DNA from: Acholoe squamosa
Lineage: Eukaryota; Annelida; Polychaeta; Phyllodocida; Polynoidae
Direction of reading: 5' to 3'
Assembly (NCBI GenBank): GCA_949317995.1
Contig: OX439042.1
Location: 13,867,174-13,931,173 of the forward strand
DNA: 64,000 bases
This document shows, piece after piece, positions 1-64,000 of the stretch. A program made the translations under genes and the position numbers. Below the pieces are notes generated by a model. The model had not been told where the DNA came from. It did not search any database and saw only the letters and a list, made by a program, of their open reading frames with translations. How positions within the stretch are numbered: position 1 is the first letter of the stretch; every line of letters begins with the position of its first letter.

Positions 1-306
1 CTCCTCAAAGTCTGATTTACTGCTGCTAAATGGATTTGTGTTGCATATCGCAATTGTTGGATAGGGCACTGTGCCATTTGGATCATCTTGAATGATTAGC
101 TTTTCGTCTACATTTACAATTTTAGGATAGGCAAGATATTCAGCAATATTAGAGTACACAGTCACAGTACAGACACAGAGGAAGGATATCACTGCCACAG
201 TCCATAGAGTTCGCTCCCCATGATTACGTGCTGACATAATCCTTGGCAGGCCCTTCAATGAGGAAACCCTCATGGCACATTTTACCTCATCCACACATTC
301 TGCCAT
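1..306 (-). CDS. DEG/ENaC (ASIC-like) sodium channel subunit, 5' part only
   Basis: Reading the minus strand from the ATG at 306-304 gives 102 uninterrupted codons to the window edge, where the gene is cut off. I compared this peptide by eye with residues 1-102 of the channel at 43625-45244: about 88 of 102 positions are identical with no gaps. It contains the cytoplasmic N-terminus with VSSLKGLPRI, then transmembrane segment 1 (about residues 34-54, WTVAVISFLCVCTVTVY), then the start of the extracellular domain with NVDEKLII and PYPTIAICNTNPF. In this family two membrane segments flank a large cysteine-rich extracellular domain, and subunits trimerise into amiloride-type cation channels. As in the second copy, the family's His-Gly motif before TM1 reads Lys-Gly. 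No stop or frameshift is visible, but function cannot be judged without the missing 3' part. Confidence 0.88.
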   Translation of the reverse strand, partial: MAECVDEVKCAMRVSSLKGLPRIMSARNHGERTLWTVAVISFLCVCTVTVYSNIAEYLAYPKIVNVDEKLIIQDDPNGTVPYPTIAICNTNPFSSSKSDFEE

Positions 307-357
307 GTCGGAAAAAACACTGGATGACTATCTCCAGAATTTCTGAAATATAATAAA
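307..357 (-). promoter_or_regulatory. Candidate splice acceptor upstream of the partial channel gene
   Basis: On the minus strand a T-rich tract ends in TTCAG (AG at 344-343), 36 nt before the ATG. The paralogue at 43625 has the same arrangement (TTTCAG ending at 43590, 34 nt before its ATG). This suggests that in both genes a non-coding 5' exon is spliced onto the coding exon. The upstream exon was not identified. Confidence 0.5.
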
Positions 358-1965
358 GATGTTCTTATTGATAAGCAAACGTTAATAATAATGACATAAA
401 TTTCTTTCATATTGCAATTATGCTTAAAAGTAATCAGGCTATGATGAGATTCATTTATAATATCCATTCTCCCAATACCATGATACAAGGAGCAAAGTGT
501 GCATATATAATCAGCAGTTTGATTGAATTGAATTTAGTAGATACCAAATATAATTTCATTTCAATCTGCTATGCTGTACTGTAAATAACCATACACATCA
601 ATCAGCAGAATGAGACACGTTGTTTACATGGTATATTGACATAAGCAGATGAATTCAGAACAACATCTCGCACCATTGGGTATGAGGTATACACAAACAC
701 AAATACATGATTAGCATATTGCTGGTCTGAATAATCTATAAATGTAGTTTTGCACTGGTATAACACATCAAAGTATTAATCGTGGGCACTGCCTCCATAG
801 TCTAAATCCACCTTATATGTTGAAGTGCCCAGTTGAAGTTGTTGGATTATACTTATAAGAGACAAAAGGGGGGGGAGAAATTACTAAGGCACCATTGTAT
901 TACCATAATACACCATACTGGAGGATATATTTCTGTTGCACCTTATATACAAGGATATGGTACAGTACTAAAAGTACCCGAATTTTGCTGTGGGGGGTAC
1001 CATATAGATGTCGCAGGATGAGCCTTACATGCATGCCGTGCCATTTACGCAGATACAGTCTAATCTGAAAGGTAAGCTTGTGTAATTAGATTGTTCTGAC
1101 ACATTGCCATTGACCCCTTTGCATTCAACCCCCCCCCCCCCCTAGCTCAGAGTAAATGCAAACCTATCATAGGTGACACTATTTAGAGGGCACGACACAA
1201 ACCGGAAGGTACCTAAGCAGTAGCTGCTGTAAGCCATATGGCACATACCAAACTGTAAAATGGGTACTTACTGGGACTAGCTGCACATCTACACTGCCCT
1301 CATCAGTACATGCAGGATAGGCCTGGTGGTGTTCATCGTCTCAAAGTGTTGAGTGAGACCTCCTAACCCAGTGCCTCCTGACTCCCCTGTAGGGTGGTCT
1401 GCGCACACCACATGGTCCTACAATGGGGATGGAGGGAAACCAGATCCACCACCAGCAGTAACCACGTGTGCTGTAGACAGTAGATATGTTGATGACATAT
1501 GTAGACAGCTGATGGATATATACACAATTGTTTGACTCACCTGGAGGGCATACCTCAAAATTGGTGGTTAGCGTCAAGGAGAAATACCCTCTGGATCGTG
1601 TTTCAATAGTTTCTATGGCAGGACAGCTTCAAATGGTAGTGGGAGGTATAAGAAATGAGTCCATACCAGTGACTACATAGTGAGCTACAGTACAGACTTC
1701 AAAATAGGAGCTGCTAATTATTCAACTCCTGACTCAATACACAACACTATGAAGTCATAGCACCCAGTCATAGGAACCATTATTGGCTAAATAGTGACCA
1801 GTCATACCTCCCTCATGGTCTAGTTTGCACTTCTGTGTTTAAATGAGCACAGGGCTGCAGTAGCTATATACTGATAGGGGATCCCACCTGGTTACCCCCA
1901 CTTAAAAATCTCTTACATCATAGACCTAGCTGCTGGGTCAACTCACAATGTTAGTACCAGCCTCG
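358..1965. other. Non-coding, nothing recognised
   Basis: No supported coding region. Short open frames have no domain features. There is a C homopolymer at about 1129-1142. The stretch would contain the 5' flank or first intron of the partial channel gene. Confidence 0.5.
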
Positions 1966-2055
1966 ATCTTCCAGGCCCTATAGTGGGCCTGGAAGATTTC
2001 TTATCAAATCACTGCAATGCCTCCTCTAAAATGATCCAGGATCCTGGATCATTTT
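1966..2055. repeat. Two adjacent hairpins, one a perfect 28 bp palindrome
   Basis: At 1966-1997, 13 bp arms (ATCTTCCAGGCCC and its exact complement) enclose a 6 nt loop. Thirty bases on, 2028-2055 is a perfect spacerless palindrome with half-site AAAATGATCCAGGA. A third hairpin (arms CCCAGACTGTA, 5 nt loop) lies at 2399-2425. These may be internal parts of a folded MITE; no clear element ends were found. Confidence 0.75.
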
Positions 2056-2200
2056 CTCATAAGGTAATGGCCTCACTGATTGGTGCATTCCCCTATGTGC
2101 TAATGAATATTTATGAATGAAGCTTGTTCCCCTGTGACCATACCTGTTGCAACTTCATTACTAGAACCAGCAGGCTCAATGCAACTACAAAATCTGGGCT

Positions 2201-2266
2201 TAGGCTGGGATTGAACTCATGACCCTTGGATTTGGAAACCTCTGCTCTCCCAACTGAGCTAGCCAG
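2201..2266 (-). pseudogene. tRNA-like sequence, probably a tRNA-derived repeat
   Basis: On the minus strand this reads like a tRNA: an A-box region CTAGCTCAGTTGGGAGAGC with a pairable D-stem, a CCA-like anticodon loop, and a B-box-like GAGTTCAATCCC. The anticodon stem pairs poorly and there is no convincing acceptor stem, so a SINE head or a decayed tRNA is more likely than a working gene. Confidence 0.5.
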
Positions 2267-3012
2267 GTAATCGATTTACCAGCAGCCAAGGGAACAGCAT
2301 ATTTTCTTGGTTGCAGGGTAAGGGTCAGGATACAACATAGGTAAGTTTTTGACACCTGCTTCAACCTGTTGCAACGTCAATGGATCTATAATGAATCTCC
2401 CAGACTGTATATGGTACAGTCTGGGCTCGTCCGAGACTGTGTTAGTACAGGGTGAAAATGGCGATTGACATGTAAGATCTCATAACATGTTTGGAATTAG
2501 GTTATGGTTCATATTGTATACTGTGGGAAAAAAACATGGCAACAAAAGGGACAAAAATAGAGGAAAACAATAGAATGGGTGGGGCTGGTGGGTTTGTCAT
2601 TTTGACCTATAGTAACGTGAGGGATTCTGTCTGAAAATAGATAGACCATTTCCACACCCCTGGGTTTGAAAAACATTTGCCCCCCGCCCAAGGAGTGAGA
2701 TGCAGGGTGGGCAGAGGGTGTAGGAGTGAGACGCAGGGTGGGCAAAGCATGAAGAAGTGGGAGGGGGCAGTGTAGGAGTACCTTATCCTCTTTACCAAAT
2801 CCAGTCCCCCTCCCCCGGCCTCTGTACGCATAATCCCAGGACCAAAGGCACTGGTCACAGGGTTACAGGTAGTAGAGTAAAGAGCCCACATTGGGTACAT
2901 TTGAGCAAAGGAGTGCAGAGGGCAGCAGCTAAGACTACCCACTAATTACTACACAGGGGGTTGTCATACAAGGGTCCCTTACTGAGGGAGAATATAGTGA
3001 AAACCCTACACC
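2267..3012. other. Non-coding, nothing recognised beyond the hairpin at 2399-2425
   Basis: Overlapping open frames on both strands at 2509-2945 show low-complexity, purine/pyrimidine-skewed peptides without recognisable domains. I do not annotate a gene. Confidence 0.4.
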
Positions 3013-3081
3013 TCCATGGGGAATCGAACGCTGGCCACCATAAGAGATAGCCAGTGCATTACGACTAGACCACCTCGGCAG
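3013..3081 (-). pseudogene. tRNA-like sequence, probably a tRNA-derived repeat
   Basis: The minus strand contains GCCGAGGTGGTCTAGT (A-box-like) and GCGTTCGATTCCCC (B-box-like) at tRNA spacing. The anticodon arm is irregular and no acceptor stem pairs, so this is a degenerate tRNA or a SINE head. Isotype not assigned. Confidence 0.5.
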
Positions 3082-3132
3082 TGATAGAGCTAAGGTTATA
3101 AGTTGAAGCCACTCATCTCAGTTCGATGATTT

Positions 3133-5060
3133 TTCATGAATTGCATAGGATTGTGAAGAATTGGGACAATGTCAGCTGACATGGTTGAAATCCATACAAG
3201 TTAAGATCCCATAGATGATGATACTGTCCATATTTGGTTGAAAGTCATAGAAGTGAGCCAAATAGCAATTTTGGAGGTCGCCAAGCCACTAAACTTAGGA
3301 TTTTGATTTTTTCACATTTTTTTTTGCTCATTTTCTCAAACAAAAAATCAACATTTTTAATTTTTTTTTGGTGAAATTGGGACTAGGTATGTGGCTGTCC
3401 AATTCAATCATGTAGAATACAGAGTCTTGTGATAAAATCAGATATTTTTGCCTCCCCCAGAAAATACCTGAAAGTGAAATGGGTTCAGTTATGCCTTAAA
3501 AAGATCGCTGCAGCAGGGGGGTAACATATGCCAAAACAAAACATTTGATTCTCTCCATAAACTTCACTGTGAGGGGTTTATAAATATTTTCCTTGCAAAA
3601 ACCCATTTTTTCCTTGTCCGGGCGAAAAATCACATTCCTTCCTCTCCTGTGTAGGATAAATATATTTAACTTCCCCAACTATGTCATTAATTTACCCCTG
3701 ACATATACCTAACTACTCAAGGTATAGGATAATGGATTACAGCCCATGCTTTTTAGTAGCAGGGATGGGAAGTGCTTTTTGTCCTCATTCTCATCCTGTG
3801 TAGGATAAATATATTTAACTATCCTAACTATATCAGTTATTTACCCCCCACATATACACCTAACTGCCCAATGCAAAGGATAGTGCATTTCTGCCCATGC
3901 TTTGTAGTAGCAGGTATTGGAAGTGCTTCTTGTCTGGGCGAAATCTTGTCTGGGTGAGTGACCTTTCAGCACTATGCTATGTTCAGGGCTTCATTTTCTA
4001 CATAATTACATGTCAGATCATCATGAAAGTCTCTGATCTGGACCATTTTGATTCATAGATAAAGAAAATGGTGTTTTTGTTTATGTCCAATATGTCTTTA
4101 TTGTTATGAAATGCACTTACTTTTGATGAACTGTCATCCCAATTTTGGTCAGATTTCTTGATAGGAAAGACATTTAAACTCCTGCCCCTTCTGTTTACAA
4201 TTTCCACATTCAACTTTCCTAACCATGTCAGTTATTTACCACACACGTATACCGTAGTCTGTAATGTATAGAAAAGTTGGTTATTGCTTTGCCATGCATC
4301 ATCAGGGAAGGAAATTTATTATGGCTGTAAAGCTAATGTCCAGGCAAGTGACCAATTGCAAGATTACAAGGTATTTTCAATGGTCATTCTCCAGTACAGA
4401 CAGATTTTTTTCCCCACTATACCTATGTACCAGCTGAAAGCTTATGTCATGGGCATTGTCTTACATATAATCACTTGTGCCTGTAATACGCTGTTTTCCC
4501 TTCATATACAACAGCAAGGAAAGAATATTTTATGAGCCAGAATTTAGTGAAAACCCAGTCTTGGTCATCGAGGAAGATGACCCTTAAGTAAGGAAAGGGC
4601 CCAGAAAATATGGCTATACCTCTATGAACCCAACTGTTAGAGCCAGTTCTACAACAAAAATAATATAATAGTGCACCAAAAAAGTTAAGCATCATTCACA
4701 AAAAATATCTATGAGATCCTCCATAGTTTTTTTCTCACACCCCCAAAACCCAACGGAGCTCTAAAAGTCCACTTTCTGGACTTATGACCATTTAAAGTCT
4801 CCATTGGTTTAATTCAGTGTAACATCCAGTTTTCCAACAGTAAACACAACCCAGCTTGCGAAGCCATGCATGTTGCCTTGTTTGGTGTGCAAAAAAAAAA
4901 TGTATACTCCCTAACTAAACCAGAACAAGGCCAAGACGACGCACACGAAACCCGCAGGAAAACTGGATTTTACGTTGACTTTAGATAATGGAGACTTTAA
5001 ATAAACTTTTATGGATTTGAATTGTCCCAATTCTTCAGAATCCTATGCCGTGTCATGAGT
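3133..5060. mobile_element. Probable 1.9 kb non-autonomous DNA element with inverted ends
   Basis: A 28 bp sequence at 3143-3170 (core GAAGAATTGGGACAAT) recurs in inverted orientation at 5021-5048 with one mismatch. Similarity continues both outward (TCATGA) and inward (AAATCCATA, AAGTT). The interior has no convincing reading frame. It contains a roughly 150 bp tandem duplication (3648-3778 and 3797-3940, sharing GTGTAGGATAAATATATTTA) and TGTC(C/T)GGGCGA motifs at about 3616, 3933 and 3950, which also occur at 15.3 kb and 46-47 kb. No target-site duplication was found, so the exact ends are uncertain. Confidence 0.5.
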
Positions 5061-5645
5061 TCTACTACCAGGCCACCCAGATTCAGTCACAGTGAGTTGA
5101 CAGGGTCTGCCCGGCTTCGTTTCACTACCATAATTTTTTTTTTTTTTTTTGGGGGGGGAACGTGTAATAAAGCCAGTAAGGTGTACTGGGCTATGCATCC
5201 CAGAAACGTGGTTGGTTTATGTATAGAAATTTGTTTTGGTAAAAAGGTAGTGTATATGAAGGCTTCCTCAAAAAGCTTTCTATAAAAGCACACACTAGAA
5301 TGATATATATATGAATATGCTTCAGTATTATACCACACTGTATTTCACATTATTGAAACTGAAGGTAACAAAGAGTGTAAACTTAATGGCTCTTGTCATG
5401 GTGACAGATGGTCTTCTCATTGTCAGCCTAATGGACACACAGTATAAGCAAAGTCGTAAACATGTATCAGCAGAGAAATCAACCAGGACTAATGGATTCG
5501 GTGAAATGCATCATCAGCATAAATTATAAAATGCGTCATCGGCTTTAATGGGACCTTTCTGTCATATGCACTTAAATGGTCATATCAAAATAAGTTCTGA
5601 AAAAAAATACGGAAGGCTTACATCAAAACAAGTTCTAGAAAAACA
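5061..5645. other. Non-coding, nothing recognised
   Basis: There is a poly-T/poly-G tract at about 5136-5158. No protein features. Confidence 0.4.
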
Positions 5646-5918
5646 TGTAAGGGAGTGGCCAACCAGATGAGGCCACACCCAGGTGAAATGTGAGAGAATA
5701 TCACCTTAGAGTTCAGAGCTTAGTATTTAAACCCTAGGTAGAAGGTCATTAGGGGTCTATTACTGTTTGGATATTGTACGCATGCTGAGCATCAATAAAG
5801 GACTTCAACTAAAAGTTACCTCTTGGATTTATCTGTATATATCCTAAGAGCTGGGTGGACATAGTATTTGCTGAGTGGTTCTACCACATGAGTGATTACT
5901 AGGCAGTTTGGACTTACA
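5646..5918 (+). mobile_element. Solo-LTR-like block
   Basis: A 273 bp block starts TGTAAG and ends CTTACA, the short TG...CA inverted ends of an LTR. A TTTAAA promoter-like box lies near 5729 and an AATAAAGG polyadenylation-type signal at about 5793. These are the features of a Ty3/Gypsy-type LTR. There is no convincing target-site duplication and no adjacent internal region, so this is a tentative solo LTR. Confidence 0.4.
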
Positions 5919-6065
5919 ACACTTTGGACTAAATATATTTACATATAAGCTTCTAGTTCCCCTAAAACACAGACCAGCTTAAAGGTAATTCCTTGTATCA
6001 TAGGATATCGCACTAGGGGGCGATACAAGGACTGAGGTGCATGTTAGCCCAATACCTTACTATTT

Positions 6066-6575
6066 TATGCTAAAGATTTGTCACTAGCCCCTCCCGGAAC
6101 CTCTTCTTCCCTTGAAATGGTATGTGTGACGTGCTACAGGACACGTGATACTAGGTCATGATCAAAGTCATCACAATGGCAAAGGCACATTGGCAAACTC
6201 ACTGTATAATATCTAAAGAGCTAATGCACAATGTCACAGCACGTATATACATCAAGGAGGCCCAATAACCCGATATATATATATCACATCCTTCGAATAG
6301 ATTCATTGTGATGGCCTCAGTGATAAACATTATCATGGACAGGAATGGTGGCCAAATGTGAAATTGCAGGACTCTGTAGACTACATTGTCATCACACTTT
6401 CTTTACCTTTTGATTACCAGACTCCAATGTTTACAAAGGGCAGACTAGCTCAACAGAGTAGTGAGACTGGGGGCATGCTTATTAGAATAACTGGTTGAGA
6501 CCCAGGGGATAAGGGGAACAGCAAACCACGAAGGTCAAAGGAGACGGAAGACAAAGTGGTGATCCAGGATTTGAG
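6066..6575. repeat. Duplicated segment, copy A
   Basis: This matches 15150-16124 in the same orientation, about 9.5 kb away. Most of the alignment is clearly diverged, but from about 6366 to 6574 (GCAGGACTCTGTAGACTACA onward) it is nearly identical, with one visible difference. Copy B carries a 460 bp MITE that copy A lacks. Short minus-strand open frames in both copies are not convincing genes. Confidence 0.8.
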
Positions 6576-6819
6576 GGAGTGGTTGCGCCTTCTCTTGAGT
6601 AAAATCAGGACATATACTCCACAGTTTTGGCAACTTAAAAATCCAATTCCCTTAACTACAGAGTTTTTTTTAAAAGGGAGGAACATATCATATGCACATT
6701 TGATTTGGATGAGGTCTCAAATAAGCGCCAGTCGTAAATAAGCACTTGGTGAAGACAATTTTGAACATATTCAAGGCTAAAGGCTGTATCTATGAGTAAG
6801 CTGCATTCTGATATATATA
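6576..6819. other. Left flank of the Ngaro element, ending in a short AT tract
   Basis: No gene. The last bases (6811-6822) are an AT dinucleotide run that merges with the first bases of the retrotransposon. Confidence 0.5.
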
Positions 6820-7035
6820 TATGGAACTATATACACTCGTGTATATATATATAATTAACCGCGAACGGTTAGGGACTATTTGCAGCGCGCATTGGTATCT
6901 ATGATGTCATAGCATGACGTCATGGTCAACACTCCTCCAGTATATAAGAGGGGATTTTCAAGGTAACGGTCAATTGGCTCGTTTTCACCTGTACAGGTAA
7001 CACCACGCTGGGTGTTCCCTGGAATTTTAAATTTT
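6820..7035 (+). repeat. Split direct repeat A1
   Basis: 216 bp, repeated without visible mismatch at 11217-11432 (offset 4397). It starts with two hairpins: TATATACAC/GTGTATATA around 2 nt, then AACCG/CGGTT around 4 nt. It contains the promoter elements and ends just before gag. Confidence 0.93.
6901..6950 (+). promoter_or_regulatory. Retrotransposon promoter: CRE plus TATA box
   Basis: A full palindromic CRE (ATGACGTCAT, 6914-6923), preceded by a half-CRE-like ATGATGTCAT (6901-6910), is followed 17 bp later by TATATAAGAG (6941-6950). By normal TATA spacing, transcription would start near 6970, about 100 nt before gag. CREB/ATF-family binding is inferred from the motif only. Confidence 0.65.
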
Positions 7036-7077
7036 TAACCGGTTTGAGGGGCTCCTGGGCCTTTATTTACCAGTGAA

Positions 7078-8130
7078 ATGGGTAGAAAGGCTGCTAAAGG
7101 CTCGAAGGCCAATACACCAGGTGGAAAATCGGTTAAATCGGTGGAAAAGACGAAAAAATCGGCCAATTTAGGATTGACGAGTAGTTCGACTCTCTCACTT
7201 ACTGGTGATACACCATCTGATCCCCAAACTGCTACAGGTGTTGTGGGAGGGTCGTCTATTGACCAGACGAGGCTAGATGTATTAGAAGACGAGCTGTCGA
7301 CCATTAAATCGCTTCTACAAGAGGTCGTCAATGGAAAGGACGATCGGGATAGAGGATTCGTCAATGCGTCAAGTCGTTCGAGCAGAGCACGTGCGGATGT
7401 TTACAAACAGAGAGGTATGACGTCACGTAGTCAAGGACGCGGACCGGTTGCTAGGGCTACCCGCCAAGCGTCTCCATGCGAAATTTCGTCTGACGGTGAG
7501 GACGAGTGGGTGCAAGTTGATCACAAGCGACATAGATGATCATCTAAATCCAGTATTTCTGCTCGTCAATGCAGTCCAAGCACATCTAGAGGGTCGTCAT
7601 TGGATTCAGCTTATTCTAGGCATCGTCACCATGCAAAATCGGGTGAGTTTGATCATTCTCAGTTCACCAAACGTAAGGAAAAAATTGACACTATTGAGAA
7701 ACTGATGTCTGTAAACTTGCAGTTTATATTGAAGTACTACAAGTCAGGTGACGATGTTGAGGGTATGCTTAAGCATTTACAGGTATTAATTGAGAAGTCT
7801 GGTACCAAAATATACACTGTTTCAGCCCTGGTAGCCTATGATAAGTCAGTGAGGGACAGAGCTAATGATAGTGGAATAGAAGCTTTTTCAACCATTGAAA
7901 ATTCAGATATACTACGTCATTTGGCATATGATGGGACCGTTCAAGCCCAGAAAGCTTATAGTGCTAAACCTAAGAATGTAGGCAAACTGAGAGCTTCTAA
8001 TAACCCATGCTATGCCTTTAACAGAGCAGAAGGTTGTGTACGAGACCCATGTAAATACAAACATATCTGCAGTGGTTGCAACTCCTCAAGTCATGGTAAA
8101 GCTGACTGCCATAAGGCCAGGAGTGAATAG
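7078..8130 (+). CDS. Gag-like protein, interrupted by one in-frame TGA
   Basis: The ATG at 7078 opens a 350-codon frame ending at TAG 8128-8130, broken only at codon 154 (TGA, 7537-7539). The N-terminal half is Lys/Ser/Thr-rich with a short coiled-coil-like stretch (LDVLEDELSTIKSLLQEVV). The C-terminus has closely spaced Cys/His residues (CYAFN..GCV..PCKYKH, then CSGCN..HGKADC), the zinc-finger-like end usual in DIRS-order gag proteins, which package element RNA. The TGA fits a CpG-decay change of CGA to TGA, but that is inference. pol follows in the same frame, so the TAG is the only barrier between them. Alternatively the two halves could be separate products. Confidence 0.8.
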
Positions 8131-10140
8131 GAAACTGTAGGGGATCGGTGTCCCATAGCTTGTGATGAAATGTGTTTGATGCCTGACCAAGCTATGGTAA
8201 GTTCGGTAGATATCGACTCGCCCTCACAAACTCCAGTACAGGAGTTAATTGATACGGAGGTGGTTGAGGAGTGTGTTCCTTCAACTAATCTCCTAGCAGA
8301 ACAGGGTACTTTCAAAGAATTTATTTCGTTGGAAAATAATATAGATGTTATTGGTTATAGCCCAATACAGGTTGGTATTAATCCACTTTTTACTGTTAAT
8401 GTCACGGATTTACCTAGCATCAGGGTATATGACAAGTGTATAGAAGGTACATGTACGTGTGTTCATTACATTGGTGGTGAGAGAGCTCAAATTTTGCCAT
8501 GTAGGGTAGCTTCTTTCCTTCAGCAAAATGGTCTCATTAATATTAGTGGTACAGAGGCTGATTTTCTTTGGCATGGTATTGTTCAAGGGTTTAAAATTGT
8601 GGATCCGGGTTGCCAAACTACTTATGATTGCAGGAATTATAAGTCTATCCTCGAGGGAAAATTCTATAATGAATACTGTAGTATATTGTTAGATGAACTA
8701 GAAGCTGGTTTAGTCTCTAAAAGTGTAGATAAACCTCGTTGTATCCATGCCCTAGGTGGTGTAGAAAAATCTAATGGCAAGTTAAGACCCATAACTGACT
8801 GTAGTATGCCTGATAAAATATCTATTAATAATTTTATGGAGACTACTAGCTCGACATTTTCTTATAATAATATTAGCACGGTGACTGCTCAATTGAATAA
8901 GAATAATTATATGAGTGTGGTAGATTTAAAATCAGCGTACAGGTCTATAAATGTGTATGCACCTCACACGACCATGCAAGGTTTCAGATGGAATTTTGGG
9001 CATGGAGAGGATTATTATGTAAGCAACAGGTTAACTTTTGGCCTAAAATGTGCTCCATATATTTTTAATAAAATCTCAGATTTTATTGTGGAGGTGGCTA
9101 AATTCTACGGTGTAGAAAAAATTGTAAATTATCTAGACGACTTTATCATAATTGCTGATACTTATGATGAGTGTCTTAGACAGAGGAATTTGTTAATGGA
9201 GTGTATGACGTACATGGGTTTTGTAGTATCCAAAGAAAAGGTAACCGAACCTTCACAATTTTGCAAATTCTTAGGCATTAACATAGATTCAGTTAAGTTG
9301 GAACTGTCTTTGCCTATTGACAAAGTTGTTAAAATGGAAAGTCTCTTATTAGATAATGTTAATAAGAAATTTATTTCTAAAAAGAACTTAGAGAGAATAG
9401 GTGGTTTAATGTCTTTCTGCTCGCAGGTGGTTAAGGGTGGTAGAACCTTTAGTCGCAGAATTTTTGATCTTTGTGCCAGAGCAAGACCTAGAGGTACTAT
9501 AAGAATTTCTGAGTGTACAAGAAATGATATGGAATGGTGGTTAAAATTCTGCAATGCTTTTAATGGTAGAAGCTTAATCTTAAATGATCATTTCGATGCT
9601 CCTATGTATTCTGATTCATCCATGAAAGGCTTTGGGGCCTGGATGGGTAAAGATTATTTATATGGTGACTGGACATCCTTTGATAAATTCAGTCTAGGCA
9701 GTGGTCATTTTGCTCAACCACCTATACTAGATATGTTAAAAAATCACCATAGAAATATAAATGTATATGAGTTATATCCCCTTCTTATGGGTCTTAGATG
9801 TTGGATATCTGGCTGTAAAAATAAAAGAATACATTGCGTTACCGACAATATGCAAGTGTTAGCTATGATTAATACCGGTAGGTCAAAAAATAAGCTGTGT
9901 ATGGAATGGCTTAGAGAAATTTTTTGGCTTTGTTTTATCAACAATGTGGAGGTGTATGCAACCTATATTAAGTCAGAAGACAATGTCCTGGCCGACCGAC
10001 TATCTAGGCTTGCTTACAAGGGTATACGGGACAAATGTGTAAACTCTCTTCTTGAAAATGATATGTGTTGCTTTAATTCCAGAGTGGGAGAGATTACTAG
10101 GCAGAAAAAGGTTACTTTTAGCCCAGAGTGTGTCGGATAA
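8131..10140 (+). CDS. Pol: reverse transcriptase and RNase H
   Basis: The frame is open from directly after the gag TAG; the first ATG is at 8170 (656 aa from there). In that numbering RT has Asp252 (VVDLKSAY) and YLDD at 321-324, and RNase H has Asp482 (YSDSS), Glu534 (YELYPLL), Asp559 (VTDNM) and Asp609 (VLADRLSR), so all catalytic acids are present. Residues before about 150 are not recognised. The protein ends about 40 residues after the last RNase H Asp, with no methyltransferase domain. The protein would copy element RNA into DNA. Being in frame with gag behind a single TAG, it may be made by readthrough or by internal initiation. The last 83 nt overlap the recombinase frame. Confidence 0.93.
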   Translation, partial: ETVGDRCPIACDEMCLMPDQAMVSSVDIDSPSQTPVQELIDTEVVEECVPSTNLLAEQGTFKEFISLENNIDVIGYSPIQVGINPLFTVNVTDLPSIRVYDKCIEGTCTCVHYIGGERAQILPCRVASFLQQNGLINISGTEADFLWHGIVQGFKIVDPGCQTTYDCRNYKSILEGKFYNEYCSILLDELEAGLVSKSVDKPRCIHALGGVEKSNGKLRPITDCSMPDKISINNFMETTSSTFSYNNISTVTAQLNKNNYMSVVDLKSAYRSINVYAPHTTMQGFRWNFGHGEDYYVSNRLTFGLKCAPYIFNKISDFIVEVAKFYGVEKIVNYLDDFIIIADTYDECLRQRNLLMECMTYMGFVVSKEKVTEPSQFCKFLGINIDSVKLELSLPIDKVVKMESLLLDNVNKKFISKKNLERIGGLMSFCSQVVKGGRTFSRRIFDLCARARPRGTIRISECTRNDMEWWLKFCNAFNGRSLILNDHFDAPMYSDSSMKGFGAWMGKDYLYGDWTSFDKFSLGSGHFAQPPILDMLKNHHRNINVYELYPLLMGLRCWISGCKNKRIHCVTDNMQVLAMINTGRSKNKLCMEWLREIFWLCFINNVEVYATYIKSEDNVLADRLSRLAYKGIRDKCVNSLLENDMCCFNSRVGEITRQKKVTFSPECVG

Positions 10141-11005
10141 TACGAGGAGAGCAAGGAAACAACAGCTTAAAAGGTATAGGAAATTTTGTAAAAAATTTGA
10201 TTTACAATCTTTTCCTTGTTCCCCCTCTCAAGTTTCCATATATGCAGTTTACTTATCTGATTTCATGAAGCCATCATCTGTAAAAAATTATTTGTCTGCG
10301 GTTTGGTATTTTCAAAAAATTAAGGGCTATCCTGATTATAGTGGTAATTTCATGTTAAAGAAGACCCTTGATGGTATTGACAGGTTTTCTACCTGTTCAA
10401 CCAGAGTTATTCACCATTATTCTCCAAAAGACATGTTGAGGTTAAGGTCATTTTTGGACCTAACCAACATGGCAGACTTTAGATTTTGGATGGCAATTTT
10501 AACATGCTATAGGGGTGTGTTACGTGTGGGGCATGTAGTCGAGTCTCCACATTCCTTAAAGGTTGGTGATATTAATTTTCATCAGGATTATTTGTCTATG
10601 CGTATCAGAACATCCAAGACTGACCAGCTTGGTAAGAATGTGTTTAATATCTATTTGTCAAAGAATGTTAATTCTTCTTTATGTCCTTATCTAGGTCTGA
10701 AAAAGTTGTGCTGTGGTAGGGGTAGCAGGGAGTATCTGTTTAGTTCTAAGGTTAAGCCTCTTCAGTACCAGTATATCAACTCTAGGTTGAAGTCTTTATC
10801 CTTTCAAGCTGGTATCGAGGGGCGTGTCTCTACTCACTCCCTAAGGCACGGTGGTGCTACGTTATTAAAAGATGCTGGACTCAGTATAGAGTCTATCAAA
10901 AGGAGGGTTAATTGGAAATCTAACTCCGTTTTTAAGTACTTACATAATTACAAATTTGAACTATTGGAGTTAGATAGATTGTGTCAATCTCATTTGCAAT
11001 GTTGA
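10058..11005 (+). CDS. Tyrosine recombinase (integrase of the Ngaro element)
   Basis: 315 aa from the first ATG (10058), in a different frame from pol and overlapping it by 83 nt. Residues about 20-110 form the SAM-like core-binding domain (RRARKQQLKRYRKFC...SVKNYLSAVWYF). The catalytic domain has Arg156 (CYRGVLRVGHV), Lys187 (RTSKTDQ), the HSLR motif (His260-Arg263), Trp286, and a nucleophile Tyr294 or Tyr298 (FKYLHNY). The active-site set is complete. In DIRS-order elements this enzyme integrates a circular DNA copy by site-specific-type recombination. Initiation is not obvious and may depend on reinitiation after pol. Confidence 0.93.
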   Translation: MICVALIPEWERLLGRKRLLLAQSVSDNTRRARKQQLKRYRKFCKKFDLQSFPCSPSQVSIYAVYLSDFMKPSSVKNYLSAVWYFQKIKGYPDYSGNFMLKKTLDGIDRFSTCSTRVIHHYSPKDMLRLRSFLDLTNMADFRFWMAILTCYRGVLRVGHVVESPHSLKVGDINFHQDYLSMRIRTSKTDQLGKNVFNIYLSKNVNSSLCPYLGLKKLCCGRGSREYLFSSKVKPLQYQYINSRLKSLSFQAGIEGRVSTHSLRHGGATLLKDAGLSIESIKRRVNWKSNSVFKYLHNYKFELLELDRLCQSHLQC

Positions 11006-11052
11006 TTGATATGTGTTTTCACATGTGTTTGGCGTGTTTTTATGTGTTTTTT

Positions 11053-11219
11053 GGCATGTATGGTGCTGATAGCCCCAAGGTCAGTAACCCACCAAACTCA
11101 TGTGTCTGTGATATGATCTTTTATTATACTACTTCTCATATATTATTATTACTGTATATATCAACATTAGTATTATCGTTATTACCGGTATTTTATTCCC
11201 TGGCAGCGAGTTAACTTAT
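11053..11219 (+). repeat. Split direct repeat B1
   Basis: 167 bp, repeated without visible mismatch at 11546-11712. Its last three bases (TAT, 11217-11219) are also the first three of A2, giving the B1/A2 junction expected at the circle joint of a split-direct-repeat element. Confidence 0.92.
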
Positions 11220-11432
11220 GGAACTATATACACTCGTGTATATATATATAATTAACCGCGAACGGTTAGGGACTATTTGCAGCGCGCATTGGTATCTATG
11301 ATGTCATAGCATGACGTCATGGTCAACACTCCTCCAGTATATAAGAGGGGATTTTCAAGGTAACGGTCAATTGGCTCGTTTTCACCTGTACAGGTAACAC
11401 CACGCTGGGTGTTCCCTGGAATTTTAAATTTT
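11217..11432 (+). repeat. Split direct repeat A2, with a second promoter copy
   Basis: Second copy of A1. It includes the CRE at 11311-11320 and the TATA box at 11338-11347, so it could drive transcription rightward out of the element into 3' flanking DNA. A 113 bp AT-rich spacer of TATTGTTATTAC-like units (11433-11545) separates it from B2. Confidence 0.93.
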
Positions 11433-11545
11433 ACTATTGTCATTACTATTGTTATTACTATTGTTATTACTCTTTATTGTTATTATATTATGCATTTTAC
11501 TGACTATGCTTATTGTCAACTAATTATTATAGTTGTTTTAATAAA

Positions 11546-11707
11546 GGCATGTATGGTGCTGATAGCCCCAAGGTCAGTAACCCACCAAACTCATGTGTCT
11601 GTGATATGATCTTTTATTATACTACTTCTCATATATTATTATTACTGTATATATCAACATTAGTATTATCGTTATTACCGGTATTTTATTCCCTGGCAGC
11701 GAGTTAA

Positions 11708-11712
<5 letters not shown>
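11546..11712 (+). repeat. Split direct repeat B2, right end of the element
   Basis: Identical by eye to B1. It ends ...TTAACTTAT and runs straight into the AT microsatellite. Confidence 0.92.

Positions 11713-11767
<55 letters not shown>
11713..11767. repeat. (AT)n microsatellite
   Basis: Uninterrupted AT dinucleotides directly after the retrotransposon. With the AT run at 6811-6822 it shows the element lies inside an AT tract. Confidence 0.95.
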
Positions 11768-11769
<2 letters not shown>

Positions 11770-12221
11770 ACTGTGCTTGCAGAGGTTTTCCTAAAAATTA
11801 ACTATGGATAACTCTTGAATGTCATACTTAGCCTGTTGTACTGTATTTCTTCTCCATCTAGTAGACGCAGAATAAGTGCGATCCTTACCATCCCTGTGAG
11901 TGTTGAGTGTTCTGGTGCTGCCTTCCCTGTCTGAAGGGCTGCTCACACTACATTGTATCACCGTTTGGAACTGTAGGAATGGTAACATGGCAAAAGAATC
12001 CGCTAAACCATTAGGAACCATTAATTGAGGGCCCACTTTGTGCAGTGTTTCATAGGGTTGTTATGGAGCATGAACATCAACATAGTTACATGGCCATCCC
12101 TAGGAATCAAGATGTTGGTATTCCCTAAAATCAACCCAGTTGTATTTGCATTCAGAATCAATTTTTGGAACATGGGCATTATAAAAAATCAATAGGGTTA
12201 CCCGCATGAAGGGATAAGAAC
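11768..12221. other. Non-coding, nothing recognised
   Basis: No domain-bearing frame and no clear repeat boundaries. Confidence 0.4.
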
Positions 12222-12815
12222 CCCTAAGGAGACCTACCTGTGTCTGATGAGGGGATGAGGTGCTCCCCTGTGCCCTAGTTTGTCTGCACTATATAAACAA
12301 CTTATCACAACATGTATACATAGCCACTCCAGCCACCATCCGGCAGGTGTACTCTAAGTAACACCTGTCAGGACACTACTAATATAAGCTAAGTTGGGGT
12401 AGAGGACATTTTGTAGCTAAGGCCAGCAGATAAGTCTTTTATGTGGTTTCAAGGGGATGCTTTTGTTATCTTCCAATTAGTCTGCCATGATAGAAATGCT
12501 GATTTATTGTCGGTGTACCTTCCTCCCCAGATATGTATGTCACTCTGCATGATGTTGTGTGTCTCTTTCGATATTTTCTGTTCCTTGATGTTTCTTGAAT
12601 ACCATCATTCTGCTTGTCACTATAAAGTACTAGATCTATGTTCTCTCTCTCTCTCTCTGCCATGATAGAAATGCTGATAAATTGTCGGTGTACCTTCCTC
12701 CCTAGATATGCATGTCACTCTGCATGATGTTGTGTGTCTCTCTCGATATTTTCTGCTCCTTGATGTTTCTTGAAAACCATCATTCTGCTTGTTACTATGA
12801 AGTACTAGATCTATG

Positions 12816-12880
<65 letters not shown>
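12222..12880. repeat. Interspersed repeat with internal duplication and (CT)n tail
   Basis: Starts AGGAGACCTACCTGTG and matches 20144-20545 over its length, ending at AGATCT plus a CT tract in both places. In this copy the 3' part is tandemly duplicated with a 175 bp period (12482-12656 and 12657-12831), each ending in CT repeats; the final (CT)n is at about 12818-12880. Minus-strand frames rich in Arg-Glu here are only the translated CT tract. Confidence 0.8.
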
Positions 12881-12882
<2 letters not shown>

Positions 12883-13400
12883 TCCTAATCTCTCTCCCTC
12901 CCTCCTTCCCCATCTCTCTTGTGCCTTACCTATCCACTGGCATGGGTCCTGAGGGTTGCAAAACACCAATTGACGGGAGGTGGCAGCAGGAGACACTTTT
13001 TAGCTCCGCACTGAAGGGTGTTGTAAATGATTATTGGTCTAAAATCTGACAGTGGGTAGGCAAACCAGGTATCAAATTAATCCTTAGGGTGTATATTATC
13101 CGATTTGAGTGTTATTTAGGCTGATATTTGATGGTAAGTTGAGGGGGGTGCACTCTATTTAATTAGAGAATGTATTGAAATCATTCACTGCAAAACCCCC
13201 AAATCTGGGTATGTCCGCACTCTAAGGCCTATAGCAAAAAAGTTAATCACATTGTACCACATGCCATGGCCCTAAATTATTGGGAAAAATGTATATCTAC
13301 AAGAAAATAATAGTGGCTAAGCCCAGATACTTGCACAAGTATTTTATTTTCGCCCAAACGCTATATAGGCCAACAGTGGAAAAATAATTAGTGTTCTGCA
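12881..13400. other. Non-coding, nothing recognised
   Basis: No gene or clear repeat seen. Confidence 0.4.
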
Positions 13401-15046
13401 GCCTCTACGGGCTATATAGGGCCTTCTACCAAGTTTGTCAAATCTCGCTAAAATGTGTTTTTTTTGCTTAGGGTAAGTCAGTTTGACAATGTTATGGTGA
13501 GAAAGGGCAAGGGAATCAATAAAATTAGTGAGAAATCACTGAAAATCGTAGTAGCGGAGTTTCGGCCTTGGAGAGGTTTATGAGAAATATTCTGGTGTCA
13601 ATCCGCAAGCCTGATACTTTTCTCTTGGGGGTGCCAGGTAACCAAAATTATGGTTTTCAGGGTCAGAATGACCTGAATTTTACATTCTCAGCTGTTTCCA
13701 TCTATTTCTATCGTCCTCAGTGCTCTATGGGAGGCCTTTTCATGCATGGGGGGAAAACATCATTTTTCTCTCCCCGAGCTATGCAGCCAATGAATGTTTA
13801 CTGACACTTAATAAAATGTCCTTGTATTCACCATATCTGGTAAATTTTGTTGTCCTTATATGGGGGAGCTTGAATAATGTGTAAATGGGGCCATCTAAGC
13901 CATTACACATGGGGTTAAGATGCATTTTGTTGAATTTATTCCTTTATATCATTATATTTCCGAGGGTTTTTCATACATTTTAGCCAGATATTTCTGTGAA
14001 TTATAGCACCTAGAGAGGGAATAACACTCAGCACCTCACGTGGTGCCCCTTGGCTATCAGCATGTCAAATTTCTTGGCCTTGTGACCATTTATTCTATGT
14101 GAAGCACCATACATCCATGTCAATGCTAGAAATCGATAAAATCTACGGAGAGCGCACAGACTAATACCCGCTCTGGGAATTGATTCTCAGAGAGATTTGA
14201 GGGGCCTGAGGGGTATAAAAGTAAAAGATTCTGGATAAGACATTACTGGGCCAGTGAATAAAAGCTTTCCAAGCTATTTCATTGACCACCAAGATTCCAA
14301 CCCAGGCCTCTACGGGCTATATAGGGCCTTCTACCAAGTTTGTCAAATCTCGCTAAAATGTGTTTTTTTTGCTTAGGGTAAGTCAGTTTGACAATGTTAT
14401 GGTGAGAAAGGGCAAGGGAATCAATAAAATTAGTGAGAAATCACTGAAAATCGTAGTAGCGGAGTTTCGGCCTTCGCAAGGTTTATGAGAAATATTCTGG
14501 TGTCAATCCGCAAGCCTGATACTTTTCTCTTGGGGGTGCCAGGTAACCAAAATTATGGTTTTCAGGGTCAGAATGACCTGAATTTTACATTCTCAGCTGT
14601 TTCCATCTATTTCTATCATCCTCAGTGCTCTATGGGAGGCCTTTTCATGCATGGGGGGAAAACATCATTTTTCTCTCCCCGAGCTATGCAGCCAATGAAT
14701 GTTTACTGACACTTAATAAAATGTCCTTGTATTCACCATATCTGGTAAATTTTGTTGTCCTTATATGGGGGAGCTTGAATAATGTGTAAATGGGGCCATC
14801 TAAGCCATTACACATGTGGTTAAGATGCATTTTGTTGAATTTATTCCTTTATATCATTATATTTCCGAGGGTTTTTCATACATTTTAGCCAGATATTTCT
14901 GTGAATTATAGCACCTAGAGAGGGAATAACACTCAGCACCTCACGTGGTGCCCCTTGGCTATCAGCATGTCAAATTTCTTGGCCTTGTGACCATTTATTC
15001 TATGTGAAAGCTATTTCATTGACCACCAAGATTCCAACCCAGGCCT
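13401..15046. repeat. 905 bp direct tandem duplication
   Basis: Copy 1 starts at 13401 and copy 2 at 14306 (GCCTCTACGGGCTATATAGG in both); they are nearly identical by eye. Copy 2 lacks about 168 bp corresponding to 14104-14271, the break falling at the short shared AAG near AAGCTATTTC. The duplicated open frame (13568-13804 and 14485-14709) merely reflects the duplication and has no recognised domain. Confidence 0.9.
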
Positions 15047-15149
15047 CTGAGTCCACAGGTCATACCTAAACCATGATGGGTGTATGGAGGGGTGTTAGGG
15101 GATCTGCCCCCTTCGTATTGCCTGTTATCGATATTTTTACCTATTTGGT

Positions 15150-16124
15150 GCTAAAGATTTGTTACAAGCTACTCCAGAAACCTCTCCTTCCCATGAAATG
15201 ATATTTGTGATCTATTACAGGATACTTGATGCTGAATAAAGATCAAAGTAAAGGTCACAAATCATAGAAAGTGTGCATATGGGGCCTTACATGTCATTCG
15301 CCCAGACATGTGTCCAGAAAAAGAATGCTTATAGGTATGCTTCTTTTACAATAGCAGGACACATCTGACCTAAATGATAACGTGATTTTCTTAATCTACA
15401 GGTCAAAAGAGTCTGGACCTGAGATTTTCATGGAGGTATGAAGATTGTTTCTGTAGGAAATTAAGCCCTCAACATGGCTTGTAACTCAAATGTCATTCTC
15501 CCAGACACAATTTCGCCCAGACAATTTTGGTCATTTTGGGCACATTTTACACCCCTGGAGCCCAAAATATGCATATGGGACCATCAAAACATGAAGATCT
15601 CATCCAGCCTGACACTTTGAGCCAAAGACATAGAGGGAGAAACAAAATTCGAAGAGTAGGGGCTGGAATACCTCCAAATTCGTCATATGCAAACCTTCTA
15701 TGATTTTTGACCTAAAGCTTTCAGAATGGCAAAGAAAATGAGCCAAATCACCATACAATATGTAAAGAACTAATGCACAGTGCCACAGCACGTATATACA
15801 TCAAGCATGCCTGATAGCCCCATATGTATTCACACTTGTGAATATGTTTATTGCGAGTGCCTCAGGGATAAACAGTACCATGGAGCGGAATGGTGACCAA
15901 TGGTGTATTTGAAATGGCAGGACTCTGTAGACTACATTGTCATCACACTTTCTTTACCTTTTGATTACCAGACTCCAATGTTTACAAAAGGCAGACTAGC
16001 TCAACAGAGTAGTGAGACTGGGGGCATGCTTATTAGAATAACTGGTTGAGACCCAGGGGATAAGGGGAACAGCAAACCACGAAGGTCAAAGGAGACGGAA
16101 GACAAAGTGGTGATCCAGGATTTG
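15150..16124. repeat. Duplicated segment, copy B
   Basis: Counterpart of 6066-6575, interrupted by the MITE at 15253-15712. The near-identical core is at about 15917-16121. Directly after it, about 16137-16222 is a diverged tandem copy of the preceding ~100 bp (sharing GGATAAGGGGAACAGCAAAC). Confidence 0.8.
15253..15712. mobile_element. 460 bp MITE with 29 bp terminal inverted repeats
   Basis: The ends are inverted repeats of 29 bp with three mismatches (left GGTCACAAATCATAGAA..., right its complement ending ...TTTTTGACC). Both sides are flanked by TAAA, a likely 4 bp target-site duplication. Copy A of the surrounding segment lacks this block, which serves as an approximate empty site. The interior has CGCCCAGACA motifs and stretches similar to 3.9 kb and 46-47 kb. 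No coding capacity. Confidence 0.8.
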
Positions 16125-16222
16125 AAAATGCAGATTGGAATAAACTGGTGGTGACCGGGAGGATAAGGGGAACAGCAAACCACAAAATGGTGACGGAGGA
16201 CACAGTGGTGATACAAGATTTG

Positions 16223-16499
16223 AAAAGAGGGTGTGGATGTTCCTTCTCTAGGGCGGAATAAGGAGGTACACTCCATATTTTGTCAACAATTTCACCTAAA
16301 AATTCAATTATCTTTACTACAGATTTCTATTTAAACAAGAAAAATGTGGCTTTGGTCATGGGTAGGGGTTGCCACTCCTTACATCGTCAAGGACACACTT
16401 TTTGAGCTCTCATTAAATCATGTCATCTAGACAGTGATAAAGATAGTGTTGAAACAGCCCAGCAAATTGTCGTGACTCCTCGTCAACCTGTGTGAAGCG
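16223..16499. other. Non-coding, nothing recognised
   Basis: Lies between the duplicated segment and the satellite; no features seen. Confidence 0.4.
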
Positions 16500-17505
16500 G
16501 CTGACACATGTCGCTAGATGGAACACAACGTCGCTATGGCACAAGATCACCAGGAATAGCAATGGTGGTTATAACATGACCTCACCTCAGATGGCGAGGA
16601 TGGTGATCACTCAGACTCAACAGGGATGGCGACGTGGGTGATCACTCACCTCGCTAGATGAAACACGCACCTCGTCATAGCACATGTTCACCAGGGATGG
16701 CGAGGATCGTGATCACTCATCCTCACCAGGGATGGCGACATGAGTGATCACTCATCCTCACCAGGGATGGCGACATAAGTGATCACTCACTTCGCTAGAT
16801 GAGACGCACACCACGTCATAATGCACATTCACCACGGATAGCAACAATTGTGATCAGTCACCTCGCTAGATAAAACGCATACCTCGTGATAGCACAGGTT
16901 CACCACAGATGGTGAGGATCTTGATCACCCACACTCACCAGGGATGGAGACATGAGTGATCACTCACCTTGCTAGATGAAACGCACACCTCGTCATAGCA
17001 CATGTTCACCAGGGATGGCGAGGATCGTGATCACTCATCCTCACCAGGGATGGCGACATGAGTGATCACTCATCCTCACCAGGGATGGCGACATAAGTGA
17101 TCACTCACTTCGCTAGATGAGACGCACACCAGGTCATAATGCACATTCACCAGGGATAGCAACGATTGTGATCAGTCACCTCGCTAGATAAAACGCGTAC
17201 CTCGTGATAGCACAGGTTCACCACAGATGGTGAGGGTCTTGATCACCCACACTCACCAGGGATGGAGACACGAGTGATCACTCACCTCGCTAGATGAAAT
17301 GCACACCATGCCATAGTGCATGTTCACCATGGTTGGCGAGGATCGTGATGACTCACACTCATCAGGGATGGCAAGGCGGTTGATCACTCACCTCGCTAGA
17401 TGAAACGTCATAGCGCAGGTTCACCATGGATGGCGAGAATGGTGATCACTCAGACTCACCAGTGATGGCGACGCTGGTGATCACTCACCTTGTTAGATGC
17501 AAAGC
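16500..17505. repeat. Satellite with a 317 bp higher-order unit
   Basis: Built from variants of CACCAGGGATGGCGA..., GTGATCACTCA and CTCGCTAGATGAAACGC. The block starting TTCACCAGGGATGGCGAGG at 16687 recurs at 17004, a 317 bp period, itself made of shorter diverged monomers. GTGATCAC (containing a BclI-type palindrome) recurs in most monomers. No coding sequence. Confidence 0.85.
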
Positions 17506-17865
17506 TCATGATCATCAACATTGGTAATCATGCAGCCTCACATCTGCCAGATCAAAGTATGTTTTTCCAGAGAAGGTATTGCCATATGTATCTTCCCTCT
17601 AACCACAGACAAGGTGTTCATGTTGATATTTCCCTATTTATTTTTCATGTAACCAGAGAAAAGGTGTTTATGGATAGTTGCTTTCATTTTAGAGATACCT
17701 CTATCTAAATTCAATTGATATTCTCTCTATATATAATCTTGTTTGATTCAACTCTAAAGTATTACATGGAAATTAGTGTGAAACAAAGCACATTTGATAC
17801 GTATGGGACTTGTACTTCATGCCAACACTTCCTAGATAGGCTACATGTTGAACAATGGTGCTGTC
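17506..17865. other. Non-coding spacer between two satellites
   Basis: AT-rich; short open frames without features. Confidence 0.4.
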
Positions 17866-18560
17866 TCAACAACTTTGGCAATGGTGGTGATAAGTTGCCA
17901 CTGTGAGTGAGAGTGAGTGACAGATGATGCAATCCTCAGAGAGCATTGACTTGGAGTGACACAAATTCACGTATTGAGTGAGACCAATGTTGGCAGTGGT
18001 GGTGATAAGTCGCCATTTTGAAAGAAGATTAACTAGGAGTGATACAAACTCATGCAGTGAGTGAGAGCCATGTGGCAATGCAGGTGAAAAGTTGCCATTC
18101 TGAATGAGAGTTGACAAACAGTGGCACATATTGACAGAGTGAGTGAGATCCATGTTGGCGATGGTGGTGATAAGCTGCCATTCTGAGTGAGAGTTGACTG
18201 GGAGTGGCGCATAATCACGCAGGGAGTGAGATCCATATTAGTGATGTTGGTGATAAGTCGCCATTCTTAGTGAGAACTGACTGGGAGTGGCACATAATCA
18301 CACAATGAGTCAGATCCATGTTGGCGATGGTTGGGATAAGCCGCCATTCTGACTAAGAGTTGACAGGCAGTGGCACATACTCACGCAGTGAGTTAGATCC
18401 ATGTTGGCAATGGTGGTGATAAGTCACCATGCTTTGGGAGGGATGACAAGGGGTGGCACATACTCACGCAGTGAGTGAGATCATGTTGGCAACTGTTGTG
18501 ATAAATCGCCATGCCATGTGAGACCTTCACACAGTGGCGAAAGGAGTCACTATTGATGAC
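17866..18560. repeat. 83 bp satellite, about eight units
   Basis: The unit contains GTGGTGATAAGTCGCCATTC, GAGTGAGAGTTGAC, GGGAGTGGCACATA and CACGCAGTGAGTGAGATC; the period counted between adjacent units is 83 bp, with moderate divergence. The shared GGCGANNNTGGTGAT core suggests a distant relation to the satellite at 16500-17505. Minus-strand repetitive peptides here are artefacts. Confidence 0.85.
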
Positions 18561-19337
18561 CAATCATGGCGACAGATAATGACAATTTGCTGGGAGGTAG
18601 ACCCTACTGGTGTGGAATTTAAAGATTTAGCCTAAAATGCCCACATTGTCTTGCTCTTCTGATATTACTAATTTTGACATTAAATTCTCACACACTCCCT
18701 TATGCAACTTGTCCTCCTGAACACTACACTCCACAGTAGTCAAAAGGCCCAGAACCTGTAGGCTTAGAAACCCTGCCTCTCTCAATACCCATATCATTTG
18801 ATGCGGGAAACAGGCCAGCGTCTCTTGTCCAGCTCATGTGACGGCCCCTTAGTGATATCACCAAGGCTACAGGTGGGTAGCGACATCTACATGTTGTTTG
18901 GAGTCACTGTAGGTAGGCTACTAGGGAAACTGTAGCCGCCTCCGGTCTGCCTGGCATTTTTCTCACATTAAATTATCATTTCTGCTATTTACGAGAGACT
19001 GTAGCTTGATCATGATTTAAAATTTCAAAGATCTGCCCCATGGATAACCCTGTATACTAGACATTTCTAGACTTCTAAAAATGGAGGTTGTTTTCGGAAA
19101 ATTAAGTTGATTAACATTCAATCTCAACCATTTTGGGGGATTTCAGCGAAGATAGATCTACTGTGACAGTGAGGCACATTCATCAGAATTCGACAATCAA
19201 TGTGTCCTCTTTTCATCTTGTATATAACTAGATCTAGATCTAGTTTAACAGCAGCCAGCTCTGCTGTGCCGAGCCACAGGACATGTGCCCTGCTACCGAC
19301 GTGGCAATGGGGCTCTCAGCGCAGACATCGGAAAAGG
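18561..19337. other. Non-coding, nothing recognised
   Basis: No supported gene. Confidence 0.4.
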
Positions 19338-19880
19338 AAAGTTGTGTTGCTACGCAACATCACTAGCCACTGCATGATAAGTATGACGTCACGGGCACTG
19401 TGTTTGTATCGTAGTAATCAAGGCCCAAATTCTCTATATAACTAAGAACCTATGGCTATGACAACAGCTGAATAGAATGAAATCACCGAGAAAATGATCA
19501 CTGAATTATGAAAAGATTGGGGCCGTAATATGACTATCATAGCCTTTTAAAATATGTGCTGAGCACAGAGAAACACTTTGTCTGCGGCACTCGCGCCGTG
19601 GACGTTGGAGCGTCACCTTGGTTACGGGAATTTCTGTCTCAACGAATATGTGATGTCACAGACGTCATGGCTGCCTCCATGAGCAAAAGGGAAACCATTA
19701 ATAGGGTTGCAAGCTCCCTGGGGACGTCAGAACAGAAAGTTGTGTTGCTACGCAACATCACTAGCCACTACATGATAAGTATGACGTCACAGGCACTGTG
19801 TGACGTACTGTGTGACATCATATGTGATGTCACAGACGTCATGGTGTCCTCCATGAGCAAAAACGAAACCATTAATAGGG
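19338..19880. promoter_or_regulatory. Duplicated X-box/CRE-rich patch, possible regulatory module
   Basis: A 65 bp module at 19338-19402 recurs at 19736-19800 with two differences. Each copy has the palindrome GTTGCTACGCAAC (19346-19358, 19744-19756), which fits an RFX X-box, followed 25 bp later by a consensus CRE TGACGTCA (19384-19391, 19782-19789). A second module, TATGTGATGTCACAGACGTC..., is at 19647 and again at 19821 and carries further CRE-like sites. This could be a promoter or enhancer, or the promoter part of an unrecognised repeat. No transcript is identified; the open frame at 19556-19933 follows the duplication and has no domain. Confidence 0.45.
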
Positions 19881-20143
19881 TGGCCCCAGGTTGCAAGCTC
19901 CCTGGGCCGCTATGTGGCAGGGCAACCTCTTAAAAGGGAGAGACACTGCAGGAGCTTGGTTCAATATAGCTGACGATCTAAAAGTTCACTGACAGAATTA
20001 CTGAAGACATTGATTTGAAGACTCATCTATTTATATTATCATATAAACATTTGATTTGGTAGGGGGTCGTAGAATGAGGGTTTGTTCACTGTTCGGTTTT
20101 AGAGGATCCCTGGTAGATTCATCAGTTATTTTCTACAGTGAAA

Positions 20144-20498
20144 GGAGACCTACCTGTGCCTGCTGAGGGGATGAGGTGCTCCCTAGTGACCTAGTTTGTC
20201 TGTCTTTATACACAGCCTATCACAACATGTACACATACCCACTCTGGCAGGTATAACCTAAGTAACACCTGTCAAGACACAACTGATATGAGCTAAAAGG
20301 GGGCAGAGGAGATGTCTGTGTATCCAGGGAGACGCTTGTCTAATCTTCCAATTAGCCTGCCATGATTTCGAGCGTTGATAAATTGTTGCTGTACCTTCCT
20401 CTCTAGATCTGTGTGTCACTCTGAATGCTGAAGTGATCATCTTCAGATAAGTTCCCCTCCTTGATTTTCCTTGAATATCATCCTGCTTGTACTATAGA

Positions 20499-20545
<47 letters not shown>
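20144..20545. repeat. Interspersed repeat, second copy, with (TC)n tail
   Basis: Matches 12222-12660 from AGGAGACCTACCTGTG to AGATCT followed by TC repeats, with many substitutions. A retroposon or MITE family is possible; no terminal inverted repeat was seen. Confidence 0.75.
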
Positions 20546-20546
<1 letters not shown>

Positions 20547-23500
20547 CGACTCTATCTCTCTCCCCCTCCCTCCCTATCCCCCTTTTAAAAAAAAAGTCCA
20601 GTGCACTTTTTCCTGATGCATAAATGTGCTGCAAATGTTCATTACAATAGCACATGGACATGTTTGTGATAAGAATGCTAAAATGTCTCCATGTTATTCC
20701 TGCCCCGATGTAGGCGTCCATTATGATGATATCGAGACAAACAATTCTTAGCGACATGACTTCCTACGGCATGAAGTTTCATGACCATGGAATATTTTTT
20801 ACATCATATTCCCCAAGATGTGGTTGACCATATCACATGATGCTTTACAATGTGATCCAAACAGTCACACCAAGGAAGTGGACATTTACATTAATGCAGG
20901 ATTTACGATCTTAAAACAAGGAAATTCTACTGAATTGCAGCAAAGATTGGCAGAATGTCGTCACTTGACTGGGAAATAAACCGATTATACTGAATGGAAG
21001 ATGGTTCAAAGCCGGGATAACGGATATGAGGCATAGCCTTATATGGTGAAGCTGTTGCAGGAAGAAAAGAAATAATAACTTTCTCCTTTATCATCATTTT
21101 GAGCACTTTGCAAGAGAAAGACTTAAGTCTTCGAGCATAGTTTATGATTGTACTTAACTTTACATGTAGTTTCAGTGTGTGCTGGTATTTATTTACTCCC
21201 GATCGGGAATCTATCAAAAAGAGCAATCATACCGTGCTTCACTCTCCTTCCTATATCGCCTCCTTGCATGACTATCCTGCATGTCAGTAGGTCTTGGTTG
21301 TTGTAGATTCCATGTTGACAGCTCCATTAAAAGCTCCTTTGCCTACTACAGGCCGAAGTGTAAAGATCTACCTCAGCAAGCATAAGGAAGCAAAGTATTC
21401 TTGCTCGCTGTCAATGCATAGAGGTTTTGTCCACTTTATATAGCCATGAAAGCTGCCTGAGTAGCTTAGGTTTATGTGTAGTAGATCATGGGATCCGTAT
21501 ACTGTAGGGACGTATGCGCAGGTTGACCCTCCGTGTATAAATCCACATGAGCAACTCATGTTTCTGCAGATAGACGGGTCTAGTAGGGGAGGGAATATGT
21601 AATAATACTGTACTCTCTGTGAGTGGCAATTACAGAAGGGAGACAGACAAGGAGTGGAGGGAACAGAGAGAAAGAAGTTGTCTCACCTTCTAAGCAGGCC
21701 AAGTGCAATTGGAGGGATACTGAGGGTAGGAGGGAGGGAGCCTGGGGGAAATGGGTGATATGGACCTTCGTCACAAAAGGTATATGAGAAGACTGTGTGA
21801 AAAATGCATATGCAGTGGTGCCATATGGCGTCCTCATTCCCCTGACTTCTCCCCAAGCTGTTTTGGTGATGGATTGTCTAATAAACGTGAGTGTGTGAAC
21901 GGTACTTAGATATTCATAGCGCCATCTTGCGTTGGTCGGTGGTAGTGCCATAACACCCTGTACATATAAATCAAAGCTGCACATGTATATAAAGCTTTAC
22001 CCTGTGTTTCAGAGGAAGCTATAGATCTATATGCAACTGTTAGGGTATGAAAGGTTGCCTATTCCCTACTAAAAGTGATATGATTATAATCATATGCAAA
22101 TCCTCATGTATAAGCCGTACCCTACCAAAGACTCTTTAAGCCGCAATAGGCCTTTGAAATAAGTATAAAAAAATGTTTCTGTCTGTAGAACAATGGTCAC
22201 TCTCATTGCAGCTGCCACGAATGCATATGGTCTTTTAACTTGGAATTTCTTTCATCCTTTTCATTTTGACTGTTGAGCTTTAAGGTTGGTCTCTACTTCT
22301 TGAAAATGAGCCTAGTGCGCAGGTCTCTGCGCATATAGGTTATATTTAGTTGGCTTCAGTGTACATTCCATCCCTGTGCAAATGTCATTTGTTATTACTT
22401 TCTAGTATAACTGGAGGCCTCTAGGTAGTGCACCAGTTTTACAGTGGATTGCTTAATATTCGGGACTACATGGGTAGTTGATGTTAGTACAAACTCAATG
22501 ACCTGATTTGGATTCTACTGTATAAACTACATCGGTATGTATTGCCAATACACAATCACGGCTGAGAGTGTATATATTCCCTTGCCCATCCATCTACAAA
22601 GTCTTTGAAAAAAAAGCAATGAATATGCAATGTGCCGGTAGTCAGAGGGATTGTGTATGGACAGTAAGGCCACCTATTCGCACCTAGTCCTCTGCATTTT
22701 GCAAGTGTTTCCATCAAGGGCTCTCAGGAAAGAAGGCTATTTGATGGCGTTGGATTGGCATGTGAGCCTGTATTGTGATACCTCAGCTATCAGGGGTTTA
22801 GGGGGACCCAAGGAGGATTCACCAATATAGAACCAGAACTAATAGGATGAGAGGCCTGTTTTACATCTTCACATAGCTCACTAGTTCACCTCTATGGGAG
22901 GCAAAATGTCTGATAGTTCATCCCCTTCACTTGTGTGGATGGTCCATGACAGGGATAAGGTGATGGTTGACTTAGAGATGAAATAACAATCACATTACTA
23001 CTTCTATTGCTTGGTTAAAACATGTGTTCATTTGTGAGTGGTGCCAAATATAATTATTCGCAAATCTTTGGGATAATTGATGTAAATGAATGTATTGTTC
23101 ATGAAATAAGCTCTGCTTCAAAGTGTTATAACTGAAATTGCTATAACTGGCATAAGATTATTTTCACAAATAATCACTCTTCCACTGTATTGATACTGGA
23201 AACAGTTTAATGGGTTGATGAACTAAATTTGTAAAGGTTTATTGAAATATCAGTCATTGAAGCCTTTCACATTAAATAGCGCTAAAAAATCCAGTATATT
23301 GTGCATAGAAAAAGCTTTTAGGTGATGACACTAGCACTGCATTCTCAAAATACCCTATTGTACCTTTCATATGAAAGGCTTTTGAATGCCGATTGATATA
23401 GATTAGGCATTTGGGATATTTGAACAATCAGCACAGAACAGCCCGGCCTCAGGACTGACAATGTGGACTTATTGGAAATTGGTGGCAATTTGCTACAGAG

Positions 23501-24934
23501 CTCTGACCTACATAGGAGACCACACCTCTCCACTCACCTCTACACCTATCATCTGAAAGATTTAAAAGTATCAGTGTTGTGAGTACATATTTATACATTT
23601 CTACCAACCCAAGACTTTCGTCTACGACAAACAAAGAGACGGTGTTATCATAAACTGGAATATTCATGGGTTCACAATGTGTGATATGATGCTATTACCC
23701 TGATTAATTATCAATTGATGATTACACTGGCTCGTGCCAGTGGTGTTTCTTTTTTACGTCTTTTTACATCCCTTTTACGTTCCATAATTCATTGTCTCGA
23801 TCAATTGTAGTTTTTAATTATGTTTTAGTCGCATTTTATCCATGTGTTAAAATGTTCTCCAAATCTAGGCTTTCCTCCATATCCAATAAATCTGGGGAGA
23901 AATCTCATACAGCAGGGATAAGTAATATATAGGTATAGTTCCAAGCCACACCAGCTGGGTCTATTAACCAGATCAACCATTTATTGAAAGCATTAAGGGG
24001 GAGGGCATATGAAGGCAGAGAGAGGCAGTAATTAATTTGCATTGTCAAAATAGTCAGCTATAGGTACAGGAGATTTATAACATGATAGATTGAACTGACC
24101 AATGAGTCGGGCATCTAAATCACATAGAAACCCCATAAAAGTTTCTATCCCATACAAGGCTGACCTCACGGTACAATGACAGTCACTTAGATACTGTTAG
24201 AAATATTGGGTTGTCCCATACACAAAGGATATAAAAATAGTTAAGTCATTTTGAGAAAAGGATATTATTTGGATCAAAATAATTATGTTTAAATCAATTG
24301 AACTGGTACTTTACCGGTTTACTTTTTTTATAGGCAATTAGTGATTTTTTTAACGTACTGTTGCGTCAATAAGGTCAGGATAACGTCATTGGCTAGCATG
24401 AATGAGGGCCGGTTTCAAATAAGCATGTGTGGCTGTCAAGGGATGACTTTTGAAGAGAACCCTGCGAAAGAGTTCCTTAGAAAGGGTAAGGGTTAATGCC
24501 AGTTATTCTCTATAGAAGTAGCCAACCGAAGGGGAAATCAAGATGCATATTAAGCTGAGGCAAAACTTTTGATAGGATTAAGATCAGGGCCCGTATTATT
24601 AGTCATTACTAGGACATACATGTCTATCACTGGACCCTTTATTATCATGGCATTACTTTTAGCTCCTGAAGAAGTCTGATGAACATATGTACCACAGGGG
24701 CCTTGATCTAAATGTACAGAAAGGGTTCAACAGGTTTGAAGCATAGGACCCTTCTTCCAGCTGAGAGCATCTTATAAGGAACCATTAGAAAGCTAAGTGG
24801 TAGAATGGCCGTAACATCCTTGTGTGTTTACTGTGGATGGTTGCCCAAGCACTGCACTCAGAACGGATTAGCTATACTGTTGAACTGAAACGCCATCGTA
24901 GAGACCAGTCTCCACGTGGATACGTGTTGCCATT
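20546..24934. other. 4.4 kb with no recognised gene
   Basis: All open frames are short and lack domain motifs, membrane segments or splice-compatible organisation that I could defend. It could contain introns or exons too short to recognise. Confidence 0.4.
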
Positions 24935-24975
24935 TCCATATTAGCTATGTATTCAAATTACATAGCTAATATGGA
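24935..24975. repeat. Strong 16 bp hairpin
   Basis: Perfect arms TCCATATTAGCTATGT and its complement around a 9 nt loop (24951-24959). Too short for a typical miRNA precursor; no function assigned. Confidence 0.8.
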
Positions 24976-25028
24976 TAACTGGTTTACTAAGGTATTCTAG
25001 TTTGGTTTTGGCTACCCAGCCATCACGT

Positions 25029-25156
<128 letters not shown>

Positions 25157-25389
25157 TTATTTAGGAAAATTGCCTTAGCCATGTTAGGAGGGAAGAGCAG
25201 TCATCGCATATAAATAGTGTAAAACCTTCCGAAGATAATATATACATATAGTGAAAAGAACTTTATGAGCAAGCCCACCTTGGCCCCATCTGGCAGCTCA
25301 GACATTAACCAGCTTGAGCCCACGCCAGGTCTAGTCCAGATGCCTAGAGGAATCCCAATTTAATAGAAGCCCCCAAGTAGTAGTCTCTG

Positions 25390-28212
25390 GTAATGGGTTG
25401 AAATACTTAACATTGAATGTCCATAGTTTAAAAGATAAGTACAACTATATTAGTAAAGATTCGCAAGGCTTTTCTTTAATTGGTATTACAGAGACATGGC
25501 TTAAACAATCAACCTTGAATGGTCAGCTTTACATGAATGGTATGAAACTAATTAGAATTGATCGCCGTAGAGGTAAACACGGTGGTGTAGCTTGTTATAT
25601 AAAAGATATGTATGTGCCTTATACAGAGATACTAGACGAGCTTACTACGGTTAGTAAGAATATTGAATGTCTATGTTTAAAAATCAGTTACCCCTGTCAC
25701 AAGTATAGACCTCCAAAGGGTAAAGTCACGGAATGTTATAACTTTTTGTCTGCATGTATGGGTTATGAGTCTGTAAGATACAAGGAGTGTTGGGTTATGG
25801 GAGATCTAAATATTAACAGCAGAGCACGTAACTGTATTAAGTTTAGAAGAATGACTAATTTTCTAAAAGCAACTGGATTGAGATATCTTTGCACAGCATC
25901 AACATAATATCACCCCCATGATAGATCCACCCCAGACCATTATTATACAAATTGTTAATGTATAAAACAATATGGCCTATTAGACAATATTTGCGGAGAT
26001 CATGTTCTGGCAGTATATTTTATACGGAAGAAAAAAAAATTGTAAAACCCCCATCTAGAGAGATTATATATAGATATATGAGAAAATCCTCCAAGCAGGA
26101 ATTTTTATATGCAATGGACAGTATAAATTGGAATGAATGTATAGGGGATGAATGCGGTGTAAGTATGATGTATAAATGTATAGTTAGAAATGTCCAATTG
26201 TCTCTGGATAATAAGCATCCTGCTGTAATATGCACAGTGAGAGATAATGATATTTCTTTTATGAAATTATATGTCGCTTGATCAGAATCAAAAAGAGACT
26301 TTTTAAAAAAGCAAAATGTGCAGGCCTCGAGTGGTAAATGTAGCCTTGACGAGAGCAAAACAAGTCCAGATAAATATAGATAAAAGGTTGGATACCAAAG
26401 GGAAGAATGTGACTACCAATCTTCTAAACAAGTACAAATAAGTTTGTGACATGTACTGGGAAAGGGGGCATTATTCCCCTTTGCACTAAGGGCCCTTTTC
26501 GCAGATATTGTCATTATGACCCCAGGAGGTTTTGGAAAGTCTTAAATAGTGTTTGGAAAGGGAGAAGCAGGACACCTGTAATGTGCTAAAAAGATGATAA
26601 TGGTAATGTGATAGATGCATTAGATACTGCCAACCTTGTTAATAATTACTATAAATTCAACTAGGTGCTGATCTGGCACGTTAGATGGAAAGTTCTGATT
26701 ATGTACAAAATGAAATAGGAATTGATAGTATTATGAGTTCAAGGGGACTTCCATAAACCAGTGTTCTAAAGTAATAAAGACCATAGCGGGTCATACGAGT
26801 TCATGTATTAAGGACATGCCTTGTAGTGTCATAAAGTGTCTTCCCTTATACAGGCCTATGTTGTTACAAAGTGTTGTAAATAAGTCCATCAATACCAGTA
26901 CATTACCTGATGTTATGAAACTTGCCGTTACCCAAAGATAGTGCCTTAGCGGACGTATCAAACTGGAGGCCTATAGCTATGACCGATATTTTGTCTCAAT
27001 TGATTGAAAAAAATATCCACTCGCAAATTTTTAGAAAAAGATACCATTAGTAAAAAACAATACGGTTTTATACCAGATAGGTCAACTGCTGATGTCACCT
27101 TCAAGTTAATACAGTATTTAATGCAAGCGAGAAATAGGGGTGAATTATCCCTGATGCTATTCTTAGATTTAAAGAAATCCTTTAACATGGTAAATTTGGA
27201 TATTCTAGTTAGTAAATTACAAAGTATTGGATGTGATAATGTCTAATGTCTGTATAAACTGGTAAAAAAAGTTTGATAAAGAAATTGTTCTATATGCAGA
27301 TCATGTGGCCTTAGTGTTGAATGGTAAAAATCAATGTCAAGAAAACTAAAGTACTTTGGTGTCATCCTAATAGACGATGTATTGTCAAACATGACATATT
27401 ACTAAACAACAGCAAGTAGGCTTGTGTGGAGCATTTTAATGGACTTTGATTTAAATTGTAAAGTACACAGTAAAAAGGTTGATTCCCAAGGTACAGCTAG
27501 ATTGAAACAGTTAAGGAATATTGTAAAATACCTAGACAACAAGTTAAGTTTATAGATATACAAAACAATGATTGCACCGTTATTGGAATAATGTAGTTAT
27601 ATTCTAGAGAGTGGTCCAGCTACATTAGTTGATCACCTAGATACATTACAAAACCAATGTTTAAGAGCATGTGAAAAAATAGAGATCCACAAGATATTCA
27701 TGTAAACGATCTATTGATGTTGTGTAATGTTGATACATTAGCTACGCCTAGAAAAAGGGTACTACCATGTGTGATGTATAAATGTGTACAACATAATAAG
27801 AACACGGTTATCCCGGTAATACCTCTTGGAGGTAACGACAAGATAAAAATCAAAGTAAGTAGACCAAGACTCGAATCATACAGACACAGTCCTCTGTATA
27901 GAGGTAACATTGTCTGGGAACTATTAACAGTAAATGTGCAGCTAAGTAAGAATATGCAAGTACTCAAGAAGAATTTATATGGAATGTTGTTATAACCTGG
28001 GCAATGAAATGCTGAGATGAATAAGAATTGTACTGTTTACAGGATGTTGTACTTTGAATCAACTAGTTCATGAAAATCATTTGTGATAAATTGAATGTTA
28101 ACTTCATATGACTGCATTGTGTCGAATTATTCATTAACTGGCTGATGGCTGTAAAAGCTCCAATACGATGTGAAATTATTGGCCAATAAACATGTTTAAA
28201 AACTCAAACTCA
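25390..28212 (+). pseudogene. Dead LINE: endonuclease and reverse transcriptase remnants
   Basis: An endonuclease-like frame at 25398-25907 (LTLNVHSLKDK, GITETWL, MGDLNIN) corresponds to the N-terminus of ORF2 at 32307. Further pieces follow in several frames: 26500-26570, RT at 27004-27246 (KKQYGFIPDRST, LFLDLKKSFNMVN), and C-terminal matches to about 27967. Frameshifts and deletions are many, and where the catalytic YADD should be (about 27290-27310) the sequence reads YADH. The 3' end, CCAATAAACATG followed by AAACTCAAACTC, matches the end of the LINE at 35450-35488, so the two are one family. No ORF1 remnant was seen upstream. Confidence 0.88.
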
Positions 28213-28780
28213 TTAAAATATAGGGATGGGCTTTAGTGTGTTTAGCGGTTATGCGGTTGTGGCGTCAGTCCAGTAGCGCACGGCAATGCGGCTCCCCCAT
28301 ATTTCGGATTTATAGCTGTTTAAACTGACTGAATGGTACTCTCTTGGGACTACCATACCATGAACACCCTTGGAACCTATGGGTATGTAAAATTGAACTG
28401 ATTTTGCTTTTGTTCAGCCACATTTTGTGATTGAAAGCAAGTCACCACTTCATGGTCCAGTGAGCAAGCTCAGGTGTGTTTATACTGCACCTACCCATAC
28501 CTGTACATAGCAACTGGGTAAACACTGTAGTGTGTCAGTGCTGTAGTGTGTCAGTGTGTCAGTGCTGTGTTGGCCTAATATATACTGTGACTGAATGGTA
28601 CTCTCTACTACACACTGAAGGAGCTAAACACTCAGTGATCATTGATACTGCATAAACTGGGTATGTAAAGTGTGTTTTAGTACCTATTGGAGGAGATTCA
28701 TTGTCTTAGTTCTACTGAAGTTAGACCCACACAGGTAGAGTCCCTAGTGACTGTTGCTAGGCCAAGGTAAACATTCTACC

Positions 28781-30850
28781 ATGCCCTATAAGGTGGATAG
28801 TAGACGTGGGGGCAGGCAATTCAACCCTCACCACTCTCACAACATGTCTCACCGTAATGGATATCAGGACTTGGAGGAAGACCAGTGGCCTGCACCATTT
28901 AGTAAGCCTGACATGAGACATAAGGTCAGTGATTCAAGGAAAAGGGAGAGGCAGTCAAGTGATGAGTCCTCACCAACATCAGGTAGCTATGTTAGCTCAT
29001 ATAACGCACAGAAGCTGCTTCCTAAGAAAAGCTATCGCCCAAGTAATTCATTGTCAAATCACCCCAATCCAGATAGGCGATCTCTACCTACATCAGCGCA
29101 ACCACATGACAAATCAAGCACAGTAGGTGAATCGGCAATGGAGAATCACTTAAAAGAGATAAAAGAAATGATCTCAAGGAGTGACGTGAATATTTCTGGT
29201 GAAATTCAAAACCTACGTCAACGTATGGATATTGAGAAGATGGGGTATGAACAGCGTTTTGATGACCTAGAAAGAAACCAAGACGAGGGAATTAGGGCTA
29301 CAATGCATGAAGTGGACAAACTGAGAAATCAATTTGCACAGAGTCAACAACAGGTAAATATACTTGAATCAGAGCTGAGAGAAACAATTAGGAAACTGTC
29401 ATATGCTGGTGTTGCTGACCCAGATACTGATTCCCGTTTTCACTCACCTCGTCGATTTAATATAATTATCGATGGACTCGATGAGGACATAAAAGGTGAT
29501 GCATATGATCATGCACTCTACTTACTTATGGACATTGGTATTGAACTTGACCCTAGTGAATTAAAGTTCGTAACACGCATGAACACATCATCTCCCAACC
29601 AGAAATGCAGACCTATACTTGTATGTTTCACCACTGCATGGAGGCGTGATGTTTGCCTAAAATACAAGTCTGAGCTTGACAGTATTGACAAGTATAAAAA
29701 GAAGGTATTTATCAATGCTGATGAAGATCCCACCACCAGAAGGGTCAAAGGAATTGTGAGGAAGATAGGATGGTATTGTAGAGAGGTGGTGAAGTGTGAG
29801 GTAACCATGAAAGGCACTCGCATATTGATTGAAGGAGTGCTTTATGATGGGCACAATCCACACAGGATCCCTGACAGGTATAAACCCGATGATCTGCATT
29901 ATGAGAATTTGGATAGGCAAGACTACAGAAGTGATGAGGTAAATCATCGTGGGAGAGACATCATTCGAGTGGGGGCTCGTAATAGATGGGATAACACAAG
30001 TGATGATAGAATGGTAAAGGATCTGACTAAAAGATACCGGCCACATGATTCACATGACAGACGACTTGATAAACATGTATCCCATAATGGCAATGGCAGT
30101 AACGAAGTAAGAAGACCTCAAAAGCAACCGACTAGAGAGAAAAAAGGCGATCGCAATTCAAATAGTTATGTTCACCGAGACCGCTCCCGTGACAACATTG
30201 GGCATAAGCCTTATACCCATTCAAGGGAACGCCATCAGCAAGACGGGAGCATCACACAGAGCCACCACCTAGTGGATAAGAAGAATACTAGCAGTCAGGA
30301 GAGAGGAAATCGAGACAAGTCGCCATCTGGAGGATCATCCGAGAATTGGTGGAGACTAAGCCCTAAGCCCGATAGTTATAGACACGCCCATGATGATGAA
30401 AATTCATCTCTAAAGCAGAAGGAAAAAGAGAAGAGTCAACCTTCAGTGAAGTCAACCTTCAAAGAGAGATTAAATATAGCCATAGAACGAGCTGAAGGAG
30501 GTGAATTATGTCAACGTCTGACGAATTCAGGAATGACATTCTGTGGCGCCAAATGCTTCCTAAGTAATCTCTATCCCTGCCATATTCATCACGATGGGGT
30601 AGATTTTCATAGTTCGGAGCAACTATACCAGTGGATAAAGTGCTGTGAGCATAATGACCCAACTCGAGCTGATCAAGTATTAGACACAATCACCGGCCTA
30701 GAGGCTAAAAGAGCCACACATGGCATGAGAGAATCCGAAGAGTGGAAGAGCTCTACACGTCTAACTGCAATGAGAATTGCTGTATCTAAAAAATTCGTCC
30801 AAGATAAAGAGTTAAAAAGGCAGCTGATAACTCTGGGGATGTCGATATAA
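28781..30850 (+). CDS. LINE ORF1 protein: coiled coil, RRM-like domain and C-terminal NADAR domain
   Basis: 689 aa from the first ATG (28781). The N-terminus is basic and Ser-rich. A coiled coil spans about residues 118-208. Residues about 223-357 resemble the RRM/CTD region of LINE ORF1 RNA-binding proteins (FNIIIDGLDED, RPILVCFTTAWRRDVCLKYK, KVFINADEDPTTRR, VLYDG). A long Arg/His/Asp-rich linker follows (about 365-570). From about 580 the sequence matches the NADAR (YbiA-like) fold: FCGAKCFLSNLYPC, DGVDFHSSEQLYQWIKC, KRATHG, then MRIAVSKKFVQDKELK. The last conserved NADAR segment (SGD..IIEAT, WGG, TGKNNLGRLL) lies in the -1 frame after about 30832. NADAR proteins are linked to ADP-ribose/NAD metabolites and to removing ADP-ribose from nucleic acid; a role here is inference. 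Confidence 0.8.
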   Translation: MPYKVDSRRGGRQFNPHHSHNMSHRNGYQDLEEDQWPAPFSKPDMRHKVSDSRKRERQSSDESSPTSGSYVSSYNAQKLLPKKSYRPSNSLSNHPNPDRRSLPTSAQPHDKSSTVGESAMENHLKEIKEMISRSDVNISGEIQNLRQRMDIEKMGYEQRFDDLERNQDEGIRATMHEVDKLRNQFAQSQQQVNILESELRETIRKLSYAGVADPDTDSRFHSPRRFNIIIDGLDEDIKGDAYDHALYLLMDIGIELDPSELKFVTRMNTSSPNQKCRPILVCFTTAWRRDVCLKYKSELDSIDKYKKKVFINADEDPTTRRVKGIVRKIGWYCREVVKCEVTMKGTRILIEGVLYDGHNPHRIPDRYKPDDLHYENLDRQDYRSDEVNHRGRDIIRVGARNRWDNTSDDRMVKDLTKRYRPHDSHDRRLDKHVSHNGNGSNEVRRPQKQPTREKKGDRNSNSYVHRDRSRDNIGHKPYTHSRERHQQDGSITQSHHLVDKKNTSSQERGNRDKSPSGGSSENWWRLSPKPDSYRHAHDDENSSLKQKEKEKSQPSVKSTFKERLNIAIERAEGGELCQRLTNSGMTFCGAKCFLSNLYPCHIHHDGVDFHSSEQLYQWIKCCEHNDPTRADQVLDTITGLEAKRATHGMRESEEWKSSTRLTAMRIAVSKKFVQDKELKRQLITLGMSI

Positions 30851-31155
30851 TCGAAGCCACGATGGAGGATTATTGGGGAGGCTTTGGACGTTATGGTGAT
30901 CCAGTCTATGACACCGGATTGTACACAGGCAAAAACAATCTGGGCAGACTGTTAACTGATCTTCGCATACGCCTCACCAACAAAGAACGAATGAAAGGCA
31001 GCGCTGGAAAGCATGCTAAAGATGCGATGGAGAGCGAGGCTGCCGCTGACGCGCTACTCGAAAGTGAGGACTCTGATATTCTAGCAGATGATACGGACAA
31101 CGCTGAATCCTCCGTCGAGCATATCTATGAAGTTGACAAAGATCAACGACAGTAA
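30833..31155 (+). CDS. Frameshifted C-terminal end of the ORF1 NADAR domain plus acidic tail
   Basis: In the frame one base behind ORF1, codons from about 30833 give SGDVDIIEA, DYWGGFG and TGKNNLGRLLTDLR, the closing motifs of a NADAR domain, so the domain spans both frames. A single lost base near 30832 is the simplest explanation; no canonical slippery heptamer is evident, so programmed frameshifting is less likely. The remaining residues form an Ala/Glu/Asp-rich tail (AMESEAAADALLESEDSD) ending at the stop at 31155. No separate start of its own is needed; the first ATG in this frame (30862) would miss part of the fold. Confidence 0.7.
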
Positions 31156-32306
31156 GTCTTATGACCTACTGCCACCACTTGTGAATTCATATACAGTATG
31201 ACAGTTGAGATCTACCATCATGATCTCTATCTTATGCATCATGTGTTGTGAATACATGACATACTATGGTGTCTCTTCATGGAAGTACGAGATGCTGTTT
31301 TTGACCTATGTGACTATTACCTGTATCAATGTCCTGGAGCTGTGAAAACAACTTTAAAATGGTTTCAGCCAACCAAACAGAGTCCAGACAGCTAAGACAT
31401 TTCCATTGTTTCGCACACTTCTTTAATTACAATACATCAGTTCTTCAAGTGATGTCATTAGATATCTAAGAAACTATTTTATACCGTTATTGAATTTAAA
31501 TTCCTAGCAACAGATTTTTTCTGAATTTCTTCGAGAAGTTAATTCATTACCCTACTTATAGATACATGACCCTATAAACTTTAATTTTGCACTGTCTTAT
31601 TAAAACATCATTTAATATGAATTGTTTCTTCCAGGATTATAGTTTGTTATCTTACATAGTACGATTATCTTATAGTTAAGGCAGTGTTTATCATTATTAT
31701 ATGAATTTTACTAGTATGACAGGGGGAGCCTACCCAACAGAGTTACCGACCGAGTATTTCTATCTGGATTGCCCAATTGTTTTGTTAAGTACCCTTAAGG
31801 CCAAGTTAAATTGTGCAGAGTATATCCCTGGGGTTTATATCTACTGGTTCCTGCACTGAAATTAATTTTCGGTAATTTGAGTAGCTGATGCAACTTTGAA
31901 TTAACTGATTGATATACAATTTGATAGGTGAAATTATTTTGTTTGATTCATTCCCGATACATGTATTGATATAGTTATCTTTAAGTGATTGTGTTGTCCT
32001 GTTTGACCTTTTCTGACTGCAATGTAAATTGTTAGTCTGTTAGTTTAAGTATACCTCCAGCTTTTGTTACTGTGGGGACTGTATCTTGCACATAGAGCCA
32101 CTACTTTACTTATTCGTAACGGGTTGCTCTTGGCTTCTTGGCCCTCATCATTGCATTGAGTGCCATTAGTCGCTCCTATTGCACATTTCTCTGTAAATCA
32201 TGTTCTGTCTGTTGTGCGCTCGATTAGGTATGTTTACTTTTGTTCTGAAAGGTAGGAGCAACAGGGTCAGGTTGAAAGCGACCTATATCACTAATGCTTC
32301 TTAAGT
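31156..32306. other. Long non-coding spacer between LINE ORF1 and ORF2
   Basis: No open frame of note. An in-frame TAA (32292-32294) sits five codons before the ORF2 ATG, so ORF2 must start at 32307 or use reinitiation. The length is large for a LINE inter-ORF spacer; it might hold a 5' UTR-like or internal promoter region, or mean ORF1 and ORF2 derive from different insertions. Confidence 0.5.
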
Positions 32307-35174
32307 ATGACTAGCCACTACTCTTGTGACAAAATCAATAGCTTGAAGGGACTGAAACTAATTACTATGAATGTACAAAGTCTCAATGATAAGGTTTTGG
32401 ACTTACGTCGCTCCGATCTTGGTTTTGATTACATCTGCGTGACGGAGACCTGGTTAGACAGACGTGATCAAACTCATAATGTCGATTTGAATAATATGAG
32501 ACTGTATAGGAAGGATCGCCTAAATTGCCTTAGGAAGAGTGGTGGAGTAGGTTGTTATGTTAATAATAAGTATGTAGATTACACTTTCGGCCATGCAGCA
32601 TTAACAGTAGGCAATAAAGACATAGAATGTATTGGATTAATAACTAAATTTCCAAATCAGAAGCACCGTGTGATATTGTCTGTATACCGCCCCCCTAATG
32701 GTAATGTAAGGTTATGTTATAAAAAATTGAGTGAAATGTTAAAGCATCCAGACATTCGCAGGATGGAGGTCTGGATCCTTGGGGATTTTAATGTTAATTC
32801 TGCAGTTAGAACAAGTAGTAAATATAAAAGTCTAACATCTTTTTTAAGGAAAAACAAGTTGAAATATTTACGTACTAGATCAACGTATTATCATACCAGG
32901 GGCAAATCTACTTTGGACCATATTTATTGTAACTCTCCGCATATTTCCACAAATGGTCTGCTTGACTACAAATTTGGTGATCATTTCCCTGTATTTGCTA
33001 TAAAGAAACAAAGAAGAATAGAGAGGTGTCAAACTCGTTCAATTACTGGTAGATCATATAAGAATTTTGATCAAAATGCTTTGAATAATTATGTGAATAA
33101 TGCTGCCCTCACTGAAAACCATACGCTTTCTCCAGGTGAACTTTATAGTGAATTTGTAAATTGCATCCGTGTGTACCTGGATAGACATCACCCAGTTAAG
33201 GAAATGGCCATTAATATGGATGCACCTACTGGTTTTAATCAGAATCTGGCTTTTTTGACTGCTAAGAAAAAAAGATTTCTTAAGAAACTCCGGGGTTACA
33301 GAGGTCAGGATGCTAATCCATTCAGAGCCAAAATTAGAGACCTGGACAAACAAATAAAAAACAAGCTGGTCTTGAACAGACAAAAAGAGATAACCAGGAA
33401 TCTTAATAAATACAAAACTGACCCAAGGCGTTTTTGGAATGTAATAAGTAGTTTATGGAAGGGACCTCGCACTGAGATAAAAATGTCATTAATAAATGAG
33501 CATGGTACTGGCATCCCTGACCTTGAGATTCCTGACTTTGTAAATAAATATTATACTTGTATTGGTCCTAACCTTGCGAATCTGATACCAGTTGTCAGTA
33601 ACACCGACCATCGATGGATTACTGACCTTATACTTTCCCATGTCCCTGAACGTGACCAATTGTTTGAATTGTTGCCTATTGATTTATTAACCTGCACTGA
33701 TATTATTAACGGTATCAACTCTGTAAAATCATCAAGTATTCAACACATCAGAGCAAATGTGGTGAAAAACGTGTTGTTACATATCCCACATATACTACTT
33801 CAAATAATTAATGGTTCAATCACTAATAGTGTCATACCGGAGATGTTCAAAATAGCTAATGTAATTCCGTTGCCAAAGTCAGGCGATTTGCTGAATATCT
33901 CAAACTGGCGCCCAGTGAGTCAACTCAATATTGTCTCGAAACTAATTGAGAAATCAATCCACCGCCAGTTAATTAGGTATTTACTGGATAATGATTTTAT
34001 ATCTAAAAGACAGTTTGGCTTTGTTCCAGGTAGATCTACTAATGGTGCTATTTATATTTTGACTCAAGATTTATTTGAAGGATTTAACAGGGGGGAGTGC
34101 TCGGCTGTAGTCTTCCTAGATCTGAGAAAGGCTTTTGATACTGTCGACCACTCCCTCCTCCTAGGAAGGCTTAGGAATTTGCATTTATCTGTACAGTGTG
34201 TATCTTGGTTTAATTCTTATCTTAAGGACAGAAAGCAATATGCTACTGCCAATGGGCGTGTATCTGCTGAAGAGGCTGTAACGTGTGGCGTCCCGCAAGG
34301 GTCCGTGTTAGGCCCGTTATTATTTATAATATATATTGATAGTATAGTATCGGTTATAAAATCCTGCAAATTCTGTTTGTACGCCGATGATCTCGCTATT
34401 TATGTCAATGATACCGACCCCAATCATGTACTAAGGAAATTACAGTCTGATCTGGATAGTATCAGTAAATGGTGTAAATTGTTCAAGCTTACTATCAATA
34501 ATGAAAAAACAAAGTTGTTATGGTGTGCAAGTGATTTACTTAATGCCAGACACAATTTGAGTATAATGAGTGCTGAACTGGATGGTAAGCGCCTTGAAGT
34601 GGTTGATGAATTCAATTACCTTGGTGTTATCATTGATCGTGGTCTTAATTTTCGGAGAAACAACGAAAAGATAATATCTAGTTTCCGCCACAAGATGTAC
34701 CAATTAAGACAGTTAAGGAAATTTGTCGATAATAAGCTGTGTCTGACCTTATACAAACAAATGGTTCTACCTGTGCTGGAACATGCAAGTTTTCTACATG
34801 AAAGTGGTCCTAAATCCAGTGTTGGCCGCTTACAACTTATGCAGAATCATTGCCTACGGTTATGTCTTCGAATCTTTAATACTCGAGATATATCTATATA
34901 CGATCTCCATGTTAGAACCTACATGAAAATGCTAAAGGTTAGACGTGATAAGAACTTATTATCTATGATGTATGATGTTTCTTGTGATCCAAACTGTGTC
35001 AAACTCCCTGCCAGGAACTTGCGCGGCAATGTTAAAAAACAGTTAAAGGTATCCAGATCCAGGTGTTTGACGTATGATAAGTCACCACTGTACAGGGGGT
35101 GTGTCCTTTGGGACAAATTGGATGCAAATACTCAGCAGATAGGCAGTAAGAAAGAATTCATAAACAAAATCTGA
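32307..35174 (+). CDS. LINE ORF2: AP-endonuclease-like nuclease and reverse transcriptase
   Basis: 955 aa, uninterrupted. The endonuclease domain (about 1-235) shows Asn22 (TMNVQSL), Glu47 (VTETWL), GDFNVN with Asp160 and Asn162, and GDHFP with Asp225 and His226, the usual catalytic set of APE-type LINE nucleases. RT (about 500-770) shows RPVSQLN, FGFVPGRST, VFLDLRKAFDTVDH, CGVPQGSVLGPLLF and YADD (692-695). The C-terminus ends in the LINE pattern LYRGCVLWD. It nicks target DNA and primes reverse transcription from the 3' hydroxyl (TPRT). The start is the first ATG after an in-frame stop. Catalytic residues are intact, so it may be active if expressed. Confidence 0.93.
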   Translation: MTSHYSCDKINSLKGLKLITMNVQSLNDKVLDLRRSDLGFDYICVTETWLDRRDQTHNVDLNNMRLYRKDRLNCLRKSGGVGCYVNNKYVDYTFGHAALTVGNKDIECIGLITKFPNQKHRVILSVYRPPNGNVRLCYKKLSEMLKHPDIRRMEVWILGDFNVNSAVRTSSKYKSLTSFLRKNKLKYLRTRSTYYHTRGKSTLDHIYCNSPHISTNGLLDYKFGDHFPVFAIKKQRRIERCQTRSITGRSYKNFDQNALNNYVNNAALTENHTLSPGELYSEFVNCIRVYLDRHHPVKEMAINMDAPTGFNQNLAFLTAKKKRFLKKLRGYRGQDANPFRAKIRDLDKQIKNKLVLNRQKEITRNLNKYKTDPRRFWNVISSLWKGPRTEIKMSLINEHGTGIPDLEIPDFVNKYYTCIGPNLANLIPVVSNTDHRWITDLILSHVPERDQLFELLPIDLLTCTDIINGINSVKSSSIQHIRANVVKNVLLHIPHILLQIINGSITNSVIPEMFKIANVIPLPKSGDLLNISNWRPVSQLNIVSKLIEKSIHRQLIRYLLDNDFISKRQFGFVPGRSTNGAIYILTQDLFEGFNRGECSAVVFLDLRKAFDTVDHSLLLGRLRNLHLSVQCVSWFNSYLKDRKQYATANGRVSAEEAVTCGVPQGSVLGPLLFIIYIDSIVSVIKSCKFCLYADDLAIYVNDTDPNHVLRKLQSDLDSISKWCKLFKLTINNEKTKLLWCASDLLNARHNLSIMSAELDGKRLEVVDEFNYLGVIIDRGLNFRRNNEKIISSFRHKMYQLRQLRKFVDNKLCLTLYKQMVLPVLEHASFLHESGPKSSVGRLQLMQNHCLRLCLRIFNTRDISIYDLHVRTYMKMLKVRRDKNLLSMMYDVSCDPNCVKLPARNLRGNVKKQLKVSRSRCLTYDKSPLYRGCVLWDKLDANTQQIGSKKEFINKI

Positions 35175-35449
35175 ATGTATTTGGTGTATAACGGTCACTT
35201 GATAGACTACGCAATTATTTTTGAAAGATGTGATATACATGCTGCCTGCGGATAATCGACTTGTGCAAATCATGGTGATACATACAGCCCCTAAGAGGCT
35301 TTAGTTATGTCTTTAGTAATATCGTAATGATCTACACCCAAAATGATGCCTGCCTGATGTAACTTTGTACAACCTGATTGAGCGCTACACTATTTCTTTC
35401 CTGTTGCCGTGTTTTGGCCGATCTGAAAAACGTACATGTATGATTTCTG

Positions 35450-35488
35450 CCAATAAACTTGTTAAAACTCAAAACTCAAACTCAAACT
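35450..35488 (+). terminator. LINE 3' end: AATAAA signal and AAACTC repeat tail
   Basis: AATAAA at 35452-35457, then AAAACTCAAAACTCAAACTC. The dead LINE ends the same way at 28185-28212, which defines a family 3' end with a simple-repeat tail instead of poly-A. Confidence 0.75.
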
Positions 35489-35786
35489 GTGTAGTGAAAC
35501 ATGTGTATAGCGATACATGGTGAACAAGCTATTTTATTCATGAAGTATGGACTATGATTGGCCAGATCAGTGCTCTTTGTCTGAGACTAGCAGGGCATAG
35601 AAAAATAAGTTAATGGCATAGAAGAAGAACCTCTTAAGCACTGATCATTGAGCGCAGTCATAGTAATTACCCACAATAACCCTTTCTAATTTTGAGGGTT
35701 ACAAATCATAGCACAGATATTCAGTTTTTCACTGTTGAGAAATGCCATGCTGATCTTTGAACAGATCAGTTTGTGGTTCATACTTT
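35489..35786. other. Non-coding, nothing recognised
   Basis: No features seen. Confidence 0.4.
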
Positions 35787-36050
35787 GGAGGCCATTTCTT
35801 AACACACTACGACTGCCGTACTTCAAATCGTAGTTACAGACCTTAAACAAAGGCCATTACAGTATCATGCATTAGTGGGTACTAATGTCTGCACCAGTAT
35901 GACTGCTCTACCAAGACTTATGTAATTATTGCATAGGTGGTGATCGTACAGAGCAGTCGTAGTGCAGTGACTACGATCACCTGCACCATTCCTGGGGGGC
36001 TCAAGTCGTAGTGGTGGTATGTAGTCGTAGTACCTTACGAAATGGCCTCC
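35787..36050. mobile_element. 264 bp MITE with repeated TACGAC motifs
   Basis: Starts GGAGGCCATTTCTTAA and ends with the complement of GGAGGCCATTTCGTAA; similarity extends inward through ACTACGAC. The interior is dense in (A)CTACGAC/GTCGTAGT on both strands and has a further inverted pair, GGTGATCGTA...TACGATCACC. Such subterminal repeats commonly bind the transposase in hAT-like and related elements. No clear target-site duplication, so the superfamily is unassigned. Confidence 0.7.
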
Positions 36051-36419
36051 TGACAGATAAGCTGTTATAGTTAATTGGGAAGAAGGACAAGATCAAACAT
36101 AGCAACTGAGTTTGGCATACGTCTGAAGTTATAGCTTCCATACCTTGATCGGTGTGAGTGAACAGGGTAGCTGTCAGTGTGGAATCTAGAACATCTCATT
36201 GATACCTACATAAGGCGTCCTTAAATTAAAAGTAAGGTACATGTTCCGATTGGTGCAAGCTGGTCCCTCTCCTACCAGTAACCTGCTTCTGAGACTCAAT
36301 CTTCCATCACCCAATATGGCAGAGTGGGCCTCTTATACTAGATTCTACCTCTTTGTCCAAACCACCAACCCCCAAACATTATAACAAAAGCTTGATACTC
36401 TAGAGGTCAGCGAAAACGT
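36051..36419. other. Non-coding, nothing recognised
   Basis: No features seen; it may include the body of the tRNA-derived repeat that follows. Confidence 0.4.
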
Positions 36420-36486
36420 ACACCGGGTTTCGAACCCTGAACTTCTCAACTTGCAAGCGAGCGCTCTACCACTGAGCTACATCCCC
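36420..36486 (-). pseudogene. tRNA-like sequence (Ala/Cys-like), probably a tRNA-derived repeat
   Basis: The minus strand reads GGGGATGTAGCTCAGTGG (A box), an anticodon loop TTGCAAG (anticodon GCA if standard) and GGGTTCGAAACCC (B box). D- and T-arms fold, but the 3' acceptor strand does not pair with GGGGATG, so it is not a working tRNA gene. Confidence 0.6.
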
Positions 36487-37061
36487 AGACCTGTCGTTCT
36501 CTACCTTCCACCTACACCTGGATTGGTATGACACAAGGGGGCAGTGTTTACTGGCTGACCAGCCCCTGGGGGCTGGTGCAACTGGAACAGGGACAGATAG
36601 CATACCGCCATGGACTCACAGCCAGAGCTGGCCCCTACATTACAAACACTTAATCTTATACGTGTCTAATAATACACCAGGGGCCTTTTTCTGTTTTTCA
36701 AATGAATTTGTGAGGCAAGTAGTATATCAAAATGTTTTTAAATATATGGGCATACATTATTCAACATACTTAATCACCTTCAATACAATGTTTCATTATT
36801 CAACTTGATTTGCAGACGTGACTTACGTTTGATAAATTATAAAAATCGTTTATATGTTTAATCTCCATAGGAGTAACTGTCTGAATATTCAGAAATGCCA
36901 CTCAACGAAAGTTCATACAGAAATACATTCAGGATAATTTATATTACATACTCTTTTCATAATCCTTAGGTGCAATCCTATAGAAATCCATTTCTCTTAC
37001 AACATAAATAGAGTATTTTAGGCATACAATAATCGTCTGGTCCCTTTAGAAACACCTTATG

Positions 37062-37975
37062 ATAATTTTTGTTTTGAATTCACTTTATTTGCCTAAATAT
37101 ATACTTCATGGTACACTGATAGCGGTAGAGACAATATTATTGATAGTCACAAGTATTCCAAGGTAAATATACAAATGTTCAGGTTTTTTAACAAGAAACG
37201 AGTGAAGGACAATAATATTATAATATAGGTTTCAAATGAGACAAAAAAGAAGGCAGAGGACCTCATCCCCACAATAGTGTTTGGGTTGGTACTTCTGGTC
37301 CTACCTGACTTATAGATAATGTTTGAAACTTATGACACTTTAATATAAAGATACAAATGGAGTAGAAACAATATACATAGGGGGGGTAAATCTAGAAATC
37401 AAAAATATCAGTAACAATGGGCCTTATTGCAATGGATAATTCACATACACACACATCATAATAGTAGTTGATTAATCCTTATCATAGGGCATAGGGCAGT
37501 AACCTTTTCATAAAAGTAATTGTATCACTTTTAAATTTGGCAATTTCTGGGGTATTTCTTCGATCCCTTGATAAGGAATTCCAGGCAATGGCACCATGGA
37601 ATTCAACACTCCTAGCATACGATAGACAATTTGGGGTAATACATTTGACAGTAGGAGCATCATGTAGACGAGTAATTAAATTTCTCTTATCTCTATACAT
37701 GTCACATCTCGATCTATTGTACATATAATTTAGTAGATGGGCATCTCTTCTTTCCTCCAGCATATTTACTCCAGTGGTATTGTGCACATATTTTGTGTTA
37801 GTTAATGTGGAACTTTTAGACAAATTTTAAACATATATTTTGAGCATATTGAAGAGGGTCCAAATACTTATCATAGGTTGACATGAAGCAGATGTCTGCA
37901 TATTCCACATAGGGTAGAATAGTAGATTTATATATTTGAATTGCCAGTTTGAATAATTTAATCATTTAAAAATAC
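37062..37975 (-). pseudogene. 5'-truncated LINE 3' fragment
   Basis: The minus strand from about 37975 encodes LAIQIYKSTILPYVEYAD, DPLQYAQN, then after a break the 113-codon frame 37823-37482 with YNRSRCDMYRDKR, ITRLHD and GAIAWNSLSRDRR, the typical C-terminus of LINE RT proteins. An AATAAA followed by an A-rich end lies near 37062-37090. The break at about 37824 is a stop or frameshift. The family differs from the LINEs at 25-35 kb, and its 3' tail is different. Confidence 0.8.
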
Positions 37976-40340
37976 AGAAAAAGGGCCCAGAATGGACTCT
38001 TTCTGGTAGATATCCTCAAGGCGCTCTGTGTAGAGGGATAGGCCTATACATGTCTCCTATTCCCGAGTAAACATAATTTAAAACTGATTTTTTCCGTTAG
38101 ATTATAATACAGACCTGAGACTTAATATATGTTTAGCTAGAATGCATCAGAGGGCATCATTTCAAGTCTACGCCCTAACCACCCCCCCCCAGCCCAGTTA
38201 GACCACTGCGTCTCGCTTGCGGTGCTCGGGGAAACGTAGTACCTCAACACTTTCACCAAGTCTTGCCCCACCCTCTGGACAATCCTGGACAATCCTGGAT
38301 TACCTCCAGCATAGCCACAAGGGAGCCATACACAAGTAGCCTTGTGGCTATACAGTGGCATTTTGTACCCTACCTGACTAACGATAGTGTACATGAAATC
38401 ATCAGGAATGGGAGAACTGGACTGCTGTATCACACTTCCCCGATTTGAGAGGTTAGTTGAAGGAATTCAAGGTGCTAGTAGGTGCGTCAATTTAAGATTT
38501 GTGCCGGTTTTAAAAGACCTATATATCAATCCTTTAGGAGCACATTCTCGCATTTTTTCCATCTAAAACCTCCCACTTTCCTGTCTTTGAAAAAGGATGT
38601 ACTTCCTCTGTGTCTGATCTGCTGTTATCAGGATATTCCATGTTTACACCCAGATAGCTGTTGGCCGTTTTATTGTTGTTCTATTTGTCAGGAGGGTGAT
38701 TCTTAAAAACTTACGATATAGAATTACAATTTTCGTCAGGACACAAAGGTCTCTAAATCAGGTCTAATCGAGTTCATAACTGATATTTCTGCATAATCTC
38801 TGCATGAAATATGCATATGTAACACTGGAAATATATAATCATTTGAAAATATGGATATCTTCTCTTTCTAAAATGATTGTATATATATGCATAACATGGC
38901 CACAAAAAGGTCGTCAGTTTTTTTAGAATTGCCCTCCAGATAGGATAAATACTATTTTAAGGATTTCCAGGACAATGAAAATGTCCTAAGTACTCATCAT
39001 GGAGTGAGTCTTAGCTTATCGTGACAGAAAACTGAAGGCTCAGTCTGTAGATGCAGGCAGGTGTTACAGGAGTTAAACACAGTGTACTGTTTGCACATTT
39101 AACCATCAGTGCTGATTCAAAGCTTGTATTTCTATGATGATTAAAAACTAACATTGATAAGTGTGAGGTGATTCTGAGTTGACATGTCAACATTGAATCA
39201 ACATTGAAATAGACATTGTTGATGTTAAATCAACATTGAATTGACACTAGTATTTCAATGGTGATACGTCAACTGTTAATCTGCTGTTGAAATGACCAGT
39301 GATGGTTAAAAAGATAGAAATGGAATCACTGAATAGGTGTTGCAGACAGGTTTATCAACATTCTCGACACATTTAATGTTCTATGCTCACTGGGAGGCGG
39401 CACCTGATTCCATTAGGGCACTTACCTAGTTTTACACTTACATAGTTGGGGCGGAAATTGATACGTAGGATAAGCTACCATCTGGTCATTATTCAGTTGT
39501 GCCAGCAGATTTACCAAGACTCAGCATCACTTCTGCTGTCGATATATGTCACTATGAGCAAACATTGTACAAACTGGCTGTCAAAGAGGAATCGGAGACA
39601 CAGACACTTCATATCGACTGGCACATAGAGGAAGCACCTGGGTTGTAGGTAAGGTCTTCCTTCGTATGCCATGATGTGATTTTTTTATATTGCAATGATT
39701 TCTTTAGTTACATTAGGATGATGACATACCGTTGTCCAAAACATAATACTCAGAGAATCATTTTCATTGGGCCTAATTGAAACATCTATTTTGAGATAAA
39801 AACTGACATGATCAACTGCTCATCAGAAAACCCTTTGTATATGTAGCCGATGTATTGAAAAAATAATGATTCTCAGCTTTCAAAAGAAGAAGAGAAAAAT
39901 GTTAAGAAAATAGAATAAAAGAAAAAAAATCCAAACTACGGAGGTGCATCGTGTTAAGGTCTTCTGAGTGAGTAGCATAGCATCGAGCTGGATTTATAGG
40001 ATAACATAGCCTAGGGTGCAATAGGACAGACGTATGATAAATATATAGACATGCTATGGCACAGTAGATGGACAGACATGCGATATCTAGACGTGTTATA
40101 GCACAGTAGATGGGCAGACATGTGATACATAATATGTTTCCTATGTCAACAGGTTTCCTTGATCCCTGCAGTTATACCCTAGAGTATGATCAGGTCTGAC
40201 CTACTATAGTCTTCCTTTGACCGTTGTTATGTCTTTCATGAATGCCACATCCAGCGTTTTATAAGATTTATACTCCACCTGGCTCTGCACCCTATTGTTC
40301 CTACTGTAGGTTTATTTCCATATTTTACAGTTTGGGGGCC
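37976..40340. other. Non-coding; short internal repeats only
   Basis: There is a short duplicated AATCCTGGAC at 38280-38299. A patch at about 39180-39260 has several TCAACATTGAA copies and the palindrome GTTGACATGTCAAC. No gene recognised. Confidence 0.4.
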
Positions 40341-40455
40341 AACAGGAGGTTCAATTAATTAGGTCAGTTCTAGCAGGAGGTTTTGTGAATTGGGTCAGGT
40401 CTGGGAGGAGGTTTTGTTAAATAGGCCAAGTGTAGCAGGAGGTTTTATGAATAAG
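40341..40455. repeat. About four 31 bp tandem units containing GGAGGTTTT
   Basis: The unit reads about GCAGGAGGTTTTGTGAAT followed by a GGTCAG-type stretch, repeated every 31 bp. The same AGGTTTT/AAAACCTCC motif forms the hairpin at 41098-41156. Confidence 0.7.
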
Positions 40456-40631
40456 GTCATTTTTGAACAGCAGATGTAATTCTTGGGAAAATTGTGTTAA
40501 CAATTACACCATGAGTCCTCAGCTGATGCTGTGGGTGTTAGAACATCTACTGAAGGGCAATATGCTACTTCTATGACTGAGTAATTAATTATAGATAAAC
40601 AGGGTGATTTCACTTTGAAAGTTTCACTGGT

Positions 40632-40698
40632 CAATCTAGTGTAGTGGTTAAGGCCTGGGACTAGAAATCTAGTCCACACAGGTTCAAACCCCTGGTGT
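40632..40698 (+). pseudogene. tRNA-Ser-like sequence, probably a tRNA-derived repeat
   Basis: TAGTGTAGTGGTTAAGGC (A box), GGGACTAGAAATC (anticodon AGA, as in Ser tRNA) and GGTTCAAACCCC (B box) are at tRNA spacing. No paired acceptor stem and no Ser-type variable arm were made out. Confidence 0.6.
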
Positions 40699-40870
40699 GA
40701 TTTTGTTTTATTCTCGGTTGACCACTGTCATTTTTGCAACAAATTCTAAAAATAATGTATTATGATGAACCTCCTCTGATTGCCAAAATGATAAAGGGGT
40801 GCTTCAAGGGGGGGCCTTTTACAAAGACTCCTTTTACCTTGTATGTGTAAGTTAAAAACACTTTCCCCAT

Positions 40871-40936
40871 GCAGTCTTGAACCCACAATCTGTGATTCAA
40901 AGTCAGACATGCTAACCATTATACTATTGAGACTGC
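40871..40936 (-). pseudogene. tRNA-Gln-like sequence, probably a tRNA-derived repeat
   Basis: The minus strand shows ATAGTATAATGGTTAGCAT (A box), GACTTTGAATC (anticodon TTG, as in Gln tRNA) and GTGGGTTCAAGAC (B box). The acceptor stem is not conserved. It lies 170 bp from the Ser-like sequence, on the opposite strand. Confidence 0.6.
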
Positions 40937-41097
40937 GGGTGATTGTAGACTGGAACACCAAATATTTATCATAGCTTTGTATTACAGCCAGTGTAGAAGA
41001 TACAAATCCTCTTCTAGGCCTCTACAGTTTATGTCAAAATATACTTATATTTATGGTTTTACTGTTACATAAACTTCAGTGGATGGAGTATAAGTCA

Positions 41098-41156
41098 GAA
41101 AACCTCCTTAGAGCTGGAGGTTTTGCCATACAACCTCCAGCTCTGCGGAGGTTTTC
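41098..41156. repeat. 25 bp hairpin
   Basis: Arms at 41098-41122 and 41132-41156 are complementary with two mismatches around a 9 nt loop; arm motifs are GAAAACCTCC and GAGCTGGAGGTT. Stem length is compatible with a small-RNA precursor or a tiny foldback element. Confidence 0.75.
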
Positions 41157-41563
41157 CATTACAAACCTAAAAGGAATATTGGCAATACAAACATCAATCA
41201 AATCCATTACCCACTTATCCCCTTAGCTAACACAGGGAGCTGTGGTAACAGCGAGAACTATGGACCACTTATACAAAGAGAAATAGGCAACAGGTTGTCA
41301 ATGTTGTATTTTCTGAACTGAGTGCAGTGGGGCTGTGCTAAGAGATCACTGCACACCCTTTGTTGCATAGTAGACCCACAGCTTAAGGGAAGGGTCTCAG
41401 CATGTGGGTCAGTGAGTGGAGGGTTTAGGTATAGGTACTTAGGATAAAGGTAAGGTGATTTATCTGCCGTTCACATAGTGATGGCAAAAAGGATCTTGTC
41501 TACATACCATACAGTACATACGGTACTCCACACAGCATTGCTAAAGTGGGGGGACTAATAGAT

Positions 41564-41599
41564 ATAGAGAGAGAAAGAGGGAGACAGACAGACAGACAG

Positions 41600-41660
<61 letters not shown>

Positions 41661-41711
41661 GACAGAGACAGAGACAGACAGACAGACAGACAGACAGGCA
41701 GACAGACAGAG
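41564..41711. repeat. Compound (GA)n/(GACA)n microsatellite
   Basis: Alternating GAGAGA and GACAGACA runs. The minus-strand Ser/Leu/Val-rich peptide over this tract is an artefact. Confidence 0.95.
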
Positions 41712-41890
41712 ATGCATTATGATCATAAGATATATCATCCAGTCTTTACACAAATGGGTCAGACACCATCTTTAGCCAACAGTTTGACTCACGGGTCGAC
41801 ATACATTGCTAGACTGGACCAAATATCTGGCTGTCATATCCAGACCTTGGGCTACATACCATTTTTTACAGCTTTCAAACCAGATCATTA

Positions 41891-42264
41891 TTAAAGTGGC
41901 ATGGTCCGATGGTTGGGGCCAAAAAATCAATCTTCTCCAAAATGAACCAGGATGTTCACATAGATCATACTTCCTATGGTGACTACTTTATTTGCTCTAC
42001 TTCCCCATAATTAAGCTCATATTTGAAAGAATTGTCAGATTTATACCCCATTTCCTACTTTTGGCATGCATGCCAAAACATCCATTGGAAATACACTGTA
42101 AAATGCCTATCGCAAGGTCCATGGAACACCCTTTTTAAGTGCATATGAGCTAAAGGCAACAATAAATTGTCCACAACCCCCTAAATATGGTGTTATTACA
42201 TTGTGTCAAACACATTTGAATAGAATTTGAAAAATGAAAAAAAAATCGGACTATGCCACTTTAA
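41891..42264. mobile_element. MITE with TTAA flanks
   Basis: The ends AGTGGCATGGTCCGAT and ATCGGACTATGCCACT are inverted repeats with one mismatch, and both are flanked by TTAA, the target duplication of piggyBac-type elements. About 366 bp between the flanks, non-coding. The TIR does not begin CCC as classical piggyBac does, so the superfamily is tentative. Confidence 0.75.
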
Positions 42265-43576
42265 GGATTTTACACTAAAAAACATTAACATTCCATGAAT
42301 TTCTTTTCAGAACTTTATGAACCTAATGCATTTTGTGATAAAAATGTACAGTCTTATTTCTTCATGATATTGTTTTTTTTTCCCAAAAACAAAACTGTCC
42401 TGGGGTACTTGGTTTGTTTCAGTCATGCAACAATTGAACTGGGCCTGTAGACTTAAAATTCTTCTGGACGAAATGTCCTCTATGGTGAAAAACGTTTCTG
42501 AAATAGAATAGGACACGTGCACAAATTTGAGAGATCAACATAGGGACTTTAAAATTGATGCTGCTATATTCTCACTTTATTGCGAATCATCTAAGGATAT
42601 TTCGTTTTGGATATATCACTTTGGCATGATGAGTAGATGTGGAACAGGTAATGTGTTCCATCATTAGCCTGAGATGGATTTTGAGGATATTTGACAAATA
42701 TGGTACTGAGAAAAAAACTTCACCTCTCAAGTAATCAAATCGCCTTCCAAATGTGTGAATATTACTTGAAACAGATGAAAAACAAATCCAAATAATATTT
42801 TATTATGTCCCACATCTGCTTGTCCAGTGTCTGCCCGTCATGTGTCTGCTTGTCATGTGTCTGCACAGTTCAGACCTGCATCACTTTCGCGAGACTTGGT
42901 CAAAATAACCTTCTTCAGTCCAACCCCGGTGTGGACTGTGTCTGTGTATCCTCACAATTGGTCAGTGCTTCATACGTATACACCAACTATCAGTCCATCT
43001 CCCTAAGTGCATATTATATCCAGGGTATGTGGCAATGCAAAGCCTGTATTTCCCCAAGGTGGCCATAAGTGAGTTATATACAAGTCGCCTGTTGGAGTGG
43101 TTCATGTCAGTGTTTCTCTGACCCCTGCCCTGGAGAATCATAATGATGTTATCAGAAGGGCTGTATGGGCAGGAGGAGGCGGATCAGGCCACAGTATCAT
43201 TGTGTATGACCGACCAGGGACGGTTTGTTGCCAGAAGATATTACTGTGTCCATCAGTTTCATTCTCAATACATACTTGTGAGTTTTTGAACTTTGATACC
43301 ATGAGCTATTGCATGTTACATTTCTCCCCATTTACCACTTTTCCTCAACTTTCTCTTTCCTGTAACTAACACCTTTCCCAACATCTCTATACCCATATTC
43401 AATGCATATGATATGCAGAAACTGGCATTCATATGGTCATTTGCGTGTGCAGCCTTTTGGCATGTACATAGAGGCAGTTCCATTGCCTTCCATAGTGTTT
43501 GAATGTGGAGTTATGGTGGGTGCGGAATCTGCGTTATTGATAACAGAATTTGAAGTATCATTATTTAATAACATGC
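42265..43576. other. Upstream region of the channel gene, nothing firm
   Basis: Short open frames only. It probably contains the 5' exon or promoter and the first intron of the channel gene, which I could not delimit. Confidence 0.4.
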
Positions 43577-43590
43577 ATCTCCTATTTCAG
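43577..43590 (+). promoter_or_regulatory. Candidate splice acceptor before the channel start codon
   Basis: CATCTCCTATTTCAG-type pyrimidine tract with AG at 43589-43590, 34 nt before the ATG, matching the position of TTCAG in the paralogue at the left edge. Confidence 0.55.
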
Positions 43591-43624
43591 TAAATTCCTT
43601 CAATGAGCACCCCGTCCAGTAACT

Positions 43625-45244
43625 ATGGCTGGATGTGTGGAGGAAGTGAAATACGCGATGAGAGTGTCGTCTCTCAAGGGCCTCCCCAGAATAATAGCAG
43701 CACGCAACCATCTGGACAGGACCATATGGACAGTGGCCGTGATCAGCTTTTTCTGTGTCTGTATGATAACTGTATATTCAAACATTGCTGAATATCTTTC
43801 CTATCCCAAAATTGTTAATGTCGAAGAGAAACTCATCATTCCAGATGATCCAAATGGCACAGTGCCATATCCAACAATTGCGATATGTAACACAAATCCA
43901 TTTAGTAGCAGTAAATCAGACTTTGAGGAGAAAAACATACCATTCCCAAAGGATTACCACAGGAAGGTTGAGGAGATGACATCATGCGAAGATTGTTCTG
44001 AAGAGAAAGCAATATTTTCGAGTGTCATCAGAAAAATGCTAATGACTAACCGTGGATATTATCAATCTGCAGGAATGGAGGCCATGATAAAAATGAAAAA
44101 CCCTGACCTGGTACTGGATTGTTCTGTTATCATAATGTCTGGGTCATTTTTCATGGCATACCCATGTGAAGACTACAGCAACAACCATACATTTGTACAC
44201 CCAGATGTTGGTGTATGCTATGCTTATGAAGCTCGACCAGTGCCAAAAAACTTGCAAATAGTTGGATACCGTTTTATGGTTCATCTGGATAATTCGGATG
44301 ACAATTTAAACACTGAATTCAATCCAAGCTTTATTCCCCAGCCTCGCTCAGGTGCAATTATTTATACATATGACCCATATGTAAAACCAAACATATTAGG
44401 TGCAAATGCAGTTATAGCTCCTGGTATGGCAACTACACTTTACTTGAAGATAATGCGGACTGACAGACTCTCAATACCCTACTCTGAGAGGGAATGTATA
44501 AAAGAGGATCATCATAAAAACTTTTATGACAATAAGCAGTATAATTATGGTTATTTAAATTGTCTAGGAGAATGCACCTTACAGAATAGCATTGAGCATT
44601 GTAATTGCACTGACTTATTTGTACTTCAGAATCCTGAGTATAAACCTCCAAGCTATGAGTATTGTTCTTCATTACACCAATCTGTCGATGAACTATTCGC
44701 AAAGATGAAGTGTGCAGAAGAGATAAAGATGCCAGGATATCTCAAATGTATTCAAAAGTGTAAGGAACCCTGCAAGGAGATAAAGTATGTTATGAGATCA
44801 ACTGTTGCCAAATGGCCACTGCCATCACAAATAGGCTCCTTCTACAACAGTGTGATTCTGAATAATACAAATCTTTATAACAATTATAAAGAATTTCAGG
44901 CAACAGCAAAAGCTATAGCAGCTGGGGATCCCAATGTCTCACCTAAGGACAGCTCACTTATAGCAAAAGCGATTGAGGACAATTTTGGTCTCGTTGTTAT
45001 TTACCTTGCTGATTTGTATTACACGCACTATGAGTCAAAACCAAAATTCACATTTGATGCTTTAATTTCCGAGCTGGGCGGTTCATTGAACTTGTGGTCT
45101 GGCATTACAGTTATGATTTCTGTGGAAATAATTGACATTTTAGTCAAGGTTTTGTGTCATTTTCTAGGAACAGGAGTAAGAAGAACCTCTACAACAAATG
45201 ATCCAGAGGTTGAATTGAATGACACTAAAGCCCAGATGACATGA
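43625..45244 (+). CDS. DEG/ENaC (ASIC-like) sodium channel subunit, intronless coding region
   Basis: 539 aa in one exon. The cytoplasmic N-terminus has VSSLKGLPRI; TM1 spans about 34-54 (WTVAVISFFCVCMITVY). The extracellular domain has PYPTIAICNTNPF and, near residues 305-390, the family cysteine pattern (CLGECTLQ, HCNC, CIQKCKEPCKEIKY, then STVAKWP). TM2 begins ELGGSLNLWSG (about 483-493) and continues ITVMISVEIIDILVKVL; a short polar tail follows. DEG/ENaC subunits form trimeric cation channels at the plasma membrane, gated by protons, peptides or force; the stimulus here is unknown. The residues at the selectivity-filter position read Gly-Ile-Thr (493-495) where the family usually has Gly/Ser-X-Ser, and the pre-TM1 His-Gly motif is Lys-Gly. 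The second copy at the left edge is about 86% identical over the first 102 residues. Confidence 0.95.
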   Translation: MAGCVEEVKYAMRVSSLKGLPRIIAARNHLDRTIWTVAVISFFCVCMITVYSNIAEYLSYPKIVNVEEKLIIPDDPNGTVPYPTIAICNTNPFSSSKSDFEEKNIPFPKDYHRKVEEMTSCEDCSEEKAIFSSVIRKMLMTNRGYYQSAGMEAMIKMKNPDLVLDCSVIIMSGSFFMAYPCEDYSNNHTFVHPDVGVCYAYEARPVPKNLQIVGYRFMVHLDNSDDNLNTEFNPSFIPQPRSGAIIYTYDPYVKPNILGANAVIAPGMATTLYLKIMRTDRLSIPYSERECIKEDHHKNFYDNKQYNYGYLNCLGECTLQNSIEHCNCTDLFVLQNPEYKPPSYEYCSSLHQSVDELFAKMKCAEEIKMPGYLKCIQKCKEPCKEIKYVMRSTVAKWPLPSQIGSFYNSVILNNTNLYNNYKEFQATAKAIAAGDPNVSPKDSSLIAKAIEDNFGLVVIYLADLYYTHYESKPKFTFDALISELGGSLNLWSGITVMISVEIIDILVKVLCHFLGTGVRRTSTTNDPEVELNDTKAQMT

Positions 45245-45582
45245 AAAAGAAATGCAGCAAAATTAAAAATCTGCGTTGTCATGCAGGATGTATGTGCATG
45301 GGTACAGCGTAAAAATGTAATGATGTACTGTAGTAATCAAATGAATGGGATGCACCAAAGCTGATCTTGGTATTCTCTTTTTGGTAATAATTATTGAATA
45401 TTAAAAGAAAACACCAAGATATATGCCTCCATTTAGCCTGATTGAAAGGCATATAAGTGTGTGTGGAAATCCAGCCTTTTTGGTATCTCTAGTTGGTAAT
45501 CTCTATCGTTAATGGAATCCTAAGTTCTAATTGCAACTCCATTTCAGAAATGTCTTTTAGTTTCGGAAGCTGAATTAGAAAA

Positions 45583-45588
45583 AATAAA
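45583..45588 (+). terminator. Candidate polyadenylation signal of the channel gene
   Basis: AATAAA about 340 nt after the stop codon, in an A-rich stretch. Confidence 0.4.
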
Positions 45589-45931
45589 AGTTGAAAAAGG
45601 TTGTCTTTACCATGAGATTATATTTATACCTAAAAATCATAAATCAGTTAGGGTAAAAAATCATTTACCATTAATTCTTTAGAAATGTACTGTCATATCT
45701 TGATAGTCTGTGATTATCAGTTATGTAGACATGATGGATTACAGTGACAGATACAGGATCTGGAAAAGGAGGGGGCGCAGTCCAAAAGGAGCGGGTGCAT
45801 CCCCCTATTTCAGAGCAAAGTTTGGGGTCCAAAATATGCTATTATAGTATTGGGAAAAAGGCGGGTGCATGCACCCCTGTGCATGGATATATGGTACTAG
45901 GGTGTGTGGTGCATGGTACAGTAAGGTTTAA

Positions 45932-48843
45932 TATATGGGTCAATCCACTGAAAGTGGCCACTTGTCCATGGTAGAGGGTCAATTTTGAAAACTCTGAATT
46001 AGATCATGAAACTTGATTTCATCGATGGCCCTATGGCTGGCGTCGATTTTCATAGAATTTGAACTTTTGGCCTGAGAGGGGATCTGAGACCAAACCTTGG
46101 AGGATCTAAAAGATACTTTTTGTGGATAGTGTACAGGTGGTGGGGTACCCACTCACAAAATATTGTGAGTTAAATATGGGAAGTGTTGCTATGTCAACAC
46201 CTGGAACCTGTATACCCCAGAAACATCCCCCAAAAAATGTCCTGGCGAGTGACTAAAGGAGGTATTGTACATTTAGGCCTAGAAAATGAGTTGCAATATG
46301 TTTTGGTTCACTTTTATATTATGTTTCTTGTACCTCTAGGTCTAAGGGTTGGGTTAAGTTTATATTTTTGTCTTTTGCCATGGCCATTGGTCATTTTACT
46401 ACAGGGTCAAGGCTCTATTTTCAGTAAATCTCAGGTCCTAAAATATTTATTACAGTCTGTTCTGCATGAAAGGTAAACAGCGTTAGGTAGGTACTATCAA
46501 TTACACATTATACAGTGCTCAGGACATGTACTTTCAGGTGGTATATAGGTTTAATAGGTCAAAAAAAATGTATATGCCTGAGAATTGCCATTCAATTCAC
46601 CTTGTACATCTCAATTTGTCACTCGCCAGGACATTATGCTTGGGGGTAAATAACTAGCATAGTTAGAATAGTTAGCTAGACAGATTGTACATAGGAGGGG
46701 CATAAATTAATTCGTGTGAGTGTGGATGATAAATGTAAATTGGAATCACGAAAACGGTTTATTGAAAGTTTACATTATTTATGATAACAAAGGCATATCT
46801 GACATAAATAAAAACATAATTCACGTAATCTATAGGTAAAACTGATTTGGGCCCTCAAATTTCATTGACATATGATAATTATTTATGTATAAAATGAAGC
46901 CCTAAACATGGCATGTTATTCAAATGTCACTCGCCCGGACATGTCTTTAGGGTAGAGATTTTAGGGCTTTCCTTCCTGCTATACCAAACCATGATCAAGA
47001 ACTTCTTATACACTGGACATGTCAGTATATGTGTGGGGTTAATAATTAGCATAGTTATATTAATTAGATATATATCTTTCACACATGAAGGGTGGTAATT
47101 TTGATCATATGTCCGGACGAGAAATACAAAGAAAATTGTGATAAATGATACATGATTTAAGGTGACAAAGGCATATCTGACATAAATAAAAACACGATTT
47201 TCATAAATTACACGTAGGAATAGTCTAGACCTGTGATTTTCATTAAGATATTCCAAGGGGATATTTTCATGGATAGTACATCTACCTCTGTATCTCTGAA
47301 GATAATAAAGAAAATTAATTTATTTTTTCAACATATCTTACATACCACCTAACTCGACTTTTTCAAGGCAATATTCCACCCATATGCCTCACATGATTTT
47401 TAAGGGAGCCCAAATCACTCGCCTGGACATCTAACTTTACAAAATTTAAATTGCTCCCAGTATATACTAAAAGTACCAACAGGAAGGCATTTTTTGGTCC
47501 TGATCCATTGTCAAACCAAGGAATATAACTAATAATAATGGAACAACATATATCTGATGTCAAATTTCAAAGTTTTTGGAAAATATGTGTTTCCATTTGA
47601 GTTTTTTGACCGATTTTGGGCCAAATTTGGCCTGTTTTGAAGCTCTTGAGGCTAAAATATCGATTTCCCACCAGGTTAACCTATATGTGACATGAAGAAC
47701 CCATCAAGCCTGATTATCTGAGCAAAAAAAAAATAAGGAAAAAATCAAGATCCTAAGGATTTGGGCCAGCGGAAGTCCAAAAAAAGCCAGAAGTACAATT
47801 TCTATGAAAATCGACCCTTGGCTCTTTGGAAAGGTTCATTCAAGTCACTAACTCCCAAGCAGTATTTTTTTATTGCAATTATTCAAAATTATGAAAATGT
47901 GATGGGCTTGAGCAAAATGAATTCTTCTCTAAATCACAGAAATATTGCCAGGATACATTTTTTTTCATTTAGGATATTTGACAAAAGGTCCCAAAGAAAC
48001 ACTATGAAGAAAAACCGGAAAAAATATTGATATTGACAATGCATAAGTAAATAATATGAATGTAATGGGCGTGAGTGTAATGGGCGTGAGCAAAACAACT
48101 TATCCAGGCTTCAGACAGCCACTCAGTAATACAACCTCAACCTGTATTGATCTAGGCAATAGAAATAATTTAAGAATACATGTAGGATGCAATTGGAATG
48201 CATCCAGCCTGCCAACATCTGTCAGTTGACCGCTCTGTTTGGCATAACCAATGCATGTTGAGACTCCATTCTTTTTTTTCTTTTTTTAAATGACTTATTA
48301 AAAATAGATCTTCATGTTAGGCTGGTTGAAAGAAAGAAAACGTTGATAGTATTTGTACTGGATGCAGAAATATGAAAATATGAATGTATTTGGCATGAGC
48401 AAAATGGACTTGAAAATACTTGAATATGTATTGCATAGTCATGCCTACACAAGTAGACCCTAAGTTTCTGTACCAGAAAAACCCTATGAGCATCAACTGT
48501 ATTTGGTTACAAAAATGAACAGGGGAATAACAATGTCAATCTGAGCACCTCCAAACAACATGAAAATGTTAGATAGGACTCCCCACTATGGAATAGATAA
48601 AATTATATTGGTCTTTTGCTGCTTGGCTTGGTGGTATAGAGCCTGGAATAAGACGGAAATTGAAAAAAACATTGCAGGCTGACATATGTGAATTTTCCCT
48701 TCTTTGGAAGCCCAAAGTGTTTTCGTTTAAATGAAACAAGAAAAAAGAAGAACTGTTAAATACTTTTTATTCTACAACCCCCTGTATCCAAAAAAAGACC
48801 AAAAGAGACCCAGGTGCCCACTTTCGGTGGACTGACCCATATA
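45932..48843. mobile_element. 2.9 kb non-autonomous DNA transposon with 32 bp terminal inverted repeats
   Basis: The left end (45933-45964, ATATGGGTCAATCCACTGAA...) and right end (48811-48842, complement of ATATGGGTCAGTCCACCGAA...) match at 28 of 32 positions; TA flanks suggest a TA target duplication. No transposase or other domain is seen inside. The interior holds five GTCC(T/G)GGCGAGTGAC-type modules in both orientations (about 46230, 46620, 46925, 47112, 47405), a roughly 390 bp partial repeat (GGCATATCTGACATAAATAA at about 46791 and 47169), and three GGGC(T/G)TGAGCAAAA copies (47905, 48090, 48395). Confidence 0.75.
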
Positions 48844-48917
48844 GAGGTGAAATATATGTAATGGTGATTAATGTAAATTAATGGAGCTAGCAATATATAA
48901 TAGTACTGTCGATACAC

Positions 48918-49033
48918 GGGATTGGGGTCCGTGGCCCCCAAACCAAATAGCCCCCGGACAAATGGCCCCCTGATGAATAGCCCCCAGGACAAATAGCCCC
49001 CATGTCAAATGGCCCCCTGCCAAATGGCCGGAA
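48918..49033. repeat. Left terminal modules of the foldback element
   Basis: About six units near 15-16 bp of the type CAAATGGCCCCC/CAAATAGCCCCC with variable linkers, ending in ATGGCCGGAAT. Confidence 0.85.
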
Positions 49034-49084
49034 TAATGGAGTTTTTCCTATTTTTGTGATGTACAGGCAAAAGCACCAGGCACA

Positions 49085-51060
49085 GTACATCACATTATGT
49101 CTCATGTACATCACATGTATGTCACACAATGTCCCTGTATGTCACATGTACGTCACACTATGTCCCTGTACGTCACATGTACGTCACACTATGTCCCTGT
49201 ACGTCACATGTACGTCACACTATGTCCCTGTACGTCACATGTACGTCACACTATGTCCCTGTACGTCACATGTACATCACACTATGTCCGTGTACGTCAC
49301 ATGTACATCACACTATGTCCCTGTACATCACATGTACGTCACACAATGTCCCTGTACGTCACATGTACGTCACACTATGTCCCTGTACATCACATGTACA
49401 TCACACTATGTCCCTGTACGTCACATGTACGTCACACTATGTCCCTGTACGTCACATGTACATCACACTATGTCCGTGTACGTCACATGTACATCACACT
49501 ATGTCCCTGTACATCACATGTACGTCACACAATGTCCCTGTACATCACATGTACGTCACACTATGTCCCTGTACGTCACATGTACGTCACACTATGTCCC
49601 TGTACGTCACATGTACATCACACTATGTCCGTGTACGTCACATGTACATCACACTATGTCCCTGTACATCACATGTACGTCACACAATGTCCCTGTACGT
49701 CACATGTACGTCACACTATGTCCCTGTACATCACATGTACATCACACTATGTCCCTGTACGTCACATGTACGTCACACTATGCCCCTGTACGTCACATGT
49801 ACATCACACTATGTCCGTGTACGTCACATGTACATCACACTATGTCCCTGTACATCACATGTACGTCACATAATGTCCCTGTACGTCACATGTACATCAC
49901 ACTATGTCCCTGTACGTCACATGTATGTCACACTATGTCCCTGTACGTCACATGTACATCACACTATGTCCCTGTACGTCACACTATGTCCCTGTACGTC
50001 ACATGTATGTCACATGGTCCCTGTACGTCACACTATGTCCCTGTACGTCACATGTACGTCACACTATGTCCCTGTACTTCACATGTACGTCACACTATGT
50101 CCCTGTACGTCACATGTATGTCACACGGTCCCTGTACGTCACACTATGTCCCTGTACGTCACATGTACGTCACACTATGTCCCTGTACTTCACATGTACG
50201 TCACACTATGTCCCTGTACGTCACATGTACATCACACTATGTCCCTGTACATCACATGTACGTCACACAATGTCCCTGTACGTCACATGTACGTCACACT
50301 ATGTCCCTGTACATCACAGGTACATCACACTATGTCCCTGTCCGTCACATGTACGTCACACTATGTCCCTGTATGTCACATGTACATCACACTATGTCCG
50401 TGTACGTCACATGTACATCACACTATGTCCCTGTACATCACATGTACATCACACAATGTCCCTGTACGTCACATGTACGTCACACTATGTCCCTGTACAT
50501 CACTTGTACATCACACTATGTCCGTGTACGTCACATGTACATCACACTATGTCCCTGTACATCACATGTACATCACACAATGTCCCTGTACGTCACATGT
50601 ACGTCACACTATGTCCCTGTACATCACATGTACATCACACTATGTCCGTGTACGTCACATGTACATCACACTATGTCCGTGTACGTCACATGTACGTCAC
50701 ACTATGTCCCTGTACATCACATGTACATCACACAATGTCCCTGTACGTCACATGTATGTCACACTATGTCCCTGTACATTACATGTACTTCACATGTACG
50801 TCACACTATGTCCCTGTACATCACATGTATATCACACAATGTCTATGTATGTCACATGTACGTCACACTATGTCCCTGTACGTCACATGTACATCACACT
50901 TTGTCCCTGTACTTCACATGTACGTCACACTATGACCCTGTACGTCACATGTACGTCACACCATGTCCCTGTACGTCACATGTACGTCACACTATGTCCC
51001 TGTATGTCACAGTATGTCCCTGTACATTATCTGTGTGTTCCTGCACGTCAGAGTGTGTTC
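49085..51060. repeat. 31 bp satellite, left arm (about 60 units)
   Basis: The unit combines TACGTCACATGTACGTCA with CACTATGTCCCTG; main variants are TACATCA and GTCCGTG. Because 31 is 1 mod 3 and the unit has no stop in any frame, all three forward frames stay open for hundreds of codons and give one 31-residue peptide repeat in different phase. I therefore do not call the resulting 746- or 665-codon frames genes. Confidence 0.95.
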
Positions 51061-54000
51061 CTGTATGTCAATCCCGTACATATCTCCCTGTATACTCCCT
51101 GTACACTCCTTGTCCCTCCCTGTTAACTCCCTGTACCTCCCTGTACATCCCTGTTACACTCCCTGCTGTACTCCCTGTACACCCACTGTTACACGCCCTG
51201 TACACTCCCTGTAGCTCTGTACACTCCCTCTACACTCTCTGAACTCTCCCTGTACCTCCCTCCACATCCGTGTGCACTTCCTGCACCTTCCTGTACACTC
51301 CCTGTACCTCTCAATGCACTCCCTGTACCTCTCAGTGCATTCACTGTACCTCCCTGTGCACTCTCTGCACCTCCCTGTACGCTCACGGTCCCTCCCTGTA
51401 GACTCCCGGTCTCTCCTGGTACACTCCCTCTACCTTCCTTTGAACTCCCTGCACCTCCCTATACACTCCTGTTCCGTCCTGCCTGTACACTCCCTGTACC
51501 TGCCTTTGAACTTTCTGTACCTCTCTGTGCACTCCCTGCAATTCCCTATACACTCCCTGTACCTCCCTTGACACTCCCTGTGCCTCCCTGTACACTCCCT
51601 GTACCTCCGTGTACTACTTGTCCTGAACACTCCCTGTACCTCCCTGTTACACTCCCAGTCCCTCCCTGTACCTCCCTGTACACTCCCTGTATGCTCCCTG
51701 TACACTCCCTGTTCTTCCCTGGTACACTCCCTGTTCACCTCCTGTACATTCCCAGTAACCTCCCTGTGCACTTCCTGCACCTCCCTGTGCACTGCTTGTA
51801 CCTCCCTGTACCTCTCAGCAGCACACTCACGATCCCTCCCTGTAGAATGGCTGTCTGTACACTCTTAGTACATCACTGGTACACTGCCTGGAATACTCCC
51901 TGTACACTCCCTGTACTCCCCTGGTACACTCCCTGTATGCTCCCTTTACCTCTCTGTATACTACCATATCTCCCTGTACCTCCCTGTACACTCCCTTTAC
52001 CTCTCTGTACACTACCATACCTCCCTGTGCCTCCCTGTTACACTCCCTGTACCTTTCTGTACACTCCCTGTACCTTTCTGTACACTCCCTGTATCCCTGT
52101 ACACTCCCTAAACACTCCCTGTATGTTTCTTTTAACTTCCTCTACACTGCCTGTACCTCCCTGATACACTCCCTGTACCTACTTGTTCCTCCCTATACAC
52201 TGCCTGTACCTCCCTGTACACTCCCTTCTCACTCATGTACACTGCCTGTACACTCCCTTTACAGGCAGTGAGGGGGGAATCCCTTTTTTCAAATAGTCAG
52301 GGCCAGTCTTTCAGAAAATGTAACTGCTTGTACCTCCCAATACACTCCCTGTACCTCACTGTACGCTCCCTATGCACTCCCTGTATGCTCCTTTTACCTC
52401 CCTGTACACTTCCTGTACCTCCCTGATACACTGCCTGTACCTCCCTCTACAGTCCCTGTATGCTCCCTGTACCTCTCTGTACACTACCATACCTCCCTGT
52501 ACACTCCCTGTACCTTCCTTTACAGAGCTTTTGCAATCCTCCCTGTTACATGCCCTGTACACTGCCTGTTCTTCCCTGGTACACTCCCTGTTCACCTCCC
52601 GTACACTCCCAGTACCTCCCTGTGCACTTCCTGCACCTCTCTGTGCACTGCTTGTACCTCCCCGTACCTCTCAGCAGCACACTCACGATCCCTCCCTGTA
52701 GAATGCCTGTCTGTACACTCTTAGTACATCACTGGTACACTGCCTGGAATACTCCCTGTACACTCCCTGTACTTCCCTGGTACACTCCCTGTATGCTCCC
52801 TTTACCTCTCTGTACACTACCATATCTCCCTGTACCTCCCTGTACACTCCCTTTACCTCTCTGTACACTACCATACCTCCCTGTGCCTCCCTGTTACACT
52901 CCCTGTACCTTTCTGTACACTCCCTGTATCCCTGTACACTACCTAAACACTCCCTGTATGCTTCTTTTAACTTCCTCTACACTCCCTGTACCTCCCTGTA
53001 CCTCCCTGATACACTCCCTGTACTTACTTGTTCCTCCCTATACACTGCCTGTACCTCCCTGTACACTCCCTTCTCACTCATGTACACTGCCTGTACAGGC
53101 AGTGAGGGGGAAATCCCTTTTTTCAAATAGTCAGGGCCAGTCTTTCAAAAAATGTTATTCCTTGTACCTCCCAATACACTCCCTGTACCTCCATGTACAC
53201 TCCCTATGCACTCCCTGTATGCTCATTTTACCTCCCTGTACACTTCCTGTACCTCCCTGATACACTGCCTGTACCTCCCTCTACAGTCCCTGTATGCTCC
53301 CTGTACCTCCCTATTACACTTCTTGTACCACCTTGTACACTCCCCTCCCTGTCCCTCCCTCTACACTCCCAGTGCCTCCCCAAAATCTCCCTGTATATGC
53401 CATGTACCTTCCTGTACACTCCCTGTTACACCCCATGTACACTCCCTGTACCTCCCTGTACACTCCCTGTACCTCCCTGTACACTCCCTGTACCTCCCTG
53501 TACACTCCCCAAACCTCCCTATACACTCACCGTAACTCCCTGTTACACTCCCTGTACACCCCCTATCCATTCCCTGTATGTTAACTGTACACTCCCTGTA
53601 CCTCTCTGTACACTCCATGTACTTCCTTGTACACTCCCTGTATTCTCCCTGTACACTCCCTGTACACTCCTTGTATCTCCTTGACCACTCCCTGTACATC
53701 CCTGCAAACTTCCTGTACCTCCCTTTACACTACCTGTACACTCCCTACACCCTCCCTGTTACACACCCTTTACACTCCCTGTACATCTGTACACTCCCTA
53801 TACACTCGCTAAACACTTGCTGTATCTCCCTGTAAACTTTCTGTACCTCCCTGTACCTCTCAGCACACTCACGATTCCTCCCTGTACACTCCCTGTACAC
53901 TCCCTGCCTCTTCCAGTACATTCCTGTACATTCCCTGTACCTTCCTTTACAGACCTTTTGCAATCCTCCCTGTTACATGCCCTGTACACTCCCTGTTCTT

Positions 54001-54967
54001 CCCTGGTACACTCCTTGTTCACCTCCTGTACACTCCCAGTCCCTCCCTGCACACTCCCTGTACATGCCCTGTACACTCCCAGTCTCTCCCTGCACAGTCC
54101 CTGTACACTCCCAGTACATCACTGCTACACTGCCTGGAATACTCCCTGGTACACTCCCTGTATGCTCCCTTCACCTCTCTGTGCACTACCATACCTCCCT
54201 GTACACTCCCTGTACTTCCCTGTACACTCCCTAAACACTCCCTGTATGCTTCTTTTAACTTCCTCTACACTCCTTGTACCTCCCTGGTACACTCCCTGTA
54301 CCTACTTGTTTCTCCCTATACACTGCCTGTACCTCCCTGTGCACTGCCTGTACCTCTCAGCACACTCACGATCCCTCCCTGTAGACTCCCTGTGCACTGC
54401 CTGTACCTCCCTGTAACTCTCAGCACACTCACAATCCCTCCCTGTAGACTCCCTGTAGACTCCCTGCCTCTTCCAGTACACTCCCTGTACATTCCCTGTA
54501 CCTTCCTTTACAGAGCTTTTGCAATCCTCCCTGTTACATGCCCTGTACACTCCCTGTCCTTCCCTGGTTCACTCCCTGTACATGCCCTGTACACTCCCAG
54601 TACATCACTGTACACTGCCTGGAATACACCCTGTACACTCCCTGTACTTCCCTGGTACACTCCCTGTATGCTCCCTTTACCTCTCTGTCCACTACCATAC
54701 CTCCCTGTACCTCCCTGTTACACTGCCTGTACCTCCCTGTACACTCCCTGTGCCTCCCTGTACACTCCTCGACCTCCCTGTACCTCCCTGGGACACTCCC
54801 TCGACCTCCCTGGTACACTGCCTGTACCTCCCTGTACACTCCCTGTATTTCCCTGTACACTCCCTAAACACTCCCTGTACCTTCCTTTACAGACCTTTTG
54901 CAATCCTCCCTGTTACATGCCCTGTACACTCCCTGTTCTTCCCTGGTACACTCCTTGTTCACCTCCT
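51061..54967. repeat. CTCCCTGTA satellite, left arm
   Basis: Irregular 10-11 bp units (ACTCCCTGTAC, CTCCCTGTAC, CTCCCTGTATG) with longer higher-order blocks; for example GGCAGTGAGGGGG and TCAAATAGTCAGGGCCAGTC recur at about 52265 and 53100. Pro/Leu/Tyr/Thr-rich open frames here are artefacts. Confidence 0.93.
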
Positions 54968-57900
54968 GTACAGTGAGTGCATATAGAGAGCATAAGGCAA
55001 GGTATAGGGAGTGTGAAGAGAGGATACAGGGAGCACAAGTTGAGGTATAGGGAGAATACAGGAAGGAATACTGAGGTATAGGGGGTGTACAAGGAACATA
55101 CAGGGAGGTAAAGGGAGTGTACAAAGAGTGTAAAGGCAGTATACATAATGTATACAGCGAGGTACAGGGAGTATACAGGAAGCATATTGGGAGGTACAAG
55201 GAGTGTACAAGGAGTGTAAGGGGATTGTATGGGGATTGTAAAGGGAGCACACAGAAAGCATACAGAGCATAAGGCAAGGTATAAGGATCATACAGGGTAG
55301 GGAAGCCGACGTGGGCCACCATGTAGGGATCATGCAGCGAGGTACAGGGAGTGTGTGGGGAGTGTAAAGGGAGCATACAGAAAGAATACAATGAGGTACA
55401 GGGAGTATACAGGGAGCATATTAGGAGGTACAGGCAGCATACAGTGAGATATAGGGAGGATACAGAGTGCATATAGCGAGCATAAGGCAAGGTATAGGGA
55501 GTGTGAAGGGAGGATACAGGGAGCACAAGTTGAGGTATAGGGAGAATACAGGAAGGAATACTGAGGTATAGGGGGTGTACAAGGAGCATACAGGGAGGTA
55601 AAGGGAGTGTACAAAGAGTGTAAAGGCAGAATACATAATGTATACAGCGAGGTACAGGGAGTATACAGGAAGCATATTGGGAGGTACAAGGAGTGTACAA
55701 GGAGTGTAAGGGGAGTGTAAAGGGAGCATACAGGGAGCATGCAGGAAGGTACAGAGAGTGGACAAATAGTGTAAAGGGAGCATACAGAATGCATACAGCG
55801 AGGTACAGGGAGTGTACAGGGAGATACAGGGAGTGTACAAGGAGTGTACAAGGAGTGTAAAGAGAGAAAAGAGGGAGCATACAGCGAGTTACAGGGAGTG
55901 TACAGGTAGCATATTGGGAGTGTAAAGGGAGCATACAGGGAGCATACAGCAAGGTACATGGACTGTACAGGGAGCATACTGGGAGTATACAGGGAGCATA
56001 TTAGGAGGTACAGGCAGCATACAGTGAGTTATAGGGAGGATACAGAGTGCATAAAGCCAGCATAAGGCAAGGTATAGGGAGTGTGAAGGGAGCATACAGG
56101 GAGCACAAGTTGAGGTATAGGGAGAATACAGGAAGAAATACTGAGGTATAGGGAGTGTACAAGGAGCATACAGGGAGGTAAAGGGAGTGTACAAAGAGTG
56201 TAAAGGCAGTATACAGAATGTATACAGCGAGGTACAGGGAGTATACAGGGAGCATATTGGGAGGTACAAGGAGTGTACAAGGAGTGTAAGGGGAGTGTAA
56301 AGGGAGCATACACGGAGCATGCAGGAAGGTACAGAGAGTGTACAAATAGTGTAAAGGGAGCATACAGAATGCATACAGCGAGGTACAGGGAGGTACAGGG
56401 AGGATACAGAGTGCATATAGCTAGCATAAGGGGAAGTATAGCGAGTGTGAAGGGAGCATACACTGAGCATAAGGCAAGGTATAAGGATCATACATGGTAG
56501 GGAAGCCGACGTGGGCCACCATGTTGACATGCCTCTGTCCCTTAGTGATTCTGCACATAGCGAGGTACAGAGAGCATACAGGAAGCATACAGCGAGGTAC
56601 AGGGAGTGTACAGGGAGGAATAGGGAGGTACCGGGAGTATACAAGGAGCATACAGGGAGGTACAGGGAAGTACAGGGAGATACAGGGAGTGTACAAGGAG
56701 AGTAAACGGAGTGTAAAGGGAGAATACAGGGAATATACAGCGAGGTACAGGGAGTGTATGGGGAGTGTAAAGGGAGCATACAGAAAGAATACAATGAGGT
56801 ACAGGGAGTATACAGGGAGCATATTAGGAGGTACAGGCAGCATACAGTGAGTTATAGGGAGGATACAGAGTGCATAAAGCCAGCATAAGGCAAGGTATAG
56901 GGAGTGTGAAGGGAGCATACAGGGAGCACAAGTTGAGGTATAGCGAGAATACAGGAAGAAATACTGAGGTATAGGGAGTGTACAAGGAGCATACAGGGAG
57001 GTAAAGGGAGTATACAAAGAGTGTAAAGGCAGTATACAGAATGTATACAGCGAGGTACAGGGAGTATACAGGGAGCATATTGGGAGGTACAACGAGTGTA
57101 CAACGAGTGTAAGGGGAGTGTAAAGGGAGCATACAGGGAGCATGCAGGAAGGTACAGAGAGTGTACAAATAGTGTAAAGGGAGCATACAGAATGCATACA
57201 GCGAGGTACAGGGAGTGTACAGGGAGGATACAGAGTGCATACAGCGAGCATAAGGCGAGATATAGGGAGTGTGAAGGGAGCATACAGGGAGAAAGGTTGA
57301 GGTATAGGGGGAATACAGGAAGGAATAGGGAGGTACAGGGAGTGTACAAGGATCATACAGGGAGGTAAAATGAGTGTACAAAGAGTGTAAAGGCAGTATA
57401 CAGAATGTATACAGCGAGGTACAGGGAGTATACAGGGAGCATATTGGGAGGTACAAGGAGTGTACAAGGAGTGTAAGGGGAGTGTAAAGGGAGCATACAG
57501 AGAGGTAAAAGGAGTGTACAAAGAGTGTAAAGGGAGCATACAGAAAGCATACCGTCAGGTACAGGGAATATACAGGGAGCATATGGGAGGTACAAGCAGC
57601 ACACAGGGAGGTACAGGGAGGATACAGAGTGCATATAGCTAGCATAAGGTGAAGTATAGCGAGTGTGAAGGGAGCATACACTGAGCATAAGGCGAGGTAT
57701 AAGGATCATACAGGCTAGGGAAGCCGACATGGGCCACCATGTTGACATGCCTCTGTCCCTTAGTGATTCAGCACATAGCGAGGTACATGAGCATACAGGG
57801 AGCATATTGGGAGGTACAACGAGTGTACAAGGAGTGTAAGGGGAGTGTAAAGGGAGCATACAGGGAGCATGCAGGAAGGTACAGGGAAGTACAGGGAGAT

Positions 57901-60460
57901 ACAGGGAGTGTACAAGGAGAGTAAAGGGAGTGTAAAGGGAGAATACAGGGAATATACAGCGAGGTACAGGGAGTGTATGGGGAGTGTAAAGGGAGCATAC
58001 AGAAAAAATACAATGAGGTACAGGGAGTATACAGGGAGCATATTAGGAGGTACAGGCAGCATACAGTAAGGTATAGGTAGGATACATGATTGATTGATTG
58101 ATTTGTGTTTTACAGCACTTTAGCGGCACTAAGTGGCTATCCCGTGCTTCACAGGTTGATAATTTAACAGAGGAATGTGTCAGTGGCCGCGCATATGTGC
58201 ACCACACACATCCTGAGGGGATAGGAAAGAGGAGATATAGACCCTTTTAAGTGGGCTAGGGAAGCCCCTAGGGAGGATACAGAGTGCATATAGCGAGCAT
58301 AAGGCAAGGTATAGGGAGTGTGAAGGGAGCATACAGGGAGCACAAGTTGAGGTATAGGGAGAATACAGGAAGGAATACTGAGGTATAGGGGGTGTACAAG
58401 GAGCATACAGGGAGGTACAGGGAGTGTACAAAGAGTGTAAAGGCAGTATACAGAATGTATACAGCGAGGTACAGGGAGTGTACAGGGAGGAATAGGGAGG
58501 TACCGGGAGTATACAAGGAGCATACAGGGAGGTACAGGGAAGTACCGGGAGATACAGAGAGTGTACAAGGAGAGTAAAGGGAGTGTAAAGGGAGAATACA
58601 GGGAATATACAGCGAGGTACAGGGAGTGTATGGGGAGTGTAAAGGGAGCATACAGAAAGAATACAATGAGGTACAGGGAGTATACAGGGAGCATATTAGG
58701 AGGTACAGGCAGCATACAGTGAGGTATAGGGAGGATACAAAGTGCATAAAGCCAGCATAAGGCAAGGTATAGGGAGTGTGAAGGGAGCATACAGGGAGCA
58801 CAAGTTGAGGTATAGGGAGAATACAGAAAGGAATACTGAGGTGTAGGGGGTGTACAAGGAGCATACAGGGAGGTAAAGGGAGTGTACAAAGAGTGTAAAG
58901 GCAGTATACAGAATGTATACAGCGAGGTACAGGGAGTATACAGGGAGCATATTGGAAGGTACAACGAGTGTACAAGGAGTGTAAGGGGAGTGTAAAGGGA
59001 GCATACAGGGAGCATCCAGGAAGGTACAGAGAGTATACAAATAGTGTAAAGGGAGCAGACAGAATGCATACAGCGAGGTACAGGGAGTGTACAGGGAGAT
59101 ACAGGGAGTGTACAAGGAGTGTACAAGGAATGTAAAGAGAGAAAACAGGGAGCATACAGCGAGGTACAGGGAGTGTACAGGGAGCATATTGGGAGTGTAA
59201 AGGGAGCATACAGGGAGCATACAGCAAGGTACCGGGACTGTACAGGGAGCATACTGGGAGTATACAGGGAGCATATTAGGAGGTACAGGCAGCATACAGT
59301 GAGTTATAGGGAGGATACAGAGTGCATAAAGCGAGCATAAGGCAAGGTATAGGGAGTGTGAAGGGAGCATAGAGGGAGCACAAGTTGAGGTATAGGGAGA
59401 ATACAGGAAGAAATTCTGAGGTATAGGGAGTGTACAAGGAACATACAGGGAGGTAAAGGGATTGTACAAAGAGTGTAAAGGCAGTATACAGAATGTATAC
59501 AGCGAGGTACAGGGAGTATACTGGGAGCATATTGGGAGGTACAAGGAGTGTACAAGGAGTGTAAGGGGAGTGTAAAGGGAGCATACAGGGAGCATGCAGG
59601 AAGGTACAGAGAGTGTACAAATAGTGTAAAGGGAGCATACAGAATGCATACAGCGAGGTACAGGAAGGTACAGGGAGGATACAGAGTGCATACAGCGAGC
59701 ATAAGGCGAGGTATAGGGAGTGTGAAGGGAGCATACAGGGAGCACAAGTTGAGGTATAGGGAGAATACAGGAAGGAATACTGAGGTATAGGGAGTGTACA
59801 AGGAGCATACAGGGAGGTAAAGGGAGTGTACAAAGAGTGTAAAGGCAGTATACAGAATGTATACAGCAAGTATACAGGGAGCATATTGGGAGATACAAGG
59901 AGTGTACAAGGAGTGTAAGGGGAGTGTAAAGGGAGCATACAGGGAGCATGCAGGAAGGTACAGAGAGTGTACAAATAGTGTAAAGGGAGCATACAGAATG
60001 CATACAGCGAGGTACAGGAAGGTACAGGGAGGATACAGAGTGCATACAGCGAGCATAAGGCGAGGTATAGGGAGTGTGAAGGGAGCATACAGGCAGAAAG
60101 GTTGAGGTATAGGGGGAATACAGGAAGGAATAGGGAGGTACAGGGAGTTTACAAGGAGCATACAGGGAGGTAAAAGGAGTGTACAAAGAGTGTAAAGGCA
60201 GTATACAGAATGTATACAGCGAGGTACAGGGAGTATACAGGGAGCATATTGGGAGGTACAAGGAGTGTACAAGGAGTGTAAAGGGAGCATAAAGGGAGCA
60301 TACAGCAAGGTAGAGGGAGTGTACAGGGAGCATTTTGGGAGTGTAATGGGAGCATACAGGGAGCATGCAAGAAGGTACAGAGAGTGTACAAAGAGTATAA
60401 AGGGAGCACACAGAATGCATACAGCGAGGTACAGGGAGTGTACAGGGAGATATAGGGGGA
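54968..60460. repeat. Inverted CTCCCTGTA satellite, right arm
   Basis: The same motif in reverse complement (GTACAGGGAG, GCATACAGGGAG). Higher-order structure is clear: GGAAGCCGACRTGGGCCACC occurs at about 55301, 56501 and 57720, giving units of 1200 and 1219 bp. GAGGTACAGGGAGTATACAG and CACAAGTTGAGGTATAG recur more irregularly. All open frames are artefacts. Confidence 0.93.
58087..58268 (-). mobile_element. SINE-like insertion inside the foldback element
   Basis: A 182 bp non-satellite block flanked by a 13 bp duplication, TAGG(T/G)AGGATACA (58074-58086 and 58269-58281, one mismatch). Its left end on the plus strand is TGATTGATTGATTGATTTG, so on the minus strand it ends in an (ATCA)n-type tail, as in many invertebrate retroposons. 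No tRNA head recognised. Confidence 0.75.
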
Positions 60461-61405
60461 CACTGTGTGACATACATGTGACATACAGGAACACACTGTG
60501 ACGTACATGTGACGTACAGGAACACACTGTGACGTACATGTGACCTAAAGGAACACACTGTGACGTACATGTGACGTACAGGAACACACTGTGATGTACA
60601 TGTGACCTAAAGGAACACACTGTGACGTACATGTAACGTACAGGAACACACTGTGATGTACATGTGACCTAAAGGAACACACTGTGATGTACATGTGACG
60701 TACAGGAACACACTGTGACGTACATGTGATGTACAGGAACACACTGTGACGTACATGTGACATATAGGAACACACTGTGACGTACATGTGACGTACAGGA
60801 ACACACTGTGATGTACATGTGACCTAAAGGAACACACTGTGATGTACATGTGACGTACAGGAACACACTGTGACATACATGTGACGTACAGGAACACACT
60901 GTGACGTACATGTGACGTACAGGAACACACTGTGACGAACATGTGACATACATGAACACACTGTGATGTACAGGTGACCTAAAGGAACACACTGTGACGT
61001 ACATGTGACGTACAGGAACACACTGTGACGTACATGTGACGTACAGGAACACACTGTGACGTACATGTGACCTAAAGGAACACACTGTGATGTACATGTG
61101 ACGTACAGGAACACACTGTGATGTACATGTGACGTACAGGAACACACTGTGACGTACATGTGACATACAGGAACACACTGTGATGTACATGTGACCTAAA
61201 GTAACACACTGTGACGTACATGTGACGTACAGGAACACACTGTGATGTACATGTGACCTAAAGGAACACACTGTGACGTACATGTGACGTACAGGAACAC
61301 ACTGTGACGTATATGTGACCTAAAGGAACACACTGTGACGTGCATGTGACGTACAGGAAGACACTGTGACATACATGTGATGTACAGGAACACACTCCGA
61401 CGTAC
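60460..61405. repeat. 31 bp satellite, right arm, inverted (about 30 units)
   Basis: The unit combines TGACGTACATGTGACGTA with CAGGAACACACTG, or CCTAAAGGAACACACTG in a common variant. It is the reverse complement of the left-arm unit but with a different consensus in the linker. Confidence 0.95.
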
Positions 61406-61427
61406 ATATATATGTCCACATTCAAAT

Positions 61428-61541
61428 TCCGGCCATATGTCAGGGGGCCTAAAAGCTAGGAGGCCATTTGACCTGGGGGCCAAGAGACTGGGGGCTAAAT
61501 GTCCGGGGGCCTTTTTGAAAGGGGCCCTGAACCCTAGAACC
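61428..61541. repeat. Right terminal modules of the foldback element
   Basis: Reading inward on the minus strand: about six GGCCCCC/TAGCCCCC modules ending in ATGGCCGGAAT, in the same order and number as at the left end. Confidence 0.85.
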
Positions 61542-61551
61542 GTCGATACAC

Positions 61552-62259
61552 CCCTGTTTGCCAACATTGGTCAAATCAATCGAAATTGGGCTTTGGTAGA
61601 AGGCAACCTTTAAGGAAAGGTTCAAAACAGTAAAATCTGTCATGAAGACCATTTCATTGATTCACTATAAAATGTAACTTTCCAAGATGCTGTTACAGAT
61701 GTTGGTCCATTTAGAGGTTGAACCATATAAAAATGCACCAATTAGATCCTCCTATTGAATCAACATTATTTCAACAAAGATTTTCTCAATACCTGTTTGT
61801 TTAGCATTCTGCTTGCATAAACCAAAACATTAATCAAATAACGGACACGAAGTCACCTATATTTGTTGCATTGATCTAGATATGTCTGATGAAGCTTGAC
61901 ATCATTTTTACCAGAATATTAAAAGCATTGCAGCGTAAGCCGCAGAAATTTGCGATACTCTGCAAAAAATCATTATCTGTCCAAGGCTCTAGAGGACAAA
62001 CTACTTATCCAAACACATAGAACTATTTTATGGTTTAGTGGCCTTATGAGACCATAGAAAGGCATGCTCGGATTAATTTCAGAAACTTCTGCATTCTGTC
62101 CCCGATTTGCCACCAGTGTGTCATTTCATACCTTTGCTGATTGTACAAAAAGAGTATTGTACAAAGTATTCAGATTTCAGATTTGAATGAAATCAGACTT
62201 GTAATTAAAATTCTATAGCCCATCATATTGCACCGTCTAAAATGCTTCTAAGACAAAGC
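61552..62259. other. Non-coding, nothing recognised
   Basis: No gene seen. Confidence 0.4.
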
Positions 62260-62683
62260 TACACTGAAAACCCTCCAGATCTTTAAACTCGTCAGATTGA
62301 GGACCTATGGTCATCAGAAGAGGTACAGAGAGGATGAGCACCTTACAGGGAGTGAAATCCCTCAGTCTACATCCCCCCAGGTATGTGCCACTCATGTTTG
62401 ATGATTAGGCCTTCAGTTTTCAACTGAAGGTCTTCACCGCTGAGGACTGTAGGTGCTCAAGTTGACGATACCCAAATCTACAACTTTGGGCAGTCAGATT
62501 GAGGACCCAAGGTAGTCAGCATCAAGGTTGTCACTCTAACAACATTATGTAATCAGTTTGACTACCTTGGATGAGTGTGTTGACCTAAACCCATCAGGTG
62601 GACTATCCTGGGTGCTCAATCTGATGACCTTAGGTTGTAGATTTGGGTATCGTCAGTCTGACAACCTTGGGGCTTTCAGTGTA
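62260..62683. mobile_element. About 420 bp MITE with TA flanks
   Basis: The ends TACACTGAAAACCC and GGGCTTTCAGTGTA are inverted (one difference), the outer TA being the likely target duplication as in Tc1/mariner-type elements. The interior has diverged inverted blocks (GACGATACCCAAATCTACAA and its complement, about 62464 and 62635) and a hairpin CCTTCAGTT/AACTGAAGG at about 62412-62432. Confidence 0.7.
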
Positions 62684-64000
62684 TCAATCAGTGCATTTTA
62701 GTGATTTTGTCAATTTCACACATCTCATATTGTATAACTGCTGGGTAAATGGATGTCATAAAAGTTGAGCATTCCTCCATATATTAAAGATATCATGTAT
62801 GAAATGATTTACACCTGACCTAAATATTCATCAAGTTGTATAGGCCTTAGAATGACATAATGGCTACCAACACAAGTTGTTAGTTTGGAATTATTGAATA
62901 ATTTTACAGGTTTGGAGGTTTCCTGGTCACATTTCTATGCATGTGAATGTAGTCCAAATCAATTTCATTCTCGTACCCATATCATAGAGTATGAGTACAA
63001 TGTTTCCTGACATCCTGACATCATAATGTTTTTGCTGTATGAGCATCCTGAAAATGCTCCACTGGCTTTGAGCAAAAGGTGTCAATTTTAGGGAAAACCT
63101 GAAGTCACTCATGAAAACTGTCATCCTGTAAGAAATTCCCAATGGATCTTAACAGGACTTATACCATTAAACGTATCAGGCTTTCTAATTAATGGTGTTT
63201 CAACTACCTGTGTTAGGCTTTTGAAACATAGCTGGGGTACCTAATATTAAAAGTCAGGGTGGTAAACAGATCCACACCTGGAGTCTATATGATTAGTCTT
63301 ACTCATACTTAGCAGGTTGCCGAGGCCCTTCAGTAAAAACTGGTGTGCTATGGTAAATAAAAACAAGACGGAGAATAAAAAAAGGCAGTAGACGGTGATA
63401 ATCTGATAAGGAAAACAAAAAGGAGCAAAGACTTCCGAAGAGAAAGAAACCTGCTTGCATCTGACTTGGCGTCATGTGTTAATGTGTTGGAGACTAATGT
63501 GGGACACATGGTGGTATTTGTATCTACTCAGGGGGGTAATTCACAAGATTATGGTTGTCCTTGGTGACCATTCACAAGTTGCCGTGTAATTTCTAACAGG
63601 GCAGCACTGACAGTCCTGTAGGCCGGTTTTAGTGGCAGGGTCTCAAACACTTTTTGAACTAGGCACTGAAGGGGAGGGGGAGGTGTTCAATTAGTCTTAA
63701 GCAATTAACAAAAGAAAAGTATCTGATCGCAAAGGGCAAAACCATGCATTGATATTGGAATTGATAACTGCCGGGATAACAGGCAATTTTAGTTCTCTCA
63801 AGAGGAATAGTGTTACAAGATTTAGTTCATACTAGAGTGGGTGAGGTTGTCAATTAGTGTGGCCAAGTATAAACTTGTCAAATGTTTCAGCATGGACAAC
63901 CAGTATTACTCGTTATGTTGTATGTGACTGGCTCAAATGAAATATCAAGGTAGTCATCAAGAGTGTTGTCATGGCCCTGTACCTCGGTCATTCCTTTGTA
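62684..64000. other. Non-coding, nothing recognised
   Basis: No supported gene to the window edge. Confidence 0.4.

Follow-up and report, generated by a model that had tools for sequence, protein, structure and literature searches.

A LINE with a NADAR domain in ORF1

The window, a 64,000-nucleotide stretch of Acholoe squamosa DNA, contains a near full-length LINE whose first open reading frame (ORF1) carries a NADAR domain (Table 1). The ATG at 28781 is codon 11 of the open frame. ORF2 matches the Pfam families RVT_1 (E = 3.8e-39) and Exo_endo_phos_2 (E = 8.4e-8), and the element has the make-up of an APE-type LINE, with an APE endonuclease and reverse transcriptase (RT) in ORF2, dispersed copies and a common 3′ end. 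Sequence comparison places this focal element outside the L1/Tx1 superfamily, since its ORF2 is no nearer to LINE-1 ORF2p (49 bits to PDB 8C8J) than to R2 (50 bits) or group II intron RT (56 bits). Its RT and C-terminal motifs, which we take to be CR1/L2 (Jockey)-like, the lack of CCHC and a microsatellite-like tail make the CR1/L2 (Jockey) superfamily the most likely placement.

The order of parts in the focal ORF1 protein (ORF1p) is virtually certain: first a predicted coiled coil, then an RRM-like core and a charged linker, with NADAR at the C-terminus. A preliminary description of the locus had proposed a coiled coil and RRM-like region ahead of NADAR. A long helix is predicted by single-sequence AlphaFold2 modelling (residues 4–79 of 261, pLDDT near 90 in most blocks; heptad test 0.07) and the NADAR match is significant, whereas the RRM found no match in Pfam or PDB sequence searches; the core aligns with the ORF1s of seven other LINE copies at 20–64% identity. 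NADAR is complete in the window copy but broken by a frameshift, with profile positions 114–162 of PF08719 falling in the next frame (30808–31152). The frameshift is absent from all 12 family copies that were fetched, each of which has NADAR in one frame, and in the intact copy L031 the match spans profile positions 10–162 at E = 9.9e-19 (68.6 bits against a cut-off of 35.1). The LINE domain matches the NADAR fold and shares one reading frame with the ORF1 core. The proposed fusion of a LINE ORF1 to NADAR therefore holds, as PF08719 matches within ORF1 and the joint recurs in family copies.

Table 1. Positions of the focal element, its parts and the features of comparison loci (window numbering unless a locus is named)
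Feature	Position	Strand	Basis
LINE, near full-length, about 7.24 kb	28251–35488	+	Alignment of 12 family copies
5′ untranslated region	28251–28780	+	Copy starts; open frame
ORF1, in-frame part, 689 aa in window copy	28781–30847	+	
Predicted long helix/coiled coil of ORF1	29177–29404	+	AlphaFold2, single sequence
RRM/CTD-like LINE ORF1 core, by resemblance only	29435–29896	+	Alignment with other LINE ORF1s
NADAR domain, first part	30551–30832	+	PF08719, E = 5.9e-9, profile 10–113
NADAR domain, second part, different frame in window copy	30832–30975	+	PF08719, E = 8.5e-4, profile 114–162
Inter-ORF region	31156–32306	+	GDSL-esterase-like ORF at same place in related families
ORF2, APE-type endonuclease and RT, 955 aa	32307–35174	+	Pfam
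3′ end, short (AAACTC)n-like tail	35455–35488	+	
Middle ORF with GDSL/SGNH motifs	L033 3747–4421; L034 3770–4480; L035 and L036 3759–4436	Element orientation	
Standalone YbiA-like NADAR frames	L045 555–1220; L046 344–1084	−	PF08719, 183 and 168 bits

The window holds other features as well. Upstream of the focal element lies a decayed older LINE (25335–28212), whose ORF2 pieces show 35–53% identity and which ends, at about 28182–28212, in a tail like that of the focal element; a C-terminal piece of another related LINE ORF2 occupies 37530–37950 on the minus strand (E = 4.7e-8). A retroelement at 7048–11002, presumably DIRS/Ngaro-like, combines an RT (8131–10137) with a phage-integrase-type tyrosine recombinase (10043–11002). 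Positions 43607–45241 encode an unbroken 545-aa frame of the amiloride-sensitive sodium channel family (ASC, E = 1.3e-57), and a 12-kb minisatellite block at 49081–61407, built from 31-bp and 11-bp type units, forms an inverted pair whose GC skew turns from −0.58 to +0.52 around 55 kb.

The fusion recurs in open copies

All copy and family comparisons were made within one 1.48-Gb genome (G000), the source of the window. A search with the window ORF1, in which 65 of 2,741 candidates were scored, gave at least 67 matches. Besides the window copy, 24 copies cover nearly all of ORF1 at 97–100% identity, and 13 of these 24 retain a stop-free 801-aa frame. We fetched 12 family copies in full, together with 8 diverged loci. 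The 12 family copies are collinear through 5′ region, ORF1, spacer, ORF2 and tail at 98.3–99.7% nucleotide identity; all end at 35478–35484 in window numbering, and eight start at 28245–28260 and four later (28328, 28549, 28555 and 28729). Ten of the 12 have an open ORF1 of 801 aa (798 and 768 aa in the other two), ORF2 is open at 959 aa in 10 of 12, and flanking sequence varies from copy to copy. A target duplication is present at L022, where it measures at least 27 bp, or about 40 by eye; the 11 remaining copies have none or at most 7 bp in common.

The ORF1–NADAR frame adjoins an APE-type ORF2 in many genomic copies, as the preliminary description had anticipated (12/12 fetched, with 24 further near-full ORF1s). 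Two outcomes could have undone that description, a NADAR match short of significance or a lack of other copies with the joint; because the fusion adjoins an APE-type ORF2 and recurs in many copies, neither occurred. The frameshift inside the NADAR of the window copy would suit a chance juxtaposition or pseudogene, in which a host NADAR fragment was caught next to a dead LINE, but this reading is at odds with the 24 further near-full copies and with the same joint in every fetched copy. It also conflicts with the purifying selection, the recurrence in other LINE types and the tree described below, and is exceedingly improbable.

Purifying selection on the NADAR domain

Two subfamilies of five copies each were contrasted, with 2 of the 12 copies left out for shortened frames. 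ORF1 has 26 fixed codon differences between them, 18 synonymous. Within NADAR all six fixed differences are synonymous, an outcome with a probability of 1e-4 to 6e-4 under neutrality across a range of transition bias, and the pN/pS of 0.01 is the lowest in ORF1 (coiled coil plus RRM-like core 0.06, C-terminal tail 0.10, linker 0.40, N-terminus 0.71; whole ORF1 0.17, ORF2 0.11). NADAR differs from the N-terminus plus linker by Fisher's test (p = 0.038). Selection has acted against amino-acid change in the focal-family NADAR; the counts are small and agree with the distant-family alignment. The domain is very probably needed by the element.

NADAR in related and distant LINE families

At several loci of the same genome, related ORF1s that are 36–50% identical to the focal one extend through NADAR (PF08719 E = 5.9e-22 in L036 and 4.2e-20 in L034), and the ORF2s of L033, L034 and L035 are 45–48% identical to the focal ORF2. 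Four of these loci (L033, L034, L035 and L036) carry an extra ORF of 225–237 aa between ORF1 and ORF2. In L033, L035 and L036 this middle ORF lies in the same frame directly past the ORF1 stop, which suggests readthrough or re-initiation. It is GDSL-lipase-like, with a match above the cut-off in L033 (E = 2.3e-8) and one below it in L035 (E = 1.5e-3); a PDB search with the L033 ORF matched no esterase. Esterase-like relics persist in L037 and L038, with a weak one in L039, and none appeared at E ≤ 1 in the spacers of the four focal-family copies tested.

Two further loci differ in layout. In L042 a single 757-aa ORF (874–3144) runs from NADAR into an SGNH-like stretch, recognized by eye and by a weak SASA match (E = 0.07), and precedes an ORF2 of a different RT type. 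L041 has a 240-aa middle ORF (3302–4021) with a match to NarE, an ADP-ribosyltransferase; at E = 0.0011 the match falls below its cut-off and we rejected this identity, a derived esterase-like ORF being more likely.

A genome search with PF08719 scored 150 of 3,224 candidates, all 150 above the cut-off. The best two loci, L045 and L046, hold standalone NADAR frames of host type that share 63% identity and are probably host genes. Among the remaining matches we read L041, L042, L043 and L044, each of which has an ORF1-type frame with NADAR followed by ORF2 or its start; in L041 and L044 the endonuclease was recognized by similarity to the focal ORF2. Scores to LINE-1 ORF2p in the PDB (354 bits to 8SXT, 265 to 8C8J) identify the L043 ORF2 as L1/Tx1-type. 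Among the loci read here, the fusion occurs in five ORF1 types: focal, Tx1/L1-type and three others.

Genome searches with the ORF1s of these four loci, which give lower bounds, returned at least 83 matches for L043, 58 for L041, 94 for L044 and 68 for L042. For L043, 31 of the 83 rows cover positions 1–530 at ≥96% identity. For L041, 23 of 58 rows show only 23–41% identity, but have no stops and cover the core along with most or all of NADAR, from which it follows that many distinct ORF1 families keep the core–NADAR order. Recurrence in very different LINE families, together with the apparent conservation, indicates that NADAR probably helps element copying.

A protein-database search with ORF2 scored 7,999 proteins, of which 1,805 reached E ≤ 0.001, the best at 47% identity; these are unlabelled and, with a 12-row alignment made, supplied no clade name for the element. 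A further 60 plasmid records matched ORF2, the 20 listed all <32% identical and many named group II intron RT. Protein-database searches with ORF1, and with the NADAR pieces joined by X, returned nothing scoring; no relative was found in viral contigs (ORF2 and ORF1 queries) or in the genome contigs collection (ORF1 query). The joined NADAR query, run against phage records as a control, gave 496 matches at E ≤ 1, the best of those listed at 2e-11 and about 30% identity; some of these records are named as NADAR family proteins.

Origin of the LINE NADARs

We built a tree of 11 LINE, 2 host, 14 bacterial (12 from genomes, 2 from plasmids) and 3 phage NADARs. The focal domain and those of L033, L034, L035, L037 and L039 form one clade (99/98), which L041 joins (92/92). 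L042, L044 and the Tx1-type L043 fall apart from it, several on long branches: L042 stands beside two phage rows (90/85) and L043 inside a bacterial/host group (88/91), both on long branches. The tree needs three changes for LINE NADAR; a single clade of all LINE NADARs is not rejected (p-AU 0.166), and the tree is compatible with one capture or with several. A clade uniting LINE NADARs with the two host frames is rejected (p-AU 0.020), which means that the LINE domains were not recently copied from those frames; the host frames themselves nest among bacterial NADARs. Copies, selection and tree together rule out a host fragment lying by chance beside a dead LINE.

Active-site residues and substrate contacts

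An alignment of 11 LINE rows (10 distinct sequences) with 14 bacterial and 2 host rows shows that the equivalents of E43, E125, W89 and the GxN asparagine are kept in all 11 LINE rows. At the K50 place 10 of 11 rows have K and one has R, and the W133 equivalent is kept in 10 of 11; the focal rows carry E, E and K at the E43, E125 and K50 places. In a separate alignment the focal copy has R opposite R93. Other positions have changed. The R79 place, which in the solved enzyme contacts the ADP-ribose pyrophosphate (PMC11543638), is R in 13 of 14 bacterial and both host rows but in none of the 11 LINE rows, with H in the focal rows and K in L044. At the D130 place, D is found in only 7 of 11 LINE rows; the two focal rows have E, L033 has N and L044 has H. 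With R79 never R and D130 variable, the substrate may differ from the known one.

Mutagenesis of the E. coli C7 NADAR bears on these patterns (PMC11543638). There, hydrolysis of guanine-ADP-ribose requires the K50 equivalent together with an aspartate that stands where other NADARs have E125; E at position 125 is a mark of the YbiA subfamily. A sequence-conserved glutamate is dispensable, E88A (the E43 equivalent) has a minor effect in vitro, and a K-to-R change retains activity in vitro and loses rescue in cells, so that residue conservation is no proof of activity. Conserved catalytic residues and purifying selection make an enzymatic role plausible rather than demonstrated. We consider it fairly likely that LINE NADARs are catalytically active, and they are probably enzymes with altered substrate contacts.

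The same residues bear on a non-catalytic role, in which NADAR would be a binding module that reads ADP-ribosylation on protein or nucleic acid, or binds a nucleotide, and would steer the ribonucleoprotein (RNP) to insertion sites such as damaged or PARP-marked chromatin. The missing R79 and the varying D130 suit such a module, and ORF1s often recruit modules such as PHD (PMC4120745), but two glutamates invariant in 11/11 rows and a lysine or arginine always kept go beyond a pure reader's needs. Both the reader function and the steering built on it seem to us unlikely.

A possible role in element copying

ORF1p binds LINE element RNA and travels along with it. By coating that RNA, ORF1p would bring NADAR into the RNP, where the domain could hydrolyse N-glycosidic adducts, of ADP-ribose or NAD-derived, carried by bases in the RNA or nascent cDNA. 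Removing the adducts would leave the template readable and would dampen ADP-ribosyltransferase responses of the host; the preliminary description had likewise suggested that the domain might protect element RNA or DNA from ADP-ribosylation. We advance tentatively, at somewhat less than an even chance, that an active ORF1p NADAR takes ADP-ribose-type adducts off element RNA or cDNA, activity and substrate both being inferred; that the substrate is an ADP-ribose-type adduct on nucleic acid is likewise a little short of evenly balanced. Animal RNA viruses offer a precedent: it has been proposed that they acquired NADAR and Macro domains to counter ADP-ribose adducts of the host (PMC9503650). Bacterial NADARs reverse guanine ADP-ribosylation, and the physiological role of eukaryotic NADARs, those of animals included, is described as unclear (PMC11125620).

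NADAR might instead serve RNA metabolism, processing or stabilizing the transcript, for example by removing NAD-type caps, with no part in defence. Nematode SNA-3, with three NADAR domains, is essential for SL1 trans-splicing and is inactivated by NADAR residue changes (PMC9303266), and RNA processing has been proposed for transposable-element NADARs (PMC12477816). Against this, cap removal by NADAR is unreported in the literature covered; the present data do not tell an RNA-metabolism role, which we judge unlikely, from adduct removal. A YbiA-like small-molecule N-glycosidase carried on ORF1, clearing riboflavin-pathway intermediates or other metabolites, is very unlikely; fusion to ORF1 in several LINE types would make a soluble metabolite an odd target.

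Adduct removal could extend beyond the focal family. NADAR might serve animal LINEs in general as a means of counter-defence or template repair, passed among superfamilies through exchange of ORF1s or through repeated capture, and in some families coupled with an SGNH/GDSL hydrolase, although we regard this as somewhat unlikely. If true, it would mean that some animals use nucleic-acid ADP-ribosylation against retrotransposons. Natural ORF1–NADAR proteins allow a direct test of ADP-ribosylation or NAD-linked marks on animal retrotransposons and of their reversal by the elements.

Relation to known systems

The preliminary description took the fusion to be undescribed; NADAR has in fact already been reported from Crassostrea gigas, where several Tx1 LINE families carry it in ORF1 (PMC12477816, Genome Biol 2025). 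Our search of the literature for NADAR in retroelements, which covered few subscription papers, found that report alone; a paper on gastropod LINEs (PMC11203168) does not include NADAR. The oyster elements likewise carry a YbiA-family NADAR on an animal LINE ORF1, but belong to Tx1 in the L1 superfamily, whereas the focal element is not L1/Tx1-type, and in the part of that paper covered the report is one remark without selection, copy or active-site analysis. The same source describes NADAR in brown-algal Gypsy Pol: the Ectocarpus element is also a retroelement with NADAR, but of LTR type and with the domain N-terminal in Pol (PMC12477816).

Among NADAR enzymes, YbiA and the DarT-associated and oomycete NADARs (2B3W, 8BAU) share the domain and the E43, K50 and E125 equivalents, but are standalone or toxin–antitoxin enzymes (PMC11543638); 8BAU has R79, which is not R in LINE NADARs. 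Nematode SNA-3 is likewise an animal NADAR protein in RNA metabolism, but is a host trans-splicing factor with no retroelement attached to its three NADARs (PMC9303266).

Jockey-superfamily elements with ORF1 types I–V, including the esterase type IV, are likewise two-ORF APE LINEs with a modular, shuffled ORF1 and an esterase module (PMC4120745). That survey covered 448 elements, and its main text does not contain the word NADAR; it places esterase in vertebrate groups only but cites earlier work placing it in diverse phyla (PMC4120745). Unlike the surveyed elements, L033, L034, L035 and L036 have a GDSL-like ORF between the NADAR-bearing ORF1 and ORF2. As far as the literature searched goes, NADAR in a non-L1 LINE with evidence of selection is new, as are the domain's occurrence across several LINE types within a single genome and the adjoining GDSL-like ORF. 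Many LINE families of this animal genome retain NADAR, and selection on it is shown for the focal family. Finding one enzyme module in LINE ORF1 types that differ so much extends the known modularity of ORF1, which already includes PHD and esterase.
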